NCBI GenBank assembly: GCA_947503785.1
Contig: CANNFB010000003.1
Coordinates: 186,001 to 250,000 of the forward strand
Reading direction: 5' to 3'
DNA length: 64,000 bases
DNA from: an uncultured Campylobacterales bacterium
GTDB lineage: Bacteria; Campylobacterota; Campylobacteria; Campylobacterales; Arcobacteraceae
In this document: positions 1 to 64,000 of the stretch, in pieces
Position numbering within the stretch: position 1 is the stretch's first letter
Layout: every line of letters begins with the position of its first letter
Program-made: the position numbers and the translations under genes
The notes under the pieces: generated by a model
Told to the model about the DNA's origin: nothing
What the model saw: the letters and a program-made list of their open reading frames with translations, nothing else
Databases searched by the model: none

Positions 1-914
1 AAAGAAATGCTCATAGAAATCTTCAACATCTTTAATCTTATAAGTTGTAGGAATATCATATTTTTCAAGTAATTTCTTAACTCTTAAAGCATCATCATTA
101 CTCATAAGTCCTAGTTTTACAGAAACTGCATTTGCCATCATCATACCAATTCCTACGGCTTCACCGTGCAAGTAAGTGTTATAATTAGTTTCATTTTCAA
201 TAACATGACCAAAAGTATGTCCATAATTTAAAGCGGCTCTAATCCCATGTTCTTTTTCATCTTGGGAAACAACATTAGCTTTTGTTTCAACTGATTTAGA
301 AATTGCAATTTTTAGATTGTTTTCTTCAGTAATATCATTTTGTTCTAACCATTCAAAAAATTCTTTATTAAAAGTAACTGCCATTTTTACAATTTCAGCA
401 ACTCCTGCACCAAATTCTCTTTTTGGGAGTGTTTTTAGCATTGAAGGGTCTATATGAACTGCAATTGGCTGATGAAACGCTCCAACTAAGTTTTTACCAA
501 ACTTGTTATTGATTCCTGTTTTTCCACCAACACTTGCATCAACTTGAGATAACAAAGTTGTGGGAATTTGAACAAAATCAATTCCTCTTTGATAAATAGA
601 AGCTGCAAAACCTGTCATATCACCAATAACACCGCCACCAAAAGCAACAAGTAAGGACTTTCTATCAAGTCTTTTTTCAAAACAATGTTCTAAAATAGAT
701 TCAATAGTTTCCATATGTTTGTACTTTTCACCATCAGGAATTGTAACAACACTAAGTTCTTTTGCACTTAGTTTAGTTTTTAAATACTCTAAGTGAAAAC
801 CACTTACAGTTGGGTTAGTAACAATTACAACTTTTGTATCAAAGTAAAGTTCGTTTAGTTTATCTATAAAGATTTCATAAGAATTATCGTGGGGTAAATT
901 AATTTTAACAGTCA
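1..914 (-). CDS. aroB: 3-dehydroquinate synthase, C-terminus cut by window edge
   Basis: This enzyme converts DAHP to 3-dehydroquinate, the second step of the shikimate pathway, in the cytosol with NAD and a divalent metal. About 304 codons are visible from the ATG at 914. The translation shows the NAD-binding stretch FGGGVIGDMTGFAAS, the substrate-binding IPTTLLSQVDASVGGKTGIN, and the metal-ligand region YGHTFGH followed by LHGEAVGIGM. Known family members are about 340-360 residues, so roughly 40 C-terminal residues lie outside the window. It is transcribed away from the ATPase gene at 1105, with which it shares a 190-bp AT-rich divergent spacer. Family assignment is firm; the incompleteness comes only from the window boundary. 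Confidence 0.95.
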
Positions 915-1039
915 TTTTGAATATATCCATATTATTTAGTATAAGTGTATTAATTATATCTAAATTTTACTAAATAATTAATCTTAAATATCATACAAAA
1001 TAAATAAGCTTTATTGTATTTGATTTTAAATATAAATAT

Positions 1040-1068
1040 TTGTATTTTTTGAATACTTAGTGTATAAT
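1040..1068 (+). promoter_or_regulatory. Probable sigma70 promoter of the ATPase gene
   Basis: An extended -10 element, TGTATAAT, ends at 1068 (hexamer TATAAT 1063-1068). It lies 17 bp downstream of a weak -35 candidate TTGTAT (1040-1045). Transcription would start about 30 bp before the ATG at 1105, leaving room for the ribosome binding site AAGGAT at 1095-1100. This is seen in sequence only. Confidence 0.5.
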
Positions 1069-1104
1069 ACAACATGATATTTAATATTGAATACAAGGAT
1101 AATT

Positions 1105-2205
1105 ATGAACACACCATTTCCTTATGAGTATATTGCTGAAGATAAAAGCTTTTATGGTAGAGAAAAAGAAGTTTTACAAATAAAAGAGCATATTGAAAAC
1201 TCAACAAATATACTACTTTTTTCAAAAAGAAGAATGGGTAAAAGCACTCTAATTAAGAATGTTTTTTCAAAAATAGAAAAAGATTTTACTGTTATATATA
1301 TAGATATTTTTAATATTATAACAGCAAAAGACTTTGCCGAAATATTATTAAAAGGTATTACAAATGCTCAAAAAGGTGATATTACAAAGACTATTAAACA
1401 AGTTACTAAAATATTAAAAAAGACTAGAATTGAGCCTAGTTTTGATATGAGAAGTGGGAAAATGAGTATCTCTCCTGTTGTTTTAAACTCAACTTTTGAA
1501 GAGATAATAGAAGATGCTTTTGCTTTGTTATTTGAACTGGCAAAGAAAACTAATGTAGTTTTAGCAATTGATGAGTTTCAGCAAATATCAACTATAAAAG
1601 AGAAAAAAATAGATGCCCTACTTCGTAAATATATACAAGAAGCTCATAATATCTCATATATTTTCTTAGGTTCAAAAAGAAATATATTAAATAGCTTATT
1701 TCAGTATAAAGCACCTTTATACGAAATGGCAACACCTATGCTTTTAAAAAGTATAAGCATCGAAGATATATATAACTACTCAAAAAAACATATAAGTATC
1801 TCAAAAGATACAGCTGAGTATATCTATAGTTTATCTGATGGTGAAACAAAACTGATACAAATGATTTTACATAAAGCTTATATTTTAAATGCAAAGAAGA
1901 AAGAAACTACTATTGAAATAATTGATGACTTATTAGATGAAATTCTAATTACAAAAAATGATCACTATAAAAGTTTATTTGAAATTTTTAGTACTAATCA
2001 GAAAAAGGCATTTAAACTATTATCAAAGTATAAAGTGGAGTTGTTTTCAAAGGAAGTACTAAAACAAGAAGATATATCAAGAGCTTCGATGCAATCATCT
2101 TTAAATCAATTGTATACAAAAGAGTTTGTAGATAAAGAAGATGACATTTGGTTTATACCTGATAGAACTTTTGAGCTTTGGGGAGAAAAAGTATTAAATT
2201 TATAA
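1105..2205 (+). CDS. AAA/STAND-type ATPase, stand-alone
   Basis: A 366-residue P-loop ATPase of the archaeal-ATPase-like group (Pfam ATPase_2 style). The Walker A sequence SKRRMGKST lies near residues 40-48 and the Walker B/sensor sequence LAIDEFQQIS near 154-163. A C-terminal winged-helix-like region follows (about 290-366). The start is the ATG at 1105, because AAGGAT sits 4 bases upstream; an in-frame TTG at 1087 lies before that site and is unlikely. Such proteins occur widely as orphan genes and are suspected to act in DNA transactions or stress, but no substrate can be named here. It converges on the histidine kinase gene with only 8 bp between the stops. Confidence 0.8.
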   Translation: MNTPFPYEYIAEDKSFYGREKEVLQIKEHIENSTNILLFSKRRMGKSTLIKNVFSKIEKDFTVIYIDIFNIITAKDFAEILLKGITNAQKGDITKTIKQVTKILKKTRIEPSFDMRSGKMSISPVVLNSTFEEIIEDAFALLFELAKKTNVVLAIDEFQQISTIKEKKIDALLRKYIQEAHNISYIFLGSKRNILNSLFQYKAPLYEMATPMLLKSISIEDIYNYSKKHISISKDTAEYIYSLSDGETKLIQMILHKAYILNAKKKETTIEIIDDLLDEILITKNDHYKSLFEIFSTNQKKAFKLLSKYKVELFSKEVLKQEDISRASMQSSLNQLYTKEFVDKEDDIWFIPDRTFELWGEKVLNL

Positions 2206-2231
2206 AAGAATTACTATTTTATAAATTTAAT
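2193..2231. terminator. AT-only inverted repeat spanning two convergent stop codons
   Basis: A perfect 15-bp inverted repeat (ATTAAATTTATAAAA, 2193-2207, and its complement at 2217-2231) encloses a 9-nt loop. It overlaps the last codons of both convergent genes, with stops at 2205 and 2214. The symmetry suggests a bidirectional transcription end, but the stem has no G or C, so an intrinsic terminator of normal strength is uncertain. Confidence 0.45.
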
Positions 2232-3599
2232 AACAAACTTAGCTCCAACATATTCAACATCTTCATATATAAACTTCGAGTTTGAAACACTTATTGTTCC
2301 ATTTAAATGGTTTGTAACGATATTTTGGCACATATACAAACCAATCCCTGTACCTTCAGATTCTTCTTTTGTTGTAAAGTACGGTTCGAATATTCTATTA
2401 ATTACTTCTTCTTTTATACCTTTTGCATTATCTTTTATTTCTATAATAAAATTTTCCTCTTCACTATATGCGCGAATGAATATTAATTTTTTTTCATTCA
2501 CCAAATCATGTAAGGCATCTTTTGAATTATTTAATATATTTAAAATAACTTGAATTAATTCATTCTCTAAAGAAACAATAGAAATATTTTCTATATCTTT
2601 TATTATTTCTATATCTTTAGCAACAAACTGTGAACTTACAATACGTAATGTTTTATCAATTGTATTAAGAAATAAAAACTCTTTTTCCTTATTATTTTTA
2701 GGATCAAAGAAGCCTCTAAAATCTTCTATTGTTTCAGATAAGTATTGTACTGAGGTATTAATTGTATCCATTGAAGAGTTAAAATCCTTATCACTTAATA
2801 TCTTCATCTCTTTTTGCAGTTTTATGCCAGTTGCCAATGTAGAAATTGTAGATAAAGGCTGTCTCCATTGATGAGCTATATTTCCTAGCATTTCGCCCAT
2901 TGCAGCCATTTTCGATTGTTCGGCAAGTTTAAGTTCATGTTTTATGTTTTTTTCAAGCTCTTCTTTAACTCTTATTTCAAGATTATTATTGAAGTTATTA
3001 AGTTCTTCAACTTTATCTTCTAATGCAAGATTAACTACTTTTAAAGAATTTGAATAGTTTTCTATATTTTTTTCATATAAATTTATAACAAAACCAATAA
3101 GAAGTAGTAGAACAAGAGAAATAATTGATTCAACTTCATTTAAATTTGTATCAATTACTCCTTGAAAGTTATATATAAGCATTGTTATAAATACTAATGA
3201 AAACATTAAGTAACCAAGCTTTCGGCCACCCAAAAAGAAAGATAAGATAATTGTTAAAAAGAACCAAGCTTCTCTTAATGAATCTTCAATTAAATTAATC
3301 ATCACTATAACTTGTAGTATATATAAACTAAATATTGACACATAAATAACAATATTTAAATTATTTTTATCATGCCTTAAAAAGAAAAAAAGAGCTAAGC
3401 ATACAAAGCCATGTAGAAGTTCTAAGCTAATTATTAAAAGTTTATTTTCAGGACTTCCTATAAATATAAATAAAAAAGCTATAAAGAAGGAAGCAAAAAT
3501 AGCTATTAGTAAGATAGTATTGATTAATTGAAGTTTGTTATTTAAAAACTTATCATTGTTTTTAAAATCCGAACCACTATATATTATATTTTTCCACAT
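2214..3599 (-). CDS. Membrane-bound sensor histidine kinase, orphan
   Basis: A 461-residue sensor kinase. Residues 25-175 are hydrophobic with about six or seven predicted membrane helices, followed by a coiled coil (about 180-230). The dimerization/phosphoacceptor motif GNIAHQWRQPLS follows, with the phosphorylated His near residue 243. The C-terminal ATPase domain shows the N box (ILNNSKDAL), the G1 box (IEIKDNAKGI), the F box (IFEPYFTTKE) and the G2 box (GTGIGLYMC). The HQWRQPL variant is typical of Campylobacterota kinases. There is no periplasmic sensor domain of obvious type and no response regulator next door, so signal and partner are unknown. It ends 8 bp from the convergent ATPase gene. 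Confidence 0.88.
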   Translation of the reverse strand: MWKNIIYSGSDFKNNDKFLNNKLQLINTILLIAIFASFFIAFLFIFIGSPENKLLIISLELLHGFVCLALFFFLRHDKNNLNIVIYVSIFSLYILQVIVMINLIEDSLREAWFFLTIILSFFLGGRKLGYLMFSLVFITMLIYNFQGVIDTNLNEVESIISLVLLLLIGFVINLYEKNIENYSNSLKVVNLALEDKVEELNNFNNNLEIRVKEELEKNIKHELKLAEQSKMAAMGEMLGNIAHQWRQPLSTISTLATGIKLQKEMKILSDKDFNSSMDTINTSVQYLSETIEDFRGFFDPKNNKEKEFLFLNTIDKTLRIVSSQFVAKDIEIIKDIENISIVSLENELIQVILNILNNSKDALHDLVNEKKLIFIRAYSEEENFIIEIKDNAKGIKEEVINRIFEPYFTTKEESEGTGIGLYMCQNIVTNHLNGTISVSNSKFIYEDVEYVGAKFVIKFIK

Positions 3600-3655
3600 A
3601 ATAATATTATATCAAGTTTTAATATTATTAAAATAAAAGTGTTTGAAAAGAAGAA

Positions 3656-4075
3656 TTACTCTTTTAGATTTTTTTCTTCTTCAAGTTTTTCTTCTTTATT
3701 ATATGTTGATTCGAGAGTTGAAGGACTGAACCTAATAGCAACTATTCTAAAAACAAATAAGATTGCAATAATTCCAAGAATCGTAAAAATCTTTTTTGAA
3801 TCAAAAGAATCATTAACGATTAACATTATATCTCTTATAAAAAAAACTATTGTTGAATCTATCATTAATCTCATTCTGATTCTGTTTTCATCACTTAATA
3901 AAAACTCTATTAGCATTCTAACTAATTCTAATATGATAATGAATTCTAAAATAGTAACTGCTAAACTAGAAAAAGAGTTTATTGTATTAAAATCTTTTAC
4001 AAAAATAAAAAGTGTTAATGTAATAATAAACTTGATTAAGGGTGGTAAGTTTTTACTTATAAAGTATTTGTTCAA
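3656..4075 (-). CDS. PsiE-family inner-membrane protein
   Basis: A 139-residue protein with four predicted membrane helices, ending in a charged, Glu/Lys-rich cytoplasmic tail. The pattern of helices and the segment VRMLIEFLLSDENRIRMRLM resemble the phosphate-starvation-inducible PsiE family, whose biochemical role is unknown. It lies 67 bp downstream of mgtE on the same strand and could be read through from it. An overlapping plus-strand reading frame (3639-4130) was judged a shadow because it has low complexity and no recognisable domain. The family call rests on recalled similarity and is moderately sure. Confidence 0.7.
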   Translation of the reverse strand: MNKYFISKNLPPLIKFIITLTLFIFVKDFNTINSFSSLAVTILEFIIILELVRMLIEFLLSDENRIRMRLMIDSTIVFFIRDIMLIVNDSFDSKKIFTILGIIAILFVFRIVAIRFSPSTLESTYNKEEKLEEEKNLKE

Positions 4076-4142
4076 TTATTTATCCTATATTTTTTGGAAT
4101 TATATTCTAATAATTGAGAAATACTCTTAATTGAATCTTAAT

Positions 4143-5507
4143 TTATAATAATATTATAGTAGCTAATCCTAGGAAGGAGAAGAAGCCTACTATATCAGTT
4201 ACTGTAGTTAGAATTACAGTTGAACCAATCGCTGGATCTATTTTAAATTTCTCTAAAACTAAAGGTATTACTGCTCCAAAAAAACCTGCACTTAATAAAT
4301 TTATAACCATAGAAATAGCTATAACAACACCTAGAAGTGGTATTTTAAACCAAAAGTATGCAATCACTCCAATAACTAGTGCAAATAAGAAACCATTTAC
4401 TAAAGAAATCGTAACTTCTTTTATTATAGTTTTTTTAGCATCATCATATTCTATATCACCTAAAGCCATTTGTCTAACTGTAACTGTTAGGGTTTGAGTT
4501 CCTGCATTTCCACCCATAGATGCAACTATTGGCATTAGAACAGCTAAGGCTACAAAAGATTGTATTGTAGCGTCAAAGATCCCAATAACAAGGGATGCCA
4601 AGATTGCAGTTATTAGATTAATACTTAACCAAAAGGCTCTTGTTTTACCAATATTAAAAATACTTTCTTCTTCTTCTACCTTATCATTAACTCCTGCTAA
4701 AGAGTATAATTGTTTTGTATCTTGTTCTTGCATTAATGTACTAATATCATTATGCGTAACTCTACCTAATAGTTTATTATCATTATCAATTATTGCTAAA
4801 GCATTTAAATCATAATTTGAAAACATATTAACTACATCAGAAACATCACCTTTATCATTATGACTATAGTGTTCAATTTTATCAGCAGGAATTTCTTCAA
4901 ACCTTTGGCTTCTTTCAAATAATATCAACTCTTCAAGTCCAATTGAACCTAAAAACTTATTATCATCATCTACTAAAAAAGCATGGAAGATATTACTTAA
5001 TACATGCAACTCTTTTTTTTCTTTTAATCTAGATAATGCTTCGCCTATATTTTCTTTTAAATTTACTGAAAAAACTTCTTTCTGCATATATGCACCAGTT
5101 TCATTGACTTCATAAGCATTAAGCTCTTCAATTATCTGTTGTTCTTCTAAATTTAGTTTTGATAATACAGTTTGTGCAGAAGATTCATTTTTTTGAGAGA
5201 TATTATAAATCAGCATTGAGGCGTCATCACTATCCATATTAGAAGTAACTTTCGCAACTTTTTGCTCACTAATTACTTCAGTAATCTCTTCTTGAATATA
5301 TGTTGGCATATTTGTTAAAATCTGAGCAAATAAATCATTTGGTATTTTTTTACAAATGGTTTTATATTCATTAAAATCAATATCTCTAATATCTTGTAAA
5401 TCTTTAGCTATATCAAAAGGATGGTCAGAGTGAATGCCATTTTTAAAATCTACTATAGTTTTATTTATTTCTAAAATTAATTCTTCTAGTTTTTTTGTAT
5501 TATCCAT
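4143..5507 (-). CDS. mgtE: Magnesium transporter MgtE
   Basis: A Mg2+-gated Mg2+ channel of the inner membrane, 454 residues, full length. It has an N-terminal helical MgtE_N domain (about 30-130) and a pair of CBS domains (about 135-265; visible in LVDDDNKFLGSIGLEEL and IIDNDNKLLGRVTHNDI). A membrane domain with five helices follows from about residue 288, containing the family motif PIVASMGGNAGTQTLTVTVR. In the known family the cytosolic domains close the channel when Mg2+ is high. It follows the MscS gene by 17 bp and is probably co-transcribed with it, giving a cluster of ion and osmotic functions. Confidence 0.93.
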   Translation of the reverse strand: MDNTKKLEELILEINKTIVDFKNGIHSDHPFDIAKDLQDIRDIDFNEYKTICKKIPNDLFAQILTNMPTYIQEEITEVISEQKVAKVTSNMDSDDASMLIYNISQKNESSAQTVLSKLNLEEQQIIEELNAYEVNETGAYMQKEVFSVNLKENIGEALSRLKEKKELHVLSNIFHAFLVDDDNKFLGSIGLEELILFERSQRFEEIPADKIEHYSHNDKGDVSDVVNMFSNYDLNALAIIDNDNKLLGRVTHNDISTLMQEQDTKQLYSLAGVNDKVEEEESIFNIGKTRAFWLSINLITAILASLVIGIFDATIQSFVALAVLMPIVASMGGNAGTQTLTVTVRQMALGDIEYDDAKKTIIKEVTISLVNGFLFALVIGVIAYFWFKIPLLGVVIAISMVINLLSAGFFGAVIPLVLEKFKIDPAIGSTVILTTVTDIVGFFSFLGLATIILL

Positions 5508-5524
5508 TTTATCTTCTTTATATT

Positions 5525-6940
5525 TTATTCATCATCATCTTTTTTAACACTTTTTGATGATGATTTTAATTTTATATCTATATTACTTGTATACTCTTTT
5601 AATAAGGCTATTGATACTTCACCTCTTTTTTTTGTAGCAACTTTATAATTTACTTGGTATGAAATAAGTCCAATTATTCCAGTTTTAGCTGTATTTAATG
5701 AAAAAACAATTGTATAAGGAAAAGAAAAAGTTTCAAAAACTGCATGTGTAGCTTTCTCAATAAATTCAAACTCATTATCTTTATCAAATTCAAATTCGAT
5801 TAAATCGTTTATAATTCCATTTTGTTTTAAAGAATAGTTATAAAATACTTTAGTAAACATATAACTATTAGGTATATAAACAGTTCTACCTACATTTTTT
5901 ATATCTTTTATATTAGAATAATCACTAACTTCATTAAGTTTCATTTTTATTAAAGAAATACTTACAATATCACCTACAACATGCTTTGTTTCAAACTGAA
6001 CCATAACCCTATCGCCTACTCTAATTACATTTGAAAAGAAGATATAAATAGCACCTGCAATATTTAATATAATTTCTCTAGTTGCAAGCGTTAAAGCAGC
6101 TGCAACAACCCCTAAAAATGTGATGATATATAGAAGATCATCCATATATCTAACTATAACAAAAATTAAAATAGTTATAACAAATAATAAAGATAAAATC
6201 TTTCTATAATTTTGTTCTAACTCTTGGTTCTCTTTATTTCTAATAATATAAAAGAATATAAACAGCAAAAGTTTATAAAAAATATACGCAGCTATAATAA
6301 TTCCTAGAGTAATTATATGCTTTATAAATACTTCATTTTTATACTCTATATATTTTTTATTTAGTTCTTCTTTTAGATCAAAAAAACTTTGATATGTTTT
6401 TTCTATATTTTCTGAATATTCATTAAAGTAATTAATTTGTTCTAATAAAAGTTGATTTTTCTTTTTATCGTTTTCCTCAACTTTTTCTTTATCATATCTA
6501 TCTTGCAAATATGATAATGCGTTATAAAATTCTTCTTTTAAAGATTCATATTTCGTAATTTTCTTTTCTAACTCAGTAGAAGAAATATTAAATAAGTAAT
6601 CATAAATAGTGATACTTATAATTTCAAACTTATAATCTTTTAATAAATCATTAAAGTTTTGATTCTTCTCGTATAAAGAAAGTCTTGATTTGTTTATACT
6701 CAATTTACTACTAAGTTCTTGAACTTTAGTTATATTTCTTTTATTTCGTTCAATCTCTTGCTGAATCTTATTAATATTAATTACAATTGTATTATATTTT
6801 TTATAGTTTTTGTATGTTTTTAGCCATATATTATTAGGAGCTTTTTCTATTTTTTTAACTTCTAAAACTACAGGAGTATCATCAGCTAAAATAGTTGAAT
6901 TAAAAAATACAAAAACAATTAGTATAAATATAGTTTTCAA
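5525..6940 (-). CDS. MscS-family mechanosensitive channel with periplasmic coiled coil
   Basis: A 471-residue channel protein. A signal peptide (about 1-19, ending near ILADD) precedes a long charged coiled-coil region (about 40-195) predicted to be periplasmic. Three or four membrane helices follow (about 205-320), the last being the MscS pore helix GVVAAALTLATREIILNIAG, then the beta domain (GDRVMVQF, RTVYIPNSYMF). In the family, such channels open on membrane tension to release solutes; forms with an extra periplasmic domain are common in Campylobacterota. It lies between the RimK-type protease gene (8 bp) and mgtE (17 bp). The tail is Ser/Lys/Asp rich. Confidence 0.9.
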   Translation of the reverse strand: MKTIFILIVFVFFNSTILADDTPVVLEVKKIEKAPNNIWLKTYKNYKKYNTIVININKIQQEIERNKRNITKVQELSSKLSINKSRLSLYEKNQNFNDLLKDYKFEIISITIYDYLFNISSTELEKKITKYESLKEEFYNALSYLQDRYDKEKVEENDKKKNQLLLEQINYFNEYSENIEKTYQSFFDLKEELNKKYIEYKNEVFIKHIITLGIIIAAYIFYKLLLFIFFYIIRNKENQELEQNYRKILSLLFVITILIFVIVRYMDDLLYIITFLGVVAAALTLATREIILNIAGAIYIFFSNVIRVGDRVMVQFETKHVVGDIVSISLIKMKLNEVSDYSNIKDIKNVGRTVYIPNSYMFTKVFYNYSLKQNGIINDLIEFEFDKDNEFEFIEKATHAVFETFSFPYTIVFSLNTAKTGIIGLISYQVNYKVATKKRGEVSIALLKEYTSNIDIKLKSSSKSVKKDDDE

Positions 6941-6948
6941 ATAAACCC

Positions 6949-7437
6949 TTATTTTAATTTCTTTTGTGAATAAGAAAGATAATCTTCTCTAACATCAACT
7001 AAGAAACCTTGCTTCAAAAACTCTCTACCTAAAAGAATAGGATAATTCATCTTTGTTCTATTCCTTAATGTAAACTCAGTGTCATAACTCTTAGCAAAAA
7101 TCACTACTTTTGTTGAGATTACAAATCTCTGTTCAACTATACCATTTGAACTTCTAACACTTGCAATACGTTCAATAGGCATAGAATATCTTTTTTCTGT
7201 ATATTTCTTGTGTGTTTCATCTAGTACTTCAAAAACAACAGTATTTTCATCTATTTGTTTTATATAACTGCAATGAAGAGATGATGTTTTTGCTCCTGTA
7301 TCAATTTTTGCACGTAAGTTTTTCAAGTTAAGTACGGGTAAATCTAATCTATCATACTTACCAATAACAAAATCTTGAGCAAATAAACCTTGTAAGGAAA
7401 ATAATGATATTAACAATACTATTAATAACTTATTCAT
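6949..7437 (-). CDS. Retropepsin-like protein of the RimK-type/ATP-dependent zinc protease family
   Basis: A 162-residue secreted or periplasmic protein with a signal peptide (about 1-20, cut near LFAQ). The single domain shows the aspartic-protease-like motif KIDTGAKTSSLH (near residue 46) and YPILLGREFL (near 132), as in the Pfam Zn_protease/RimB family. That family's name is historical; its fold is retropepsin-like. In some bacteria relatives sit next to rimK ligases, but no rimK is seen here. The gene overlaps the M42 peptidase stop by 8 bp and precedes the MscS gene by 8 bp, so the three are almost surely one transcript. The substrate is unknown. Confidence 0.82.
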   Translation of the reverse strand: MNKLLIVLLISLFSLQGLFAQDFVIGKYDRLDLPVLNLKNLRAKIDTGAKTSSLHCSYIKQIDENTVVFEVLDETHKKYTEKRYSMPIERIASVRSSNGIVEQRFVISTKVVIFAKSYDTEFTLRNRTKMNYPILLGREFLKQGFLVDVREDYLSYSQKKLK

Positions 7438-8476
7438 TAGATTTATCTTGCAAATAAAGTTTTTTAAGTATAAGTAAAATACAATTTACTGACTCAATTT
7501 TTGCAGTCTCTTTTACTGTATGATAACCAATCGTAGGAATTTGTAAAGTTGTTCCTTGAATTTGACCTTTACTTGCATGAATAATTCTTCCGAGCTCAGT
7601 TATACCTAGTGATGATTTTGTATTATTTTGTTTCATAATATTTTTTAAATACTCATCTTTATAGTGATATTTTATTTTATTCTTAATAGCTATTTTTTTA
7701 ATTTTCGCTTTTAAAGGTGATCTAAAATATCCATTTTCATCTCTATTTCTTAAAACTACATCTATATTTTTTAAATCTTCCATAGTTTTATATGGACTTG
7801 TATCTAAAACTAATAGCTCATTTGTACTTATTTCAAATCTTCTAAAATAATCAAGTAAAAATCTCCAACTCTTTCCAGCTTCTTCAGAAGCTGTAAAAAA
7901 TGCAGTTCCTTGATATCCTTGATGATATAAGTGTATTAAAATTGCAACTGATAAGACATTGTCTAGTTGTGCTGAAACTATTTCATCATCAATTTCTAAT
8001 TTATCCATAAAAGCAATTGGAGTTCCAGGGAAAAGATGATCAAAGCCATTAATTTGAAAGATAATATTTTCTCTTCTTTCACATAAAAATGCATTTTCAA
8101 TCATTCCCATACCTAAGTAGCTTCCAGACCAAGGCTCATAAGCTTGAACTTTTTGTGTAGTAAATCTTTTTTCAAAGTTTTTTAATACTTGCTCTTTATT
8201 TAAATTCTCAGCTAGTGAAGATTGATTTTTTGCAATATAAGCAGCATACTGAAATTCATTATGTCCTGTACAAATAAGTCCATGTCTATCTGCATGTGCT
8301 GATATATATCCTGATTCTGGTTCTTTTCCTTTTGCTACAAGTACTCCATCATAGTATTCAACATTAATATCTAAATCTTCTAATTCTCTTTTTAAAAACA
8401 TAAAAAAAGAGTGCTCATGCCCTGTCACACTTGGAACTCTAATTAATTGTTTTAAAGTATCGTAAAATGCATCCAC
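7430..8476 (-). CDS. M42-family metallo-aminopeptidase
   Basis: A 348-residue di-metal aminopeptidase of the M42 (glutamyl aminopeptidase/TET) type, expected to trim short peptides in the cytosol. Expected metal-site segments appear in order: SAHADRHGL (His and Asp ligands), SAQLDNVLSVA (bridging Asp), TASEEAGKSW (catalytic Glu and ligand), VLDTSPY (Asp) and the late His in TIGYHTVKET. Length matches the family. It begins directly after the gene at 8477-8998 and overlaps the following retropepsin-like gene by 8 bp, indicating translational coupling. Annotators often name this group endoglucanase M or YsdC-like; aminopeptidase is the better supported role. Confidence 0.87.
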   Translation of the reverse strand: MDAFYDTLKQLIRVPSVTGHEHSFFMFLKRELEDLDINVEYYDGVLVAKGKEPESGYISAHADRHGLICTGHNEFQYAAYIAKNQSSLAENLNKEQVLKNFEKRFTTQKVQAYEPWSGSYLGMGMIENAFLCERRENIIFQINGFDHLFPGTPIAFMDKLEIDDEIVSAQLDNVLSVAILIHLYHQGYQGTAFFTASEEAGKSWRFLLDYFRRFEISTNELLVLDTSPYKTMEDLKNIDVVLRNRDENGYFRSPLKAKIKKIAIKNKIKYHYKDEYLKNIMKQNNTKSSLGITELGRIIHASKGQIQGTTLQIPTIGYHTVKETAKIESVNCILLILKKLYLQDKSNE

Positions 8477-8998
8477 TTATGAATCCTTATTCCCTTTATC
8501 AGATTTATTATATCTTTCAATAAAATTTTCTAAAACTTCGTAAAAGTTCTCTAGTGCTTCTTCTTTACTCAGTTCATCTGTTAACTGCTCTTGAATATAT
8601 TCATCAGTAATTGTTAAAAGAAGAAGCTTTATTCCTTTTTTTATACTTATGTTATTACGCTTACTGTATGAAACTATAGTATTTGTAATAATATTATAAA
8701 TATAAGAATCAGGATAAGCCTTATTTGCTTTAAGATTATGAGAATAACGTATTTCATAATCATGTTTAGCTTTTTGAACAATTGTTTCTAAGTCATTTTT
8801 ATAAACTTGTTTTATTTCTAAGCTATTTTTTAATGATTCTAAATCTTCAATATTATTAATATCTTTTTCTCCAAAATATTTAAAAAGTAGTTTTATTCCA
8901 TCTTTAGGAATTACATTTTCTACTTTCTTAGATTTCATAATCATTGTAATTATAATTATTACAATAAATATAATTGTTAAAATAATCAATATTTTCAT
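8477..8998 (-). CDS. Membrane-anchored protein of unknown function
   Basis: A 173-residue protein not assigned to any family. It has one N-terminal membrane helix (residues 2-20, almost all Ile/Leu/Met/Thr), then a basic stretch. The rest is a mainly helical soluble domain (about 30-165) ending in a hydrophilic Lys/Asp-rich tail. There is no signal-peptidase site, so the soluble part is probably cytosolic, tethered to the inner membrane. The stop abuts the start of the M42 peptidase gene with no spacer, so it is most likely the first gene of a peptidase-MscS-MgtE operon. The function is not inferable from sequence. Confidence 0.7.
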   Translation of the reverse strand: MKILIILTIIFIVIIIITMIMKSKKVENVIPKDGIKLLFKYFGEKDINNIEDLESLKNSLEIKQVYKNDLETIVQKAKHDYEIRYSHNLKANKAYPDSYIYNIITNTIVSYSKRNNISIKKGIKLLLLTITDEYIQEQLTDELSKEEALENFYEVLENFIERYNKSDKGNKDS

Positions 8999-9062
8999 TT
9001 TTCTTTTCCTTCTATTTTATCTATATAATGATTTTATACTAAATTAACTAATAAATAAGTAT

Positions 9063-10352
9063 TTATATATTTGTTTTTTTAAGATGTATATAAAGCCAAG
9101 TAACTCCTAATAGTGCACTAATTACTGATGCAATTATAACTGATAATTTAGCAAGATCAACTAATTCATTACTTGAAAAAGCAACACTTCCTATAAAAAT
9201 AGACATAGTAAAACCAATCCCTCCAAGTAAAGAAACTCCAAATATATCTACCCATCTTAAACTTTCAGGCTTATTTGCAATCTTAAAATAATTTGCTAAA
9301 TAAACAGCCATAAAAATTCCCAAAGGTTTTCCTAGAGTTAAACCTAATATAATTCCTAAACTAACAGGATGAAGCAAGGACATAGAAACGTTTGATAAAG
9401 CAACACCTGCATTAAAAAAAGCAAATATAGGTAAAACAATAAACGTCGTAATTGGAATGATATTATGTTCTAGCCTAATCAATGGCGATTGAACTGCATC
9501 ATAAGTATTTCCAATTACATCTAAAATACCTATTTGTTTACTTGATAAACCTTTTTCATTTTTTGATTCTTCAATTTTTTCAAAGTAGTTTAAACGAATT
9601 TTCATTCTTCTAATAAAATCTTTTGTTTTAATAGAAGAAGTAATAGGAATAGTTAAAGCAATTATTATTCCAGATATTGAAGTATGCACTCCAGATAAAT
9701 GGAAGAAATTCCAAAGTAAAAATCCTAAAACCATATAAGGTAATAAAGCCTTTATTCCTTGACGATTTAATAAAACTAATAATATTGTAGTAATTAGAGC
9801 CAAAATAATTCCTGTCATATTTATAGAACTTGTATAAAAGAAAGAAATTACTAAAACAGCTCCAATATCATCAGCAACTGCTAAAGTTACTAAAAATAGT
9901 TTCAATGAAATATGAATTCTATTTCCAAATAATAAAAGTATTGCCAAAGCAAAGGCAATATCTGTAGCCATAGGAATCCCAAATCCTAATATTGTGTCAT
10001 TAGGATTAAAAGAAATATAAATTAATGAAGGTATAATCATACCTCCAAAAGCACCTATTATTGGGAAGGATGCTAAACGCATAGATGACAATTCACCTAT
10101 TAAAACACCCCTTTTTATCTCTAAACCTGCAAGTAAAAAGAAGATTGTCATAAGTCCATCATTTACCCATGTTTTCGCATCCATATTAAGTATATGTTCT
10201 GAAAAGCCTGTTATAAATGGTGTATTTAATAGTTCAAAATAATACTTTGCATAAGAAGAATTTGCAAGATACATTGCTGTAATTGCTGACAAGAAAAGAA
10301 TTATTCCTCCAAAAGATTTTGCAGAAATAAGCTTTCTTATTGTTATAAACAT
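9063..10352 (-). CDS. nhaA: Na+/H+ antiporter NhaA
   Basis: An inner-membrane Na+/H+ antiporter that exports sodium against protons at alkaline pH, with about 12 membrane helices. Diagnostic segments are SFGGIILFLSAITAMYLAN at the N-terminus, the ion-binding pair of Asp residues in ATDIAFALAILLLFG and TLAVADDIGAVLVI, and GIGFTMSIFIG near the C-terminus. The frame opens further upstream (ATG at 10430, GTG at 10382) inside the preceding zntB/corA gene. I chose the ATG at 10352 because the sequence from there aligns best with the usual NhaA start and AGAAGAAG lies just before it. This gives 429 residues, the usual size. Confidence 0.93.
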   Translation of the reverse strand: MFITIRKLISAKSFGGIILFLSAITAMYLANSSYAKYYFELLNTPFITGFSEHILNMDAKTWVNDGLMTIFFLLAGLEIKRGVLIGELSSMRLASFPIIGAFGGMIIPSLIYISFNPNDTILGFGIPMATDIAFALAILLLFGNRIHISLKLFLVTLAVADDIGAVLVISFFYTSSINMTGIILALITTILLVLLNRQGIKALLPYMVLGFLLWNFFHLSGVHTSISGIIIALTIPITSSIKTKDFIRRMKIRLNYFEKIEESKNEKGLSSKQIGILDVIGNTYDAVQSPLIRLEHNIIPITTFIVLPIFAFFNAGVALSNVSMSLLHPVSLGIILGLTLGKPLGIFMAVYLANYFKIANKPESLRWVDIFGVSLLGGIGFTMSIFIGSVAFSSNELVDLAKLSVIIASVISALLGVTWLYIHLKKTNI

Positions 10353-10383
10353 TCTTCTTCTATTAAATGATAATCTATTCACT

Positions 10384-11337
10384 TTAAATCCATTTTTTCT
10401 TTTTAAAAATATATAGTTGAACACTAACAATTACTATTAAAAATACTGAGAAAATCAAAAAAGCATCTTTATTCTCAGCACCTGGCATTCCACCTATATT
10501 GATACCTAATAAACCAGTTAAAAAGCCAATTGGTAAAAATATTGCAGAAATTACAGATAAAACATACATACGTAAGTTCATTTGTTCGTTTAACTTATTT
10601 GATAATTCTTCTTGTGTTAAAGTCACTCTATCTTTTATTGAATCTAGCTCTTCTATATATCTAATTACTTGATCGTTAATCTCTCTTAATTGATTTTTTT
10701 TATAATCATCTAGCCAAGAAATTTTTTCATGATAAAGTCTTGATATCGCATCTTTTTGAGGAGAAAGATATCTTCTTAAAGAAATTGTTTCTTTTCTAAT
10801 AGTTGATATTTCTGTTCTTTTTTCAAAGTTACTTGAATCAAGCATTGCTTCTTCTAAATCAGAACTTCTCTCTTCCATCTGTGATATAGTATTTTCCATT
10901 CTAGAAGTTAAATTATCTGTTAGAGTTACTATAAACTCTGAAGAGTTTTTAGGTCCTTTATTTACTTTAAAACTCTCAACTATATCTTTAACTGATAACA
11001 AGTTTCTTTTCTTTGTACTGATTATAATATTCTCATTTATAAATAATCTTATAGAAATCATATCTTCAGCATCTGAATTAGGATGTAAATTTACACCTCT
11101 TAAAGCTAGCAAAATTGAGTCTTCCAAAATAATAGTTCTAGGTCTTGTTTCTTCTGTTAAAAGGGCTTCAATTGCTAAGGGATCAATATTACTTTTACTA
11201 GTTAACCATTGAATTGTATCACTTTTAGAATAATCAAGATGTAACCATAATAGTCCCATTTCTTCCGTGTACTCATCAATGTTAATCTCTTTAGCTCCGC
11301 CTTCTTTATCTAGGATAAGGGCATGTTCATATTCCAT
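10384..11337 (-). CDS. zntB: CorA-superfamily metal transporter, ZntB-like
   Basis: A 317-residue homopentameric inner-membrane metal transporter. A large N-terminal cytosolic domain (about 1-255) with a long helix precedes two C-terminal membrane helices (about 258-280 and 290-310). Between them is the GxN signature in its ZntB form, GLLGINIGGMPGAEN, rather than CorA's YGMNF. In the known family, ZntB members move Zn2+ coupled to protons. The ion is inferred from the motif only. It lies 31 bp upstream of nhaA in the same direction, so the two may be co-expressed. Confidence 0.85.
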   Translation of the reverse strand: MEYEHALILDKEGGAKEINIDEYTEEMGLLWLHLDYSKSDTIQWLTSKSNIDPLAIEALLTEETRPRTIILEDSILLALRGVNLHPNSDAEDMISIRLFINENIIISTKKRNLLSVKDIVESFKVNKGPKNSSEFIVTLTDNLTSRMENTISQMEERSSDLEEAMLDSSNFEKRTEISTIRKETISLRRYLSPQKDAISRLYHEKISWLDDYKKNQLREINDQVIRYIEELDSIKDRVTLTQEELSNKLNEQMNLRMYVLSVISAIFLPIGFLTGLLGINIGGMPGAENKDAFLIFSVFLIVIVSVQLYIFKKKKWI

Positions 11338-11409
11338 TTAAAATCCTTATAATATTATTTCGAATTGTATCATATAAAATACAATTTTGATTATTTTTTT
11401 ATAAGAATT

Positions 11410-12294
11410 TTATGCACTTAATTCTATTGCTTTATCAACACAAGATTTGAAAGAAGTATCATCAGCAATTACAGGTTTAATATTTTTAGGAAAATATTGT
11501 GCAGTTGTTTTTCCAATAGATATAGCCGTATATGATTCATCCCATGAAAAAACTTTTAAAAAGTATTCAATTGTTGAAGGTGATGTAAAAATTATCTTAG
11601 AGTTCTTTGGAATCTCTACGCTTTTAGAGGCTTCATTAAAACAGTTTTCATAAATAACTTCATCTTTAATTTGAATATTCCCATCACTTAAAATTTCAAT
11701 TAAATCAGAAACAATTTCTTTACCACGTAAATACAATACTCTTTTATTTTTTAATAAATCTAAAAGCTCATAAGCAAATTCATTTCCATGTTTTGTTTTA
11801 CTAATAAATCCTAATTTTCCATTTAAGTCTTTTACTAGTTTTGCAGTTTGCTCTGAAATAACATAAGAAGGAATAACTCTCCACGCTTTACTAATAGAAT
11901 CAATTGCATTAATTCCATTTTTTGAAGTAAAAATAATAGCATCGTATTTGTTAAAATCTATTTCTTTATTTATATATTTGATTTTAAATAAAGGAATATT
12001 TTTAGCACCTTCAATTTTATAATCATTTAATAAATATATATTTTTACTCTTTGAGTTATCTATAATTTGTGATAAATATTTTTTAATATTGAATTTTGTC
12101 TTTTCAAAACTAATAGTTTTGTTTTTTAAAACCTCAAAAGGAATGTTTACTTTTGATAAATGATATGTAATTTTTAGAAATTCTCTTTCTACGAAATTAT
12201 TCGAATATTTTTTATCTTTAATTAGAATTTTTTTCTTTTCGTCATACTCATAATATATTAAATCAAGTGAATTAATAATTTTTTTAATATCCAT
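11410..12294 (-). CDS. hemD: Uroporphyrinogen-III synthase with an 85-residue N-terminal extension
   Basis: HemD cyclizes hydroxymethylbilane to uroporphyrinogen III in heme and tetrapyrrole synthesis. The HemD domain starts near residue 86 and shows family-like segments: YDAIIFTSKNGINAID, IPSYVISEQTA, KNKRVLYLRG and SKIIFTSPSTIEYFL. Single-domain HemD proteins are usually about 210-250 residues; this one is 294. Residues 1-85 are a lysine-rich, mostly helical region that I do not recognise, joined without an internal Met at the domain border, so it is a genuine in-frame extension. The gene is divergent from the one at 12383. Confidence 0.8.
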   Translation of the reverse strand: MDIKKIINSLDLIYYEYDEKKKILIKDKKYSNNFVEREFLKITYHLSKVNIPFEVLKNKTISFEKTKFNIKKYLSQIIDNSKSKNIYLLNDYKIEGAKNIPLFKIKYINKEIDFNKYDAIIFTSKNGINAIDSISKAWRVIPSYVISEQTAKLVKDLNGKLGFISKTKHGNEFAYELLDLLKNKRVLYLRGKEIVSDLIEILSDGNIQIKDEVIYENCFNEASKSVEIPKNSKIIFTSPSTIEYFLKVFSWDESYTAISIGKTTAQYFPKNIKPVIADDTSFKSCVDKAIELSA

Positions 12295-12382
12295 AACTAC
12301 TTCCTTTATTAAGTTTTATTATAACAGTTTTGTCTATAAAGTTTGTTTTAGGTATTTTAGAAAGAAAACTAGGATTTCTCTT

Positions 12383-12865
12383 TTGAATTTTAAAATCATA
12401 AATTTTATTCTCTCTTTCTTTGCTTACTTAATAACTACACCTTTTTTTATAATTTGGCTGCTTTTTTGTGCAGTTTTAGCGCTCTTTGCTTTGCTACTGC
12501 CTAAAAAAGATATTTTAATAGATTTAAACAAAGTTAAACAAAAAGAGACTATTTGTAAAGTTTTAAATAAAAAAGGTTTGATAAGTGATAAAGAGTATAG
12601 TTTTGAAACAAACGAAGTCGCTGTTTTATATGATGAGACTACTTTTCGTGGATATTTATTTATCTTAAAACCTATTATTATTTCACTTAAATATACAAAT
12701 TTTTTAGATGGTTTTATATCATATTTAGCCTATGAATGGATGGAGGTTCATTCTTTTAAAAAAGAACATAATTGTGAAGCAAAAACTCTCTTTGGGCTAC
12801 TTTCTAAAATCTCTGTTACAATTGCAAAACTAGTAGGAACTTTTTTGTATCGTGTTTTAAAATAA
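12383..12865 (+). CDS. Small membrane protein of unknown function
   Basis: A 160-residue protein starting with TTG at 12383, supported by AGGA at 12371-12374 with 8-bp spacing. One long or two short N-terminal membrane helices (about residues 5-40) are followed by a basic cytosolic domain. This contains a central stretch (about 85-125) with aromatic residues and a positively charged, weakly amphipathic C-terminus. I do not recognise the family. It stands alone between hemD (divergent) and the ABC permease gene (convergent) and is followed by a clear hairpin at 12864. The function is unknown. Confidence 0.6.
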   Translation: MNFKIINFILSFFAYLITTPFFIIWLLFCAVLALFALLLPKKDILIDLNKVKQKETICKVLNKKGLISDKEYSFETNEVAVLYDETTFRGYLFILKPIIISLKYTNFLDGFISYLAYEWMEVHSFKKEHNCEAKTLFGLLSKISVTIAKLVGTFLYRVLK

Positions 12866-12912
12866 AGAAAGAAGTTTAGTTAATTTACTAAAACAGAACT
12901 TCTTTCTTTTTT
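12864..12912. terminator. Bidirectional intrinsic terminator
   Basis: A perfect 13-bp stem (AAAGAAAGAAGTT, 12864-12876; complement 12897-12909) with a 20-nt loop is followed by a T run on the plus strand and preceded by an A run. It lies between convergent genes ending at 12865 and 12922, so it can serve both. Confidence 0.75.
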
Positions 12913-12921
12913 AACTAAAGT

Positions 12922-15426
12922 CTATTCACCAAAAAGAACATTCTCTTTTTGGTGAATCATTTTTGAAGTAAAAAAACTTACAATCAGAATCGTTAAAATT
13001 GGTATAAAGAAAAAATATACCAAAAGAACATCGGGTCTAAAATCCCAGTATGAATCAAAAAGAATATTACTTATAACATAAGAACCAATGCTTCCTAAAA
13101 TGATTCCAAAGGTACTTGCTGCAAAAGAGATTAAGCCAAACTCTATTAAAAAAGAGTTTCTAATAGCTTTGTTTTTTACTCCAATCATTTTTAATCTTAA
13201 GATATTATTCTTTTGTAAATTCATCTGATATTGAATAATAATAAAACTCATTAAAAGTCCAATTACAATAGAATAAATACTCATCTTATCCGTTATATTT
13301 GTAACATTTTCAACTAATTTTGCAAAAGTTTCAAATAAGTTTTTAACATCAATAACTGTTAATGTTGGGAAAAGTTCTGATAATTTGATAAGCATTTGCG
13401 TTGCATCATAATCTCCTCTTGAAATAGTAGCAAGTATAGTTTTTGGAGCATCATTTATTGCACCTTCTTGTAAAATAAAAAAGAAATTAGGTACAAACTC
13501 AGTCCACTTTACAGTTCTTATATTTACTACAACACCTTGAAGTTCTAAACCTAAAACATCAAAAACAAGAGTATCATTTAGTTTTATACCACGTCTGCTT
13601 GCATAGTTTTTTTCAACACTTACTTCTATTAGTTTTGAAAAGTCTTTTGAATCATATTTACCTGTAAACTCTCTACCTTCTACTATCTCTTCACTTTTCT
13701 TTAAAGTGTTTCTATAAGAAAGATTGATAGCTCTATTTTTAAGCTCACTTTGTTCAGCTTTTAGCTCTTTATTTGCATTTGTTTGTGAGTGTTGTGTAAA
13801 GTCCATATCATTTACTTTTACAATACGAGCTCTTATCATTGGTGCAATATTTTCTAGTTTTGCACCCATACTATTTACTTGCTCTTTGATATCTTTAAGC
13901 TGTTCTTCTTTTGCATCAACTACAAAAAATCTAGGTCTATCATCAATACTTTGTGTTAAAGCAGCTGATAGAGATGAACCTATTTGAGGAATAAGACTAA
14001 AGAATGTTGTACATAAAAGTATTGCTGTAAACAGTGTAAGGGATGTTCTTCTTTGTCTAACAATATTTTTTAAAGCTAAAGATATAGATAAACTCTCTAA
14101 ATGACCTACAAAATCAAACTTCTTTAAAATTATAGAACCAAGGGCAAAAAATAAACCAATTATTACAAGCATAGCACTTGCAAAATAAAGACCTACAAAT
14201 TTATTTGGTGTTACAAAATGAGATATCACTAATAAAAGAATAATAAAAGGAATAAATCCTAAAACCACTTTATAAAATGGCCTCTTTGTTCTTTGAAGCA
14301 GTGGCAAAATCAAAGGAAGTCCAATACTTAAACTAAGAAGCAGTAAAACTAAAGCAGACTTTAAAAAGAAAGTAAAATCTAAGCTTAGGTCAAATTTAAA
14401 ATCTATAAGCTTTTCAATTATTGGAGCTAAAAATGAAGCTGATACTGTCATAAGTGAAAACACTAGCACAGATGCAATAAAAACTAATACAAACAGATGT
14501 AAAAGGTATGTAAGACTTAAACTCTTTTTATTCAAGCCTAAATCACTTAAAACTGTAATATCTTTTTGATGCTTTTTTAAAAATCCAGAATACAAATATA
14601 TGAGTCCCACCAATCCTAAGAAGAATGAAATAAGTGAAACCAATGATAAAAAGTTTGTAACAAAGTTTAAAACACGCAATAATCTATCTCTTCCATCATT
14701 TGGAGAAAGTGCTCTTAAATCTTGATCTATACTCTTTTCTAACTTATTTTCAATCTCTTCTAATTTATCGTTTTCAAAATTTTCTTTAAAAAGATAATTT
14801 AGTTTATATCTAGCAGTTGAACCAAACTGTAAAAGTTCTGTTTTATCTAAACCCTGCTTACTTATATAAATTTTTGGCATAAACCCACTAAAGCTTATAG
14901 CTTTTAAACTATCTTCTTCAATAACTTTTTTTATAATAAAATTAGCTTTCCCAATTTTTAGTGAGTCTTGTAACTTTAAATTAAGAAGGTCTAAAACTTC
15001 TTGATAAACCCAAACTTCATTTGAAGAAGGTATTGCCTCACCTTTTGGATAAATAGATTTATCTTTGAAAACTAAGCCACCATAATATGGAAAACCTTCA
15101 TTTAATTTTACAACTTCCATAAGCCTAGCTCTTTTTTCACTAGATATCATACTAATAGTTGAAATACCTTGGGCAAAACTTTTTATTTCAGGTAGTTTAT
15201 TTTTTATATCTGATATTTGCTCTTTATTTATAGGAAATCTAGAGGATACAACAAGGTCAGCACCTAGTAAAATCTTTGCTTTTGTATCAAGTGAACTTTC
15301 CATACTTCCTTTAAAAAATTGTAAGTAAGAAAGAGAAGCAATAGCTAAACAAAAGTTGAATATAAATATTAGAGAGAAAGATTTGGAACGTGCGAGTGCT
15401 TTATAAACTAGTTCTAATACTAACAT
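12922..15426 (-). CDS. ABC transporter permease, YbbP/FtsX family
   Basis: An 834-residue integral membrane protein with the arrangement of the YbbP family: an N-terminal helix, a large periplasmic domain, and two FtsX-like permease blocks. Further membrane segments cluster around residues 255-345, 360-440, 470-490 and 720-830. With the ATPase encoded just upstream it should form a mechanotransmitting or lipid/lipoprotein-handling ABC complex, not a classic importer. The substrate is not known even for well studied relatives. The start overlaps the ATPase gene stop by 7 bp, so the two are translationally coupled. It ends before the terminator at 12864-12912. Confidence 0.85.
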   Translation of the reverse strand: MLVLELVYKALARSKSFSLIFIFNFCLAIASLSYLQFFKGSMESSLDTKAKILLGADLVVSSRFPINKEQISDIKNKLPEIKSFAQGISTISMISSEKRARLMEVVKLNEGFPYYGGLVFKDKSIYPKGEAIPSSNEVWVYQEVLDLLNLKLQDSLKIGKANFIIKKVIEEDSLKAISFSGFMPKIYISKQGLDKTELLQFGSTARYKLNYLFKENFENDKLEEIENKLEKSIDQDLRALSPNDGRDRLLRVLNFVTNFLSLVSLISFFLGLVGLIYLYSGFLKKHQKDITVLSDLGLNKKSLSLTYLLHLFVLVFIASVLVFSLMTVSASFLAPIIEKLIDFKFDLSLDFTFFLKSALVLLLLSLSIGLPLILPLLQRTKRPFYKVVLGFIPFIILLLVISHFVTPNKFVGLYFASAMLVIIGLFFALGSIILKKFDFVGHLESLSISLALKNIVRQRRTSLTLFTAILLCTTFFSLIPQIGSSLSAALTQSIDDRPRFFVVDAKEEQLKDIKEQVNSMGAKLENIAPMIRARIVKVNDMDFTQHSQTNANKELKAEQSELKNRAINLSYRNTLKKSEEIVEGREFTGKYDSKDFSKLIEVSVEKNYASRRGIKLNDTLVFDVLGLELQGVVVNIRTVKWTEFVPNFFFILQEGAINDAPKTILATISRGDYDATQMLIKLSELFPTLTVIDVKNLFETFAKLVENVTNITDKMSIYSIVIGLLMSFIIIQYQMNLQKNNILRLKMIGVKNKAIRNSFLIEFGLISFAASTFGIILGSIGSYVISNILFDSYWDFRPDVLLVYFFFIPILTILIVSFFTSKMIHQKENVLFGE

Positions 15427-16082
15427 TTAGTTAATTTTCCTGCTATTAGTTCATAAGTTTCTTCACATCTAGTTGCAACTTCTTTTGAGTGAGTTACTAA
15501 AACCAAAGTAGTATTATTTTGTTTTATTAACTCAAAAAGTTTATCCATAACAGCAATTCCAGTCTCTTCATCTAAATTTCCACTTGGTTCATCTGCTAAT
15601 ATGATTTTAGGATTATGAATAAGTGCTCGCGCAATTGCAACACGTTGCTTCTCACCTCCACTTAACTGAGATGGTAAATGATCCAATCTATGAGATAGTC
15701 CTACACTTTCTAAAAGCTCAATTGCTTTTTCTTTAGGATTTGCAATATTACAAACTTTTGCTGGAAGCATCACATTTTCTAAAGCATTTAAATAAGAAAC
15801 TAAATGGAAATTTTGAAAAACAAAACCAATATTTGTAGCTCTAAAATCATTTAATTCGCTCTCTTGTAAATCATTATAAGAAACAGAGTTTAAAATAATA
15901 TCGCCCTCATCTACTTTTATTATTCCAGAAATTAGTGAAAGTAGTGTTGATTTACCACTTCCTGATTTTCCCATGATAGCAACTCTTTCTCCCTCTTTTA
16001 AATGAAAATTTAGATTTTCAAATATTTCGATTTTTTGTGAGCCTTGTACATAGGCCTTTTTTAGTGATTTTAATTCTAACAT
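15420..16082 (-). CDS. ABC transporter ATPase, YbbA/LolD type
   Basis: A 220-residue ATP-binding subunit of the MacB/LolD/YbbA group. It has Walker A GKSGSGKST (about 37-45), the signature LSGGEKQRVAIARA (about 140), Walker B IILADEPSGNLDEE and the switch His in LVTHSKEVA. It is partner to the permease gene that overlaps its end by 7 bp. Upstream, its start shares one base with the stop of the esterase gene. In other proteobacteria the same trio (tesA, ybbA, ybbP) is conserved, which supports the assignment over LolD. Confidence 0.92.
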   Translation of the reverse strand: MLELKSLKKAYVQGSQKIEIFENLNFHLKEGERVAIMGKSGSGKSTLLSLISGIIKVDEGDIILNSVSYNDLQESELNDFRATNIGFVFQNFHLVSYLNALENVMLPAKVCNIANPKEKAIELLESVGLSHRLDHLPSQLSGGEKQRVAIARALIHNPKIILADEPSGNLDEETGIAVMDKLFELIKQNNTTLVLVTHSKEVATRCEETYELIAGKLTKC

Positions 16083-16690
16083 TATAATTTTTCCTTTAAA
16101 AATTCAAAAACTTCTTTTGCAATAACTTTATGTCCATCAACATTTGGATGAATTCCATCTCTTTGGTTTAACTCTTTTACTCCTGCAACACCTTGTAATA
16201 AAAAAGGCATAGATTCTAAGTTATATTTAACTTTTACATCTTCATACATCTTTTTAAATTGTTGTGAGTATTGGGGTCCATAATTAGGTGGAATTAACAT
16301 TCCTGCTAATAAAACTTTTGCATTTGATTCTTGTGCGTATTGAATAATCTCTTCTAAGTTCTTTTGACTTGATTCAAGATTTAGACCTCTTAATCCATCA
16401 TTTGCACCAAGCGCAATAAAAACAATATATGGTTTCTTTTTTAAATACCATTTAAGACGTGAAAGTCCATCACTAGTAGTTGAACCACTTACCCCTCCAT
16501 TTATTACTGTGATCTCTTTTTTAAGTTCACTTTTTATTAAAGTCTCCACTAATTTTGGGAATGCCTCATCTTTATTTACTCCTAATCCTTCTGTTAAAGA
16601 ATCACCTAAAAAAAGAATATTATTTGCGTTTGCGCTTAGTATTTGTATGTTTATTAAAAACAGTATTAGTATAATTTTTTTCATGCGCAA
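16082..16690 (-). CDS. tesA: Periplasmic SGNH esterase / TesA-like arylesterase
   Basis: A 202-residue GDSL/SGNH hydrolase with a signal peptide (about 1-22, cut near ANA). Block I is FLGDSLTEG with the nucleophile Ser, the block II Gly region is GGVSGSTT, block III is GANDGLRG with Asn, and block V is DGIHPNVDGH with the Asp/His pair. Relatives hydrolyse acyl thioesters and short-chain esters in the periplasm. It is the first gene of an esterase-ATPase-permease operon with one-base stop/start overlap. A second ATG lies two codons downstream of the first; either could be used. Confidence 0.88.
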   Translation of the reverse strand: MRMKKIILILFLINIQILSANANNILFLGDSLTEGLGVNKDEAFPKLVETLIKSELKKEITVINGGVSGSTTSDGLSRLKWYLKKKPYIVFIALGANDGLRGLNLESSQKNLEEIIQYAQESNAKVLLAGMLIPPNYGPQYSQQFKKMYEDVKVKYNLESMPFLLQGVAGVKELNQRDGIHPNVDGHKVIAKEVFEFLKEKL

Positions 16691-16757
16691 TTCTATCTAA
16701 AATGATAATATTTGTCCACAGTAATTATGTTTAATTAATACCACCATTTTATTCAGT

Positions 16758-16763
16758 TATACT
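16758..16763 (+). promoter_or_regulatory. Candidate -10 element of the YcaO gene
   Basis: TATACT lies 23 bp before the ATG at 16787, in the divergent spacer between tesA and the YcaO gene. No convincing -35 is present, as is common in Campylobacterota. The leader would be under 20 nt. Confidence 0.35.
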
Positions 16764-16786
16764 CGCAAAAAAACATAAAGTTGAAC

Positions 16787-18397
16787 ATGAAAATATTATC
16801 AAAAAATTCTTCATTAGAAGATTCATTAGAAAAAATGACACAAACCTTAAAAAGTGTTGGCTCAGAAGTTACTTTTGCAAAAACAAAACATCCTTTAAAA
16901 AACTGTTTTTCAGTAAATCTAAGCTCAAATGACGCACCTAAACATCTATATTCAAATGGAAAAGGTACTTGTGTAGAAGCAAGCACTGTTAGTGCACTTG
17001 GTGAATATATCGAAAGATTACAAACAAATAATTTCTTTATAGAATTTTACATTCCAAATAGAGAGGCTTATCCTGATGAGAAAGTATTTTCATTTGATGA
17101 AGAGTATTTAGACAAAGATTTAGCTACGTTTTACAATAAAGACAATGCTTTTGAAGCAAAAGATTTTATTGATTATCATAGTAATTACTTTGATAAGATT
17201 GTATCTTTACCTTTTATAAATTTGAGTACAAACAAAAAAGCATATTTACCAGTGAATTTAACACATAATCTTTATGTGAGTAATGGACTTGCAACTGGAA
17301 ATACTCCAAAAGAAGCTCAAGTACAATCTTTAAGTGAGATTTTTGAAAGATATGTAAAAATTGCTATTATTAAAGAAGGATATTCACTTCCTACTTTTCC
17401 TAAAGAAGCTTTAGAAAACTTTACAAAACTAAATGAAGATATAAAGGCCTTAGAAGACTTAGGTTATATTATTGAAGTATTAGATTGTTCTTTTGAAGGT
17501 AAGTTTCCCGTAACTGCAATCTCTTTAATCAATCCAAAAACATCTACATTATTTGTATCATTTGGTGCTCACCCTATTTTAGAAGTTTCATTACAAAGAA
17601 CAATGACTGAACTTATGCAAGGTAGAGATTTAGGTGATTTAGATGGTTTTGAAAAGCCAACTTTTGATAAAGAATTAATCCAAACAAATTCAAATATTGA
17701 ATCTCACTTTATTGACTCAAATGGAAAAATCGGTTTTGAGTTTTTATCTGCTAAAAAAACATTTGAATACACTCCTTGGGTTTATAATGGAGTAAATACT
17801 GATGAAGAGTATGATTATCTAATCAATATTACTAAAGAGATGAAAAAAGATGTTTATATAAGAGAGTATGATTATTTAGGATTCTATTCTTGTCAAATTA
17901 TAGTGCCTAGTATTTCAGAAGTATATCCTTTAGAAGATATGATTTATAACAATACAAATGCCGGTAAGATGATTAGAGATATGGTTTTAAATTTTAAAGA
18001 GCATGATCCCGAAGAAATTTTAAAAGAAATAGAAGCTTTTGATAATAATCTAAATATTGAAAAATATATTGGTGTGATTTTCAAAGAGAACTTTACTATT
18101 TGTGATTTTAAAGCACAATTACATCTAATGCTTGGAAACTACGAAGAAGCGATAGAATACTTTGAAATGTCAAACCAACCTTTAGCTTTTGCTTTAGCAC
18201 AATTAACAAGAATGTATATAGATGAAATTTCTTGGGAAGATTATGAAGCTGCTTTAAATAATGTATTTACAAAAGAAAAAGTAGATTTAGCAACTCAGAT
18301 ATTTAATGGTGATGCTTATTTTACAAATGTAACTTATCATCAGGATTATTTAAATATTCTTGATTTATATGATAGATTGGCGATTAAAAAATCATAA
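16787..18397 (+). CDS. ycaO: YcaO-domain protein
   Basis: A 536-residue protein of the stand-alone YcaO type. In E. coli the homologous protein takes part in beta-methylthiolation of ribosomal protein S12 with RimO; other YcaO enzymes use ATP to activate amide backbones. The central domain (about 60-400) carries family-like segments such as ATGNTPKEAQVQSLSEIFER and FGAHPILEVSLQRTMTELMQ. The C-terminal third has short helical TPR-like repeats (LGNYEEAIEYF). An in-frame TTG at 16781 is an alternative start; neither start has a strong ribosome binding site. No peptide-precursor or cyclodehydratase partner gene is nearby, which argues for the housekeeping role. Confidence 0.85.
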   Translation: MKILSKNSSLEDSLEKMTQTLKSVGSEVTFAKTKHPLKNCFSVNLSSNDAPKHLYSNGKGTCVEASTVSALGEYIERLQTNNFFIEFYIPNREAYPDEKVFSFDEEYLDKDLATFYNKDNAFEAKDFIDYHSNYFDKIVSLPFINLSTNKKAYLPVNLTHNLYVSNGLATGNTPKEAQVQSLSEIFERYVKIAIIKEGYSLPTFPKEALENFTKLNEDIKALEDLGYIIEVLDCSFEGKFPVTAISLINPKTSTLFVSFGAHPILEVSLQRTMTELMQGRDLGDLDGFEKPTFDKELIQTNSNIESHFIDSNGKIGFEFLSAKKTFEYTPWVYNGVNTDEEYDYLINITKEMKKDVYIREYDYLGFYSCQIIVPSISEVYPLEDMIYNNTNAGKMIRDMVLNFKEHDPEEILKEIEAFDNNLNIEKYIGVIFKENFTICDFKAQLHLMLGNYEEAIEYFEMSNQPLAFALAQLTRMYIDEISWEDYEAALNNVFTKEKVDLATQIFNGDAYFTNVTYHQDYLNILDLYDRLAIKKS

Positions 18398-18410
18398 TGA
18401 TTTTTTAATC
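18382..18410. terminator. 29-bp near-perfect palindrome over the YcaO stop codon
   Basis: GATTAAAAAATCAT (18382-18395), one central A, then the exact complement (18397-18410). The TAA stop lies at 18395-18397 inside it. It forms a 14-bp AT-rich hairpin that could end the ycaO transcript, but the low GC makes terminator function uncertain. Confidence 0.4.
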
Positions 18411-18439
18411 CGTTTTACTATAAAACACTTGGAAAAGTA

Positions 18440-19333
18440 ATGAATATACTAAAAAATTTATTTACCGATTTAGAAAACTTATTAAACTTATTAAATAACT
18501 TTGATTACAGTAAGTTACTATTATGGGCAATAACATTGTCAATAATTTATGTAATTCATATTATTCTAATAAATAGACACTATAAAACAAAAATAAATAA
18601 AACAAAAATCGAACTAAAAAAAATAAATTTAGAAGCAACTCTAAATAATAAAAGGCAATATCTATTAAAAATATATTTAATAGTATTTTCATTTATCTCT
18701 TTTTTTATTATTTCAAAAAACAACTTAACTGTTATTGTTCCAGTATTATCAGCTCTAATATTGATATCACTTTTTTCTATGAAAGAACAGCTAAATAATA
18801 TATTTTTAGGCCTAGCCTATAAATCATCTGTTTTAACAACAATTTATGAAGGAATGGAGTTTTATTTTAAAGAAAGACCAAATGAAATTTGTAAAATAAC
18901 AAAAGTTAATTTATTTAAAACAATTTATAAAAATGAAATGACAGGTCAATTACTTTCACTTGAAAATAGAGTACTAAATGAGATAGAAATTATACATAAA
19001 GCAGTTAAAGATTTAGACTATTTAGAATTTAAATATACTGTTAAAAATGATTATCCACTAGAAGAATATTTAGAAGAAACAAAAGAAAAATTAAACTCAT
19101 TAGTAGAAAAAGTAGATGTAGACTTTAATACCCTAAGAGAGACAATTCTTTCTTTAAAATCAAAATACAATACAACACCGTTTTTAAAACCTTTTTATAC
19201 AATAGATTTAGAGTTTGATATAAAAGAAGATGTAATAATAAAAATAAAAGTGACTACGTATAAGTATGATTATAATAACTACTTAGATGATCTACTAAGA
19301 TTTAGACCAAAAGCAATAAAGCAAATAGTTTAA
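18440..19333 (+). CDS. Divergent MscS-like membrane protein
   Basis: A 297-residue protein with three predicted membrane helices (about 28-46, 72-92, 95-112). The third runs into MKEQLNNIFLGLAYKSSVL, which resembles the MscS pore-lining helix and its exit (family pattern: alternating small residues then LxNIxxGI). The following beta-like stretch (KITKVNLFKTIYKNE, LLSLENRVLNE) resembles the MscS beta domain. The glycines of the usual pore helix are mostly missing, so channel function is uncertain. It lies 42 bp after ycaO on the same strand, past a palindrome, and converges on the HhH-GPD gene. Confidence 0.6.
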   Translation: MNILKNLFTDLENLLNLLNNFDYSKLLLWAITLSIIYVIHIILINRHYKTKINKTKIELKKINLEATLNNKRQYLLKIYLIVFSFISFFIISKNNLTVIVPVLSALILISLFSMKEQLNNIFLGLAYKSSVLTTIYEGMEFYFKERPNEICKITKVNLFKTIYKNEMTGQLLSLENRVLNEIEIIHKAVKDLDYLEFKYTVKNDYPLEEYLEETKEKLNSLVEKVDVDFNTLRETILSLKSKYNTTPFLKPFYTIDLEFDIKEDVIIKIKVTTYKYDYNNYLDDLLRFRPKAIKQIV

Positions 19334-19384
19334 AAACTCATTTTTTATTCCATAACCCCTTAAGCTTTTAGGACTTTGCAGTTT

Positions 19385-20029
19385 TTACTTTTTGAACACT
19401 ATGCCAGCATTTTCTAAAAAATTAAAGAGATGCCTATCTATTGCACTTGTATTATTATGTCCTGAGAGAATTTTAAAATAATCTGCTGTTTTATTTCCTA
19501 TCCCATCTTGTTTTCTAAACTCACTAATATTGTCTTTTGATAGCAACCATTTATTTAAATCTTTTTGAGTCTCAATATTTTTACTTAGAAAAAATGAAAT
19601 TAGCCCTAAGATACGTTTTGTTTTTGCACTGTCTTTTTTCCATTTAATTAATTCTGATATTGGTATCTTTTTTGTTAAACTTGCAAAATCTGATGTAGTT
19701 ATTACAGCTGGATACTTGTTTAAATATTCTATTACTCTTGGTTTTACAACAGTTCTGTAGTTCATTCCTGCTTGAAGAATACCATCAATAATTGTTGCTC
19801 CCATATTATTATAATTACCATCAATCTCAGTAACTGTTTCAAAACTCTTCAAGTTTTCAATATATTCTTTTAATTTTCTAGCCTTTTCTTGTGTTGTTAA
19901 ATTACTAAGATTAACGTCAATATTTTCATTAATAATTTCAAATATTTCGATAGCACCATTTGGCAGGGATTTAATATAACTTTCTAAATTATTGAAATAA
20001 TTATCATCGAGACTCAATATTACTTTCAT
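19385..20029 (-). CDS. HhH-GPD-like DNA glycosylase fold protein
   Basis: A 214-residue protein whose C-terminal half resembles the endonuclease III/HhH-GPD superfamily. The helix-hairpin-helix sequence QDGIGNKTADYF (near residue 175) is followed 18 residues after the Lys by the Asp of AIDRH. In bifunctional glycosylases such as EndoIII the catalytic Lys and Asp have the same 18-residue spacing. No C-terminal four-cysteine iron-sulfur cluster is present. The N-terminal 60 residues are unlike standard members. Base-excision activity is plausible but the substrate cannot be told. It stands alone downstream of the Wadjet cluster. Confidence 0.65.
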   Translation of the reverse strand: MKVILSLDDNYFNNLESYIKSLPNGAIEIFEIINENIDVNLSNLTTQEKARKLKEYIENLKSFETVTEIDGNYNNMGATIIDGILQAGMNYRTVVKPRVIEYLNKYPAVITTSDFASLTKKIPISELIKWKKDSAKTKRILGLISFFLSKNIETQKDLNKWLLSKDNISEFRKQDGIGNKTADYFKILSGHNNTSAIDRHLFNFLENAGIVFKK

Positions 20030-20171
20030 ACTTACTCCAAAATTATATTTATAATAATTATACCTATAATAGTTTAAATAAAATGACTAAAACATCTTCG
20101 ATACTGATCTATCAACAAAAAACAGGATACAAAGAATAAAGGACAAATTGTTATAAAAATATTTATAAATT

Positions 20172-20196
20172 GTTCAGTAACCTGCAGGTTTTGAAC
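20172..20196. terminator. Inverted repeat between jetD and the HhH-GPD gene
   Basis: GTTCA-GT-AACCTG (20172-20184) pairs with CAGGTT-T-TGAAC (20185-20196) around a perfect 12-bp core AACCTGCAGGTT. It lies downstream of jetD (minus strand) and is followed on that strand by an AT-rich tract. It could end the jet operon or be an operator. Both readings are inference. Confidence 0.35.
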
Positions 20197-20280
20197 TTTT
20201 TCTAAGTTTCAAACTAAATTGTTGAACTGTGATATTATTTTAATAACTATTGGCTACTGATACAAAATCCTGAATGTTTT

Positions 20281-21156
20281 CTAATTACTTAGCATTTCTT
20301 GCTCAAGAGTAATTTTATTATTTTTAATAAAATCTATTAACTCTTGTAAATTAGTATCATCTTTTGATTCTATATTTTCAAATCTTATTTGCTTTGAATA
20401 AACTTTTTTATAATCTTTTTCTTTAATAAGTGTATAAATATTTTCAGGAATTAAAAAAGAGTGTTTTTTGCATATTTTTAATCTTGGAAGAATAGTGTTT
20501 AAATAGATATTAATACCAGCTAAATCAAAATCTCCAAAGTGTATATACTCTCCTTTAAAAGATTCAAGCCATGTGTATTGATAGTTTGTTTTATACTCAC
20601 TAATTGATAAAAACAGATATTTTTTATTTTCATCAAATAGATGCTTATACTTTCTAATTTTCCAGACTACTTGAGGATTTTCTACTCCTACTACAACTAC
20701 ATCATCAGCTAATTCTAACTTTGAAGAATAGTGTAAAAATAAACCAGATCCAGGCATCGTTGGATAAAGATATTCTATTTTATTATTGAAAGTAACTTCT
20801 AACTTATCTAATACAGCTATCATCAAGCCATTAAAACTTTTTGATTCGACTCTTTTTGTATCAGAATAATCATTTGCTACTTCATCACGACTTTTAGGTT
20901 TTTCTTCTTGGTTTATAAAGTACTCAATATCTTCTAAAGAATTGATATTATATCCATTTGATTTAATCACTCCATAAAGAGCTTTTTCATCATTTAAATG
21001 TACTTGGGTAGGTCTACTTCCATTAAGATATACACTATTACAAGACAAAAGTGCATCTAAGAGTTTTTTGTTTTTAAAAGAACTCTTAGCTATATACTTA
21101 TCTTCAAATAATGTTTTTATAACTATGAAATTATTCTTAGTTATATTAATTGCCAT
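20281..21156 (-). CDS. jetD: Wadjet JetD-like Toprim nuclease (MksG-like)
   Basis: A 291-residue nuclease subunit of a Wadjet/MksBEFG-type SMC system. Known JetD proteins dimerize and cut circular plasmid DNA after the SMC motor detects its topology. The C-terminal Toprim domain shows the acidic Glu in VVVGVENPQVVW (near residue 157) and the DxD motif in IHFGDFDLAGINIYL (near 205), as in topoisomerase VI-like Toprim folds. The N-terminal part is shorter than I recall for type I JetD (about 380-400 residues), pointing to another Wadjet subtype. It follows jetC by 13 bp. Transcription likely ends at the inverted repeat at 20172-20196. Confidence 0.85.
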   Translation of the reverse strand: MAINITKNNFIVIKTLFEDKYIAKSSFKNKKLLDALLSCNSVYLNGSRPTQVHLNDEKALYGVIKSNGYNINSLEDIEYFINQEEKPKSRDEVANDYSDTKRVESKSFNGLMIAVLDKLEVTFNNKIEYLYPTMPGSGLFLHYSSKLELADDVVVVGVENPQVVWKIRKYKHLFDENKKYLFLSISEYKTNYQYTWLESFKGEYIHFGDFDLAGINIYLNTILPRLKICKKHSFLIPENIYTLIKEKDYKKVYSKQIRFENIESKDDTNLQELIDFIKNNKITLEQEMLSN

Positions 21157-21169
21157 TATAAATCATCTC

Positions 21170-24100
21170 TTACCAGTCATCCATTGCATTTTTAGCATCA
21201 ATCAAGTTTAGTTCAACATGATTTGAGCTCTCTCTTGTACCCATATATATTCGAGGATATGCTTCAATTATATCATCATCATTTGCAGCTGTTCCATTTA
21301 TAAATACAAACTCTAAGTGTTTTGCGTATTTCATTAACTCAGTAAAATAATCTGCTGAGATTTGACCAATTTCATCAATAATACAGTGATATGTTATATC
21401 TTCACTATTTATAAACTTGTTTGCAACCATACGAAGTAAAGTGATATATATAATAGCTTTTATCATAATAGATGTACCATTACTTCCTACACTATCAAGT
21501 GTAGCTATTCCTTTTGTAACTTGGGCATTTTCACTAACATCAAAAGTTAGAGTACTAATATCAGCTACTGTGATACTTTTTTTGAAGGTTTTATCAAGTA
21601 CTATTTTTAAATCTTGCGCTATTTTTACTAGTTCATTTTTTAATTCATCTGCTCTTTGACTTTTTTCATATCCAATAAGCATATTTGCACTTAGCATATC
21701 ACCAATACTTTCAATTTTACTTACAACTTCATCTTTTCCTGTATCTTTAAAATTTAGTCTAATAGAATCAATTACAGCGATATTTTCAATACCTTTTTTA
21801 ATAGTAAGATTTATTTTATTTACATCTTTTACAATACTATTAAAAGTACCTTTGATATGAGAGATTCTACTTACAGCGTCGTTAATAGCTTCTATTAACC
21901 TATGAAGTTGAAGACTTGTTCCTTCAATATCAAACTTTGTTTTTATAAAATCAACGTAAGACTTGGCTATTAAAATATATTGTTCGATATTATCTTCAAA
22001 ACTATTAATATCAAATTTCGTTTTCAATTGCATCATATTATCAGAAGGAATACCATCAATTACTTTTCCAGTTTCTAATATGATAGTTTTTTCTTTATCA
22101 CTTTCTTGAGATAATAAAACTTTAAATCTTTCTAATATATTGATATTTTTTTTACTTTTAAGTAGTAAAACAATCTCATCATCACTATAAGCTTCATATA
22201 TTTTATCAAGTTTTAGTTCTGATATTTCTAGTTCAAAGTTTTTAAAAGATTCATTATAACTTTTCCAAATATCAATTTCTTTTTCAATTTCTTTTAAATT
22301 ATCAGCAAGAAGAGTAAGCTCTTTTTCAAAGTAATCTCTATCTTTATCTCTTTGGCTAATCATTTGATTATATTGCTCATTTAAATAAGGAACTTTATTA
22401 TAGTTTGGCTCTACTTCATCTTTATATCTTATAACTAAAGCTCTGTTGTTATTAATATCTTTAATAGATTTTTCTAAGAGTTTAATGGTTTTTTGATAAG
22501 ACTCAAGCTCATCTGTATCAATATTTTCATTTTTCTTAATTTGAGTATATATGTTATGAATCTCTTTATTTGAAGCATCTATAAGCTCTACATATTTTTT
22601 ATTTATACTTTTAATACTTTGTGTACATATATTTAATTCGCTAGATAATTCTCTTTCATCTTCTTCATATTTTTTATTAACTTTAAAAATAAAATTGCTC
22701 TTATTTTCTTTTATATTTGATATATACTCTTTTAGTGCTTGTAGCTGTTCTTTATCTTTTTTAAGATTTTCTTTTTTATCAAGTATAGTTTTATCAAGTT
22801 CATCTTTTAATCTTAGAATTTCATCTTCTAGTCTTTTTGATTCGTTTCTAATTTTTATCTCATAATCTTTTACTTTTGGACTTAACTCATAAGCAGCTCT
22901 TGTTTTTTCTTTTATTGTTTTATCATATTTATTAGCAATCGTTTTTAAATTATCTTGAGAGTTTTTATATCTAATTTTATATCTTGATACTAATTCATCA
23001 TATTGTTTTGTCAAAGATGCTTTACTATTTTCTAATGTTTCTATATCATATTTACTTGCAAGGGCTTCGATATTTCCATCGATTTTTAAGCCATAAAAAG
23101 TGTCATTGCTAGTTTCTAGTGAATACTTTAGGTTTCGCTCATCAAATAAAATATCATCGCTAGATAAGGCTAATATCTTTCTTTTATTAGGAACATCATT
23201 TTTATTTAAAAATCCAAATAAATTGTTTTTATCAATATCTAGTTTTGCATTAACTTTTTCTAGTTTAGCACTAAGCTCTGTTTTATTTTTAAGATATAGA
23301 CTAACTTCATTTTCAATTTTTATATTAGCTTCTTTTAAATTCTCATCTTTTTGTTTTTGAAGACTTTCTTTTTCACTATTTAAAACTACAACTTGAGATT
23401 CAATCGAATTTTTTAAACTATCTAATCTTTGAATTTCTTCTTTGATTTTTTTTGTGTTATTGTTTTCAAGGATTTGTTTTGGCAGATAAGAAAGTGCTGT
23501 TTCATCTTGAGATATTTTTTTATCTAGTTTTGTATATTCAAGATTTTTATCTTCAAGTTCTTTATCAAAAGAGCTTACACCTGCTTGTATTTCAAGCTCT
23601 TTATTTTTTGATAGATTTAATAGTTTATTGTTTAAATCATCTTTTTTACTATCAAGTTCTTGTTTTTCTACATCTTTCTTCTCATTTATAAGTGCAGTAG
23701 CTTTTTGTTTTTGAGTCTTTTCTTCTGCTTCAAGCTCTTCGATACTACTTGATATTGCACTTACTTTGATATTTAGTTCATTAAGACTTTTTTCATATTC
23801 ATTTTGTCTATTTTGCTCTTTTATTAAACCTTCTATTCTATATTTTTGATGGAAACTATTGTAGTTTTTTTCATTTGTTTTAATCTCTATACTTAAATCT
23901 GAGATTTGAGAGTTATAGTTGTTTAGTTTAATCTTCCATTCATTTGAAAAGCTACTTTTTTTATCGCTTTTTATTTTTTGCTGTGCTAATAAATCAAGAT
24001 TATTACTGCTTAGTACTTCTTTTATTCTATCTTTGTTATAAGCTATTGTTTCAAGTTCAAAAGTAGTTTTATCTATCTCATCACATAAAGCTTTATAAGA

Positions 24101-24868
24101 AATAATTGTATCATCAAGTTTTAATATTCTCTCTCTTCTATCTTCAATTAACTCAAAATGAGCAACGTTTTTTAAAGCATCAGCTAATTTATTTTTAAAA
24201 TCTAAAATATCTAAAGAATACTCTTTCTCACCAATTAGTGAAATAAGCATATCTTTGATGCCTTTATCTCTAACTGATGAATTTGAATAAATATTAAAAA
24301 GATATTTTCCAAAAATATGTGCTGATTCTTCACTATCATAAAAAGAAAAATCAATATCTGGTTTATCTTTATTTGGAAGCATTCTATAGCTTTTTTTACA
24401 CATCATTTTTCTAAAAGTTGTTACTGTTTCACTTTTATAATAAGTTAAAAAGTTTTTAGAACAGTTTGCTAAAATCTCTTTTAAACTTAAACATCTTTTA
24501 TCTTCATCTAAATATAAAGAACTAATATCTTCTTGGAAATTATGTATATTTATAAAGGTATGTTTTACTTTACCCTCATCTTTACTTAATATTAAAGCAT
24601 TTCTTCCAATACTATTTTCATATATATAAATAAGATGAGAATACATACCATCTAAATGCCAATCATAGAAACTAAGTTCCTTATCAACCGGTCTAGTTTT
24701 AGATTTATCCATAGTATAAAAATAACATATAGCACTCATAACAGTAGTTTTCCCAACTCCTGAACTTCCAAGTAAAAGTGTAAAGTCATCAAGTAATACT
24801 CTTTCATTTGGGAAGTGCCCACTATTTATAAATCTTATCTCTTTTAATCCAAGTTTATTAGAGTTCAT
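21170..24868 (-). CDS. jetC: Wadjet JetC-like SMC ATPase (MksB-like)
   Basis: A 1,232-residue SMC-family motor. The N-terminal Walker A LLLGSSGVGKTTVM is near residues 32-45. Two very long coiled-coil arms (about 230-520 and 620-930) flank a hinge-like region. The C-terminal half-ATPase has the signature region SVGSNGTSIMIKAI and Walker B YHCIIDEIGQIS (about 1150-1185). In Wadjet systems JetC with JetA and JetB forms a loop-extruding complex that recognises small circular DNA. The start lies inside the end of jetB (11-bp overlap, ATG within its last codons), so translation is coupled. Length and order jetA-B-C-D match the system. Confidence 0.9.
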   Translation of the reverse strand: MNSNKLGLKEIRFINSGHFPNERVLLDDFTLLLGSSGVGKTTVMSAICYFYTMDKSKTRPVDKELSFYDWHLDGMYSHLIYIYENSIGRNALILSKDEGKVKHTFINIHNFQEDISSLYLDEDKRCLSLKEILANCSKNFLTYYKSETVTTFRKMMCKKSYRMLPNKDKPDIDFSFYDSEESAHIFGKYLFNIYSNSSVRDKGIKDMLISLIGEKEYSLDILDFKNKLADALKNVAHFELIEDRRERILKLDDTIISYKALCDEIDKTTFELETIAYNKDRIKEVLSSNNLDLLAQQKIKSDKKSSFSNEWKIKLNNYNSQISDLSIEIKTNEKNYNSFHQKYRIEGLIKEQNRQNEYEKSLNELNIKVSAISSSIEELEAEEKTQKQKATALINEKKDVEKQELDSKKDDLNNKLLNLSKNKELEIQAGVSSFDKELEDKNLEYTKLDKKISQDETALSYLPKQILENNNTKKIKEEIQRLDSLKNSIESQVVVLNSEKESLQKQKDENLKEANIKIENEVSLYLKNKTELSAKLEKVNAKLDIDKNNLFGFLNKNDVPNKRKILALSSDDILFDERNLKYSLETSNDTFYGLKIDGNIEALASKYDIETLENSKASLTKQYDELVSRYKIRYKNSQDNLKTIANKYDKTIKEKTRAAYELSPKVKDYEIKIRNESKRLEDEILRLKDELDKTILDKKENLKKDKEQLQALKEYISNIKENKSNFIFKVNKKYEEDERELSSELNICTQSIKSINKKYVELIDASNKEIHNIYTQIKKNENIDTDELESYQKTIKLLEKSIKDINNNRALVIRYKDEVEPNYNKVPYLNEQYNQMISQRDKDRDYFEKELTLLADNLKEIEKEIDIWKSYNESFKNFELEISELKLDKIYEAYSDDEIVLLLKSKKNINILERFKVLLSQESDKEKTIILETGKVIDGIPSDNMMQLKTKFDINSFEDNIEQYILIAKSYVDFIKTKFDIEGTSLQLHRLIEAINDAVSRISHIKGTFNSIVKDVNKINLTIKKGIENIAVIDSIRLNFKDTGKDEVVSKIESIGDMLSANMLIGYEKSQRADELKNELVKIAQDLKIVLDKTFKKSITVADISTLTFDVSENAQVTKGIATLDSVGSNGTSIMIKAIIYITLLRMVANKFINSEDITYHCIIDEIGQISADYFTELMKYAKHLEFVFINGTAANDDDIIEAYPRIYMGTRESSNHVELNLIDAKNAMDDW

Positions 24869-25424
24869 ATTCGATTTCCTCTATCATATCTTCTATAAAT
24901 TTAAACGATCGAAGAATTAAAAATTCCTCTTCTTTATTCCCAATACTTTGTGCAAAACCATCATTTTTTAATCTTAAAATTATAGAATCAATAGCTTCTC
25001 TATTAGTTGAACGTTTCTTTAAAAAGTTCATTTTATCAACCATTGTTTTTAACTCAATATCACCATTAAGTCTGCTTTCAATATCACTAGCACTATAAGG
25101 CCCACCATTTGATGAGCTTATATTTGTATTAAGTAGTTTTAAAAATCTATAAATATCTATATAATCGATATAAGAGTTTACATAAGATTTTGGAATAGTC
25201 TCATAACCTTCAATAATAAAGTAAAAATAACCCTTGTCAGATTCTAAAGAATAGCCAAGAATACTAAAATAAGTTTTTACTTCTTGTTTATATTGATATA
25301 TAAAATTATAGGCATCTTTGATTTTGTAATCTGCACTATTTTCATTTATAAATTTACCATTTACCCTACACTCTTCAATCACTTGAAAGATTTCTTTATA
25401 CTCTTCTAATTGCGATAAATCCAA
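24858..25424 (-). CDS. jetB: Wadjet JetB-like KITE subunit (MksE-like)
   Basis: A 188-residue small subunit with the winged-helix character of the KITE/MksE family that binds the kleisin. The hydrophobic pattern YSLESDKGYFYFIIEGYE and the LKFIEDMIEEI-type C-terminal helix fit that group. Assignment rests mainly on position and size: it lies one base after jetA and overlaps jetC by 11 bp. In the known complex it bridges JetA and the JetC heads. Sequence conservation in this subunit is low, so similarity alone would not be enough. Confidence 0.78.
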   Translation of the reverse strand: MDLSQLEEYKEIFQVIEECRVNGKFINENSADYKIKDAYNFIYQYKQEVKTYFSILGYSLESDKGYFYFIIEGYETIPKSYVNSYIDYIDIYRFLKLLNTNISSSNGGPYSASDIESRLNGDIELKTMVDKMNFLKKRSTNREAIDSIILRLKNDGFAQSIGNKEEEFLILRSFKFIEDMIEEIEYEL

Positions 25425-25425
25425 C

Positions 25426-26613
25426 TTATCCCCTCTTTGTAATATATGGCAAATTGATGCCTTTATGTTCTATTGTTATATCTTTTTCTATTTTTAAAAA
25501 CTTATTGTACTGCAGTGTTGTTCTAATAAAAATTGATAAAAACTGTTTCTTGTTTAACTCTTTTTCTTTTAAAAATGAAGCTAAATCTTTATCTTGTTTA
25601 ATAAAATTATAATAGACTTTTTTAGTTCCTAAAATCATTCTTTGTTTTGGTACTTTATTTTGATCAAGTTTTATAGCATCAGGTCTTTTCTCTTCAACTT
25701 TTATTTCAGAACTAGGTGTGATTTTATTTTCTTTTGCAAGTTCTACTATTGCTGTTATTAAATCATAATCATTTACATATTGAGATTTTACTTTTACTGA
25801 TGGTGCTATATTTTTTAATCTACTTAATACAGAGTCAATATTGCTTTTTTCAAACAACTCTCCATGGGCTTTTAGTTTATATAAGTGATTTAACTTTTCA
25901 ATTTTTTTAGCTTCTTTTTCTATATGAATAAGATATTTTGAAAGTTCATTTAGTGTTTTACTTATATTTTCTCTAACATCATGAATATGATGTGCTAAGG
26001 AATTAATATGATAAGAAATAGATTCATTTGCAAGTTCATCTATAAAATATGATTTATATTCTATAAGAAATTTATCTGTATTTGTAACAGCTTCAGACAA
26101 GGCTGTTAAATCAGCTTTACAATCATATAAGTTTGCTTTTTTAACTTCAAAGTTTACTTCAGCTTTAAACTTCATCTCTTTTTCATTAAGTGATTCTATT
26201 GCTCTATAAATAATCTTTTTAATATTTCTAAAAGAAGAGTTTATTCTTTTTATTTCACTTGAATAATCATTGAAATCTTTTCTTTTAATATTAATATCTC
26301 TGATTAGTTTTTTGATAATCTTTTGCTTATCTTCAATATCTTTTATATTTACATCTGTATAAGTTTGTAAATGAGCGTTGTAATCGTCACTTAATAATAA
26401 AGAATAAGAATAATCATCATAATCAAATACATTAAAATCAATTAACTTTTCAATTGCAGGTGATAAGTCTTTATTTTTATTAGAACTAGTAGAAGAATAA
26501 TATGGCATATTTTCAATATATTCGATGCTCCCTTTAAAGTGAGCTTCGATTATTGCTTCTTTTGCTTCATTTTGTACTTTTATAAACTCTTTTGGATTAA
26601 TATTAGTTGTCAT
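25426..26613 (-). CDS. jetA: Wadjet JetA-like kleisin subunit (MksF-like)
   Basis: A 395-residue mainly helical protein with a long central coiled coil (about 85-260) and folded ends, as expected for the kleisin-like JetA/MksF that closes the SMC ring. It is the first of four overlapping or abutting jet genes (one base to jetB). The identity is inferred from operon position, size and helix pattern; no catalytic motif is expected. It starts 20 bp after the selO stop, so it may be transcribed from the promoter of the upstream helicase-WYL-selO genes and not its own. Confidence 0.75.
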   Translation of the reverse strand: MTTNINPKEFIKVQNEAKEAIIEAHFKGSIEYIENMPYYSSTSSNKNKDLSPAIEKLIDFNVFDYDDYSYSLLLSDDYNAHLQTYTDVNIKDIEDKQKIIKKLIRDINIKRKDFNDYSSEIKRINSSFRNIKKIIYRAIESLNEKEMKFKAEVNFEVKKANLYDCKADLTALSEAVTNTDKFLIEYKSYFIDELANESISYHINSLAHHIHDVRENISKTLNELSKYLIHIEKEAKKIEKLNHLYKLKAHGELFEKSNIDSVLSRLKNIAPSVKVKSQYVNDYDLITAIVELAKENKITPSSEIKVEEKRPDAIKLDQNKVPKQRMILGTKKVYYNFIKQDKDLASFLKEKELNKKQFLSIFIRTTLQYNKFLKIEKDITIEHKGINLPYITKRG

Positions 26614-26633
26614 TTATACTCGCCATTTTATTT

Positions 26634-28340
26634 TTAAGATGAACAGCTAACATGAGATACTCCGCCAAGCTCAAAAAACTCTAAGGGTTTTAAACTATAG
26701 TATTTATTTTCCACTTCTTTAGACTGAATAGAATATGGATTAGTCATAACTTCTTGAAGCTCTTTTATTAGAGCATAATCACCTTCACTTGCTTGATTAT
26801 AAGCAGGAACTAAAAACCACTCTCTTAAAGTGTATTTTGGATTTATAAGTTTCATTTGTGTACTTAATTCATCTGTATTATTATCATTGATAAGCAATTT
26901 CCATCTTTCAAGCCACTGTATCCAACACTTATCAATACTCTCATCATGATTAGAATCATAGAAACTTTTTTTAAGTGCTGTAATTTCAGTTGGAATAGCA
27001 GAAAGTTCTTGGAAGAAAATTGTATAATCAGCAGAACTTTTAACCATTAAAGATACAAGTTCGTTAAACAATTCTTCATCAAAAGTATCAAGTCCAAGTT
27101 TTGAAGCCCACATTTTTTGCATTTCTTCTTGCATTACTTTTGAAAAATCATCTCTGATTTTATCTAACTCTTCTAGATGCTTTTTACTTGAAGATATTAA
27201 TACTCTTAATGCAGAGTAAAATACATGAAAGTTTTGTTCTGCAGCTAAGGGTTGATTTAAAAATGAGAAGTGCTCTCCACTACTGCTCCAAGGCTGATAA
27301 TAAGGGTCAAACAACTCTATAAATCCAAAAGGTCCATAATCAAGTGTAAAACCACCTGCTGCACAGTTATCACTGTTAAAATTACCTTGACAATATCCAA
27401 CTCTAATCCAGTTTGATATAAGTTTTGTAAGTCTTTTTCTAAACTCTACTGCTAATAAAACTACTTTGTCTTCAAGAGATAAGTTTTTATCAATCACATC
27501 AATTTCATTACTGTATTCACGTTCAATCAAGTGCAATACAATCTGTTCAAGCTCTTCCATAGCTTTTGGATGTTCATTTTTCCTAGCACGTCTTGCAAAA
27601 AGCTCAACTTGACCAACTCTAATAAACGATGGTGCAACACGAGTAGTAATTGCAACATTTTCACTTATCATCATATCTGGATCTTTAGAGTATGAACCTT
27701 CTGAAAACCAAGGTCTATCAACTGTTTCACTTTTAGAAGTGTATAAACTCAAAGACCTAGATGTGGCAACTCCAAGTGCGTGCATATACTCTTGAGCTAA
27801 AAACTCACGAACACTTGAACGTAAAACTGCTCTTCCATCAGCTCCTCTACAATATGGAGTTCGACCACCACCTTTTAATTGCATTTCCCAACGCTTGTCA
27901 TTTATAACAGCTTCCAAAACTGAAATTGCTCTTCCATCGCCATATCCATTTCCAGTTTGAAAAGGACATTGCTGATAGTATTCATTACCATATATAGAAA
28001 GAGCATAACCACAAGCCCAACCAACTCTACTCAAAGGTTCTGGGACTTGTGAAATATCACCTGAGAACATTTTAATAAAATCAGCAGAGTGTGCTAAGCT
28101 ATCATCAAAGCCTAATTCATCGAATAAACTTTTACTGTGAGCAATATATTCTGGATTTTTGATTGGTGTTGGATTTACAGGAACATAATGACCTGAGAAA
28201 ACTTGTCTTGGCCAATGATCAGCGCCGTTTATTTTTGCTTCAGGGTCAGCATTTAGTGTATTCATTAGTGAATAATCTGCAAATTTTGCTAAATCCTCTA
28301 GGGATTTTATAGGTTTTTGGTTTTGTTTTATTTCTTTCAT
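26634..28340 (-). CDS. selO: SelO/YdiU protein adenylyltransferase
   Basis: A 568-residue protein of the SelO family, a pseudokinase fold that transfers AMP from ATP to Ser, Thr or Tyr of target proteins. Family-typical segments are seen: [51 protein letters not shown], and the metal-binding Asn/Asp in NFNSDN and [11 protein letters not shown]. The C-terminus ends HVSCSS, as in bacterial members where a Cys takes the place of the selenocysteine of eukaryotic SelO. In E. coli it acts in redox stress. Here it lies between a WYL gene (10 bp) and jetA (20 bp), an unusual setting. Confidence 0.93.
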
Positions 28341-28350
28341 ATATTTACCT

Positions 28351-28644
28351 TTATACCGTCCAATAAATAAGATTCATATTTGCATTATCAGAATGATAAT
28401 CTTCTCTAATAACTTCAAATTTTGTATCCATTAGCTTTAAATTTTTAATCTGACGTATTGAGAACTGTCTCCAAACAGAATTTGCAGACTCATCGCTTCC
28501 ACCTTCTATTTGAAAGGCACTTAATGTATCTTTTCCTGATGAACTTTCACCAAATGTATATGGTTCTACTAATCGAATTTTATTTTTATATTCAAAACTT
28601 AATAATTGTCTATTTTCAATTGCTGTTTTAATTATACCTTCCAT
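28351..28644 (-). CDS. Stand-alone WYL-domain protein
   Basis: A 97-residue protein consisting of little more than one WYL domain: [17 protein letters not shown], then [10 protein letters not shown], then [20 protein letters not shown] domains are SH3-like ligand-sensing modules that bind nucleic acid or nucleotides, and they often control phage-defence and DNA-repair operons. They are usually joined to a DNA-binding domain, which is absent here. The gene sits 25 bp after the helicase gene and 10 bp before selO, all in one direction. A regulatory or ligand-sensing role in this operon is inference. Confidence 0.75.
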
Positions 28645-28669
28645 ATTTTGCCTTTAATTTTATATTTTT

Positions 28670-30376
28670 TTAGATGAGAGTTATTTTTATATCATCATAA
28701 GATATTTTTTCATCTAGTTTAGTAAATATTGGTTTTAATTTAATCTTTCCATCTTCTGAAAAATCTTCTTCTTTATTTGTTTTTTTGATTTCTTGAACTG
28801 CTGCTTTTACTAGATTGATAGTACTTAAACTTGGCATATATTTTGATATATCAAGGTTTGGTTCATCTACTTTTATTAAACTTAAATGATTCATAATAGT
28901 TGATACAGAATAACCTGCATTTTTTGCTAAATCTTGTAAAGTTTCTGAATTTTCTATTTGATTCTTTGTTTTTATATGATTTGCTACTTTTGCTTCTATT
29001 TTAGGCTCACTGTCTAATACTACTTTCTCTTTTGCTATTTCTTTTTCATCAATAGTTCCACCAAGTCTTTGGATGTATGATAACTGAATAGCATTTAGTT
29101 GATTTTCTTCAAAAGCTTCTATTTTATTGGCTGCTTTTTTTGAAGCTTGTTTGATTCTTGGGTCAATACTTAAAATCAAAGGATCTACACTTAAGGCATT
29201 GTCATTAAAGCCCATTAATTTTAAGCCTTCAATATTTTTTATTCTTGAAAGGGCTACGTAACCTTGCCCTACTTCAAAGGTCTTTGATAAATCAATTTGT
29301 GCAGCATCAAGTGTCATACCTTGTGATTTATGAATAGTAATAGCCCAAGCAAGTTTTAGAGGTATTTGAGATATTTTTGCTTGTATTTTTCCTGAATCGT
29401 TTTCAATTTTCCAATCTTCATATTCTACTTTTACGATATAACCATTTGAAAGTTTTACAATTGGAAGTTTTTGTTCATCTTTAGAAAAATCTATTACAAC
29501 TCCTGTAGTACCATTTATATAATACTTTTCAGGATTATTTTTGATAAACATAACAACTGCATCTTTTTTTAGTGTAAGTTCTTCTTGGACTAGTGCTGAT
29601 TTAAATAGTTTTTCTATATTGCTTTTTGCACCTTCACTTGTGTATTTAAAAACTTCTGCACTATCATCAATACTTCTTAATTCATCGTTGTTTATTCTAT
29701 CCACATCCATATTATGAGTATAAAGTTTTGTAGGTGTAAAATCTATATCTAAATCTTTTTGTAATCTTGCATTTAAGATATCATGACTTTTTTGCGATAC
29801 ATTGCCACTTCTAATCTCATCTAAAACAAAAATAAGTTGATTATCATCTTGTCTAAACTTTTTTTCTAAATAACAAGTTTGTAAATCCAAATCTTTCCAT
29901 GAAGGACTTTGCCATGCAAATCTTTTTCCATCAGTATTTCTTGATATTGGAGGTAATTGGAAGAAGTCACCTGAAAGTATCACTTGAATACCAGCAAATG
30001 GCTCATCACTTTGTTTAAAAGCTCGTAATATTTTGTCAATTGAGGAAAATACATTTGGCGAAACCATAGAAATCTCATCTATAATTAAAATCTTTAGTTT
30101 TTTAAATCTTGTTTGAAGATATTTTTTATCTAATAAATTTGAAATAAAATCTTCATCAATACTATCCCTTATACCTAAGCTAAAGTAAGAATGAATAGTT
30201 TGACCATTTAAATGTGAAGCAGCAATTCCAGTAGGTGCAACAATAGTAGGAATTATTTTCCTAGATTTTAAATATAAAACAAAATCATTTAAGATATGAG
30301 TTTTACCTGTACCTGCTGATCCTGTTAAAAAAACATTTTGACCAGTTTTTAGTATTTTAAGAGCTGTTTGTTGCAT
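28670..30376 (-). CDS. PIF1/RecD2-like SF1B DNA helicase
   Basis: A 568-residue 5'-3' helicase of the PIF1-like group. Motif I is GSAGTGKTHIL (about 19-29), motif II IIDEISMVSP, motif III LSGDFFQLPP, motif V AITIHKSQGMTLD and motif VI GQGYVALSRI. A C-terminal helix-turn-helix-like segment (TLQDLAKNAGYSVSTIMNHL, near 490-510) resembles the HTH_40 module found after such helicases. Typical roles are resolving G-quadruplexes, R-loops and stalled forks. It is the first gene of a seven-gene leftward run that continues through WYL, selO and jetABCD with gaps of 25 bp or less. Confidence 0.88.
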   Translation of the reverse strand: MQQTALKILKTGQNVFLTGSAGTGKTHILNDFVLYLKSRKIIPTIVAPTGIAASHLNGQTIHSYFSLGIRDSIDEDFISNLLDKKYLQTRFKKLKILIIDEISMVSPNVFSSIDKILRAFKQSDEPFAGIQVILSGDFFQLPPISRNTDGKRFAWQSPSWKDLDLQTCYLEKKFRQDDNQLIFVLDEIRSGNVSQKSHDILNARLQKDLDIDFTPTKLYTHNMDVDRINNDELRSIDDSAEVFKYTSEGAKSNIEKLFKSALVQEELTLKKDAVVMFIKNNPEKYYINGTTGVVIDFSKDEQKLPIVKLSNGYIVKVEYEDWKIENDSGKIQAKISQIPLKLAWAITIHKSQGMTLDAAQIDLSKTFEVGQGYVALSRIKNIEGLKLMGFNDNALSVDPLILSIDPRIKQASKKAANKIEAFEENQLNAIQLSYIQRLGGTIDEKEIAKEKVVLDSEPKIEAKVANHIKTKNQIENSETLQDLAKNAGYSVSTIMNHLSLIKVDEPNLDISKYMPSLSTINLVKAAVQEIKKTNKEEDFSEDGKIKLKPIFTKLDEKISYDDIKITLI

Positions 30377-30559
30377 TGTTTACCTAATAATTTTGATTTT
30401 GGATTATAGCGTATATAAACAATGAAAATATTTAGGAATATACTACTTTACAAAAAAGATTTTAAATCTTTCATCTGAAATATCAAACTATAAATTTGAG
30501 TCATCGTAATAAAACTTTTTTATGATAAAATCTTTTTAATTTTACGCTTAAGGATATAA

Positions 30560-32050
30560 ATGAAAGCATATAAAAAGCTTGTTGAAAAATATGAGAGAAT
30601 ACATCACTTATCACATATGCAATCTATTGTTTACTGGGATCAACAAAGTATGATGCCTAGTGGTTCAAGCGATGCTAGAGCAAAAGCAATGGCAGAGTTT
30701 GGTGTGATTATTCATGAAGCCTCAGTAGATAAAGAAATAGCTCTTCTTTTAGATGATGCAATGGGCGAGAACTTAAATACGGTACAAAAAGCTTCATTAT
30801 ATGAAATGAAAAGAACATACACAAACAATACCCTTCTTCCAAGTGCTCTTGTAAAAGCACAAAGTTTAGCTCACTCAAAATGTAATCAGATATGGATGGA
30901 ACAAAGAAAAAACAATAATTGGAAAGGTTTTGAACCAAGTTTAAAAGAAGTGATAAAACTAGCGAAAGAAGAAGCTAGTATTAGATCAGAAATAAACGGT
31001 CTAAGTGCTTATGATTCTCTTTTAGATTTATATGAACCAGGAATGAAAAGTAAAACATTAGATAGTATTTTTGCAGATGTAAAAACTTGGTTACCAGAGC
31101 TTATTCAAAATATCCAAGAGAAACAAAAGTCACAAACTTACATAAAACCCCAAGGAATTTTTGACATAAAATCTCAAAAAGAACTTGGCGTAAAAGTAAT
31201 GAATCATCTAGGTTTTGATTTTAATAAAGGTCGTATTGATATTTCAGCTCATCCTTTTTGTGGTGGAGTTCCTGAAGATGTAAGATTAACAACTAGATAT
31301 GATGAAAAAGATTTTGTGCAATCACTTATGGGAACAATCCATGAAACAGGACATGCTTGTTATGAGCAAGGATTAGCAAAAGATTCTCAAGATTTATCAG
31401 CTCTACCAGTTGGACAAGCTCGTTCTATGGGAATACATGAGAGTCAAAGCTTGTTTTTTGAAATGCAAATGGGAAGAAGTCCTGAATTTTTAAAATCTAT
31501 TCATCCTTTTATCATAGAATCTTTTGGAAAAAAAGAAGCACTAGAACTTGAAAATTTAATAAAAATTTATTCAAGAGTTGAGCCTTCTTTAATTCGTGTT
31601 GATGCAGATGAAGTAACTTATGCTTCGCATGTTATTTTAAGATATGAAATCGAGCGTGCTTTGATGAATGCAGATATAGAAAGCTCTGATATTCCAGATA
31701 TGTGGAATGAGAAAATGCAAGAAGCCTTAGGATTAAATACAAAAGGAAACTATAAAGACGGTTGCATGCAAGATGTACATTGGAGTGAAGGAATATTTGG
31801 ATATTTTCCATCATATACTCTAGGAGCTATGTACGCAGCTCAGCAGTTTAATACTGTAAAAAAAATCCATCCAAATATAAATGAGTCAATAGAGAAAGGC
31901 GATTTATCACAAATTAAATCTTGGCTAAAAGAAAATATCTGGAGTAATGCAAGTATTTATTCTACAGATGAGTTAATCACAAAAGCAACAGGAGAGATTT
32001 TAAACCCTAAGTACTTTAAATCTCATCTTGAAAATAGGTATTTATTATAG
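30560..32050 (+). CDS. M32 carboxypeptidase (Taq type)
   Basis: A 496-residue zinc carboxypeptidase of family M32. The active-site HETGH (in MGTIHETGHACYEQG, near residue 260) provides two His ligands and the catalytic Glu, and EVTYASH lies downstream. Other conserved parts are YWDQQSMMP near the N-terminus and HESQSLFFE. It removes single C-terminal residues from peptides in the cytosol. AAGGA at 30550-30554 precedes the ATG at a normal distance, and a possible -10 (TATGAT, 30521-30526) lies upstream. It is divergent from the helicase gene across a 183-bp spacer. Confidence 0.93.
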   Translation: MKAYKKLVEKYERIHHLSHMQSIVYWDQQSMMPSGSSDARAKAMAEFGVIIHEASVDKEIALLLDDAMGENLNTVQKASLYEMKRTYTNNTLLPSALVKAQSLAHSKCNQIWMEQRKNNNWKGFEPSLKEVIKLAKEEASIRSEINGLSAYDSLLDLYEPGMKSKTLDSIFADVKTWLPELIQNIQEKQKSQTYIKPQGIFDIKSQKELGVKVMNHLGFDFNKGRIDISAHPFCGGVPEDVRLTTRYDEKDFVQSLMGTIHETGHACYEQGLAKDSQDLSALPVGQARSMGIHESQSLFFEMQMGRSPEFLKSIHPFIIESFGKKEALELENLIKIYSRVEPSLIRVDADEVTYASHVILRYEIERALMNADIESSDIPDMWNEKMQEALGLNTKGNYKDGCMQDVHWSEGIFGYFPSYTLGAMYAAQQFNTVKKIHPNINESIEKGDLSQIKSWLKENIWSNASIYSTDELITKATGEILNPKYFKSHLENRYLL

Positions 32051-32137
32051 AAGTCTATCCTTTTGGAAACTTTAAACTAAATGATGTAAAATATCTTAAT
32101 TATTATAAAGAAACTTAAAAAATAGAAGGAAAATTAA

Positions 32138-32629
32138 ATGGAAAATTATAAAAAAGCATATATAGCAGGCGGTTGTTTTTGGGGTATGGAAGATTTGTTT
32201 AGAAATAGAAAAGGCATTATTGACACTGAAGTTGGTTACCAAGGTGGAGAAAATGATAATCCTATATATGAAAATCATCCTGGTCATGCAGAAGGTATTG
32301 AACTTACTTATGATCCCACGTTAACATCTTTTAAAGAAATACTTGACTATTTTTTTAGAATACACAACCCTACAACAATAGATAGACAAGGTAACGATAG
32401 AGGGTCAAGTTACCGTTCAACGATATTCATACAAAATGAAGAAGAACAAGAAATAGCTAAAGAGATTATAAAAGTTGTAAATGAATCAGGTAAATGGGAA
32501 GCACCAATTGTTACAACATTGGAAGCTTTTGATACATTTTGGCCTGCTGAAGCACATCATCAAGATTATTTAGTAAAAAATCCTGGTGGATATACGTGTC
32601 ATTCAGAAAGATTTGGGTCGTTTATTTAA
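32138..32629 (+). CDS. msrA: Peptide-methionine (S)-S-oxide reductase
   Basis: A 163-residue MsrA that reduces the S-epimer of methionine sulfoxide in oxidised proteins. The catalytic Cys is in GGCFWGMEDLF (near residue 12), with VGYQGG, HAEGIELTYDP and RQGNDRGSSYRSTIF all matching the family. Only one more Cys is present, near the C-terminus (GYTCHSERFG), which may act as the resolving residue. It has a strong ribosome binding site (AAGGA). It precedes the polymerase gene by 18 bp on the same strand, which is probably chance. Confidence 0.95.
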   Translation: MENYKKAYIAGGCFWGMEDLFRNRKGIIDTEVGYQGGENDNPIYENHPGHAEGIELTYDPTLTSFKEILDYFFRIHNPTTIDRQGNDRGSSYRSTIFIQNEEEQEIAKEIIKVVNESGKWEAPIVTTLEAFDTFWPAEAHHQDYLVKNPGGYTCHSERFGSFI

Positions 32630-32647
32630 TAAAATCAAACTTATATA

Positions 32648-34603
32648 ATGGAAACTATGAAATATTATGTTTATGATGTAGAAACCTTTCCCAATATTTT
32701 CACTTGTGTTATTCAAAATACTCAAAGTAAAGAGTTAAGAGTATTTGAACTTAGCACAAGAGAAAATGACTTAACAAAGTTTTTAAAAACACTTGAATGG
32801 TTAAGTAAAAATGAAAAGGTATTAGTAGGTTATAATAACCTAAACTTTGATTATGCAGTACTACAGTTCATCTATAAGAATGCAAAGAACTATCCTATAA
32901 AAGAACTAGTTTATCAAATATTTCTTTTTGCAGATGAACTTATCAAAAACAATATCATTTATAAAGAAGATAAAAACACTTTAAAAATCAATCAACTTGA
33001 CCTTATGAAAATCCATAACTTTGACTATAAAGCTACTAGAGTAAGTCTAAAAGTTTTAGAGGTAAATATGCGTATGGATTCTATTGAAGATTTGGATTTT
33101 AAAATAGGTGAAAACATAAAAACAGGCGAGTTTGATAATCTAATCAAGTACAATAAACACGATGTTGAAGCTACACTACTATTCTTTGAGCATTCAAAGG
33201 AAGCCATAGATTTTAGAGAAGAACTAGGTGCAAAATACAATGAAAATATGCTCAACTACAGTGATACAAAAATAGGTAAAAGATACTTTATAAGAAACCT
33301 AGAAGAAAAGCTTGGAAAAGATATATGCTATTTAAATGGTAAACCAAAACAAACTATAAGAAACTACTTGGATTTTGGCAAGATTATCTTTGATTATATT
33401 AGTTTTGAAACACCTGAATTTCAAAGTCTGCTTAAATATCTAAAAAAGCAGTATTCAAACTCTATGAATGAAGTCTTTTCAAATATCAGCAAAGATAATC
33501 TAGAAGAGCTAAGCTCTTTTTGTTCATTAAACTCTAAAAAAGAAGCCAACTCACTACACCTAAACTATAAAGGTTTTACTTTCTATCTAGGAACTGGTGG
33601 TTTACATGGAAGTGTAGAGAGTAAGTTCTATGATAAAAGTGATGAGTTTTTAATCATAGATATTGATGTAGCTAGTTACTATCCCTCAATAGTAATTCAA
33701 AATAATCTATATCCAGAACATCTTGGAATTGAGTTTGTTGATATATATAAAGAGATTCGGGATTTGAGATTTTCTTATAAAAAAGGTACTTCTCAAAACA
33801 AAATGTTAAAACTAGCTCTAAACTCAACATACGGGGATACAAACAATCAATTTAGTCCTTTTTATGACTATAAGATGACTTTAGATATTACTCTAAATGG
33901 ACAGTTGATGTTGTGTATGCTTGCTGAAAAACTTATGCAAATAGAAACAGTAACTTTAATTCAAGCAAATACAGATGGTCTTACTTTTAAAATAGCTAAA
34001 AAAGATAAGTCAAAGTATGAAGATATATCAAATAAATGGCAAGATTTTACAGGATTGGAACTAGAAGAGATAATTTATGAAAAGCTTTGGATTAGAGATG
34101 TAAACAACTATATAGCGCTAAAAGAAAATGGCGAAGCTAAAAAAATAGGTGCATATAAATACAATCTTGCCTGGAATCAAAACCACTCTTCGTTAGTAGT
34201 TCAAAAAGCAGTAGAAGCATATCTGATAAAAGGTATCCAAATTGAAGAGTTTATACATAATCATAGAAATAAATATGACTTTTTACTAAATTTTAAAGCC
34301 ACAAGAAATATAGACTTAGTCCTTGAAAAAGTATATTCATTACAAAAAACTTATATCCCAGTATCTAATACTATTAGATATTTTATAAGTAGAAATGGAT
34401 TTCCTTTAAAAAAGATTCTTCCACCTCTAAATAAAGATGCGCAGCAAAGAGTAATAGGAATAAACGTAGGATATAAAGTAGAGCTTTGTAATAACATAGA
34501 AGACTTTTCTTATGAATTTTTAGACTTTGATTATTATGTAAAAGAGGCCTATAAACTGATAGAACCATTTAATCAGAAACTTGAATCGCTTTTTGATTTT
34601 TGA
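32648..34603 (+). CDS. Phage-like family B DNA polymerase with proofreading exonuclease
   Basis: A 651-residue polymerase. The exonuclease domain has all three motifs: ExoI YDVETFPN (DxE, residue ~11), ExoII YNNLNFDYAVL, and ExoIII YNKHDVEA. The polymerase domain has motif A IDIDVASYYPS (near 335), motif B KMLKLALNSTYG (near 390), and motif C as QANTDGLTF (near 443) in place of the usual YxDTDS. The second Asp of motif C is kept and the first is Asn. Size and motifs resemble small phage or plasmid polymerases and not cellular Pol II. Two ATGs (32648, 32657) are possible. A helicase gene follows by 96 bp. No primase or terminal-protein domain is visible. Confidence 0.8.
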   Translation: METMKYYVYDVETFPNIFTCVIQNTQSKELRVFELSTRENDLTKFLKTLEWLSKNEKVLVGYNNLNFDYAVLQFIYKNAKNYPIKELVYQIFLFADELIKNNIIYKEDKNTLKINQLDLMKIHNFDYKATRVSLKVLEVNMRMDSIEDLDFKIGENIKTGEFDNLIKYNKHDVEATLLFFEHSKEAIDFREELGAKYNENMLNYSDTKIGKRYFIRNLEEKLGKDICYLNGKPKQTIRNYLDFGKIIFDYISFETPEFQSLLKYLKKQYSNSMNEVFSNISKDNLEELSSFCSLNSKKEANSLHLNYKGFTFYLGTGGLHGSVESKFYDKSDEFLIIDIDVASYYPSIVIQNNLYPEHLGIEFVDIYKEIRDLRFSYKKGTSQNKMLKLALNSTYGDTNNQFSPFYDYKMTLDITLNGQLMLCMLAEKLMQIETVTLIQANTDGLTFKIAKKDKSKYEDISNKWQDFTGLELEEIIYEKLWIRDVNNYIALKENGEAKKIGAYKYNLAWNQNHSSLVVQKAVEAYLIKGIQIEEFIHNHRNKYDFLLNFKATRNIDLVLEKVYSLQKTYIPVSNTIRYFISRNGFPLKKILPPLNKDAQQRVIGINVGYKVELCNNIEDFSYEFLDFDYYVKEAYKLIEPFNQKLESLFDF

Positions 34604-34699
34604 TTTAAATAAGAAAACATTACAAATTGTCATTATTTTAAGGTATTAGAAAAATATTATATATAATCTTAAAGAAATAAAATATTCTTAGGAAATATA

Positions 34700-36040
34700 A
34701 TGCAATTAATAATAGGATCACAAGTTAAACTTATAGATGGCGCTATTGAAAAAATCTTCCCTTATGGAGAAGTTTTAGGATTGCTAAGTAAATTTAAGAA
34801 TATTTGCACTGATATCAAATGGAACGTAAATGTGCCCGCTAGAGATAAGTGTAAAATTATAGAAAATCAAGAAACAATTAATATTAAAGATTTTCATGCA
34901 CGAGATTTTCAACAAGATTGTATTAATAAATTTACACGAACGACACTTACAGGTTTTATTTACGCTCCTACAGGCTCTGGAAAAACAAATATAGCTGCAT
35001 ATTTAATTGCCAAAAGAAATATAAGAACACTTTTTATTGTTCCTAAATATGATTTAGTAAAACAAACAAAAAAAAGATTTCAAGATATCTTAGATATAGA
35101 TCCATCAATGATTGGTGAACTTAGTTCTGCTAAAAAAGAGTTTGGTGCACCTATTTTGATTACTACATGGCAATCATTAAATAAAGAAGCAACATTACAA
35201 AGAGTTAAAGAAGATAAATACTCCATGATTATTTGTGATGAGATGCATAAAGCTAGTGCCGATGTTTATTATGATGTTGTATCTAGTATACCTGCTATGT
35301 ACAAACACGGTCTTACTGCAACACCCTATAGAAATAATATTAAAAATGAACAAAGACTTTACGATTTAGTTGGAAATGAGATTGCAAGTGTTGACATAAT
35401 AGACTTATATAAAAATGGCTTTTTAGTACAACCAAATATAAGATTTAAAAATACAAATTATAAAATCAATATAGATCAAGAATATTTACGATCATTAGAT
35501 TTTAATATAAAACTAGGAATGCTTAAAAAGAATATCGATAAATCAAAAAAGAGAAAAGAACTAATACTAAATGATATTAAAAGATCTCTAAAGTTAGAGA
35601 GAAATGAGTTTAAGGCTAATCAATCTGTAATTTTAGTAAATACTCTTGAATTGGGATTGACCTTAAAAGAGGAGTTATCAACTTCATTTAATGTATTGTA
35701 TATTGATGCAAGTACAAAAGCAAAAGAAAGAAATGAAATATTTAGCGACTTAACAGAAAATAAAATCACTGATTATGTTTTAATAGGAACTTCAAAACTT
35801 CTAGGTGAAGGTACTGATATTCCCTCAATTAAAAATGTATTTTGCGCAAGTCCTGCTTACCCTCCTTTTGAAGATACAGCACGTTTACAACAAATTATAG
35901 GAAGAGCTATGCGACCATTTAAAAATAAAAACAGTGCAAATATAATTATATACAATGATGAAACAACAGGCTGGATAGATAAAAAGAAAAATGAAGTTTT
36001 AGATATTGTAATTAATAATGTTAAGCCTATTATATATTAA
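34700..36040 (+). CDS. SF2 DEAD/DEAH-type DNA helicase
   Basis: A 446-residue superfamily 2 helicase. Motif I is APTGSGKTNIA (near residue 92), motif II CDEMHKAS (near 178), motif III LTATPYR, the domain 2 entry VILVNTLELG, and motif VI QQIIGRAMRPF. About 75 N-terminal residues before the helicase core are unlike known domains and might bind DNA. Architecture resembles phage UvsW-like or type III restriction-like helicases. AGGA precedes the ATG at 34700. It follows the polymerase gene on the same strand and ends two bases from the convergent arfB gene, so it and the polymerase look like one inserted block. Confidence 0.85.
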   Translation: MQLIIGSQVKLIDGAIEKIFPYGEVLGLLSKFKNICTDIKWNVNVPARDKCKIIENQETINIKDFHARDFQQDCINKFTRTTLTGFIYAPTGSGKTNIAAYLIAKRNIRTLFIVPKYDLVKQTKKRFQDILDIDPSMIGELSSAKKEFGAPILITTWQSLNKEATLQRVKEDKYSMIICDEMHKASADVYYDVVSSIPAMYKHGLTATPYRNNIKNEQRLYDLVGNEIASVDIIDLYKNGFLVQPNIRFKNTNYKINIDQEYLRSLDFNIKLGMLKKNIDKSKKRKELILNDIKRSLKLERNEFKANQSVILVNTLELGLTLKEELSTSFNVLYIDASTKAKERNEIFSDLTENKITDYVLIGTSKLLGEGTDIPSIKNVFCASPAYPPFEDTARLQQIIGRAMRPFKNKNSANIIIYNDETTGWIDKKKNEVLDIVINNVKPIIY

Positions 36041-36042
36041 TA

Positions 36043-36468
36043 TTAATATTCCTTCTCTACCCTTCCACGTAACTTCTTTTGGGAACTTAGTTTCTTTTTA
36101 GAGTTCAATCGTCTGTTTACAGACCCTCTTGTTGGTTTTGTAGGTACTCTTCTTTTTTGTACTACATTCACACTTTTTATTAGCTCTACTAAACGTTCAA
36201 GTGCTTCGTCTCTGTTTTGTTCTTGGCTTCTGTGCTGTTGTGACTTTATAACGATAATACCATCTTTAGTAATACGTTTATCTTTGAGTTCTAATAACTT
36301 ATCTTTATAAAACTCAGACAAAGAGGAAGCATCTATATCAAAACGCAAATGAATAGCAGCAGAAACCTTATTGACCTTTTGTCCACCAGAACCTTGTGCT
36401 CTAATAGCAGATATTTCTACTTCGTTTTCATCTAGTGTAATGCTGTTTGATATTTTTAATTTTGACAT
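36043..36468 (-). CDS. arfB: Alternative ribosome-rescue factor ArfB
   Basis: A 141-residue peptidyl-tRNA hydrolase of the ArfB/YaeJ/ICT1 type, which enters stalled ribosomes and releases the nascent chain. The catalytic GGQ is in RAQGSGGQKVNKVSAA (near residue 28). The basic C-terminal tail (RRLNSKKKLSSQKKLRGR) that fits the empty mRNA channel is present, and it separates ArfB from RF1/RF2. Length equals the family norm. The GC-rich palindrome at 36509 lies about 40 bp upstream of its start and may be part of its control region. Confidence 0.93.
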   Translation of the reverse strand: MSKLKISNSITLDENEVEISAIRAQGSGGQKVNKVSAAIHLRFDIDASSLSEFYKDKLLELKDKRITKDGIIVIKSQQHRSQEQNRDEALERLVELIKSVNVVQKRRVPTKPTRGSVNRRLNSKKKLSSQKKLRGRVEKEY

Positions 36469-36508
36469 GTTATTTTTATATCCTACTATTTAGATTTATT
36501 AAAAATCG

Positions 36509-36528
36509 TTTTCCCGACGTCGGGAAAA
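36509..36528. repeat. Perfect 20-bp GC-core palindrome
   Basis: TTTTCCCGACGTCGGGAAAA is a perfect palindrome with no spacer and a GC-rich core in a very AT-rich setting. It lies between the antitoxin stop (36557) and the arfB start (36468), both on the minus strand. It may be a protein-binding operator for arfB or the toxin-antitoxin pair. It may instead be the hairpin of a terminator after the antitoxin gene (8-bp stem, ACGT loop, T5 four bases later on the minus strand). Confidence 0.6.
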
Positions 36529-36556
36529 TGGTCTAGTTTATTATTCTTACTATAGA

Positions 36557-36844
36557 TTAATTTATACTACTAGCTTTTAAGTTTATATCCAATGCCTTTA
36601 AAACTCTAAGAACCGTATCAAATCTTGGTTTTGAACCTTTTCTAAATGTTTTATATAAACTTTCTCTTCCAAGACCTGTATCATTTGAAATTTTACTTAT
36701 TCCTTTTGCTTTTGCAATATTTCCAATAGCTACAAAAAACTCATCCATGTCTCCATCTTCTAAAACTTGACTAAGGTATTCTGTTATGATTTCGTTATTG
36801 TCTAAGTATTGAGAGATATCAAAATCACTTAATTCATTTTTCAT
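36557..36844 (-). CDS. Antitoxin of a RelE/HigB-type addiction module
   Basis: A 95-residue DNA-binding antitoxin of the HI1420/putative-addiction-antidote family. The N-terminal part (DFDISQYLDNNEIITEYL) is the typical toxin-binding entry and the C-terminal part (KAKGISKISNDTGLGRESLY, then FDTVLRVLKALDI) is an HTH of the Cro/C1 kind. In the family it neutralises the partner toxin and represses the operon. Its start overlaps the toxin gene by 11 bp, giving the toxin-first order usual for this type. Confidence 0.88.
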   Translation of the reverse strand: MKNELSDFDISQYLDNNEIITEYLSQVLEDGDMDEFFVAIGNIAKAKGISKISNDTGLGRESLYKTFRKGSKPRFDTVLRVLKALDINLKASSIN

Positions 36845-37067
36845 CTTTATATTCCTTTGCCAATATTTTTGCTTTTTTTATATCTATATTTTGAGATGAT
36901 TTATCACCTCCGATTAAAAGTATCACGATTTTATCAGCATCTTTTATATAATAAACCCTATATCCAGGTCCACTTGAAATTCTTAGTTCATAGATATTTT
37001 CAGAGATTATATCTTTTAATTTTGTCAACCAAGTAGAAAAAAGTTTAGTTTGTTTTATTTTATACAT
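36834..37067 (-). CDS. RelE/ParE-type toxin, internally shortened
   Basis: A 77-residue toxin of the HigB/HI1419-like family (ribosome-dependent mRNA interferases). The N-terminus KQTKLFSTWLTKLKD and the core YELRISSGPGYRVYYI, followed by ILLIGGDKSSQNIDIKKAK, match the family. Family members are about 95-105 residues and have some 20-25 residues between LKD and the ELRI strand, including a helix and a GN-GD turn. Here only about six residues join them. The frame is intact, so this is an in-frame internal deletion; activity may be lost. AGGA lies 8 bases before the ATG. The antitoxin gene overlaps its end. Confidence 0.75.
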   Translation of the reverse strand: MYKIKQTKLFSTWLTKLKDIISENIYELRISSGPGYRVYYIKDADKIVILLIGGDKSSQNIDIKKAKILAKEYKDEK

Positions 37068-37071
37068 TAAT

Positions 37072-37089
37072 TGTATCCTATTAGATACA
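37072..37089. promoter_or_regulatory. Candidate autoregulatory operator upstream of the toxin gene
   Basis: The inverted repeat TGTATC-CTATTA-GATACA lies 5 bp upstream of the toxin ATG and overlaps its ribosome binding site. Antitoxins of this family repress their own operon by binding such palindromes, so this is the obvious candidate. Family role is known; binding here is inference. Confidence 0.5.
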
Positions 37090-37168
37090 TAGTTGTCAAA
37101 CTATATTATCTATAACTTTTAATTTGATATATAAGTATATAAAAAATCTATAGAAACAATTAAAAGTA

Positions 37169-38743
37169 TTACAATTTGTTATTTTTAATGTTTTCCAATA
37201 TCTTCACCATTGCCAAAGTATCCAACTTACAATACTCAATAAGTGAGTTTCTCATTCTCAATTTTTCGCCCTCTTCCATCTTACTCATATTTGCAAAGGC
37301 ATTCATGGCTTGGCTTCCATTTTGTACTCCATCTAATTCTTTGTATGCACGTGCTAACTCTGGTACTAGTGCTGGTAATACATACTTAATAGAATAGCTT
37401 CCATTCATAGATGGTGTTACGTAGTATTTCTTTTGAAAAGGTATCATTAGGTCTTTCATATTTTCATTTATACTTAAAAGATGCGTACTTAAATCAGGGA
37501 AAGATTCGGCTAGTTTTTTTATAACACCTTTTTCAAAACTCATGTTATAAGCTAATACAGTTACATCACTTGGTATATCTGCTACTAATCTTTTAGCAAT
37601 CTGTTCTCTTGGATCAATACTATCAAGTGCTAAATACTCTTTATGCTCACAACTTCCATCTTCATGCTCAATATGAAGTGAATATTGAAATGGTATTTGT
37701 TGATATGGGCTAATACTTTTCCATTGTGGTATTGCTTGCTGAAATGTTTCAAAATCTAAGTGATAGATAGGATAAGTTAAAGTATCTATGAACTCTTTTA
37801 TTTTTTCTTTATTTATAAAAGTTTCTTTTGAATTGAAAGTATTTACTGCTTGTTCTTGATTTGCAGTCATTGCAAAATCATTTGGAATGTCTTCAAGTTT
37901 TACAATTCCTTGATCAGTAAGCTGCTTTTGTTTTTTACTTCCTAAATTGAAGATATTAAAAATAGAATATTCAGGTATTTGTCTTTGAACTTTCCAACAG
38001 TAATCTTTGGCATCACATTCATAAGGCTTTTTACAATGACTTCCTATATCAATATTTGGTTCATTACTCACATCTTCTAATACTGTTTCAAACTCTTTTA
38101 AAATAGTAGGAATATTTATCTGTAACTCTACAACTTCATCTGTCACATCTGCAATAGTAAAAAGCTCATCTAATTCTAAAGTATCACTTCTTACATAGGA
38201 ACTATTGATATGTACTACATTTGCCGACATAAGCGAAAAACCCAATTGTTTTAATACATAGTATTGAATAGAAGTATCATGTACATATATATCTTTTACT
38301 GATGATGAACTTTTCACTTCATAGATAGAAACTTCACCATCTTCATGTATTTCTAAGACATCTACTAAAACTAAAATACCATTGAAAGAAAAAGTAGCTT
38401 CATAGATATATTTGATACCATCATCTATATGTTTTTTAGTTTGAGCTATCATCTCATCGAAGTTTTTAGTATATGATATTTCAACACCATTTGGGAAAAG
38501 CTTACAAGCTAAGTCCCCTACTTCATTTCCAGTTTCAAATCTAGCTTGTGCCGAATCATCAGGTAAAGAAAGCACTGCTTTATTGTACTTTTTTAACCAA
38601 AGTGCTTTTTGGCATTGGATGCCTTTTGTGTATAGGGATTTAGACAGGTTCATTAGTTTTTCTTTATCATTTGATAATAAAGTATTTCTTACAACTTTAT
38701 TATTAGTAATATACTCTGAGGACATTTCATTTTCTGTGTTCAT
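37169..38743 (-). CDS. DUF2779 protein: Cas4-like nuclease plus RNase H-like exonuclease
   Basis: A 524-residue two-domain nuclease candidate. The N-terminal half (about 30-245) is Cas4/RecB-like. It has TKGIQCQKALWLKKY, the PD-(D/E)XK core around VLVDVLEIHEDGEVSIYEVKSS (first part LVDVLEI, second EVKSS), and a Cys cluster CKKPYECDAKDYCW that with the early Cys could hold a 4Fe-4S cluster. The C-terminal half has the DEDD-like start HLDFETFQQAIPQW (near 329) of the DUF2779 domain. Relatives occur in defence islands and mobile elements, but no biochemical role is established to my knowledge. It lies 109 bp downstream of the NACHT gene in the same direction. Confidence 0.8.
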   Translation of the reverse strand: MNTENEMSSEYITNNKVVRNTLLSNDKEKLMNLSKSLYTKGIQCQKALWLKKYNKAVLSLPDDSAQARFETGNEVGDLACKLFPNGVEISYTKNFDEMIAQTKKHIDDGIKYIYEATFSFNGILVLVDVLEIHEDGEVSIYEVKSSSSVKDIYVHDTSIQYYVLKQLGFSLMSANVVHINSSYVRSDTLELDELFTIADVTDEVVELQINIPTILKEFETVLEDVSNEPNIDIGSHCKKPYECDAKDYCWKVQRQIPEYSIFNIFNLGSKKQKQLTDQGIVKLEDIPNDFAMTANQEQAVNTFNSKETFINKEKIKEFIDTLTYPIYHLDFETFQQAIPQWKSISPYQQIPFQYSLHIEHEDGSCEHKEYLALDSIDPREQIAKRLVADIPSDVTVLAYNMSFEKGVIKKLAESFPDLSTHLLSINENMKDLMIPFQKKYYVTPSMNGSYSIKYVLPALVPELARAYKELDGVQNGSQAMNAFANMSKMEEGEKLRMRNSLIEYCKLDTLAMVKILENIKNNKL

Positions 38744-38852
38744 TTGATTTTCTTTAGCATTATAAATCGTAATCTCAGTAGCAAAATTATAGTAGGCATA
38801 AAGTTAGCTAATGGTCTTGTGTCTTTTATATTCCATTTCTCTAATTTAATCA

Positions 38853-41525
38853 TCATTTATCATCATTCTTAATTATATTTTTTATCTCTTTGATTTTTAT
38901 ATCATTAAAAAGTTTACTGAGCTCTTTTGTTTTACTTAGATAACTATCATCTAAAATTGATTCAATTGATTTTTCACATATAACAGAATGAATAGAAGAA
39001 TAAGAAACTTTAACGCTACAAGTTTTATACCAAATTTTTAAAGGTTGGCTAATTTTATTTAAATCTGTTATTTCTTTTAGATAATAAAATGGTATACATA
39101 ATAACAATGAAACTAATATATACACACCTGATAATTTAGTGTGATCATAATTGATAAAATGAAAAAAAGAAACACTTATTAATATACTGATTATAGTATT
39201 ATTTAAATATCTAAAATATTTATTAACAAATATTTTAGGAAAGAAATTAAACACCTTATTAGGAAGTATAATTTTGAGTAATTTCCTCGCCAAGATTGAA
39301 TCTGAAGTCTTTAAATTATCATGTTCTAATAATAACTCTGATATAAATTGAATAATTTCATCTGTTAATTTTATATTATATATATTCTGTATTTTCAAAG
39401 AGTTAGTAATACAATTTACTACTTTTGTATAATATATTTTATTTTGATATTTATAATGTGTAAAATAAAATGCAAATAAGTATTCTAAAAATGATTTATG
39501 AGCAAACTTAAAATAATTGTTCTTAATTAAATCTTTTACAATAATACCTGATGCTCTTACATCATTAAAAATAGTTTCTATCTTATAAGGATCATCTTCT
39601 AGTCTTTTTTTTAATAATATTGCATTTACATGATCATTACTAACATCATCAGGTATGTTTATGTATAAGTTAGAAATAGTATCACGTAGTTGATAATTAC
39701 TTATTTGATTAGAATAACTATCTTTTTTTATAATTGATACTGCAATACCTAAAGTAAAATATTCTCTTTCTTTAATTGTTAGAATAGATTCCATTCCTGT
39801 TCTTCCTATAGTTGAGAACTTCTCTTCTTGTCTATAATAAGAATGTTTTATAAATTTGTCAATTATTGAAGCTGAGTTGATATTTTTTTTATCTAAGCTA
39901 TCCCATATAATACTTGCCTGATATAAAGTAGATGGTCGAGATATCAATTCTTTAAAATTAGTATTTTGATTCTCACTTCTTAAAACATTCATAATTTCAT
40001 CTTTTATTTTAATATTAACATTACGAAGTGAGCTTTCAATTTGTTTTAATTCTAATTGATTTAATATTAATGCATTACAGTAAAACAAGTTATTATTATC
40101 TTTATTTAATTCTAAAAAATCTTCCATTTCGTTATTGTCGAAAAATAAATTTGGTCTTCCTGTAATTAATACTTTAGATTTTTCATATCTCATAAATTCA
40201 ACAAGTCTTTTAAAATGTAATCTACGAATATATTTATCTCCTACTAAATCCATTTCATCAAAACCTTCTAGTATTATTAATAACTTACCTTCTTCTAATA
40301 GTTTTTCAATTGCTTTAGCATTAATATTAAAATTACTTGCCCAACTAGCCAAAAGATCTAATAAAGTTTCATTTTTAGGACTTTTTCCCCTTAATTCAAT
40401 AATAATTGGTATTCTACCATTACTATTTATTATTAGTTCATTAGCAATTTTTAAAGACAAACTACTCTTTCCTTGTCCATATTCTCCTAGTAAGGCTATA
40501 TGTTTTCCCAATTTATTATTATTAGCCCATTTCAATATATACTCTTCTGTATTAAGAATATCTTTACGTTTTTTCTTTTTACTACCTTCCGGTAAATGTA
40601 AAAATGATTTTTGTTCGACATAAGTATCAGAAAGTTTAAGGTTATCACCTGCAGTAATTTCTTTATGAAAGAATTCTTTATTCAAAAAATCAAAATATTC
40701 ATCAAATTGAACAATTTCTTTTAATAATTCTTCTTTAAATCTATACTCAATAGTATAATTATGATTAGAAGTATCAATAACACTATTTTCATTTATATCA
40801 CTTTGGATAGCAATTATATATTTTTTAAATTTTATATTAGGATAATTTTCTTCTGAAAAGGATATCCTTTTATTAATATCGAGCAATAATGGTTTTTTTA
40901 AGAAGCACATAATGACAACATCTATATTCCCATATTTAGCAATATACATTGATTCTTGGCTAAACCAATTTTCTTCACTTATTTTATACTGGGAACTTAT
41001 AAAAATAAAAATTTCTTTTACTTGAGTATGCCAGTCCTTCGACATATTAAAGAATGTCAAATCACTAGCTTTCTCTTGGATGTCTAAATGTTTTTTATTT
41101 TCTATTTGAATATTAAAACTAGTAAAACCTTTCAATGCCGCATTTAAAAAATTCATTTCTTTATGAATATCTTCAAGCTTTATATCCTCTCTGCTCTTCC
41201 CTCCCTGCCAACTCTTTGAAATAAATATAATAACAGAAGCAAAAATAAAATATATTAATGCAGACCAAATTTTACCAGTCCAATCAGTGTATGGTATTTC
41301 TAACTGTAAATCAAAATATTTATTCAATATTTTAAATAAGATAATTATAAAACTATTATCTGAAAAAACATGTACTGCAAATAATGTACCCATAGAAAAA
41401 AGTAAGAACAAAGAGTAAAAAGCAAATCTCTCTCTTGTATATTTTCTTCTTTTATAAATTAAATATATAATAACTCCAACTAAAACTATTGTTATAAAAA
41501 ACAATATATATAATAAAAATTCCAA
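38853..41525 (-). CDS. Membrane-anchored NACHT NTPase (STAND, candidate anti-phage protein)
   Basis: An 890-residue STAND NTPase. It has three N-terminal membrane helices (about 3-24, 34-52, 87-105) and a middle region of unknown type (about 110-300) that includes YGNIDVVIMCF. The NACHT module has Walker A LLGEYGQGKSS (near 346), Walker B LLIILEGFDEMD (near 420) and sensor VLITGRPNLFF. A helical C-terminal arm includes FAHKSFLEYLFAFYF, and two more membrane helices lie near 775-825. Start is TTG at 41525, supported by AAGGA a few bases upstream; the next Met is 45 residues in. Bacterial NACHT proteins include known phage-defence sensors; the effector and trigger here are unknown. Confidence 0.82.
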   Translation of the reverse strand: MEFLLYILFFITIVLVGVIIYLIYKRRKYTRERFAFYSLFLLFSMGTLFAVHVFSDNSFIIILFKILNKYFDLQLEIPYTDWTGKIWSALIYFIFASVIIFISKSWQGGKSREDIKLEDIHKEMNFLNAALKGFTSFNIQIENKKHLDIQEKASDLTFFNMSKDWHTQVKEIFIFISSQYKISEENWFSQESMYIAKYGNIDVVIMCFLKKPLLLDINKRISFSEENYPNIKFKKYIIAIQSDINENSVIDTSNHNYTIEYRFKEELLKEIVQFDEYFDFLNKEFFHKEITAGDNLKLSDTYVEQKSFLHLPEGSKKKKRKDILNTEEYILKWANNNKLGKHIALLGEYGQGKSSLSLKIANELIINSNGRIPIIIELRGKSPKNETLLDLLASWASNFNINAKAIEKLLEEGKLLIILEGFDEMDLVGDKYIRRLHFKRLVEFMRYEKSKVLITGRPNLFFDNNEMEDFLELNKDNNNLFYCNALILNQLELKQIESSLRNVNIKIKDEIMNVLRSENQNTNFKELISRPSTLYQASIIWDSLDKKNINSASIIDKFIKHSYYRQEEKFSTIGRTGMESILTIKEREYFTLGIAVSIIKKDSYSNQISNYQLRDTISNLYINIPDDVSNDHVNAILLKKRLEDDPYKIETIFNDVRASGIIVKDLIKNNYFKFAHKSFLEYLFAFYFTHYKYQNKIYYTKVVNCITNSLKIQNIYNIKLTDEIIQFISELLLEHDNLKTSDSILARKLLKIILPNKVFNFFPKIFVNKYFRYLNNTIISILISVSFFHFINYDHTKLSGVYILVSLLLCIPFYYLKEITDLNKISQPLKIWYKTCSVKVSYSSIHSVICEKSIESILDDSYLSKTKELSKLFNDIKIKEIKNIIKNDDK

Positions 41526-41594
41526 GATCTTCCTTTTAATATTAAATTTTTTTAATTAAGATATTTAAGTATTACACTACTTATTTATCTTATT

Positions 41595-41745
41595 TTAATC
41601 AATCTCAACAAAACTCGTCCCATCACCTTTAGGAACAACTTTTATCTGTAATGGTATTCTTTCTTTTAGAGCTTCCACATGAGAAATTACACCGACCATT
41701 TTCGCAAAACTTTGAAGTAAAGATAGAGTATTTAGTACTATTACT
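41595..41745 (-). pseudogene. sbcC: C-terminal remnant of sbcC
   Basis: The minus strand encodes about 50 codons ending at a TAA (41595-41597) that read VLNTLSLLQSFAKMVGVISH, then VEALKERIPLQIKVVPKG and a DGTSFVEID end. This is the conserved C-terminus of the SbcC exonuclease ATPase, with the D-loop/switch region around GVISHVEALKERIP. Nothing of the Walker B or coiled coil remains and no start is available. The preceding bases belong to the sbcD start (next entry), so the inside of the operon was deleted. It ends 70 bp upstream of the NACHT gene start. Confidence 0.82.
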
Positions 41746-41759
41746 CTTTTTTTATTATT

Positions 41760-41857
41760 TAATAGATCTGATATAAGAAAGACTTATGTTCTTATTCTCT
41801 AGTTTTTCCCATAAATTTCTGACTTATATACCAATCTAAGGCATGTAGTATTTTCAT
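41760..41857 (-). pseudogene. sbcD: N-terminal remnant of sbcD
   Basis: From an ATG at 41857 with AGGA upstream, the minus strand reads MKILHALDWYISQKFMGKTR, then E and a stop, then EHKSFLYQIY. This matches the start of the SbcD/Mre11 nuclease (MKILHTSDWHLGQ-F-GK-RE-EH). The metal-binding SDWH is decayed to LDWY and an in-frame stop follows codon 21. Only the first ~33 codons survive before sequence joins the sbcC remnant. The ribosome binding site and start still stand, so decay is not ancient. Confidence 0.78.
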
Positions 41858-42010
41858 TGATATCCTAAAGTTATATTAAAAATGTATTTATTTTATTAAT
41901 TATTTTCTTATATATTTTACTATCTTTATTATTAAATTATAATATTATTTAAACTTTAATAGCTTTTAAAATCTTTATTTTGCTATTATTCTAAAAAATA
42001 TGGAGATTAT

Positions 42011-42814
42011 ATGAACGCTAAAATTAAGTCTTTTATTGAAAGTAATTTATTCACAAAGTTTATAATTTATTTGATTGTACTAAATGGTATTACGATGGGA
42101 TTAGAGACTTCTAAAACTTTTATGTCAAGCTATGAAAGTTATACTACGATATTCAATCAATTCGTTATAACGATTTTCACTATTGAGATTATACTTAGGG
42201 TTTATGTTTACAGAATCTCGTTTTTTAAAGACCCTTGGAGTTTGTTTGATTTCTTTGTTGTTGCTATTTCATTAGTTCCTACAAGTTCAGGCTTTGAGAT
42301 ATTAAGAACTTTAAGAGTATTAAGATTATTTAGACTTGTTACAGCAGTACCTCAGATGAAAAAAATAGTTGCTGCTTTAGTTAGTGTGATTCCTGGTATG
42401 TTATCTGTGATTGCATTGATGACACTTTTCTTTTATATCTCAGCTATTATGTCGACACAACTTTTTTCAGAAAAGTTCCCTGAATGGTTTGGTACATTAG
42501 GAGAGTCTTTTTATACTTTATTTCAGATTATGACGCTAGAATCATGGTCTATGGGAATTGTAAGACCTGTTATGGAAGTACATCCTTATGCATGGGTTTT
42601 CTTTGTACCTTTTATTTTTGTTGTAACATTTGTAATGATAAACTTAGTAGTTGCAATCATAGTTGATGCAATGGCTATTTTAAATCAAAAAGAAGAGCAA
42701 AATATCTTAGATGAAGTCCAATCAAATGAAATACATATAAATGAAGAGATTAAAAGTTTAAGAGAAGAAGTGCGTGAGTTAAAAGTTTTATTAGAGAATA
42801 ATTTTAAAAGGTAA
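42011..42814 (+). CDS. Bacterial voltage-gated sodium channel (BacNav/NaChBac type)
   Basis: A 267-residue six-helix ion channel subunit expected to form homotetramers in the inner membrane. Helix S4 carries regularly spaced arginines ([20 protein letters not shown]). The pore helix and selectivity filter are [18 protein letters not shown], with the TLESWS signature of Na+-selective bacterial channels. S6 is followed by a C-terminal coiled coil (about 225-267) that holds the tetramer together. GGAG precedes the ATG. In bacteria such channels support Na+ re-entry tied to motility and pH control. The next gene starts 4 bp after the stop. Confidence 0.93.
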
Positions 42815-42818
42815 AGTC

Positions 42819-43784
42819 ATGGAATATGAATCTAGTTATGAAGAACTAATTGTAGAAAAATCAGATAAAACTTATGAATTAAAAGATCAACTAAAAACTT
42901 ATGGGGTTCATTATAATTTTGATGAAAAAGAGTATTCAAATAACTCACCTATAAGTGAAAATGTTCTTGAAGAGTTAAAATGGTTTTTAAAAAGTAATGA
43001 TTTAAAATATACTACAAAACAAGTTAGTAAAAAAACTCAAAATTATAAAATCTTAGCTATTGATAAAAACAACTTCTTAATAGAACAAGTAAACAATAAC
43101 TTGAAATGCTATTATATAAATGTTTATATAGGTATGGATAAAAATAGAGTAAATATTTTAGATACAAGAAAGTCACTGCATTTAAGTACTGATTTAGCAA
43201 AGTTTGAGACTAATGACTATTTATTTGAAGTACTTAAGTATTTTACACACAATACTGAAAAACTTTTTACAGCGAAATTTGATGAATCCGAATTATTTAC
43301 TATTCTTACAAATATAATAGATACGCACTCTTTACAAATAAGTTTAGAACAAAAACTGCAAAAGTTTAAGTTTATGGTGATTAAAGATTTAGCTTCAAAA
43401 AATAAAGGAGATTTCTTATGTAATTGTGTTCCTGGGTTTTTTCCTGAAACTGAGTTTAAAATCGTAGGAAATAAAATCCTTAGTTCTTATACAGAAAACT
43501 TCATTTCACCTAATCAAGAAAAAAAGATATGGAAATATTTATATAAAAAAGAAAATAGAAGACATATAGGAAACAGAAAAGAGCCGAGTTTATTTGAACT
43601 ATTCAAAGGCGCAAAAATTCCTATAAAAGAACAAACTGGAAATGAATACATAGGAAGAATAACTGCTATAAAAGAAATCAGAGGTAAATTGGAAATAAAA
43701 ATATCTAATGGTATAAGCGAAAAAGTTGCTCCAAGATTATTTGAAAAAGAAGAGTTGTTTGATTTTATTAGACAATATAGATAA
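42819..43784 (+). CDS. Soluble protein of unknown function, coupled to the sodium channel gene
   Basis: A 321-residue hydrophilic protein that I do not recognise. It has no signal peptide or membrane helix. The N-terminal 60 residues (ending WFLKSNDLKYTTKQ) look like a small alpha/beta unit. The middle region is mixed, with CNCVPGFFPETEFKI holding two nearby cysteines, and a C-terminal beta-like stretch YIGRITAIKEIRGKLEIKIS suggests a small barrel fold. The gene lies 4 bp after the channel gene and is surely on the same transcript. It ends 11 bp before the attachment-site repeat, so it marks the edge of the integrative element. Confidence 0.65.
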   Translation: MEYESSYEELIVEKSDKTYELKDQLKTYGVHYNFDEKEYSNNSPISENVLEELKWFLKSNDLKYTTKQVSKKTQNYKILAIDKNNFLIEQVNNNLKCYYINVYIGMDKNRVNILDTRKSLHLSTDLAKFETNDYLFEVLKYFTHNTEKLFTAKFDESELFTILTNIIDTHSLQISLEQKLQKFKFMVIKDLASKNKGDFLCNCVPGFFPETEFKIVGNKILSSYTENFISPNQEKKIWKYLYKKENRRHIGNRKEPSLFELFKGAKIPIKEQTGNEYIGRITAIKEIRGKLEIKISNGISEKVAPRLFEKEELFDFIRQYR

Positions 43785-43795
43785 CAAGATATACT

Positions 43796-43844
43796 TGGCG
43801 ACCCCGAGAAGATTTGAACTTCTGTGTTCAGGAGGAAATCCTGA
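43796..43844. repeat. attL: 49-bp copy of the 3' part of tRNA-Glu
   Basis: A 49-bp direct repeat identical to 49070-49118. It covers the CCA end, T arm, variable region and anticodon arm of tRNA-Glu but not the D arm, so it is not a functional gene. It marks the far end of the integrated element beside the integrase gene. Confidence 0.92.
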
Positions 43845-43927
43845 TTACATATAGTTCCTTAAAATTTAAATCTATTCCAAAGTACCATTTAAAGGATAAT
43901 GTTATTTCCTATTAATTCTTTATAGGA

Positions 43928-43933
43928 TATAAT
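43928..43933 (+). promoter_or_regulatory. Candidate -10 of the integrase gene
   Basis: TATAAT lies 53 bp before the integrase ATG, inside the element and just outside the GTGTTACCT pair. Transcripts would carry both copies of that repeat in the leader, so integrase binding there could repress its own gene. No clear -35 is seen. Confidence 0.35.
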
Positions 43934-43946
43934 AATTACAATTAGA

Positions 43947-43968
43947 GTGTTACCTAAAAGTGTTACCT
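43947..43968 (+). repeat. Left GTGTTACCT pair (candidate integrase arm sites)
   Basis: Two direct copies of GTGTTACCT (43947-43955, 43960-43968) spaced 13 bp start to start. A matching pair lies near the other end at 48981-49001 in the same orientation. Repeated short sites near both att sites are typical of arm-type integrase or excisionase binding sites. Confidence 0.55.
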
Positions 43969-43985
43969 CTAAAAAAGGTTATAAA

Positions 43986-45086
43986 ATGGCAATAGATAGA
44001 AGTGAATATAACAACAAAATTGAAATTGGACTTAAGGCAAATAAAACTTATGATAAGTTCTTCTATAGGTTTAAAATAGATAAAAAACAATACTATCAAA
44101 TTTTTGATTACTCAGATAAAGACTGGGATAAAAGGACAAGAGTTTCAAAAGCTAAATCAGATGCTTTTAACTATAAGCAAAACAAAAAAGATAACTCATT
44201 GGATATAGATGAAAATATAAAAGTTGATATATTTATAAATAAGTACTTTGACAATATGGAGAAAAGTAATTCATATAGTGGCGATAAATGGAAAAGTGAA
44301 ATAAAAAGTTATTACAATAGATACATAAAGATACACCTAGGCAATAAGAAAATAAAAGATGTACGACAATTACATATAAAAGATATTATTCAGGATATAA
44401 AGAAACTAGGACTTAAAGAACGTACACAAAAGACTACATTAGAAATATTAAACCCCGTTTTTAAAAGTGCTATAGCGAATAGATTAATCATTCATAATCC
44501 TTGCGATGGAATAAAAGTTTCTAGACCTAATACAAAAAAGAAAGTTCAAAATGCATCATTATTATTAAATCAAATATATAATGCAATAATGACCACATTT
44601 AAAGATGAACCCTACTTCCAAGCATTATATTTATTTGCGTTACATGGGCGAAGAAAATCAGAAATTTTAACTCTTAAATGGAAATACATTAATTTTGAAA
44701 ATAATACTTATACATTGCCCATGACAAAAAATGGTGAAGAACAAATATTTACTCTACCGACAGTTATTATAGAACTTCTTTTAGAACTTAAATCAGATAA
44801 AAATAACTATGTTTTTGAGTCACCTACAAACCCTAAGAAATATATACAAAATATACAAAGCCAAACCAATAAGTTAAAAAAAACTCTTAACAACCAAAGC
44901 TTTAATATTCATTATTTAAGAAATGTCGTTGTTTCAGCCATGGCAGAACAAGGTATTGATGTAACCTTGCTATCTGGTGCGTTAGGACATAATGATTTAT
45001 CCACAATGAAAAAATATGTTTCATCACCATATCAAATTGGTTCTAAAATAGCAAATCAAACTATTGAACAACTAATACAAGGTTAA
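43986..45086 (+). CDS. int: Tyrosine recombinase (phage-type integrase)
   Basis: A 366-residue site-specific recombinase. The N-terminal region has an arm-binding-like segment (about 20-60) and a core-binding SAM-like domain (about 70-165). The catalytic domain shows the first Arg in LFALHGRRKSEILTLKW, the His-x-x-Arg in IHYLRNVVVSAMAEQG, the His in LSGALGHNDLSTMKKYV, and the nucleophile Tyr in that last segment. I place the start at the ATG at 43986, preceded by AAGG; the longer frame from a GTG at 43947 would translate the GTGTTACCT repeats and is unlikely. It sits directly beside attL and is expected to integrate the element into tRNA-Glu. Confidence 0.93.
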   Translation: MAIDRSEYNNKIEIGLKANKTYDKFFYRFKIDKKQYYQIFDYSDKDWDKRTRVSKAKSDAFNYKQNKKDNSLDIDENIKVDIFINKYFDNMEKSNSYSGDKWKSEIKSYYNRYIKIHLGNKKIKDVRQLHIKDIIQDIKKLGLKERTQKTTLEILNPVFKSAIANRLIIHNPCDGIKVSRPNTKKKVQNASLLLNQIYNAIMTTFKDEPYFQALYLFALHGRRKSEILTLKWKYINFENNTYTLPMTKNGEEQIFTLPTVIIELLLELKSDKNNYVFESPTNPKKYIQNIQSQTNKLKKTLNNQSFNIHYLRNVVVSAMAEQGIDVTLLSGALGHNDLSTMKKYVSSPYQIGSKIANQTIEQLIQG

Positions 45087-45091
45087 AAAAT

Positions 45092-45937
45092 ATGGCGATA
45101 CCTAAAACACCACTACAAAATAAAATTAACCTAGAACTAAAGAAAATTAATCCTAATTTTAAAGCTTTTACAGAAATACAGTTTAGAACAAATAAATATG
45201 CCTTAAAGTTACAAAATATGTTTTCTGATGATTATTTCTCGGATACAAATGCACTTACATTAAAAATGAAAGAACATCAAGAAAGAAAAGAAGAAATTCC
45301 ACCAAAATTACTTAACGAATTTATAACTATTTATACTTCATTAATGCATGAAAGAAATAAACTTTTAGAAGATGTTGGAAAACAAAGTTATTATAATAAC
45401 TATGTAGATACTGCAAAGTTTTTTGGACTGCCATTTGAAGGGCTCTTTAATATGAAACTAATTCATAGACTTGATAATTCAATATATTCTGACGTAATAA
45501 ATCAACATATAAATATAGATACTGAAAACACTTTTAATTATACAAAGGAAAGAAAAGAATCAATACAAGAATATACTAACTGCATTAACGAATGGATAGA
45601 CTACTGTAAACAACTATCCACTTATAAAACATATATAGAAAAGTTATACCCTAGATGGAATAAAATGACAAAAAAAGAAAAAAAAGTTTATATCAATGAA
45701 TTAAAGACTTTAAAGGAAGCCCCATTTATTACTCGTACCCAAGAAATAGACAATTTCTTACATTTTTTAGAGAACTACTCATTAAATCAAGTACCAAAAG
45801 CTAAAATAGAAAAACTATTATTTTACAAATTTGTAAATGTAGATAACTACAAAATAGCTAAAGAAATATATGAGAAAACAAATCTTATAAAAAAAGGACT
45901 TATTTCAGTAGAGGGATTTGGGAGTTTGGAAGACTAA
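45092..45937 (+). CDS. Unknown helical protein of the integrative element
   Basis: A 281-residue hydrophilic protein, rich in Lys, Asn and Tyr and predicted mostly helical. No motif is recognised. It starts 5 bp after the integrase stop and is probably translated from the same message. It lacks membrane segments and a signal peptide. Its C-terminal third has repeated short amphipathic helices (PKAKIEKLLFYKFVNVDNYK). It could be an integrase accessory, a cargo protein or a defence component; nothing in the sequence decides this. Confidence 0.55.
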   Translation: MAIPKTPLQNKINLELKKINPNFKAFTEIQFRTNKYALKLQNMFSDDYFSDTNALTLKMKEHQERKEEIPPKLLNEFITIYTSLMHERNKLLEDVGKQSYYNNYVDTAKFFGLPFEGLFNMKLIHRLDNSIYSDVINQHINIDTENTFNYTKERKESIQEYTNCINEWIDYCKQLSTYKTYIEKLYPRWNKMTKKEKKVYINELKTLKEAPFITRTQEIDNFLHFLENYSLNQVPKAKIEKLLFYKFVNVDNYKIAKEIYEKTNLIKKGLISVEGFGSLED

Positions 45938-46088
45938 CGGACACCCTGAACTATATACTTTTATCTAATTCAATTCAATTAAAACACTATTCCAATTAAA
46001 AACGGACTATATCCTCTTGCTCTAAACTTCTATTACACGTGAATTCAAAAGTCTTTATCAAGGTACCAGATAAAGCAAAAGGTAGAAG

Positions 46089-46292
46089 ATGAGTAACTTA
46101 ATAAACACTCAAAAAGAATGGTTAACTCCTACAGATTTAGAACAAGAATATGGATTTAGTAAAAGTACCCAATCAAAAATGCGAATGAACTCAAATAGCT
46201 CAACAATTCCTTTTAGTAAAATTGGTGGTAAATTTATCAGATATAATAGAAACAGAATTAACGAATGGTTACATAACCACGAGGTGCAATAA
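46089..46292 (+). CDS. AlpA-type excisionase / HTH protein
   Basis: A 67-residue winged-helix DNA-binding protein of the AlpA/MerR-like excisionase class. WLTPTDLEQEYGFSKSTQSK forms the helix-turn-helix and IPFSKIGGKFIRYNRNRINE the wing, followed by a short recognition tail. Such proteins bend att DNA for excision and activate integrase genes. AAGG lies 6 bp before the ATG. Its stop overlaps the start of the next small frame as TAATG. Its gene is in the middle of the element, downstream of the integrase and not beside it. Confidence 0.82.
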   Translation: MSNLINTQKEWLTPTDLEQEYGFSKSTQSKMRMNSNSSTIPFSKIGGKFIRYNRNRINEWLHNHEVQ

Positions 46293-46396
46293 TGGAAAAG
46301 TTTGTACTTATAAATATAAATGATTATGTACCTTTAAAATCTACCTTTTACTGTCCCAATATTAAGTTTAGTTTAAGGCTATTAAAATGGAATTAA
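46292..46396 (+). CDS. 34-residue small frame, translationally coupled on both sides
   Basis: A small frame (MEKFVLININ start, RLLKWN end) whose ATG overlaps the excisionase stop as TAATG and has GAGGTG 5 bases before it. Its stop lies 10 bases inside the next gene. It has good translation signals but no recognisable domain. It may encode a micropeptide or serve only to couple translation of the GIY-YIG-like gene to the excisionase. Confidence 0.45.
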   Translation: MEKFVLININDYVPLKSTFYCPNIKFSLRLLKWN

Positions 46397-47052
46397 ATGA
46401 CCTTGAAATTGCATATGATATTATTAATAACTTCCAAAAGTATGATACTTTATCAAACCCACCAAGAATAAATAAACTTGATTATAAAGTACCTAGCATT
46501 GATGGTATAAGCCGATATGAACATGGTAAAGATGTTGATAGTGTCAAACCAAATACTCTAAAATATATCCTTTATTATTTGCATAATATAGAACATAGTA
46601 TTATTATTGATACAGTAATTGCATTACTTTATTATTGGAAGATTAGAAAAAACAATAAAAGCATGTTTGAAAAGTCATATATTGAAATAGTTAATCACTA
46701 TACATTAACTCATAACAGTTATTCATTCAATTATAGCAATGGAGAGTGTGTTTATTTAATTAAAATTGATATAGGGTCAGAGACACTTTACAAGATAGGT
46801 AGTACAACTAATTTTAATCAAAGAATGACAAATATATTATCTGATATAAAATCAAAATATGAGTATGTATCCTGTAATATAGAACCTTTACAAGTTGAAT
46901 ATACATCAATGTATTATGAAATTGAAACGAATATATTAAATCAGTTAAAAGAAAAGAAACATAATTTTTATTTTAATGGACATACCGAATCTTTTAAGAA
47001 GATTGAAACAATTGATATATTTAATAAATTTATTGAAGGAATAGGAGCGTAA
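46387..47052 (+). CDS. GIY-YIG-like (T5orf172/MUG113-type) protein
   Basis: A 221-residue protein. The C-terminal half (about 115-215) has the GIY-YIG pattern CVYLIKIDIGSETLYKIGST with NFNQRMTNIL downstream, and a Glu in YYEIETNILNQLKEKKHNFY at the expected metal-site position, as in the T5orf172/MUG113 group. The N-terminal half is unassigned. Such domains can be nucleases but many are untested. AAGG lies before the ATG, and the 34-residue frame overlaps it. In an integrative element it may act on DNA in mobility or in competition with other elements. Confidence 0.68.
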   Translation: MELNDLEIAYDIINNFQKYDTLSNPPRINKLDYKVPSIDGISRYEHGKDVDSVKPNTLKYILYYLHNIEHSIIIDTVIALLYYWKIRKNNKSMFEKSYIEIVNHYTLTHNSYSFNYSNGECVYLIKIDIGSETLYKIGSTTNFNQRMTNILSDIKSKYEYVSCNIEPLQVEYTSMYYEIETNILNQLKEKKHNFYFNGHTESFKKIETIDIFNKFIEGIGA

Positions 47053-47180
47053 GTTTTTATCCTTAATATATAAACCTTGATGATTAATAAGAATTGTAGT
47101 ATTATCTATTCTATAATAAGTTATTTTATTATAGAGAACTTATGTAATCATATTGAAGATAATTATATTAAAGGCATAAA

Positions 47181-48119
47181 TTGAAAATCATTAAAATATT
47201 AGCAATTTTATACATATTAGTAATGACTGCATTAGTAGTTGAAGAAATACTTTTACCTTTTTGGATAAATGTTGTTTCATTCTCAAAGGTTCTAATTGAA
47301 AAAGGTTACCTTATTAGTGGAATTAATGACTTTTTAATGATTGGATTACTTATACTTATTATTGTACTTACAATCAAAGTATTGGTAAGAATAGTATTAT
47401 TTATTTGGAGAGTAACCCTTGATGATGTAATTAAATTTATAGGTAAAATATTTAAATCATCTAAAAAAAGTATTAAACAAGAGATTGAAAATTCTAAACC
47501 TTTTAGAAATAAAGTAAAAGAAAAAATAAAAGATGAAGTAGTAGATGGAATAGAAGAATCCAAAGCTTTTTATAACAAAACCAAAAATGTCTATGAAAAG
47601 ATTAAACTGGAATGTAGTGAAGAAAACCCAACAGAGCATAAGAAAGACTTGAATGATAAATTTTCACCTAAAGAAAGTGATATAAAAGAAGTAATTAAAC
47701 AACTAAATAAAGCTGAACTAGATTATGATGATATCAATGATGTTTATGAAAATACACTCATGCAAAATAATATGTTAACTATAGAGATGAATAACGAAGA
47801 AAATTTTTCTTTACCTTTTGATAATAATACAAAACTCACTATTGCATTAAATATAATAAACTATAAATGCTATGAAATCAATCAAGAATATTTAAAGAAC
47901 TATGACGTAGAAAGTCTAATTAATGATTATAAAAAAATGACCTTTAATGAATTCATTATGCAATATGAACTTAATACTAATGAGATTGATTTACTTATTG
48001 AATGGCAAGATAAGAACCTAAAGAAAGATTACAAAGAAAGAATTGTAGATTTTAATAATTATAATGTTATCTCAAGCAAAATTGGAGAGGAAATATTTGT
48101 ATCAATTATAAAAAAATAG
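47181..48119 (+). CDS. Membrane protein with long helical cytosolic domain, unknown
   Basis: A 312-residue protein starting with TTG at 47181 (AAAGG 7 bases upstream). Two N-terminal membrane helices (about 3-25 and 48-75) are followed by a basic amphipathic or coiled-coil region (about 85-150, many Lys/Glu) and an acidic, mostly helical C-terminal domain (about 160-312). No known family is recognised. It is the last clear gene in the element. A two-helix membrane protein with a soluble head in this position could be a cargo effector, but that is inference. Confidence 0.6.
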   Translation: MKIIKILAILYILVMTALVVEEILLPFWINVVSFSKVLIEKGYLISGINDFLMIGLLILIIVLTIKVLVRIVLFIWRVTLDDVIKFIGKIFKSSKKSIKQEIENSKPFRNKVKEKIKDEVVDGIEESKAFYNKTKNVYEKIKLECSEENPTEHKKDLNDKFSPKESDIKEVIKQLNKAELDYDDINDVYENTLMQNNMLTIEMNNEENFSLPFDNNTKLTIALNIINYKCYEINQEYLKNYDVESLINDYKKMTFNEFIMQYELNTNEIDLLIEWQDKNLKKDYKERIVDFNNYNVISSKIGEEIFVSIIKK

Positions 48120-48980
48120 AAAAAGAAATTAGTAGTGAAAAAGATATAATAAATATTTAATTATTTTAGAAAGAATAATATATAAAAATAATACCACCTC
48201 ATAGAAAAGCAAATTATTCACACATTGTTGTATAAATTATATATAATTGTATATTAAATATACACACAAAAGTGTTTTATTAAAACAATTATATAGGGCA
48301 CACCTAAATATCATTATAATTATTTTAATGAAGCGTGGCTTTTTATTCCAGGCACTTTTCACAAACGCAGTCAAGGAAAATATTCATCGTCATAAACATT
48401 ATAAATTACGTCGCTTCGCTAGAATTTACAAGTGTATTTCCTCTATATTTACCGAGTCAGCTAGATTAATGGCTTCATGATGGATTTGGAGTTTGGTCAA
48501 AGAAAAGCCTTATATAGAAATTCAATAAAAAATTTTACGATTAGGATTCCACCACCTATAGAGAAAGAAACTAATCTAAATTAACTCCCCCCCTATTCCA
48601 TATATAGGATTTTAAGAAGCTTCCTTTTTATGTATGCTGTTTATGTTATATGAATAGAGTTTTCAATAAATACATACCTAATACCAATACTAAGAATGTG
48701 TAAACCCTATAAAAAAGCAATCTATAAAGATATCCATATAAATGGACTAACATATCTATGTTGTTTATTCATGCAGATAAGTAAAGATAATGCCCTCTTA
48801 TGCTCATGTATGTAACTTATATGTACGCGTCTTATTAAACATTTATATCGTTTTATTATTTGTAGACGCTTACTAACGCCCTACGGTTGTTAATTATATT
48901 GTATGAACAAGTTTAGTAACAGTCGGAATACTATTTTCAATATCTTTATAAATCAATTGAGTAGACTAAAGTAGCTAAAG
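48120..48980. other. Gene-poor right end of the element
   Basis: About 860 bp without a convincing gene. The longest frame (48247-48480, plus) has no ribosome binding site and no family match. Visible structure includes a small hairpin TCCAT-ATAA-ATGGA (48733-48746), a run of seven C (48587-48593) and inverted hexamers GCGTCT/AGACGC (48827-48832, 48864-48869). It may hold a replication or transfer origin, a small RNA or decayed genes; I cannot tell which. Confidence 0.5.
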
Positions 48981-49001
48981 GTGTTACCCAAAGTGTTACC
49001 T
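48981..49001 (+). repeat. Right GTGTTACC(C/T) pair (candidate integrase arm sites)
   Basis: GTGTTACCC (48981-48989) and GTGTTACCT (48993-49001), spaced 12 bp start to start, in the same orientation as the left pair at 43947. They lie 69 bp inside the tRNA-Glu attachment site. Confidence 0.55.
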
Positions 49002-49069
49002 CGATAAATCTTAAAATACTACTAATACTATTAATGAAAGAGGAATGGCTATTTTATGGTAGTTTTATA

Positions 49070-49118
49070 TGGCGACCCCGAGAAGATTTGAACTTCTGTG
49101 TTCAGGAGGAAATCCTGA
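49070..49118. repeat. attR: 49-bp direct repeat within tRNA-Glu
   Basis: Perfect copy of 43796-43844, forming the 3' portion of the intact tRNA-Glu. Integration keeps the tRNA functional and leaves the partial copy on the far side. Confidence 0.92.
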
Positions 49119-49145
49119 CGTCCTTGGCCGCTAGACGACGGGGTC
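49070..49145 (-). tRNA. tRNA-Glu (anticodon TTC)
   Basis: A 76-nt gene with CCA encoded. Acceptor GACCCCG pairs with CGGGGTC (discriminator G, then CCA). The anticodon stem TCAGG/CCTGA encloses ATTTCCT, giving TTC at positions 34-36. The T arm is AGAAG-TTCAAAT-CTTCT. A possible -10 (TATACT) lies about 20 bp upstream on the minus strand. It serves as the integration target of the adjacent element. Confidence 0.95.
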
Positions 49146-49209
49146 AATTAAGAATAAGAGTATATAAAAAAGTTGTTTGATTTTTTCTTAAGGATTAGCT
49201 TAAAATAGC

Positions 49210-50154
49210 TTATCTTAGATTATTTAGTTTTAAAAAATTTGTTGAACGTTTATGTCCTAATGATTCTGCTCGCTTCATCCATTCTATTGCTTTTACTTCA
49301 CTTTTAACAACCCCTAAGCCATTAAAATAGAAAAAACCTATATAGTACATTGCTTTTTTATTATTTGCTTTAGAAGCTTCCATATACAAATCAAAAGATT
49401 TTTTATAATTTATATTTACAATACTACCTTCTCTATAAATATCTGCTAGTTTTATTTGAGCTAATACATTTCCTGTACTTGAAGACTTTTCAAATAATGA
49501 TATTGCTTTTTCATGATTTGTTTTTATACCATCACCTGATAAATACATTAGTGCCAAGTTATATTGTGCAATAGGATTATTTGCATTTGCAGATTTTTCA
49601 TACCAGTACGCTGCTTGCTTTAAATCTTTCTTAACACCTTTTCCAAAATAGTACATTGAAGCTAGATTATTTTGTGCAATGATTACACCTTGTAATGCTG
49701 CTTTTTTATACCATTGGAAAGATTTACTTAAGTTCACTTTATTAGTACTCTTTTCATAAATCATTGCGATATTTAATTGGGCTAAGGCATAACCTTGTTC
49801 TGCTGATTCTTCATAATAGTATTTAGCTTTATTAATATCTTTTTTAACTGTTTCACCCATATAATACATATATGCTAGATTATTTAAAGCTTGCATATTT
49901 CCATTATTAGCAGCTTGTTCGTACCAAAAGAATGCAAGTTTTTTATTTATAGTAGTTCCTAGACCTTTGTAGTTCATCAGGCCTAGGTTATATTGAGCAT
50001 TAACATTATCATCTAATGCTAATTGTGTAAATTGTTCTAGAGCTATTGTATACTTTCCATCTTTTAGATTTGTAGCTGCTTCTTTTATACTAAGAGCATT
50101 TACAATAGTTGTATTAACAATAAGAAAAAAAAGTAAAAATATGATTTTCTTCAT
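49210..50154 (-). CDS. Sel1-repeat protein, secreted
   Basis: A 314-residue protein with a signal peptide (about 1-20, cut near VNA) and seven or eight Sel1 repeats covering residues 40-300. The repeats carry the pattern A-x-x-x-LG-x-x-Y-x-x-G-x-x-x-x-x-A-x-x-W-Y-x-x-A (for example LAYMYYMGETVKKDINKA). Such solenoids bind partner proteins in the periplasm. It is the last gene of the long secretion cluster, 8 bp after the lipoprotein gene, so it may scaffold the secretion or c-di-GMP signalling proteins encoded upstream. That role is inferred from position only. Confidence 0.85.
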   Translation of the reverse strand: MKKIIFLLFFLIVNTTIVNALSIKEAATNLKDGKYTIALEQFTQLALDDNVNAQYNLGLMNYKGLGTTINKKLAFFWYEQAANNGNMQALNNLAYMYYMGETVKKDINKAKYYYEESAEQGYALAQLNIAMIYEKSTNKVNLSKSFQWYKKAALQGVIIAQNNLASMYYFGKGVKKDLKQAAYWYEKSANANNPIAQYNLALMYLSGDGIKTNHEKAISLFEKSSSTGNVLAQIKLADIYREGSIVNINYKKSFDLYMEASKANNKKAMYYIGFFYFNGLGVVKSEVKAIEWMKRAESLGHKRSTNFLKLNNLR

Positions 50155-50162
50155 TTTAAATC

Positions 50163-50984
50163 CTATTCATTTTCTTTATTTAATTGCTCATCTTTTATAT
50201 CGTTTTCTATTTTATCTAATGTTCTATCAATATTTAGATTAACTTTTCTATCTAGTTCTTCAATCTCTTTATCTAGTTCTTCATCAAGTGTTTTTTCATC
50301 GCTTGTTTGACTATCATCTGAATTTTCTTTGTTTAAAAGATCACTCTTAACTTCATCTAATGCAAATTCAATGTCATCATTTAAAATATCATCATTAATT
50401 TCATTTAAGTTTTTCGTTTTTTTTCTATCTTTTATTAATATATTTTTAACTATATCCTCTTTTGTAGGGCTAGTTTTTGTATACATATCAATACTATCAC
50501 ATAGAGTTCCTCTTACATTTTTAACACTATCACAAATAAGCCATTCATCATTTAAACCTAATAGGTAATCAAGTCTACTCCAAAAAAGTTCATGATTATA
50601 TTTACTTAAGTATTCTATTTTTTCTTCATCAAAATCAGTAATTCTAATTAACTCTAGTCTAGCAAAAGAAGTATTGTCTTTTTCATCAATAGTTAAATTC
50701 CATCTATCTTCATGTGTTACAGGATAAAAAAAGAAATGTGACATTTTTGTTTTAGAAACGGTAAGATGATCTCTATAAGAATCAATTCTAAATTGATTTT
50801 TATCTGCTAATAAAAATAGTTTTTTAGAAGCTTCAAAAATCGCATCTTTTGAAATATTTTTATACTCTTTTTTTGTAAAGTTTTCAACTTCATTTTCTGC
50901 TTCCATATTTACAACTTTACTAGGACTTGTTGTTGAACAAGCTGTAAAAAATATTATAAAAATTAAATAAATATATTTGCTCAT
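50163..50984 (-). CDS. Outer-membrane or periplasmic lipoprotein of the secretion cluster
   Basis: A 273-residue lipoprotein. The signal ends in the lipobox FFTAC with the acylated Cys at about residue 16. The folded part (about 35-165) has a beta-alpha pattern (FRIDSYRDHLTVSKTKMSHF, RWNLTIDEKDNTSFARLELI). The C-terminal 90 residues are highly acidic and coiled-coil like. I do not recognise the family; the folded part faintly resembles small OM-assembly lipoprotein domains. It lies between the GGDEF-EAL receptor gene (15 bp) and the Sel1 gene (8 bp). The function is unknown. Confidence 0.7.
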   Translation of the reverse strand: MSKYIYLIFIIFFTACSTTSPSKVVNMEAENEVENFTKKEYKNISKDAIFEASKKLFLLADKNQFRIDSYRDHLTVSKTKMSHFFFYPVTHEDRWNLTIDEKDNTSFARLELIRITDFDEEKIEYLSKYNHELFWSRLDYLLGLNDEWLICDSVKNVRGTLCDSIDMYTKTSPTKEDIVKNILIKDRKKTKNLNEINDDILNDDIEFALDEVKSDLLNKENSDDSQTSDEKTLDEELDKEIEELDRKVNLNIDRTLDKIENDIKDEQLNKENE

Positions 50985-50999
50985 TTTATCCTACCTATC

Positions 51000-53180
51000 T
51001 TATCTAGTTGTGGCATAAGTACCAAGTCTTTCTAATAAATCATAATCAGCTTCAAGCTTTACACTATCTGCCATAATATTTATATTATTTAGTTCTCCAA
51101 AGATTATGATATTTTTAACTTTATGTTTTTTTACAATATCACTTGTAAAGTTATTCGTATAATCTTTATTCATTCTAATATAATCTAGTTTCACTTCTTC
51201 TAATTGATTTAAAGGATATTCATCTGTTTTATATCTTTTAAGAAGAATTTTTGCACCCATCTCATGAACTTCAGATACAAATTGTTCAAAAGCTTTTTTA
51301 TGTAAATAAGCACTATATGAAGTAATACTAAATACTATATATTTCATAATTGGTTCATTTTCTTTTAATATTTTTCTTAACCAAATCATAAACTCTTTAT
51401 TTTCAACAGAACTAATAGAAAGGTTTATTGATATTTCATGTTTTATTTCTTTTTCTTTTATAAGTCTTATTGTTTTTTCAATTACTTCTTTATCAAACTT
51501 ATCTGCAATTTTAAGTTTCTGTGCAACTGCAATAAAAGAACCTATTGAAATTTTTTCATTATTATGATCATATAATTGAGGAGAAACTTCATTCATAACT
51601 AAGGTATTGGGGTTGTCAAAAAGATAAGTATCTAAGACAAAGTCTATTTCAAATTCTGCTTTGTTAATTACTTCAATAACGTTGTTATTAATAGAAGTGT
51701 AATCTTTTTCTATATCTTTATCACTAATAATATGATAAGAATTTTCACCTTTATCTTTTGATATTTTATAAGCATTATTAGCAGATGATAGAACTGTTTC
51801 TAAACTACCATATAAATCAAAAGACGTTCCACCAATATGAATTAAATCATCAGGTACATCATATATAAATGGCATTCTATCATTTATCTCTGTGATTATT
51901 GATTCACACATCTGTACTGATTCTTCAAAGTTAATATCTTTTGCGATAATTGCAAATTCTGAGCCATAAAACCTATACATTTTTAAATTTGTTTTACTAA
52001 TATTAAAAATAATATTTTTAACAATATTTGAAAATGTCTCAATAAAATTGTTAATATAACCCGAATCATGTTTCTTACTAAGTTGTACTAAATTATCAAT
52101 TCTTATTACAAAAACATATCCATTTGTTGATGTTACAAACATACTTTTTATATCAAAATCAAAGATATATTTATTAGGAAGTCCTGTTAGCGTATCAGCA
52201 TAAGTTTTCTTTTCTAGCGAATCTTTATTTGAATTTATTTCATTTTTTAGTGTTGCTATTTTTGAAGAAACTTTTGAAACTTTTGTTGTAAGTTCTTTAA
52301 TCTCTTTAGTTCCTTCAAATTTTCCCTTATCTAAAGCTGCAAATTTATTATCAAGAATATCATCTAGATAATTGTTTATATATAAAACGGGCTTCGTTAC
52401 ATATTTTTTGAAAATAAATTTATGATAAAAACCTAATATAAATAAAATAGGTAAGTATATAATCAAGTTAAATATAATGATATGGATAAGAAATGATTGA
52501 AGTTCTTCTTTTACTTTTTTACTATTTAAAGAATAAGAGATAGTGGCAATATTAATATCATCAACTACTATATTTTCTATTTTATTTGAAATATCAATTG
52601 TAATTAAAGAATCAATCCATGAAGAAGAATCTTCTTTCGTGCCCTTTTCAAGTTTGATATTTGAAAAGTCTAATTTCGTAATAAAGTTTTTAATTTCATT
52701 TTTTTTATAAACTTGATATCTAATATTAATTGGTTGTAATTTTTCATAATTTGAACTAGCCATAAATTCATATAAAGATGTTTTTTCTATTTTTTTTATG
52801 AATCCATATCTAGCATCAATTACTATTTCAGCGATTGTCCAAGACTTATCATCAAAGTTTGGTGTTGCGTTTATTAATTTATCTTTACTAAATACAAATC
52901 TATTATGTTCAATTTCGATTAAGTCAAATAATGTTGTTTCTAAAACTTTATTTACTTCTGTTTCAATAATATTCTTGTCAGACTTAAGAATATTATTATG
53001 AACTTTTGAATTTAAATAATTTATATTTAATTGATAATTATTTTTAGCATTTATTAATATTTTTTCTTTATAACTATTAAAATAATAGTAGCTAGTAAAT
53101 ATCAAAGCTAAGAAAAGAAAAATAAGTAATAGTATATTGTTAATAGAACTAGTATCTGTGAACTTATTTAATCTTTTCAT
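51000..53180 (-). CDS. LapD-like degenerate GGDEF-EAL receptor
   Basis: A 726-residue inner-membrane signalling protein. The architecture is an N-terminal helix (about 14-33), a periplasmic LapD/MoxY-like domain (about 35-230), a second helix (about 232-255), HAMP-like, then GGDEF (about 330-490) and EAL (about 500-715). The GGDEF site is YGSEF (near 406) and the EAL start is NEVSPQL (near 530), so both catalytic sites look dead, as in LapD. LapD-type proteins bind c-di-GMP through the inactive EAL and hold the LapG protease, controlling release of a surface adhesin. The start overlaps the TolC-SPOR gene stop by 4 bp (ATGA). No lapG is in the window. Confidence 0.87.
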   Translation of the reverse strand: MKRLNKFTDTSSINNILLLIFLFLALIFTSYYYFNSYKEKILINAKNNYQLNINYLNSKVHNNILKSDKNIIETEVNKVLETTLFDLIEIEHNRFVFSKDKLINATPNFDDKSWTIAEIVIDARYGFIKKIEKTSLYEFMASSNYEKLQPINIRYQVYKKNEIKNFITKLDFSNIKLEKGTKEDSSSWIDSLITIDISNKIENIVVDDINIATISYSLNSKKVKEELQSFLIHIIIFNLIIYLPILFILGFYHKFIFKKYVTKPVLYINNYLDDILDNKFAALDKGKFEGTKEIKELTTKVSKVSSKIATLKNEINSNKDSLEKKTYADTLTGLPNKYIFDFDIKSMFVTSTNGYVFVIRIDNLVQLSKKHDSGYINNFIETFSNIVKNIIFNISKTNLKMYRFYGSEFAIIAKDINFEESVQMCESIITEINDRMPFIYDVPDDLIHIGGTSFDLYGSLETVLSSANNAYKISKDKGENSYHIISDKDIEKDYTSINNNVIEVINKAEFEIDFVLDTYLFDNPNTLVMNEVSPQLYDHNNEKISIGSFIAVAQKLKIADKFDKEVIEKTIRLIKEKEIKHEISINLSISSVENKEFMIWLRKILKENEPIMKYIVFSITSYSAYLHKKAFEQFVSEVHEMGAKILLKRYKTDEYPLNQLEEVKLDYIRMNKDYTNNFTSDIVKKHKVKNIIIFGELNNINIMADSVKLEADYDLLERLGTYATTR

Positions 53181-56100
53181 CTAATAGTTCCAATTTGTTT
53201 AGCAAAAGGCTTTGCTTTTTGTATTAATGGATGTAAAGATTTAGCTTTTTCTTTTGCTTGCTCAATATCAGTAAAAACACCGTAGTATATTGTACTTTTT
53301 TTACCATTTTTAGCAACTATATAATATGGATCTAATCCAAATCTTTGTGCGTACCATTTTACTCTGTTACTATCAATAGAAGTTAATTTTAATGTGTAAT
53401 TCTTTTTAGATGCTGAATTAAACTTCTTTTTGAAACTTATTAATTTTTTAGAATATGGTGTTTCAACCACTTTTTTTACTGTTGTTTTTTGTTTTTTTAT
53501 AACTTCTGTTTTTTTAGCTTTTTTTTGTTCTTCTTGTTTCTTTAATTCTTCTAATCTTTTCTCTTCTATTATTTTTGCTTTCTTTTCTTCTTCTATTTTT
53601 TGCTTTTTCATTATTGAAGCTTCGATTATCTCTTCTTTTTTAGATTCATTTGAACTATCTATATTTAAATTGTTTTTTAAATATGATTCTTGTGTTCTGA
53701 ATATCTTTTGTAAGAATGGTTTATTTCTCTTTAATCTATTATCTAATTTTGACATCCCTAATGATGCTTTTGTTCTATTACTATAAACTCCAGTCATCAC
53801 TATCATCTTATTACTATTTGAATGTACTATTATCGATTTATTCTCTAAGTTATGTTTTCTTACAAATGCTTGTGCATCTTCTTTTGTATCAAGCGATGCT
53901 AGGAAAATTGAATAGTAATCTTTTGGAGCTTTTAAAAACTTCTTCTCAAAGTTTGAAATTTGATTTACTTCTTCTTCACTAAGCTCTTTTTCTTTCTCTA
54001 ATTGTGCAATTCTCTTATCTTCTTCTAGTTTCGCAACTTCAACTGCTTTCTTCTCTTCTGCAACTCTTTGTTCTTCTTGTTTCTTTAATTCTTTTAATCT
54101 TTTCTCTTCAGCTATTTTCTCTTTTTCAGCTTCTTCTTTTGCTTCTGCTTGTGCTTTTTCTTTTTTAAGTCTTAACTCTTCTGCTTTTACTTGTTTAATT
54201 TCTTCTTGCTTTTTCTCTTCTGCTTCTTTTTCTAGTCTTTCATTTTCTTTCTTAGTTTTTTCTTCTTCAATTTTCTCAAGTCTTAACTCTTCTGCTTCAA
54301 TCTCTTTAATCTCTTCTTGATTTTTTTCTTTTTCAATTGCAGCTTGTTTCTTTTGTTCTTCTAGCTTTTTTTCTTCTATAAGTTTTGTTAATTCATCTTT
54401 TTCTGTATCAAATTCTTGATCATCTTGATAATTAATATTATCAACTTTTGGATTATTTTTAAAATATGATTCTTGTGTTCTAAATATTCTCTGAAGAAAT
54501 GGTTTATTTTTCTTTAAAGTATCTGATAACTTAGATATTCCTTCATCACCTTCATCACTAGATTCATAAACTCCTGACATTATAATCATCTTACCACTAT
54601 TTGAAAACACGATTATTGACGTTTCTTCTAAGTTATGATTTGATATAAAAGACTCTGCATCTTCAATAGTATCAAGTGATGCTAGGAAAATTGAAAAATT
54701 ATCTTTAGGAGCAGCTAAGAACTTTTTTTCAAAATCTGTTAACTCATTATTATTGTTTATGTCTACTTTATTTATATTTTCTATCTCTACTCTATCTATT
54801 TCTTCGGCTTCAGAATCTTTACTTATTAGATTTTTCTTCGCTTCTTCTTTTGATAAATTTATATATTCATATTCAACTTTTTCTTTTTTTATAATATTGA
54901 ATTCAAAATTGTCTTGATATTGTTTTTTTACAAAAGATATTCTTTCAACAATAGGAAATGTTTTTTTATTTTCAGACTTAAAGCTATTTACTTTATCTTC
55001 TAAGGTTTTATTATAGTTTTCATAAACTCCTGAAACTAATTTTATAAGTTGTCCATTGTCACCGTATTTAAAGAAAAAAGATTCATCATAAATCTTATTT
55101 TTTAAAACAAATTCTTCTAGTTTATCAAGGTTTGTAAATGAAGAGATATTAATAGTATAATTAGTGTCTTTTGAATCTAAAAATTTATTTTTAAATTCTG
55201 TATTTGTTTTAAATTCTTCTTTCTTTACTGCTTGTCTTATTTTTTCTACTATTTTGATTTTAGTCTTTGGTTTTTCAACTTCCACTTTTAAACCATCTAT
55301 ATATTTATTATATAATGCTTTTATATCTTTAACTTTTTTTACTTTATATTTTCTATCTGTATTTTTTTCTTTAAAAGTTTTTAAATATTCTTTTGCATCT
55401 TGAATTGTCTTAAAATTATTATGTGCAATTCTTGTTTCAATATTATATGCATTTACAATATCATATGAAAATGAGTTTTTATCTAATTTATTCTCTTTTA
55501 TAAAATCAAAGGAATTATAGATATTTCCAAAAGAAGAAATCTCGATCATATAACTATCATCATCAAAAGAAATAAATTCTTTTAAAAATTTATTTATATT
55601 TTCATTAATAGAATTTTTAACTATTGGAAAAGGAATATCTTTTATATTTTCATCTTTTTCCTCTTTTTCTAAAAATTCTTTTTCATTTGAACTTTTTATT
55701 ACTTCACCAGTTTTTAAATCAATCCCTAAAGAATCACCTTTTTGGGGAAATACTGAAACCTTATAATCACTTTTTGTAAAATCAATAAACTTTGAACTTT
55801 CAGGGTCTACATCGAAAAATGATGCTAAGTCTCCACTTAATTCTAAGATATTAAAGAAGTCAGTAATATTACTTTTTTCATAGTTTACATATTCTGTTTC
55901 TGCAGTATTTAATTGTCTTTGACCTTGGAGTAAAGTATTTAAATCTTGTTCTCCTAGTTTAAAGGCATCCCAGTAAGAACTAACCATTTTTCTTGATGCT
56001 TTTACTTCTGTAATAGTACTTTCTAAAGCTTGGGAAACTGATACTATTGAAGTATAAACTTTTGATAAGTTCCACTTTAATTTTTTCTTTTCTTCAGATA

Positions 56101-57262
56101 ACTTATAGTTTAAATCTCTTATTTTACTATTTGAAGTAAGTACTTTATTCTTGTCTTTTCCACCATTGAAAATATTATATGAAATATTTATTTTTCCATT
56201 TATATCTGTTTCATCTGCTTCTAAATCTTCTGCTTCTGTAGATTTTTTATAAGATAATTCAAGATCTACTTTTGGTCTAAAGTTTGCTTTCGCTTTCTTT
56301 TGAATAAATTTTTCATCTTCAATTGTTTTATAATAATTTACTAACTCTTTGTTATTCTCTAAAGCTCTTTTATATAATTCATCAAAGTTACTAATATTTA
56401 CATCAAAATTCTTTTCGTAAGGTAATGTTTTTTCAAAATTTCTTCCAACTATATATTCATAATATCGAAGAGATTCAATAAATTTTGAATTAACTTTTAC
56501 AAGCTTTGTCATTGCATTTGCAACATTGGCTTTTATTGAAGTTATATCTCCAATTGAAGCTGCACCATTATCATATTTAATAGTAACAATTTCTAGAATC
56601 TTTTTTAACTTCTTCATATTTCGTTCATTTACCATAACAGAACGACTTGTAAATACAACTCCAAAATAAGCTTTGATAGCTTTTTTGATTTCTTTTTCTA
56701 ATGTAGTTTTATACTGATTTTTTGCAACTTCTAATTTCTTTTCAACACTTCTTACATTATTGAAAGTTGCTCCACCTGAATAAATATTTTGTTTTAAAAC
56801 AACTCTAAAATTATTATCATTAAAATATTTGAATTTTTGGAATTCTTCTCCACTTGGTGTTGATCTAGTTTTTCCATAATTATATTCAGCATTAATAATT
56901 GGATAATAATCAGCCATTGCATCTTTTAGTTTTAGCTCATACTGAATTACTTTTTCTCTTGCTGATTTTAGTAAATCAGTTCGTGATAAAGTTTCTAAAA
57001 CAACATCAATCAGTTTTACTTTTGCATAATTACTTACATCAATAGTACTACTTTCTATATTTGAATTAGTATTTTTACTGCTTGAAAAAACATTAGTAAC
57101 TTCTTGTTTATTTACCGCTTCTAAAGGTGATTTCATTCCTTCAATTCTATTTAATGTTGTAGGTGTTATTAAGTTTAAGTCTTTATTATCATCATCTAAT
57201 GCATTCATTGGTGTAGACATATAGATTAAGATTACTGAACACTTTAATATCTTCTTTTTCAC
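53177..57262 (-). CDS. TolC-family outer-membrane protein fused to SPOR-like repeats
   Basis: A 1,361-residue protein, about three times the usual TolC length. It has a signal peptide (about 1-22), then a TolC/OEP domain (about 70-510) with two helical-barrel repeats (LKSAREKVIQYELKLKDAMA and SYWDAFKLGEQDLNTLLQGQ regions). Five SPOR-like units follow, near 569, 700, 854, 1116 and 1287, with starts such as YMIEISSFG, YTINISSFT and YSIFLASLDT. Units 3 and 4 are near duplicates. Between them lies a Lys/Glu-rich helix (about 947-1092). SPOR domains bind denuded peptidoglycan glycans. The start is GTG at 57262 sharing one base with the upstream TAG stop (TAGTG), with AGGGTG before it. Confidence 0.85.
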   Translation of the reverse strand: MKKKILKCSVILIYMSTPMNALDDDNKDLNLITPTTLNRIEGMKSPLEAVNKQEVTNVFSSSKNTNSNIESSTIDVSNYAKVKLIDVVLETLSRTDLLKSAREKVIQYELKLKDAMADYYPIINAEYNYGKTRSTPSGEEFQKFKYFNDNNFRVVLKQNIYSGGATFNNVRSVEKKLEVAKNQYKTTLEKEIKKAIKAYFGVVFTSRSVMVNERNMKKLKKILEIVTIKYDNGAASIGDITSIKANVANAMTKLVKVNSKFIESLRYYEYIVGRNFEKTLPYEKNFDVNISNFDELYKRALENNKELVNYYKTIEDEKFIQKKAKANFRPKVDLELSYKKSTEAEDLEADETDINGKINISYNIFNGGKDKNKVLTSNSKIRDLNYKLSEEKKKLKWNLSKVYTSIVSVSQALESTITEVKASRKMVSSYWDAFKLGEQDLNTLLQGQRQLNTAETEYVNYEKSNITDFFNILELSGDLASFFDVDPESSKFIDFTKSDYKVSVFPQKGDSLGIDLKTGEVIKSSNEKEFLEKEEKDENIKDIPFPIVKNSINENINKFLKEFISFDDDSYMIEISSFGNIYNSFDFIKENKLDKNSFSYDIVNAYNIETRIAHNNFKTIQDAKEYLKTFKEKNTDRKYKVKKVKDIKALYNKYIDGLKVEVEKPKTKIKIVEKIRQAVKKEEFKTNTEFKNKFLDSKDTNYTINISSFTNLDKLEEFVLKNKIYDESFFFKYGDNGQLIKLVSGVYENYNKTLEDKVNSFKSENKKTFPIVERISFVKKQYQDNFEFNIIKKEKVEYEYINLSKEEAKKNLISKDSEAEEIDRVEIENINKVDINNNNELTDFEKKFLAAPKDNFSIFLASLDTIEDAESFISNHNLEETSIIVFSNSGKMIIMSGVYESSDEGDEGISKLSDTLKKNKPFLQRIFRTQESYFKNNPKVDNINYQDDQEFDTEKDELTKLIEEKKLEEQKKQAAIEKEKNQEEIKEIEAEELRLEKIEEEKTKKENERLEKEAEEKKQEEIKQVKAEELRLKKEKAQAEAKEEAEKEKIAEEKRLKELKKQEEQRVAEEKKAVEVAKLEEDKRIAQLEKEKELSEEEVNQISNFEKKFLKAPKDYYSIFLASLDTKEDAQAFVRKHNLENKSIIVHSNSNKMIVMTGVYSNRTKASLGMSKLDNRLKRNKPFLQKIFRTQESYLKNNLNIDSSNESKKEEIIEASIMKKQKIEEEKKAKIIEEKRLEELKKQEEQKKAKKTEVIKKQKTTVKKVVETPYSKKLISFKKKFNSASKKNYTLKLTSIDSNRVKWYAQRFGLDPYYIVAKNGKKSTIYYGVFTDIEQAKEKAKSLHPLIQKAKPFAKQIGTIR

Positions 57263-58029
57263 TATTTTTTCACCCTAATAATTAAATACCCATTGTCTTC
57301 ATTTACTTTTTCTTTTATTTTAGTACTTGATAATAAATCAATTCTTACATCTTTTTTATCATAATCAAGTTTTCTTATCAAGTTTCTAACGCCAATAGTT
57401 CTAGCTAATGAAACTTGTTTAGCGATAGTTGCACTTGCTAAACTTTTTGGGTCAGCAGCTGTAATCATGATTTTATGATTACTATATTTACTTTTTGTAT
57501 TTTCTATAAATACCTTTAATTTTTTTGTAATTTCATTGTCAATAAAGATTTCATTGCCTTTAAATGTAACTATGAAATACTCATCTGTTGAAATCGTAGC
57601 TTGCTTTGATTTGTTATCATCATCTTTTATATCTTTTACATCTATTCCACCAGATTCTATTTGTGCTTCTTTTTTTTCTTTAGCTTTTACTGTTTTTTCT
57701 TCAATAATCTTTTTTAATCTTATTATTTCACTTTGCATAACTTGTACAGAACTTGCTGGCGTAGGTTGTTTTTGAGTTATTGCTTCTGTAGTAGATTCAG
57801 TTTTTTTAACAATTTCCTCTTGAATTTTTACGGACTCTGGATTATCATTTAAAATTAAATCATCTGTTGTGATAGAACCTGTATATGAGACTTTATATTT
57901 AAACTGAGCGTAATATCCAAGGTTTACCAAAACAACTAATAAAAATAGTAACATTACTAGAATAACAGAGGAGAAGATATCAACAAATGATGGCCATGGG
58001 TTAAATTCTTCTTCACATCTATTTGCCAT
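57262..58029 (-). CDS. MotB/OmpA-like inner-membrane protein
   Basis: A 255-residue protein with one N-terminal membrane helix (about 18-42). Its Asp in PSFVDIFSSVILVMLLF sits where MotB, ExbD and ZorB carry the proton-binding acid. A linker and coiled coil (about 65-130) precede a C-terminal OmpA/MotB-like peptidoglycan-binding domain (about 145-255; NHKIMITAADPKSLASA, QVSLARTIGVRNLIRKL). The next gene upstream encodes the MotA/TolQ-like partner 11 bp away, and the TolC-SPOR gene overlaps its stop by one base. The pair should form a proton-driven motor in the inner membrane. Confidence 0.8.
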   Translation of the reverse strand: MANRCEEEFNPWPSFVDIFSSVILVMLLFLLVVLVNLGYYAQFKYKVSYTGSITTDDLILNDNPESVKIQEEIVKKTESTTEAITQKQPTPASSVQVMQSEIIRLKKIIEEKTVKAKEKKEAQIESGGIDVKDIKDDDNKSKQATISTDEYFIVTFKGNEIFIDNEITKKLKVFIENTKSKYSNHKIMITAADPKSLASATIAKQVSLARTIGVRNLIRKLDYDKKDVRIDLLSSTKIKEKVNEDNGYLIIRVKK

Positions 58030-58040
58030 GTATATTAAAC

Positions 58041-59177
58041 CTACTTACTTTCTATCTTATTTATTCTATTATTTAAAGAACCTACTAATTCTATAAGTAA
58101 TTTATTATTTTCTTCTTGTAAAGCAAGGCTTTTTTTAACAGTTCTATGTTCGGCTAATATTACATTTGATATTTCTTGTAATGATTCTTCCATCATTGAT
58201 GCATTTGAAAATTGATTTACATTTAATTCTCTTAAGTTATTTACAATATTTTCTAATAATACTGATTCTTTTTCAATACTACTATTTGTATTTACTAAGT
58301 TTTCAGTAATTAGATTATAAATATCCTCAGATGATTTATTTGATTTATCTAGCTTGTCTGTGAAGTCACCCATTGTATCAACAAAGACATCTAAAAATCC
58401 ACCTTTTGTATTCATAGTTTGAGGTGTAGATTCGAAATTTTGATTTGATATTTGAGTTTGTTCCATAGAATCTGAACTTTGAGAATCAATGATTTTACCT
58501 TTCATCCAATCTTCAATATCGTTCATAAATGCTGCTTGATTTCTTGTAAGGATATATTGCATTACATTTAAGATTACAGCTGATGCAACTCCAAATAATG
58601 AAGATGCAAATCCAATAGACATTCCGCCAAGTGGCCCTGCGAAACTTGTCATTACTTCACCAATATCAATATCATCTCCACCAAAAGATAAAATAATTGC
58701 ACCCATTTCATCAATGGCTACTAGAAGTCCGGTAAAAGTTCCAAAAAGTCCAAGCATTAAAGAAGTTCCAACAAAGAAACTTGTATATCCTTTTTGATTA
58801 AAAAACTGTTCACTTAACCAATCAGTTACATCTTTTGCTTCACTTTCTGTGAAATAAAGTACACCTTTTTTTGCTCTTTTATTAAACATGTGTGCAATAG
58901 TTGCAGGGAAAATACCTGTAATACCTTTTAAATAAAACTCTAAAGCTTCACCTTTTTTATATGCTAAAATACCAAAAGTTCCAGAAAGCATTGTAAGTTT
59001 TATAGCTGCTTGATATAGTATTAAAAGTCCAATTGCAAATATAGTTAAAATAGCAACGTTAAAAGTTAATGTTGCCATAAAGAATGACATAATCAAATCA
59101 ACATTTGAAAATACTAGGAAAACTAGAAAAAGAATAAATATAAAATAAATCTTTAATATTTTTATACGTCTCATCAA
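58041..59177 (-). CDS. MotA/TolQ/ExbB-like proton-channel protein
   Basis: A 378-residue membrane protein with four predicted helices (about 8-28, 36-60, 135-158, 185-210). The segment FFVGTSLMLGLFGTFTGLLV and the second one GGMSIGFASSLFGVASAVIL are the paired helices typical of the MotA/TolQ/ExbB fold. A long C-terminal cytosolic tail (about 230-378) with coiled-coil content resembles the ZorA-type tail. It is expected to form a ring with the MotB/OmpA-like neighbour and drive an envelope process from the proton gradient. It starts 7 bp after the Cache gene. Confidence 0.85.
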   Translation of the reverse strand: MMRRIKILKIYFIFILFLVFLVFSNVDLIMSFFMATLTFNVAILTIFAIGLLILYQAAIKLTMLSGTFGILAYKKGEALEFYLKGITGIFPATIAHMFNKRAKKGVLYFTESEAKDVTDWLSEQFFNQKGYTSFFVGTSLMLGLFGTFTGLLVAIDEMGAIILSFGGDDIDIGEVMTSFAGPLGGMSIGFASSLFGVASAVILNVMQYILTRNQAAFMNDIEDWMKGKIIDSQSSDSMEQTQISNQNFESTPQTMNTKGGFLDVFVDTMGDFTDKLDKSNKSSEDIYNLITENLVNTNSSIEKESVLLENIVNNLRELNVNQFSNASMMEESLQEISNVILAEHRTVKKSLALQEENNKLLIELVGSLNNRINKIESK

Positions 59178-59184
59178 AAACCTT

Positions 59185-60138
59185 CTAGAACATGAATAGT
59201 AATATTGAAATTACTAAACCTAATGCAACAGTTGTAACTGTTTTTGTCATATTGTGTACAATATTCACAAATGCACTACTTCCAGCAACTGTTTCTCCAA
59301 ATACTATTATTCCAATAACATTACCATCTATGTCAGAAACTTTTTGCGCTGATCGGAAATATGTATCATCTACAGAATAACCGTTATCAATCATTTTTTT
59401 AAAATCTTCTTTCCCCGCTTCCAGAATCTTTGCTGTAAATGGGCCATCATATTTTAATTCTTCTACATGTAAAGTATCTATAAGTTCTTTATATTTTCCA
59501 TTTCTAGCTTTGATTGATAATTTATTTAGCATTCTTTCTTCTAAAGCAAAAAGAAAAATTAAATCATCTCTTAAATATTCTGTTTTAAAATTATGAACTT
59601 CTTCTTTTAGTTCTAAAATTCCTACAACGATTTCATCTTTCATAATTGGCTCTAAATAAATATAAAAAATACCCTCTTGTAATACTTCAATTCCAAAGGC
59701 TTTTGCTTTTGAAGCTATAACTGAGTTTATACTATTTCTATATTGACTTATCTGATTTAAAACTGGATAAAAACTTAAGTTTAAAGTTTGAAAACCATTT
59801 TTTTGAAACTTTTCATTAAATGAAGTAATTTTTTCATTTATTAATACTAATTCATTATTTTCAATGTTATCAATAAGAAATTTATTTGATTCAAGAGTCA
59901 CTAGCATTTTTTGAAAAGATTCCTCTTTTTTTAAAACCCTATTTTTATAGTTTTTAACATAATTTGCAGAAATATTATCATATACATCTTTTGAAACGTT
60001 GTTAGTTAAACTTGTAAGAATATACAAAGATAAAAAGATACCTGATATTGAAACTATTGCAAGAATTGTGAACCACAATCCTTTCTTCTTTTTCAAATCT
60101 TTTAGAAAATTTTGAAGAAATTTAAAGAAACTAAACAT
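59185..60138 (-). CDS. Double-Cache-like membrane sensor without output domain
   Basis: A 317-residue protein with membrane helices at both ends (about 20-42 and 298-315) and a periplasmic domain between. The domain resembles a double Cache sensor (YDNISANYVKNYKNRVLKKE, LNLSFYPVLNQISQYRNS, then a second PAS-like unit ending DIDGNVIGIIVFGETV). No kinase, HAMP, GGDEF or chemotaxis output is attached; only a few residues remain after the last helix. It may pass a signal to the MotA-like or LapD-like proteins encoded downstream. A 106-bp gap separates it from hlyD, which may hold an internal promoter. Confidence 0.68.
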   Translation of the reverse strand: MFSFFKFLQNFLKDLKKKKGLWFTILAIVSISGIFLSLYILTSLTNNVSKDVYDNISANYVKNYKNRVLKKEESFQKMLVTLESNKFLIDNIENNELVLINEKITSFNEKFQKNGFQTLNLSFYPVLNQISQYRNSINSVIASKAKAFGIEVLQEGIFYIYLEPIMKDEIVVGILELKEEVHNFKTEYLRDDLIFLFALEERMLNKLSIKARNGKYKELIDTLHVEELKYDGPFTAKILEAGKEDFKKMIDNGYSVDDTYFRSAQKVSDIDGNVIGIIVFGETVAGSSAFVNIVHNMTKTVTTVALGLVISILLFMF

Positions 60139-60244
60139 AAAAACCCCGAGATTATAACTAGAATGTAGTCAATTTTATCTAAAAACTACTTTTAGTAAAT
60201 TAAAATTCACTTAGTATATCTAAAATCATAAAATAATAATACTA

Positions 60245-61522
60245 TTACTGTTCAATAAGCGCGTTTTTTCCAATATTCTTCAGTGGTTTAATAATATATT
60301 GTAATATTGTTTTCTTTCCTGTTAGTATATTTATGTTTGCAACCATTCCTGGCAAGATTGGTAAATCTGGAGCAAATTGATTTACATCTGCTTTTACTTT
60401 AACTAAATAGAAAACACTTCCATTTCTATCTTCAAAAGAATCTGCTGAAATGGATATTATTTCAGCCTTTAATAAACCATATTTAGAAAAATCATATGCC
60501 GTGATTTCCACTGAAACTTCTTGTCCACTCCAGATTAATGCTCTATCAGAAGTATTTATTTTAGCTTCAATAGTTAACGAATCTTCAATTGGTGTAATTT
60601 CAGCCATTTTATCTCCAGCTTTTACTATTCCACCTACGGTATAAAAATATAATTTATTTATAATTCCATTTACAGGAGAAATAACATCTTTTCTTAGTTC
60701 CCTATCTGTATTGGCTTTATTTTTTTCAATAAGCTTGTTTATTTCAGCTTTAATTGTTGAGTATTTTTGTAAGTGTTTTGATCTTATTTCAGATTTTACA
60801 GTTTTAATTCTTCCTCTTGATTCTTGTATCTCTTCTTTTATAATAGGTATAGAATTTCTAGTTTCTGATAGCTTTGTAACAATACTTTGTTTTTTAGAAA
60901 GCTCACTTATATATTGTTTCTTTGAAACAACTTTCTTTTTATATAAAGATTCAAGTATTTTCATATTCGCTTGTGCAAGATTTAATTCTAAATTTAGATT
61001 ATCAAACTTTGTTTGTGCTTCTTTTAACTTATATTTTTTTTGCTTTAGTTGATCTTCAGCAATACTTATTTTTGTTTCTCTATTTTGTAAATCTTCATTG
61101 AATATTCGTTTTTCATTTTCAATAATATCTGGAATATTAATAAGTAGTTTTTTTGGAAAAATAACTTCTTCTTTTTCATCAATAGAAGCTTTTAATCTTA
61201 TAAAGCTTGCTCTAAAAGCTAATAAATCAATCTCTTTTGCTTTTAAGTCTGCTTTAAAAAACTCATTTGAAAGAGTATAAATTACATCACCTTTTGAAAC
61301 AGTATCTCCCTCTTTAACTCTTATATTAGAGATAATTCCACCTTCAAAGTTTTGTAAGATTTTTGTCTGTCCTGAGGGTACAACTTTTCCAGTTCCTCGT
61401 ACTACTTCATCAACTTCACTTAAAAAAGCCCAAGTTAAAAAGGCAATAAAAAACAACATAATAGGAACAACTGAAACATAATAATTCCATTTTGTTTCTT
61501 CAAATAATTTATCACTACTCAT
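60245..61522 (-). CDS. Type I secretion membrane-fusion protein (HlyD/LapC)
   Basis: A 425-residue periplasmic adaptor linking the ABC transporter to the outer-membrane TolC. It has an N-terminal cytosolic stub and one membrane helix (about 14-36), and a beta-barrel/lipoyl half (GTGKVVPSGQTKILQNFEGG, IRVKEGDTVSKGDVIYTL). A long coiled-coil hairpin follows (about 110-280), then the second lipoyl half (VISPVNGIINKLYFYTVGGI, KAGDKMAEITP) and the barrel. It starts 7 bp after the ABC gene. The order ABC-HlyD-...-TolC is that of RTX or large-adhesin exporters. Confidence 0.93.
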   Translation of the reverse strand: MSSDKLFEETKWNYYVSVVPIMLFFIAFLTWAFLSEVDEVVRGTGKVVPSGQTKILQNFEGGIISNIRVKEGDTVSKGDVIYTLSNEFFKADLKAKEIDLLAFRASFIRLKASIDEKEEVIFPKKLLINIPDIIENEKRIFNEDLQNRETKISIAEDQLKQKKYKLKEAQTKFDNLNLELNLAQANMKILESLYKKKVVSKKQYISELSKKQSIVTKLSETRNSIPIIKEEIQESRGRIKTVKSEIRSKHLQKYSTIKAEINKLIEKNKANTDRELRKDVISPVNGIINKLYFYTVGGIVKAGDKMAEITPIEDSLTIEAKINTSDRALIWSGQEVSVEITAYDFSKYGLLKAEIISISADSFEDRNGSVFYLVKVKADVNQFAPDLPILPGMVANINILTGKKTILQYIIKPLKNIGKNALIEQ

Positions 61523-61529
61523 TTAATAC

Positions 61530-63653
61530 TTACCCTTTTTGCTGTAATGCAGCTAGTACTTTGTCTTTTGGACCGTCAGCAACTATCTTACCATTGTTTA
61601 ATACTATCACTCTATCTACAAGCTCTAAAGCTGCAAACCTATGTGTGATAACAATAAGTGTCTTATCTTTTAAAACTTGTTTTACATGACTTATTAATGT
61701 TTTTTCTAAACCAACATCTAATCCTGTCGTTGGTTCATCTAGTACCATAATTGGAGGATCATTTAAAATAGCACGGGCTAAGGCTACTAAGTGTCTTTGA
61801 CCAACGGAAAGGTTTGAACCTCGCTCACCTACTTGCAAGCCATCACCCTGACCTGATTTTTTAACTAAATCTTCTAATCCCGTTAGTTTAATCAAAGCCA
61901 TCATTCGCTCTTTACTAATAGGCTTTGATATTTCAATATTTTCTTTTAATGAACCTGAGAATAAAAATGGCTCTTGAGGCATAACTCCCACATTTTGTCT
62001 AACTTCTACAGGATGTAAAGTTGAGATTTCATGTCCATCTAAATAAATACTTCCAGTAGTAGCTGTATCAAGTCCCGTTAGAAGTCTTAAAAAAGTAGTT
62101 TTACCCGCTCCTGTTTGTCCAATAATACCAACTTTTTCACCTGCTTTTATATTTAAGTTACAAGTTTCTAGTGAAGCATATTTACTATTTTTATAGAAGA
62201 AAGAAACATTTGAAAATTCTATATCACCTTTTAGTTTTCCTATACCTATTTCTACATTTTTTTCATTTTCTAAAGGCAAGTGCCAAAATTCATTGATATT
62301 GTTTAATGACTCTTTTATTTCTTTAAATCTAATTAACATCATAGAAGTTTGAATAACAGGAACCATAGCCCTACTAGAAAGAATAGTAACAGCAATCAAT
62401 CCACCAACTGTAAGATTTTTAGCTGCTATTTCAAAAACACCAACTACAATTACAGCCATTGTAACAAACTGTACAACTGTTTGAGATAGATTCATAGCAA
62501 ATACGTTTAAAGACTGTATTTTATGTCCAATATTATCTGTAACTGCTACTAAACTTCTCCAGTTAAATAGTTTTGTAGAACTTGCATTTGAAAGTTTAAT
62601 TATCTCACTTCCTTGTATAGTTTCTACTAAGTAAGAGTTTTTTGATTGTACGTTTTCAATATTTTTTTTACTTAAATTAGCAATTGGTATTTGCATAATT
62701 ACATTAAAAATAATGATTATAATTGCAACTACTATAGGAACTGCGGCTACTGCTGGTGAAATTATAAAGATTACGATAACAGCAATAAAGAAAAAAGGTA
62801 AATCAATAACTTGAAGGATAGATTTTGTGGCAAAGAAATCTTTTATTTGACTAAGTTCCCTAAAAAGATTTGCTTTTGAACCAACTAGCATATTATCATA
62901 TTCAGATTTTAAATTAAGCATTCGTTTCATTAGCTCTTCTTCTAAATAAACACCTAACTTTTTACCTACTTTTTCTATGATATGATTTCTTACACTTTTA
63001 AAATATATATCAAAAAGTAAGATTATAACAACACCAAAAGCAAGTACAAAAAGAGTTTCAACTGCATTATTAGGTACTACTCTATCATAAACACTCATTG
63101 TAAATAAAGGTACAGCAAGTGCAAAAATATTTATGAAAAATGTAAGAAAACCAATTTCTATGTATGCACGCCAAAAAGTTTTTACAGGATTCCAAAACCA
63201 AGATTTTGACCTATTTACGTCTAATAATTTTTCTTTTTTAGCATCTCTAAATATTAAGATCGCTCTTTTGAAATGTTTTAAAAAACTAGGGTTTTCTTTG
63301 ATTTGTTCTTTTGTTTTTGGGTCATAAAGATATATATCTCTATCTTTTTTAATATAAACAAAAGGATTATTGTTTTTGTCTAAAATAATACATGGAAAAA
63401 AATGTGAAGGAATATCCGAAGCATCTATATCTTTTTCAAGAGCACTTAATCCTACTTCATTTGCAACATCAATTGCAATTTCAGGAGTAAAACCTGAAGT
63501 AGATTTTGCTGAAAAGTTTTGTATTGTTTCTAAGGAAATATCTCCAAAATAAAAATCTAGGACATACTTCAAAGAGTATAACAAAGGGAAATCTTCCCTA
63601 TGTTTTTGTTCTTCTACTTCATTGATTATTTCTGTGTTTAAGTTTTCTTCCAC
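61530..63653 (-). CDS. Type I secretion ABC transporter with cysteine-less C39-like domain (LapB type)
   Basis: A 707-residue exporter. Residues about 15-140 form a C39 peptidase-like domain. The catalytic Cys position is not conserved (HREDFPLLYSLKYVL), so it should bind substrate and not cut it. Six membrane helices span about 165-440. The nucleotide-binding domain has Walker A GQTGAGKTTFLRLL (near 509), signature LSVGQRHLVALARA (near 608), Walker B PIMVLDEPTTGLDV and the switch His in VITHRFAALE. Such LapB/LssB-type exporters secrete large repeat adhesins in one step. The substrate gene is not in this window. Confidence 0.93.
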   Translation of the reverse strand: MEENLNTEIINEVEEQKHREDFPLLYSLKYVLDFYFGDISLETIQNFSAKSTSGFTPEIAIDVANEVGLSALEKDIDASDIPSHFFPCIILDKNNNPFVYIKKDRDIYLYDPKTKEQIKENPSFLKHFKRAILIFRDAKKEKLLDVNRSKSWFWNPVKTFWRAYIEIGFLTFFINIFALAVPLFTMSVYDRVVPNNAVETLFVLAFGVVIILLFDIYFKSVRNHIIEKVGKKLGVYLEEELMKRMLNLKSEYDNMLVGSKANLFRELSQIKDFFATKSILQVIDLPFFFIAVIVIFIISPAVAAVPIVVAIIIIIFNVIMQIPIANLSKKNIENVQSKNSYLVETIQGSEIIKLSNASSTKLFNWRSLVAVTDNIGHKIQSLNVFAMNLSQTVVQFVTMAVIVVGVFEIAAKNLTVGGLIAVTILSSRAMVPVIQTSMMLIRFKEIKESLNNINEFWHLPLENEKNVEIGIGKLKGDIEFSNVSFFYKNSKYASLETCNLNIKAGEKVGIIGQTGAGKTTFLRLLTGLDTATTGSIYLDGHEISTLHPVEVRQNVGVMPQEPFLFSGSLKENIEISKPISKERMMALIKLTGLEDLVKKSGQGDGLQVGERGSNLSVGQRHLVALARAILNDPPIMVLDEPTTGLDVGLEKTLISHVKQVLKDKTLIVITHRFAALELVDRVIVLNNGKIVADGPKDKVLAALQQKG

Positions 63654-63660
63654 TATTTAC

Positions 63661-64000
63661 CTATTTTATTTTTATTTTAAAATTACTAAAAATTTTAGCA
63701 TAAATAGACTGAAATACGCTTTCCCAAGACCTAGCACTCTTTTGTCTAAAAAGTTTTGCACTAGGATACCAAGGTGATATTTCACCTTTATTTTCCCATC
63801 TCCAATCAGGTACTTTTTGTAGAGGAATCCAAATAGGTACATTTAAAGCACCAGCTAAATGTGCAACTGAAGTATCTGAAGAAATAACTAAGTCTAACTC
63901 TTTCATTAAAGAAGCTGTCTTTGAAAAGTCTGTTAGTTTATCTGTTAAATCAACTATTTTATCTTCAAATCCAAGTTTTTTAATATCTTCTTTTTCAGGC
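63661..64000 (-). CDS. Glycosyltransferase family 9-like protein, 5' end cut by window edge
   Basis: The visible 3' portion (113 codons, open to the window end) shows the C-terminal part of a heptosyltransferase-like GT-B fold: TASLMKELDLVISSDTSVAH followed by LAGALNVPIWIPLQ. This is the donor-binding region of family GT9, often found fused behind TPR repeats. The Met at 63904-63906 is internal, since the frame continues upstream with conserved-looking sequence. It is 7 bp upstream of the ABC gene in the same direction, so a role in glycosylating a secreted adhesin is possible but unproven. Confidence 0.78.
   Translation of the reverse strand, partial: PEKEDIKKLGFEDKIVDLTDKLTDFSKTASLMKELDLVISSDTSVAHLAGALNVPIWIPLQKVPDWRWENKGEISPWYPSAKLFRQKSARSWESVFQSIYAKIFSNFKIKIK

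What the first reader, a model, noticed from the sequence alone, without database searches (positions are those of the whole stretch)
57262..59177. Proton-driven motor pair inside a type I secretion cluster
A MotA/TolQ-like and a MotB/OmpA-like protein sit between the exporter genes and the TolC-SPOR gene, with stop/start overlaps. Classic type I exporters need only ATP. A motor with a wall-binding arm could move or open the TolC-SPOR channel, energise adhesin display, or link it to the wall.
Basis: partly seen in the sequence, partly recalled or inferred. Interest (0 to 1): 0.65.

Follow-up and report, generated by a model that had tools for sequence, protein, structure and literature searches.

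The report
Proton motor tied to giant adhesin
Next to the genes that export an enormous sticky surface protein sits a pair resembling a proton-driven, wall-anchored motor, related to the Salmonella SiiA/SiiB pair, and in a sample of 397 genomes of the phylum the motor and that adhesin's N-terminal end occur in exactly the same genomes, which suggests that the motor works on the adhesin itself.

Summary
Window 58041-59177 encodes a MotA/ExbB/TolQ-type protein and 57262-58029 a MotB-like protein (one membrane helix with an invariant Asp, then a folded periplasmic domain). They lie in one co-directional block: giant adhesin, two modification genes, LapB-type ABC exporter, HlyD adaptor, cache-like membrane protein, MotA-like, MotB-like, TolC-SPOR, degenerate GGDEF/EAL protein, lipoprotein, Sel1 protein.

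The AlphaFold model of the MotB-like protein has SiiA (6QVP) as its five best PDB hits. Profiles of both proteins match an SPI-4-like operon in Chimaeribacter.

New here: the pair is widespread in Campylobacterota. All 46 loci have both genes; 44 have secretion or adhesin genes nearby. In 397 genomes, motor and adhesin N-terminal domain occur in the same 28; in three genomes they are not adjacent. No LapG lies in the cluster, and the regulator lacks the LapG-binding domain.

Best reading: a SiiAB-type motor that uses proton flow to hold, position or release the adhesin stub, not to power export. A new variant of a known kind; function is inferred, not shown.

The parts
57262..58029 (-). MotB/SiiA-like protein (255 aa): TM helix about 11-44 with invariant Asp17 in motif FNPWPSFVDIFSSVILV, linker of low model confidence, OmpA/SiiA-type periplasmic domain about 144-255
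   Evidence: 27 homologues; AF2; Foldseek top 5 = SiiA 6qvp, E about 1e-5; profile match to SPI-4-like SiiA of Chimaeribacter, 41 bits
58041..59177 (-). MotA/TolQ/SiiB-like protein (377-378 aa); conserved channel helices GLFGTFTGLLVAID and PLGGMSIGFASSLFGVASAVILN, helical C-terminal tail
   Evidence: PF01618 E 0.029; ExbB/TolQ/ZorA/PomA folds; SiiB-like of C. arupi 42.5 bits; own ExbB/TolQ/MotA paralogues below 7 bits
59185..60138 (-). cache-like membrane protein (317 aa): TM 19-45, periplasmic domain, TM 297-317, no output domain; directly upstream of the MotA-like gene
   Evidence: dCache_3 E 0.016, weak; strong matches in the same 37 genomes as the MotA-like gene; 45 of 46 loci
60245..61522 (-). 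HlyD/LapC-type periplasmic adaptor
   Evidence: TIGR01843, 336 bits, above cut-off
61530..63653 (-). LapB/LssB-type ABC exporter with C39-like domain
   Evidence: TIGR03375, 741 bits, above cut-off 693
53177..57262 (-). TolC outer-membrane channel with C-terminal SPOR domain (1361 aa)
   Evidence: OEP 4.7e-31, SPOR 4.9e-11; OEP 30/30, SPOR 22/30 homologues
51000..53180 (-). degenerate GGDEF/EAL membrane protein, LapD-like in cytoplasmic domains but without a detectable LapD_MoxY_N periplasmic domain
50163..50984 (-). lipoprotein-like protein of unknown fold, part of the conserved block
   Evidence: 22 of 46 loci; N-terminus with FTAC
49210..50154 (-). Sel1-repeat protein closing the block
   Evidence: (PF08238 1e-62)
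63661..64000 (-). C-terminal part of TPR/glycosyltransferase-like gene; beyond the window follow an FkbM-type methyltransferase-like gene and the C-terminal end of the giant adhesin (contig end)
   Evidence: L006; naming of the two modification genes is from sequence look and general knowledge, not from a family scan

Best explanation
The pair is a SiiAB-type accessory motor of a type I secretion system. The MotA-like protein probably forms the ring and the MotB-like protein the central helices carrying Asp17, with a periplasmic domain that docks on peptidoglycan. Proton flow drives movement that acts on the N-terminal stub of the giant RTX-type adhesin while it sits in the TolC-SPOR channel: it keeps the stub locked and the adhesin displayed, or lets it go. 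The ABC transporter does the export. The cache-like protein and the degenerate GGDEF/EAL protein are likely inputs that gate the motor, in place of LapG proteolysis. Shown: gene order, conservation, predicted folds, homology to SiiA/SiiB-type proteins, co-occurrence with the adhesin N-terminal domain, absence of LapG from the cluster and of its usual docking and cleavage features. Inferred: proton conduction, wall binding, contact with the adhesin stub or TolC, and gating.
For: Fold: the top five PDB hits of the MotB-like model are SiiA; the MotA-like model matches ExbB/TolQ/ZorA (modest confidence, mean pLDDT 66.5). Profiles A1 and A2 match the SiiA-like and SiiB-like proteins of an SPI-4-like operon in Chimaeribacter arupi at 41 and 42.5 bits, against below 7 bits for the genome's own ExbB/TolQ/MotA paralogues. 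Linkage: 46/46 loci paired, 44/46 with TolC, exporter or adhesin genes; synteny in 8 relatives. Co-occurrence: MotA-like protein and adhesin N-domain are in the same 28 of 397 genomes, also where not adjacent (G042 about 148 kb apart; G044 and G331 on different contigs). In a divergent subgroup the adhesin gene follows the MotB-like gene directly. No LapG route visible: the regulator lacks LapD_MoxY_N while a true LapD-LapG pair lies on another contig; no AAG in the first 300 residues of 29 of 30 adhesins (one was seen only to residue 190); G046 and G052 have the motor but no LapG hit. Precedent: PMC6272769, PMC12607715.
Against: No experiment on this pair. Sequence similarity of the periplasmic domain to SiiA alone is negligible (1.8 bits), so that link rests on the fold model and the membrane-helix motif. 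For the MotA-like protein, alphaproteobacterial relatives with no exporter seen nearby (crude ORF comparison) score higher (57-66 bits) than the SiiB-like one. The adhesin N-domain shows no detectable similarity to the Chimaeribacter adhesin. Co-occurrence is not corrected for shared ancestry.
Confidence: 0.66

Rival explanations
1. The motor directly helps export: it pulls or cycles the TolC-SPOR channel so that a polypeptide of roughly 9,000-15,000 residues can be pushed out, supplementing ATP.
For: Pairing with very long adhesins (frames of 8,500-15,179 aa in many genomes); MotB-like and TolC genes overlap by 1 nt.
Against: In Salmonella, SiiE secretion is reported unaffected by loss of siiA and siiB (PMC12607715). 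Two other LssB-type exporters in the same genome have no motor beside them in the stretches held. Some adhesin frames are much shorter, though some of those are cut by contig ends.
Confidence: 0.15
2. The pair is a passive scaffold or sensor: it ties the secretion complex to the wall and reports proton-motive force or pH, without doing mechanical work.
For: Predicted wall-binding fold, SPOR on TolC, sensor-like neighbours; PMF sensing is one of the two published ideas for SiiAB (PMC6272769).
Against: Strict conservation of channel helices and Asp17 suggests that ion flow matters, although a sensor could need it too.
Confidence: 0.13
3. A general motor (ExbBD, TolQR, flagellar stator or Zorya defence) that lies here by chance.
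For: Shared superfamily; weak ZorA hits for the MotA-like protein (best 5.9e-07).
Against: No ZorB or other Zorya hit among the five proteins scanned; own ExbB/TolQ/MotA paralogues score below 7 bits; linkage and co-occurrence with the adhesin.
Confidence: 0.03

Closest known systems
SiiA/SiiB of the Salmonella SPI-4 type I secretion system (adhesin SiiE)
   Same: MotA-like plus MotB-like pair encoded with a type I exporter, TolC-type protein and giant adhesin; SiiA periplasmic fold is the best PDB match; the same type of membrane-helix motif (NPWPxFVDxFS) is in the SPI-4-like operon of Chimaeribacter.
   Different: Here the adhesin is RTX-type rather than BIg-type and up to 15,179 aa; a cache-like gene is fixed upstream; TolC often carries SPOR; a degenerate GGDEF/EAL protein, lipoprotein and Sel1 gene are added in the main group; gene order differs; taxon is Campylobacterota.
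Lap system (LapA adhesin, LapBCE exporter, LapD receptor, LapG protease)
   Same: LapB/LssB-type exporter, HlyD adaptor, TolC, LapD-like GGDEF/EAL protein next to a large RTX adhesin.
   Different: No LapG in the cluster, no LapD_MoxY_N domain in the regulator, no LapG site seen in 29 of 30 adhesin N-termini, and a motor pair is added.
ZorAB (Zorya)
   Same: Same superfamily, MotA-like protein with a helical cytoplasmic tail; weak profile hits; ZorAB among the fold hits.
   Different: No other Zorya component matched; context is adhesin secretion.
Alphaproteobacterial MotA/ExbB-like protein beside a PRK09039-type peptidoglycan-binding protein
   Same: Best remote scores for the MotA-like protein (57-66 bits); weak PRK09039 match of the MotB-like protein (1.1e-3). 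That the alphaproteobacterial partner is of PRK09039 type is my recollection, not tested.
   Different: No secretion genes seen around them in a crude ORF comparison; MotB partner much more distant (11-13 bits).

Membership tests
SiiAB-type T1SS motor | MotA/ExbB/TolQ-fold membrane partner | tested here: met
   Foldseek top hits ExbB/TolQ, also ZorA (model of modest confidence); profile match to SiiB-like protein
SiiAB-type T1SS motor | MotB-like partner with one TM helix, conserved membrane Asp, linker, periplasmic domain of SiiA fold | tested here: met
   sequence-only similarity of the periplasmic domain is negligible
SiiAB-type T1SS motor | encoded with type I exporter, TolC-type protein and giant adhesin | tested here: met
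SiiAB-type T1SS motor | adhesin homologous to SiiE (BIg repeats) | tested here: not met
   RTX-type repeats and a different N-terminal domain; hence called SiiAB-type motor, not SPI-4 system
SiiAB-type T1SS motor | peptidoglycan binding by arginines (SiiA R162, R167) | tested here: inconclusive
   invariant R210 falls at the column of the second SiiA arginine, while the first falls beside invariant K204, in a weak alignment
SiiAB-type T1SS motor | proton conduction and control of adhesin retention | not testable with these tools
   needs experiment
Lap (LapD/LapG) system | LapG protease encoded with the system | tested here: not met
   none in the cluster; a LapD-LapG pair lies on contig C18
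Lap (LapD/LapG) system | LapD with LapD_MoxY_N periplasmic domain | tested here: not met
   no match in the window protein, clear match in the C18 LapD
Lap (LapD/LapG) system | LapG cleavage site (AAG) near the adhesin N-terminus | tested here: not met
   none in 29 of 30 N-termini, TAAG at 218 in L189; the own-genome N-terminus is L188, without a site
Zorya | other Zorya components (ZorB, ZorC, ZorD/E) beside ZorA | tested here: not met
   PADLOC scan of five cluster proteins gives only weak ZorA hits among Zorya models; the other neighbours are identified as exporter, adaptor, TolC and GGDEF/EAL

The most novel reading that the evidence does not exclude
A proton-driven, signal-gated motor replaces LapG-type proteolysis as the way a large group of bacteria holds, moves or reversibly releases a megadalton adhesin: a dedicated cache-like sensor and a degenerate GGDEF/EAL protein control the motor, which acts on a specific N-terminal adhesin domain.
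Probability: 0.3. Interest if true: 0.78.

Novelty: new variant of a known kind. Interest (0 to 1): 0.56.

Why it matters
How SiiAB uses proton-motive force to control SiiE is described as unclear (PMC12607715). This widespread second lineage, with an adhesin domain that tracks the motor in the phylum sample, its own candidate sensor and regulator, and no visible LapG step, gives a comparative handle and concrete targets outside Salmonella. If right, force or proton flow on an adhesin stub is a general way to control surface attachment and biofilm formation.

Tried and rejected
PDB sequence searches of both proteins and of their alignments gave nothing usable; only folds and family profiles were informative. 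A canonical Lap system was considered and rejected on three features. Zorya and ordinary ExbBD/TolQR/stator were rejected. The idea that the invariant R210/R215 pair copies SiiA R162/R167 by spacing was dropped because the alignment places the second SiiA arginine at R210. Binding of c-di-GMP by the GGDEF/EAL protein could not be argued: both active-site motifs look degenerate and few residues are conserved. Paper searches gave no description of this motor-adhesin module in Campylobacterota; the library holds only open-licence papers, so this is not proof of absence.
Full report
What is there. The two genes exist as described. The window is bases 186001-250000 of contig C3 of a 2.76-Mb draft; its nearest named relatives are Arcobacter-type Campylobacterota. 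All genes of the block run on the - strand: adhesin C-terminus, FkbM-type gene and TPR/glycosyltransferase-like gene (partly beyond the window, L006), LapB/LssB-type ABC exporter, HlyD adaptor, cache-like protein, MotA-like, MotB-like, TolC-SPOR, degenerate GGDEF/EAL protein, lipoprotein, Sel1 protein. Families: TIGR03375 and TIGR01843 above cut-off, OEP plus SPOR, EAL plus GGDEF.

Support for a motor pair. Twenty-seven sequences were aligned for each protein. In the MotB-like protein the membrane-helix motif around Asp17 (FNPWPxFVDIFSS) is invariant at nearly all positions. In the MotA-like protein the two helices typical of the superfamily are strongly conserved. The AlphaFold model of the MotB-like protein (periplasmic domain mostly pLDDT 82-91) finds the Salmonella SiiA peptidoglycan-binding domain as its five best PDB hits (E about 1e-5, TM-score by target 0.74-0.79), then OmpA-like, Pal and MotB domains and ZorB. 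The MotA-like model has lower confidence (mean pLDDT 66.5) and matches ExbB, TolQ, ZorA and PomA.

Link to SiiAB by sequence. A scan of species genomes with the MotA-like alignment returned 46 Campylobacterota loci and 14 remote ones. One remote locus, Chimaeribacter arupi (L105), is an SPI-4-like operon: SiiA-like, SiiB-like, TolC, HlyD, BIg-type adhesin. Its SiiA-like protein matches SiiA 6QVP by sequence (1.8e-7). The window profiles score 41 bits (MotB-like) and 42.5 bits (MotA-like) against it, versus below 7 bits against the genome's own ExbB/TolQ/MotA paralogues. Alphaproteobacterial relatives score 57-66 bits for MotA-like but only 11-13 for MotB-like. The relation is therefore to a branch of the superfamily that holds SiiAB and alphaproteobacterial pairs, with SiiAB the closest members of known function. 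I did not build a tree.

Linkage and co-occurrence. Of the 46 loci, 46 have the MotB-like gene, 45 the cache-like gene (the other is cut by a contig end), 41 TolC, and 44 TolC, exporter or adhesin; the two without end 0.3-0.8 kb downstream. Synteny is conserved in eight relatives, including one where the exporter genes are inverted. In the family, 37 of 104 genomes carry the MotA-like gene, and strong matches to the cache-like protein are in the same 37. The strongest result concerns the adhesin N-terminal domain (alignment A3): in 397 genomes of the phylum the MotA-like protein and this domain were found in the identical set of 28. For random draws the chance is about 10 to the -43, but shared ancestry makes that number far too small. 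In the family sample there are 33 domain-positive and 37 motor-positive genomes; the two with the domain but no motor (G075, G096) and the six with motor but no domain (G018, G043, G046, G050, G066, G089) are all drafts in many contigs. In G042 motor and adhesin are about 148 kb apart, and in G044 and G331 on different contigs, so adjacency alone does not explain the pattern. In a divergent subgroup (L087-L096) the adhesin gene directly follows the MotB-like gene in most loci.

Adhesin. The frame is complete at 15,179 aa in G092, 10,734 in G026 and 9,997 in G068. In the window's genome it is split by a contig gap: N-terminal part with an open frame of 8,658 aa on C12, C-terminal 922 aa at the end of C3, so about 9,500 aa or more if these are one gene, which is an inference.

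Not a Lap system. The GGDEF/EAL protein lacks the LapD_MoxY_N domain that a true LapD of the same genome has; that LapD sits beside a LapG-type protease on contig C18. No AAG site was found in the first 300 residues of 29 of 30 adhesin N-termini (one was seen only to residue 190); one has TAAG at 218. G046 and G052 carry the motor but no LapG hit.

How it probably works. In Salmonella, secretion is reported intact without SiiAB but invasion is reduced, and retention rises with acidification and falls with an uncoupler (PMC6272769, PMC12607715). By analogy I infer that the motor acts on the retained N-terminal stub in the TolC channel. The SPOR domain (22 of 30 TolC homologues; at the N-terminus in L088) could hold the channel to the wall beside the motor. 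The cache-like protein (two membrane helices, no output domain) and the GGDEF/EAL protein are candidate inputs. None of this has been tested.

Novelty. A motor in a type I adhesin system is known from Salmonella. What I did not find described, in an open-licence library only, is this Campylobacterota lineage with its adhesin co-occurrence, cache-like partner and LapG-free regulator. I rate it a new variant of a known kind.

Noticed in passing
L164:8159 onward, L165, L038 (G092:C1, about 1662158-1707674): A single complete adhesin frame of 15,179 aa with 166 GGxGxD motifs and one cysteine: a very long bacterial open frame without stops.
   Followed up: partly
L161:6965-9824 (G000:C18): The same genome has a separate, canonical-looking LapD (with LapD_MoxY_N) next to a LapG-type protease; two further LssB-type exporters lie at L162 and L163 with no motor beside them in the stretches held.
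   Followed up: partly
L105 (Chimaeribacter arupi): An SPI-4-like operon (SiiA-like, SiiB-like, TolC, HlyD, BIg-type adhesin) outside Salmonella.
   Followed up: partly
L134-L138, L140 (G302, G360, G242, G321, G338, G391): MotA-like proteins in open frames of 522-812 aa, i.e. long C-terminal extensions, reminiscent of ZorA tails.
   Followed up: no
L087-L096: Divergent Campylobacterota subgroup: cache-like, MotA-like, MotB-like, adhesin; TolC on the opposite strand, with an N-terminal SPOR domain in L088.
   Followed up: partly
L106, L109, L112: Remote MotA-like proteins in Clostridia-labelled MAGs and a Synechococcus, beside MotB-like (L109) or OmpA-like (L112, 200 aa) proteins; role unknown.
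   Followed up: no
window 43947-48119: Integrase-like gene followed by genes of unknown function just beyond the block, possibly a small mobile element; judged by eye only.
   Followed up: no
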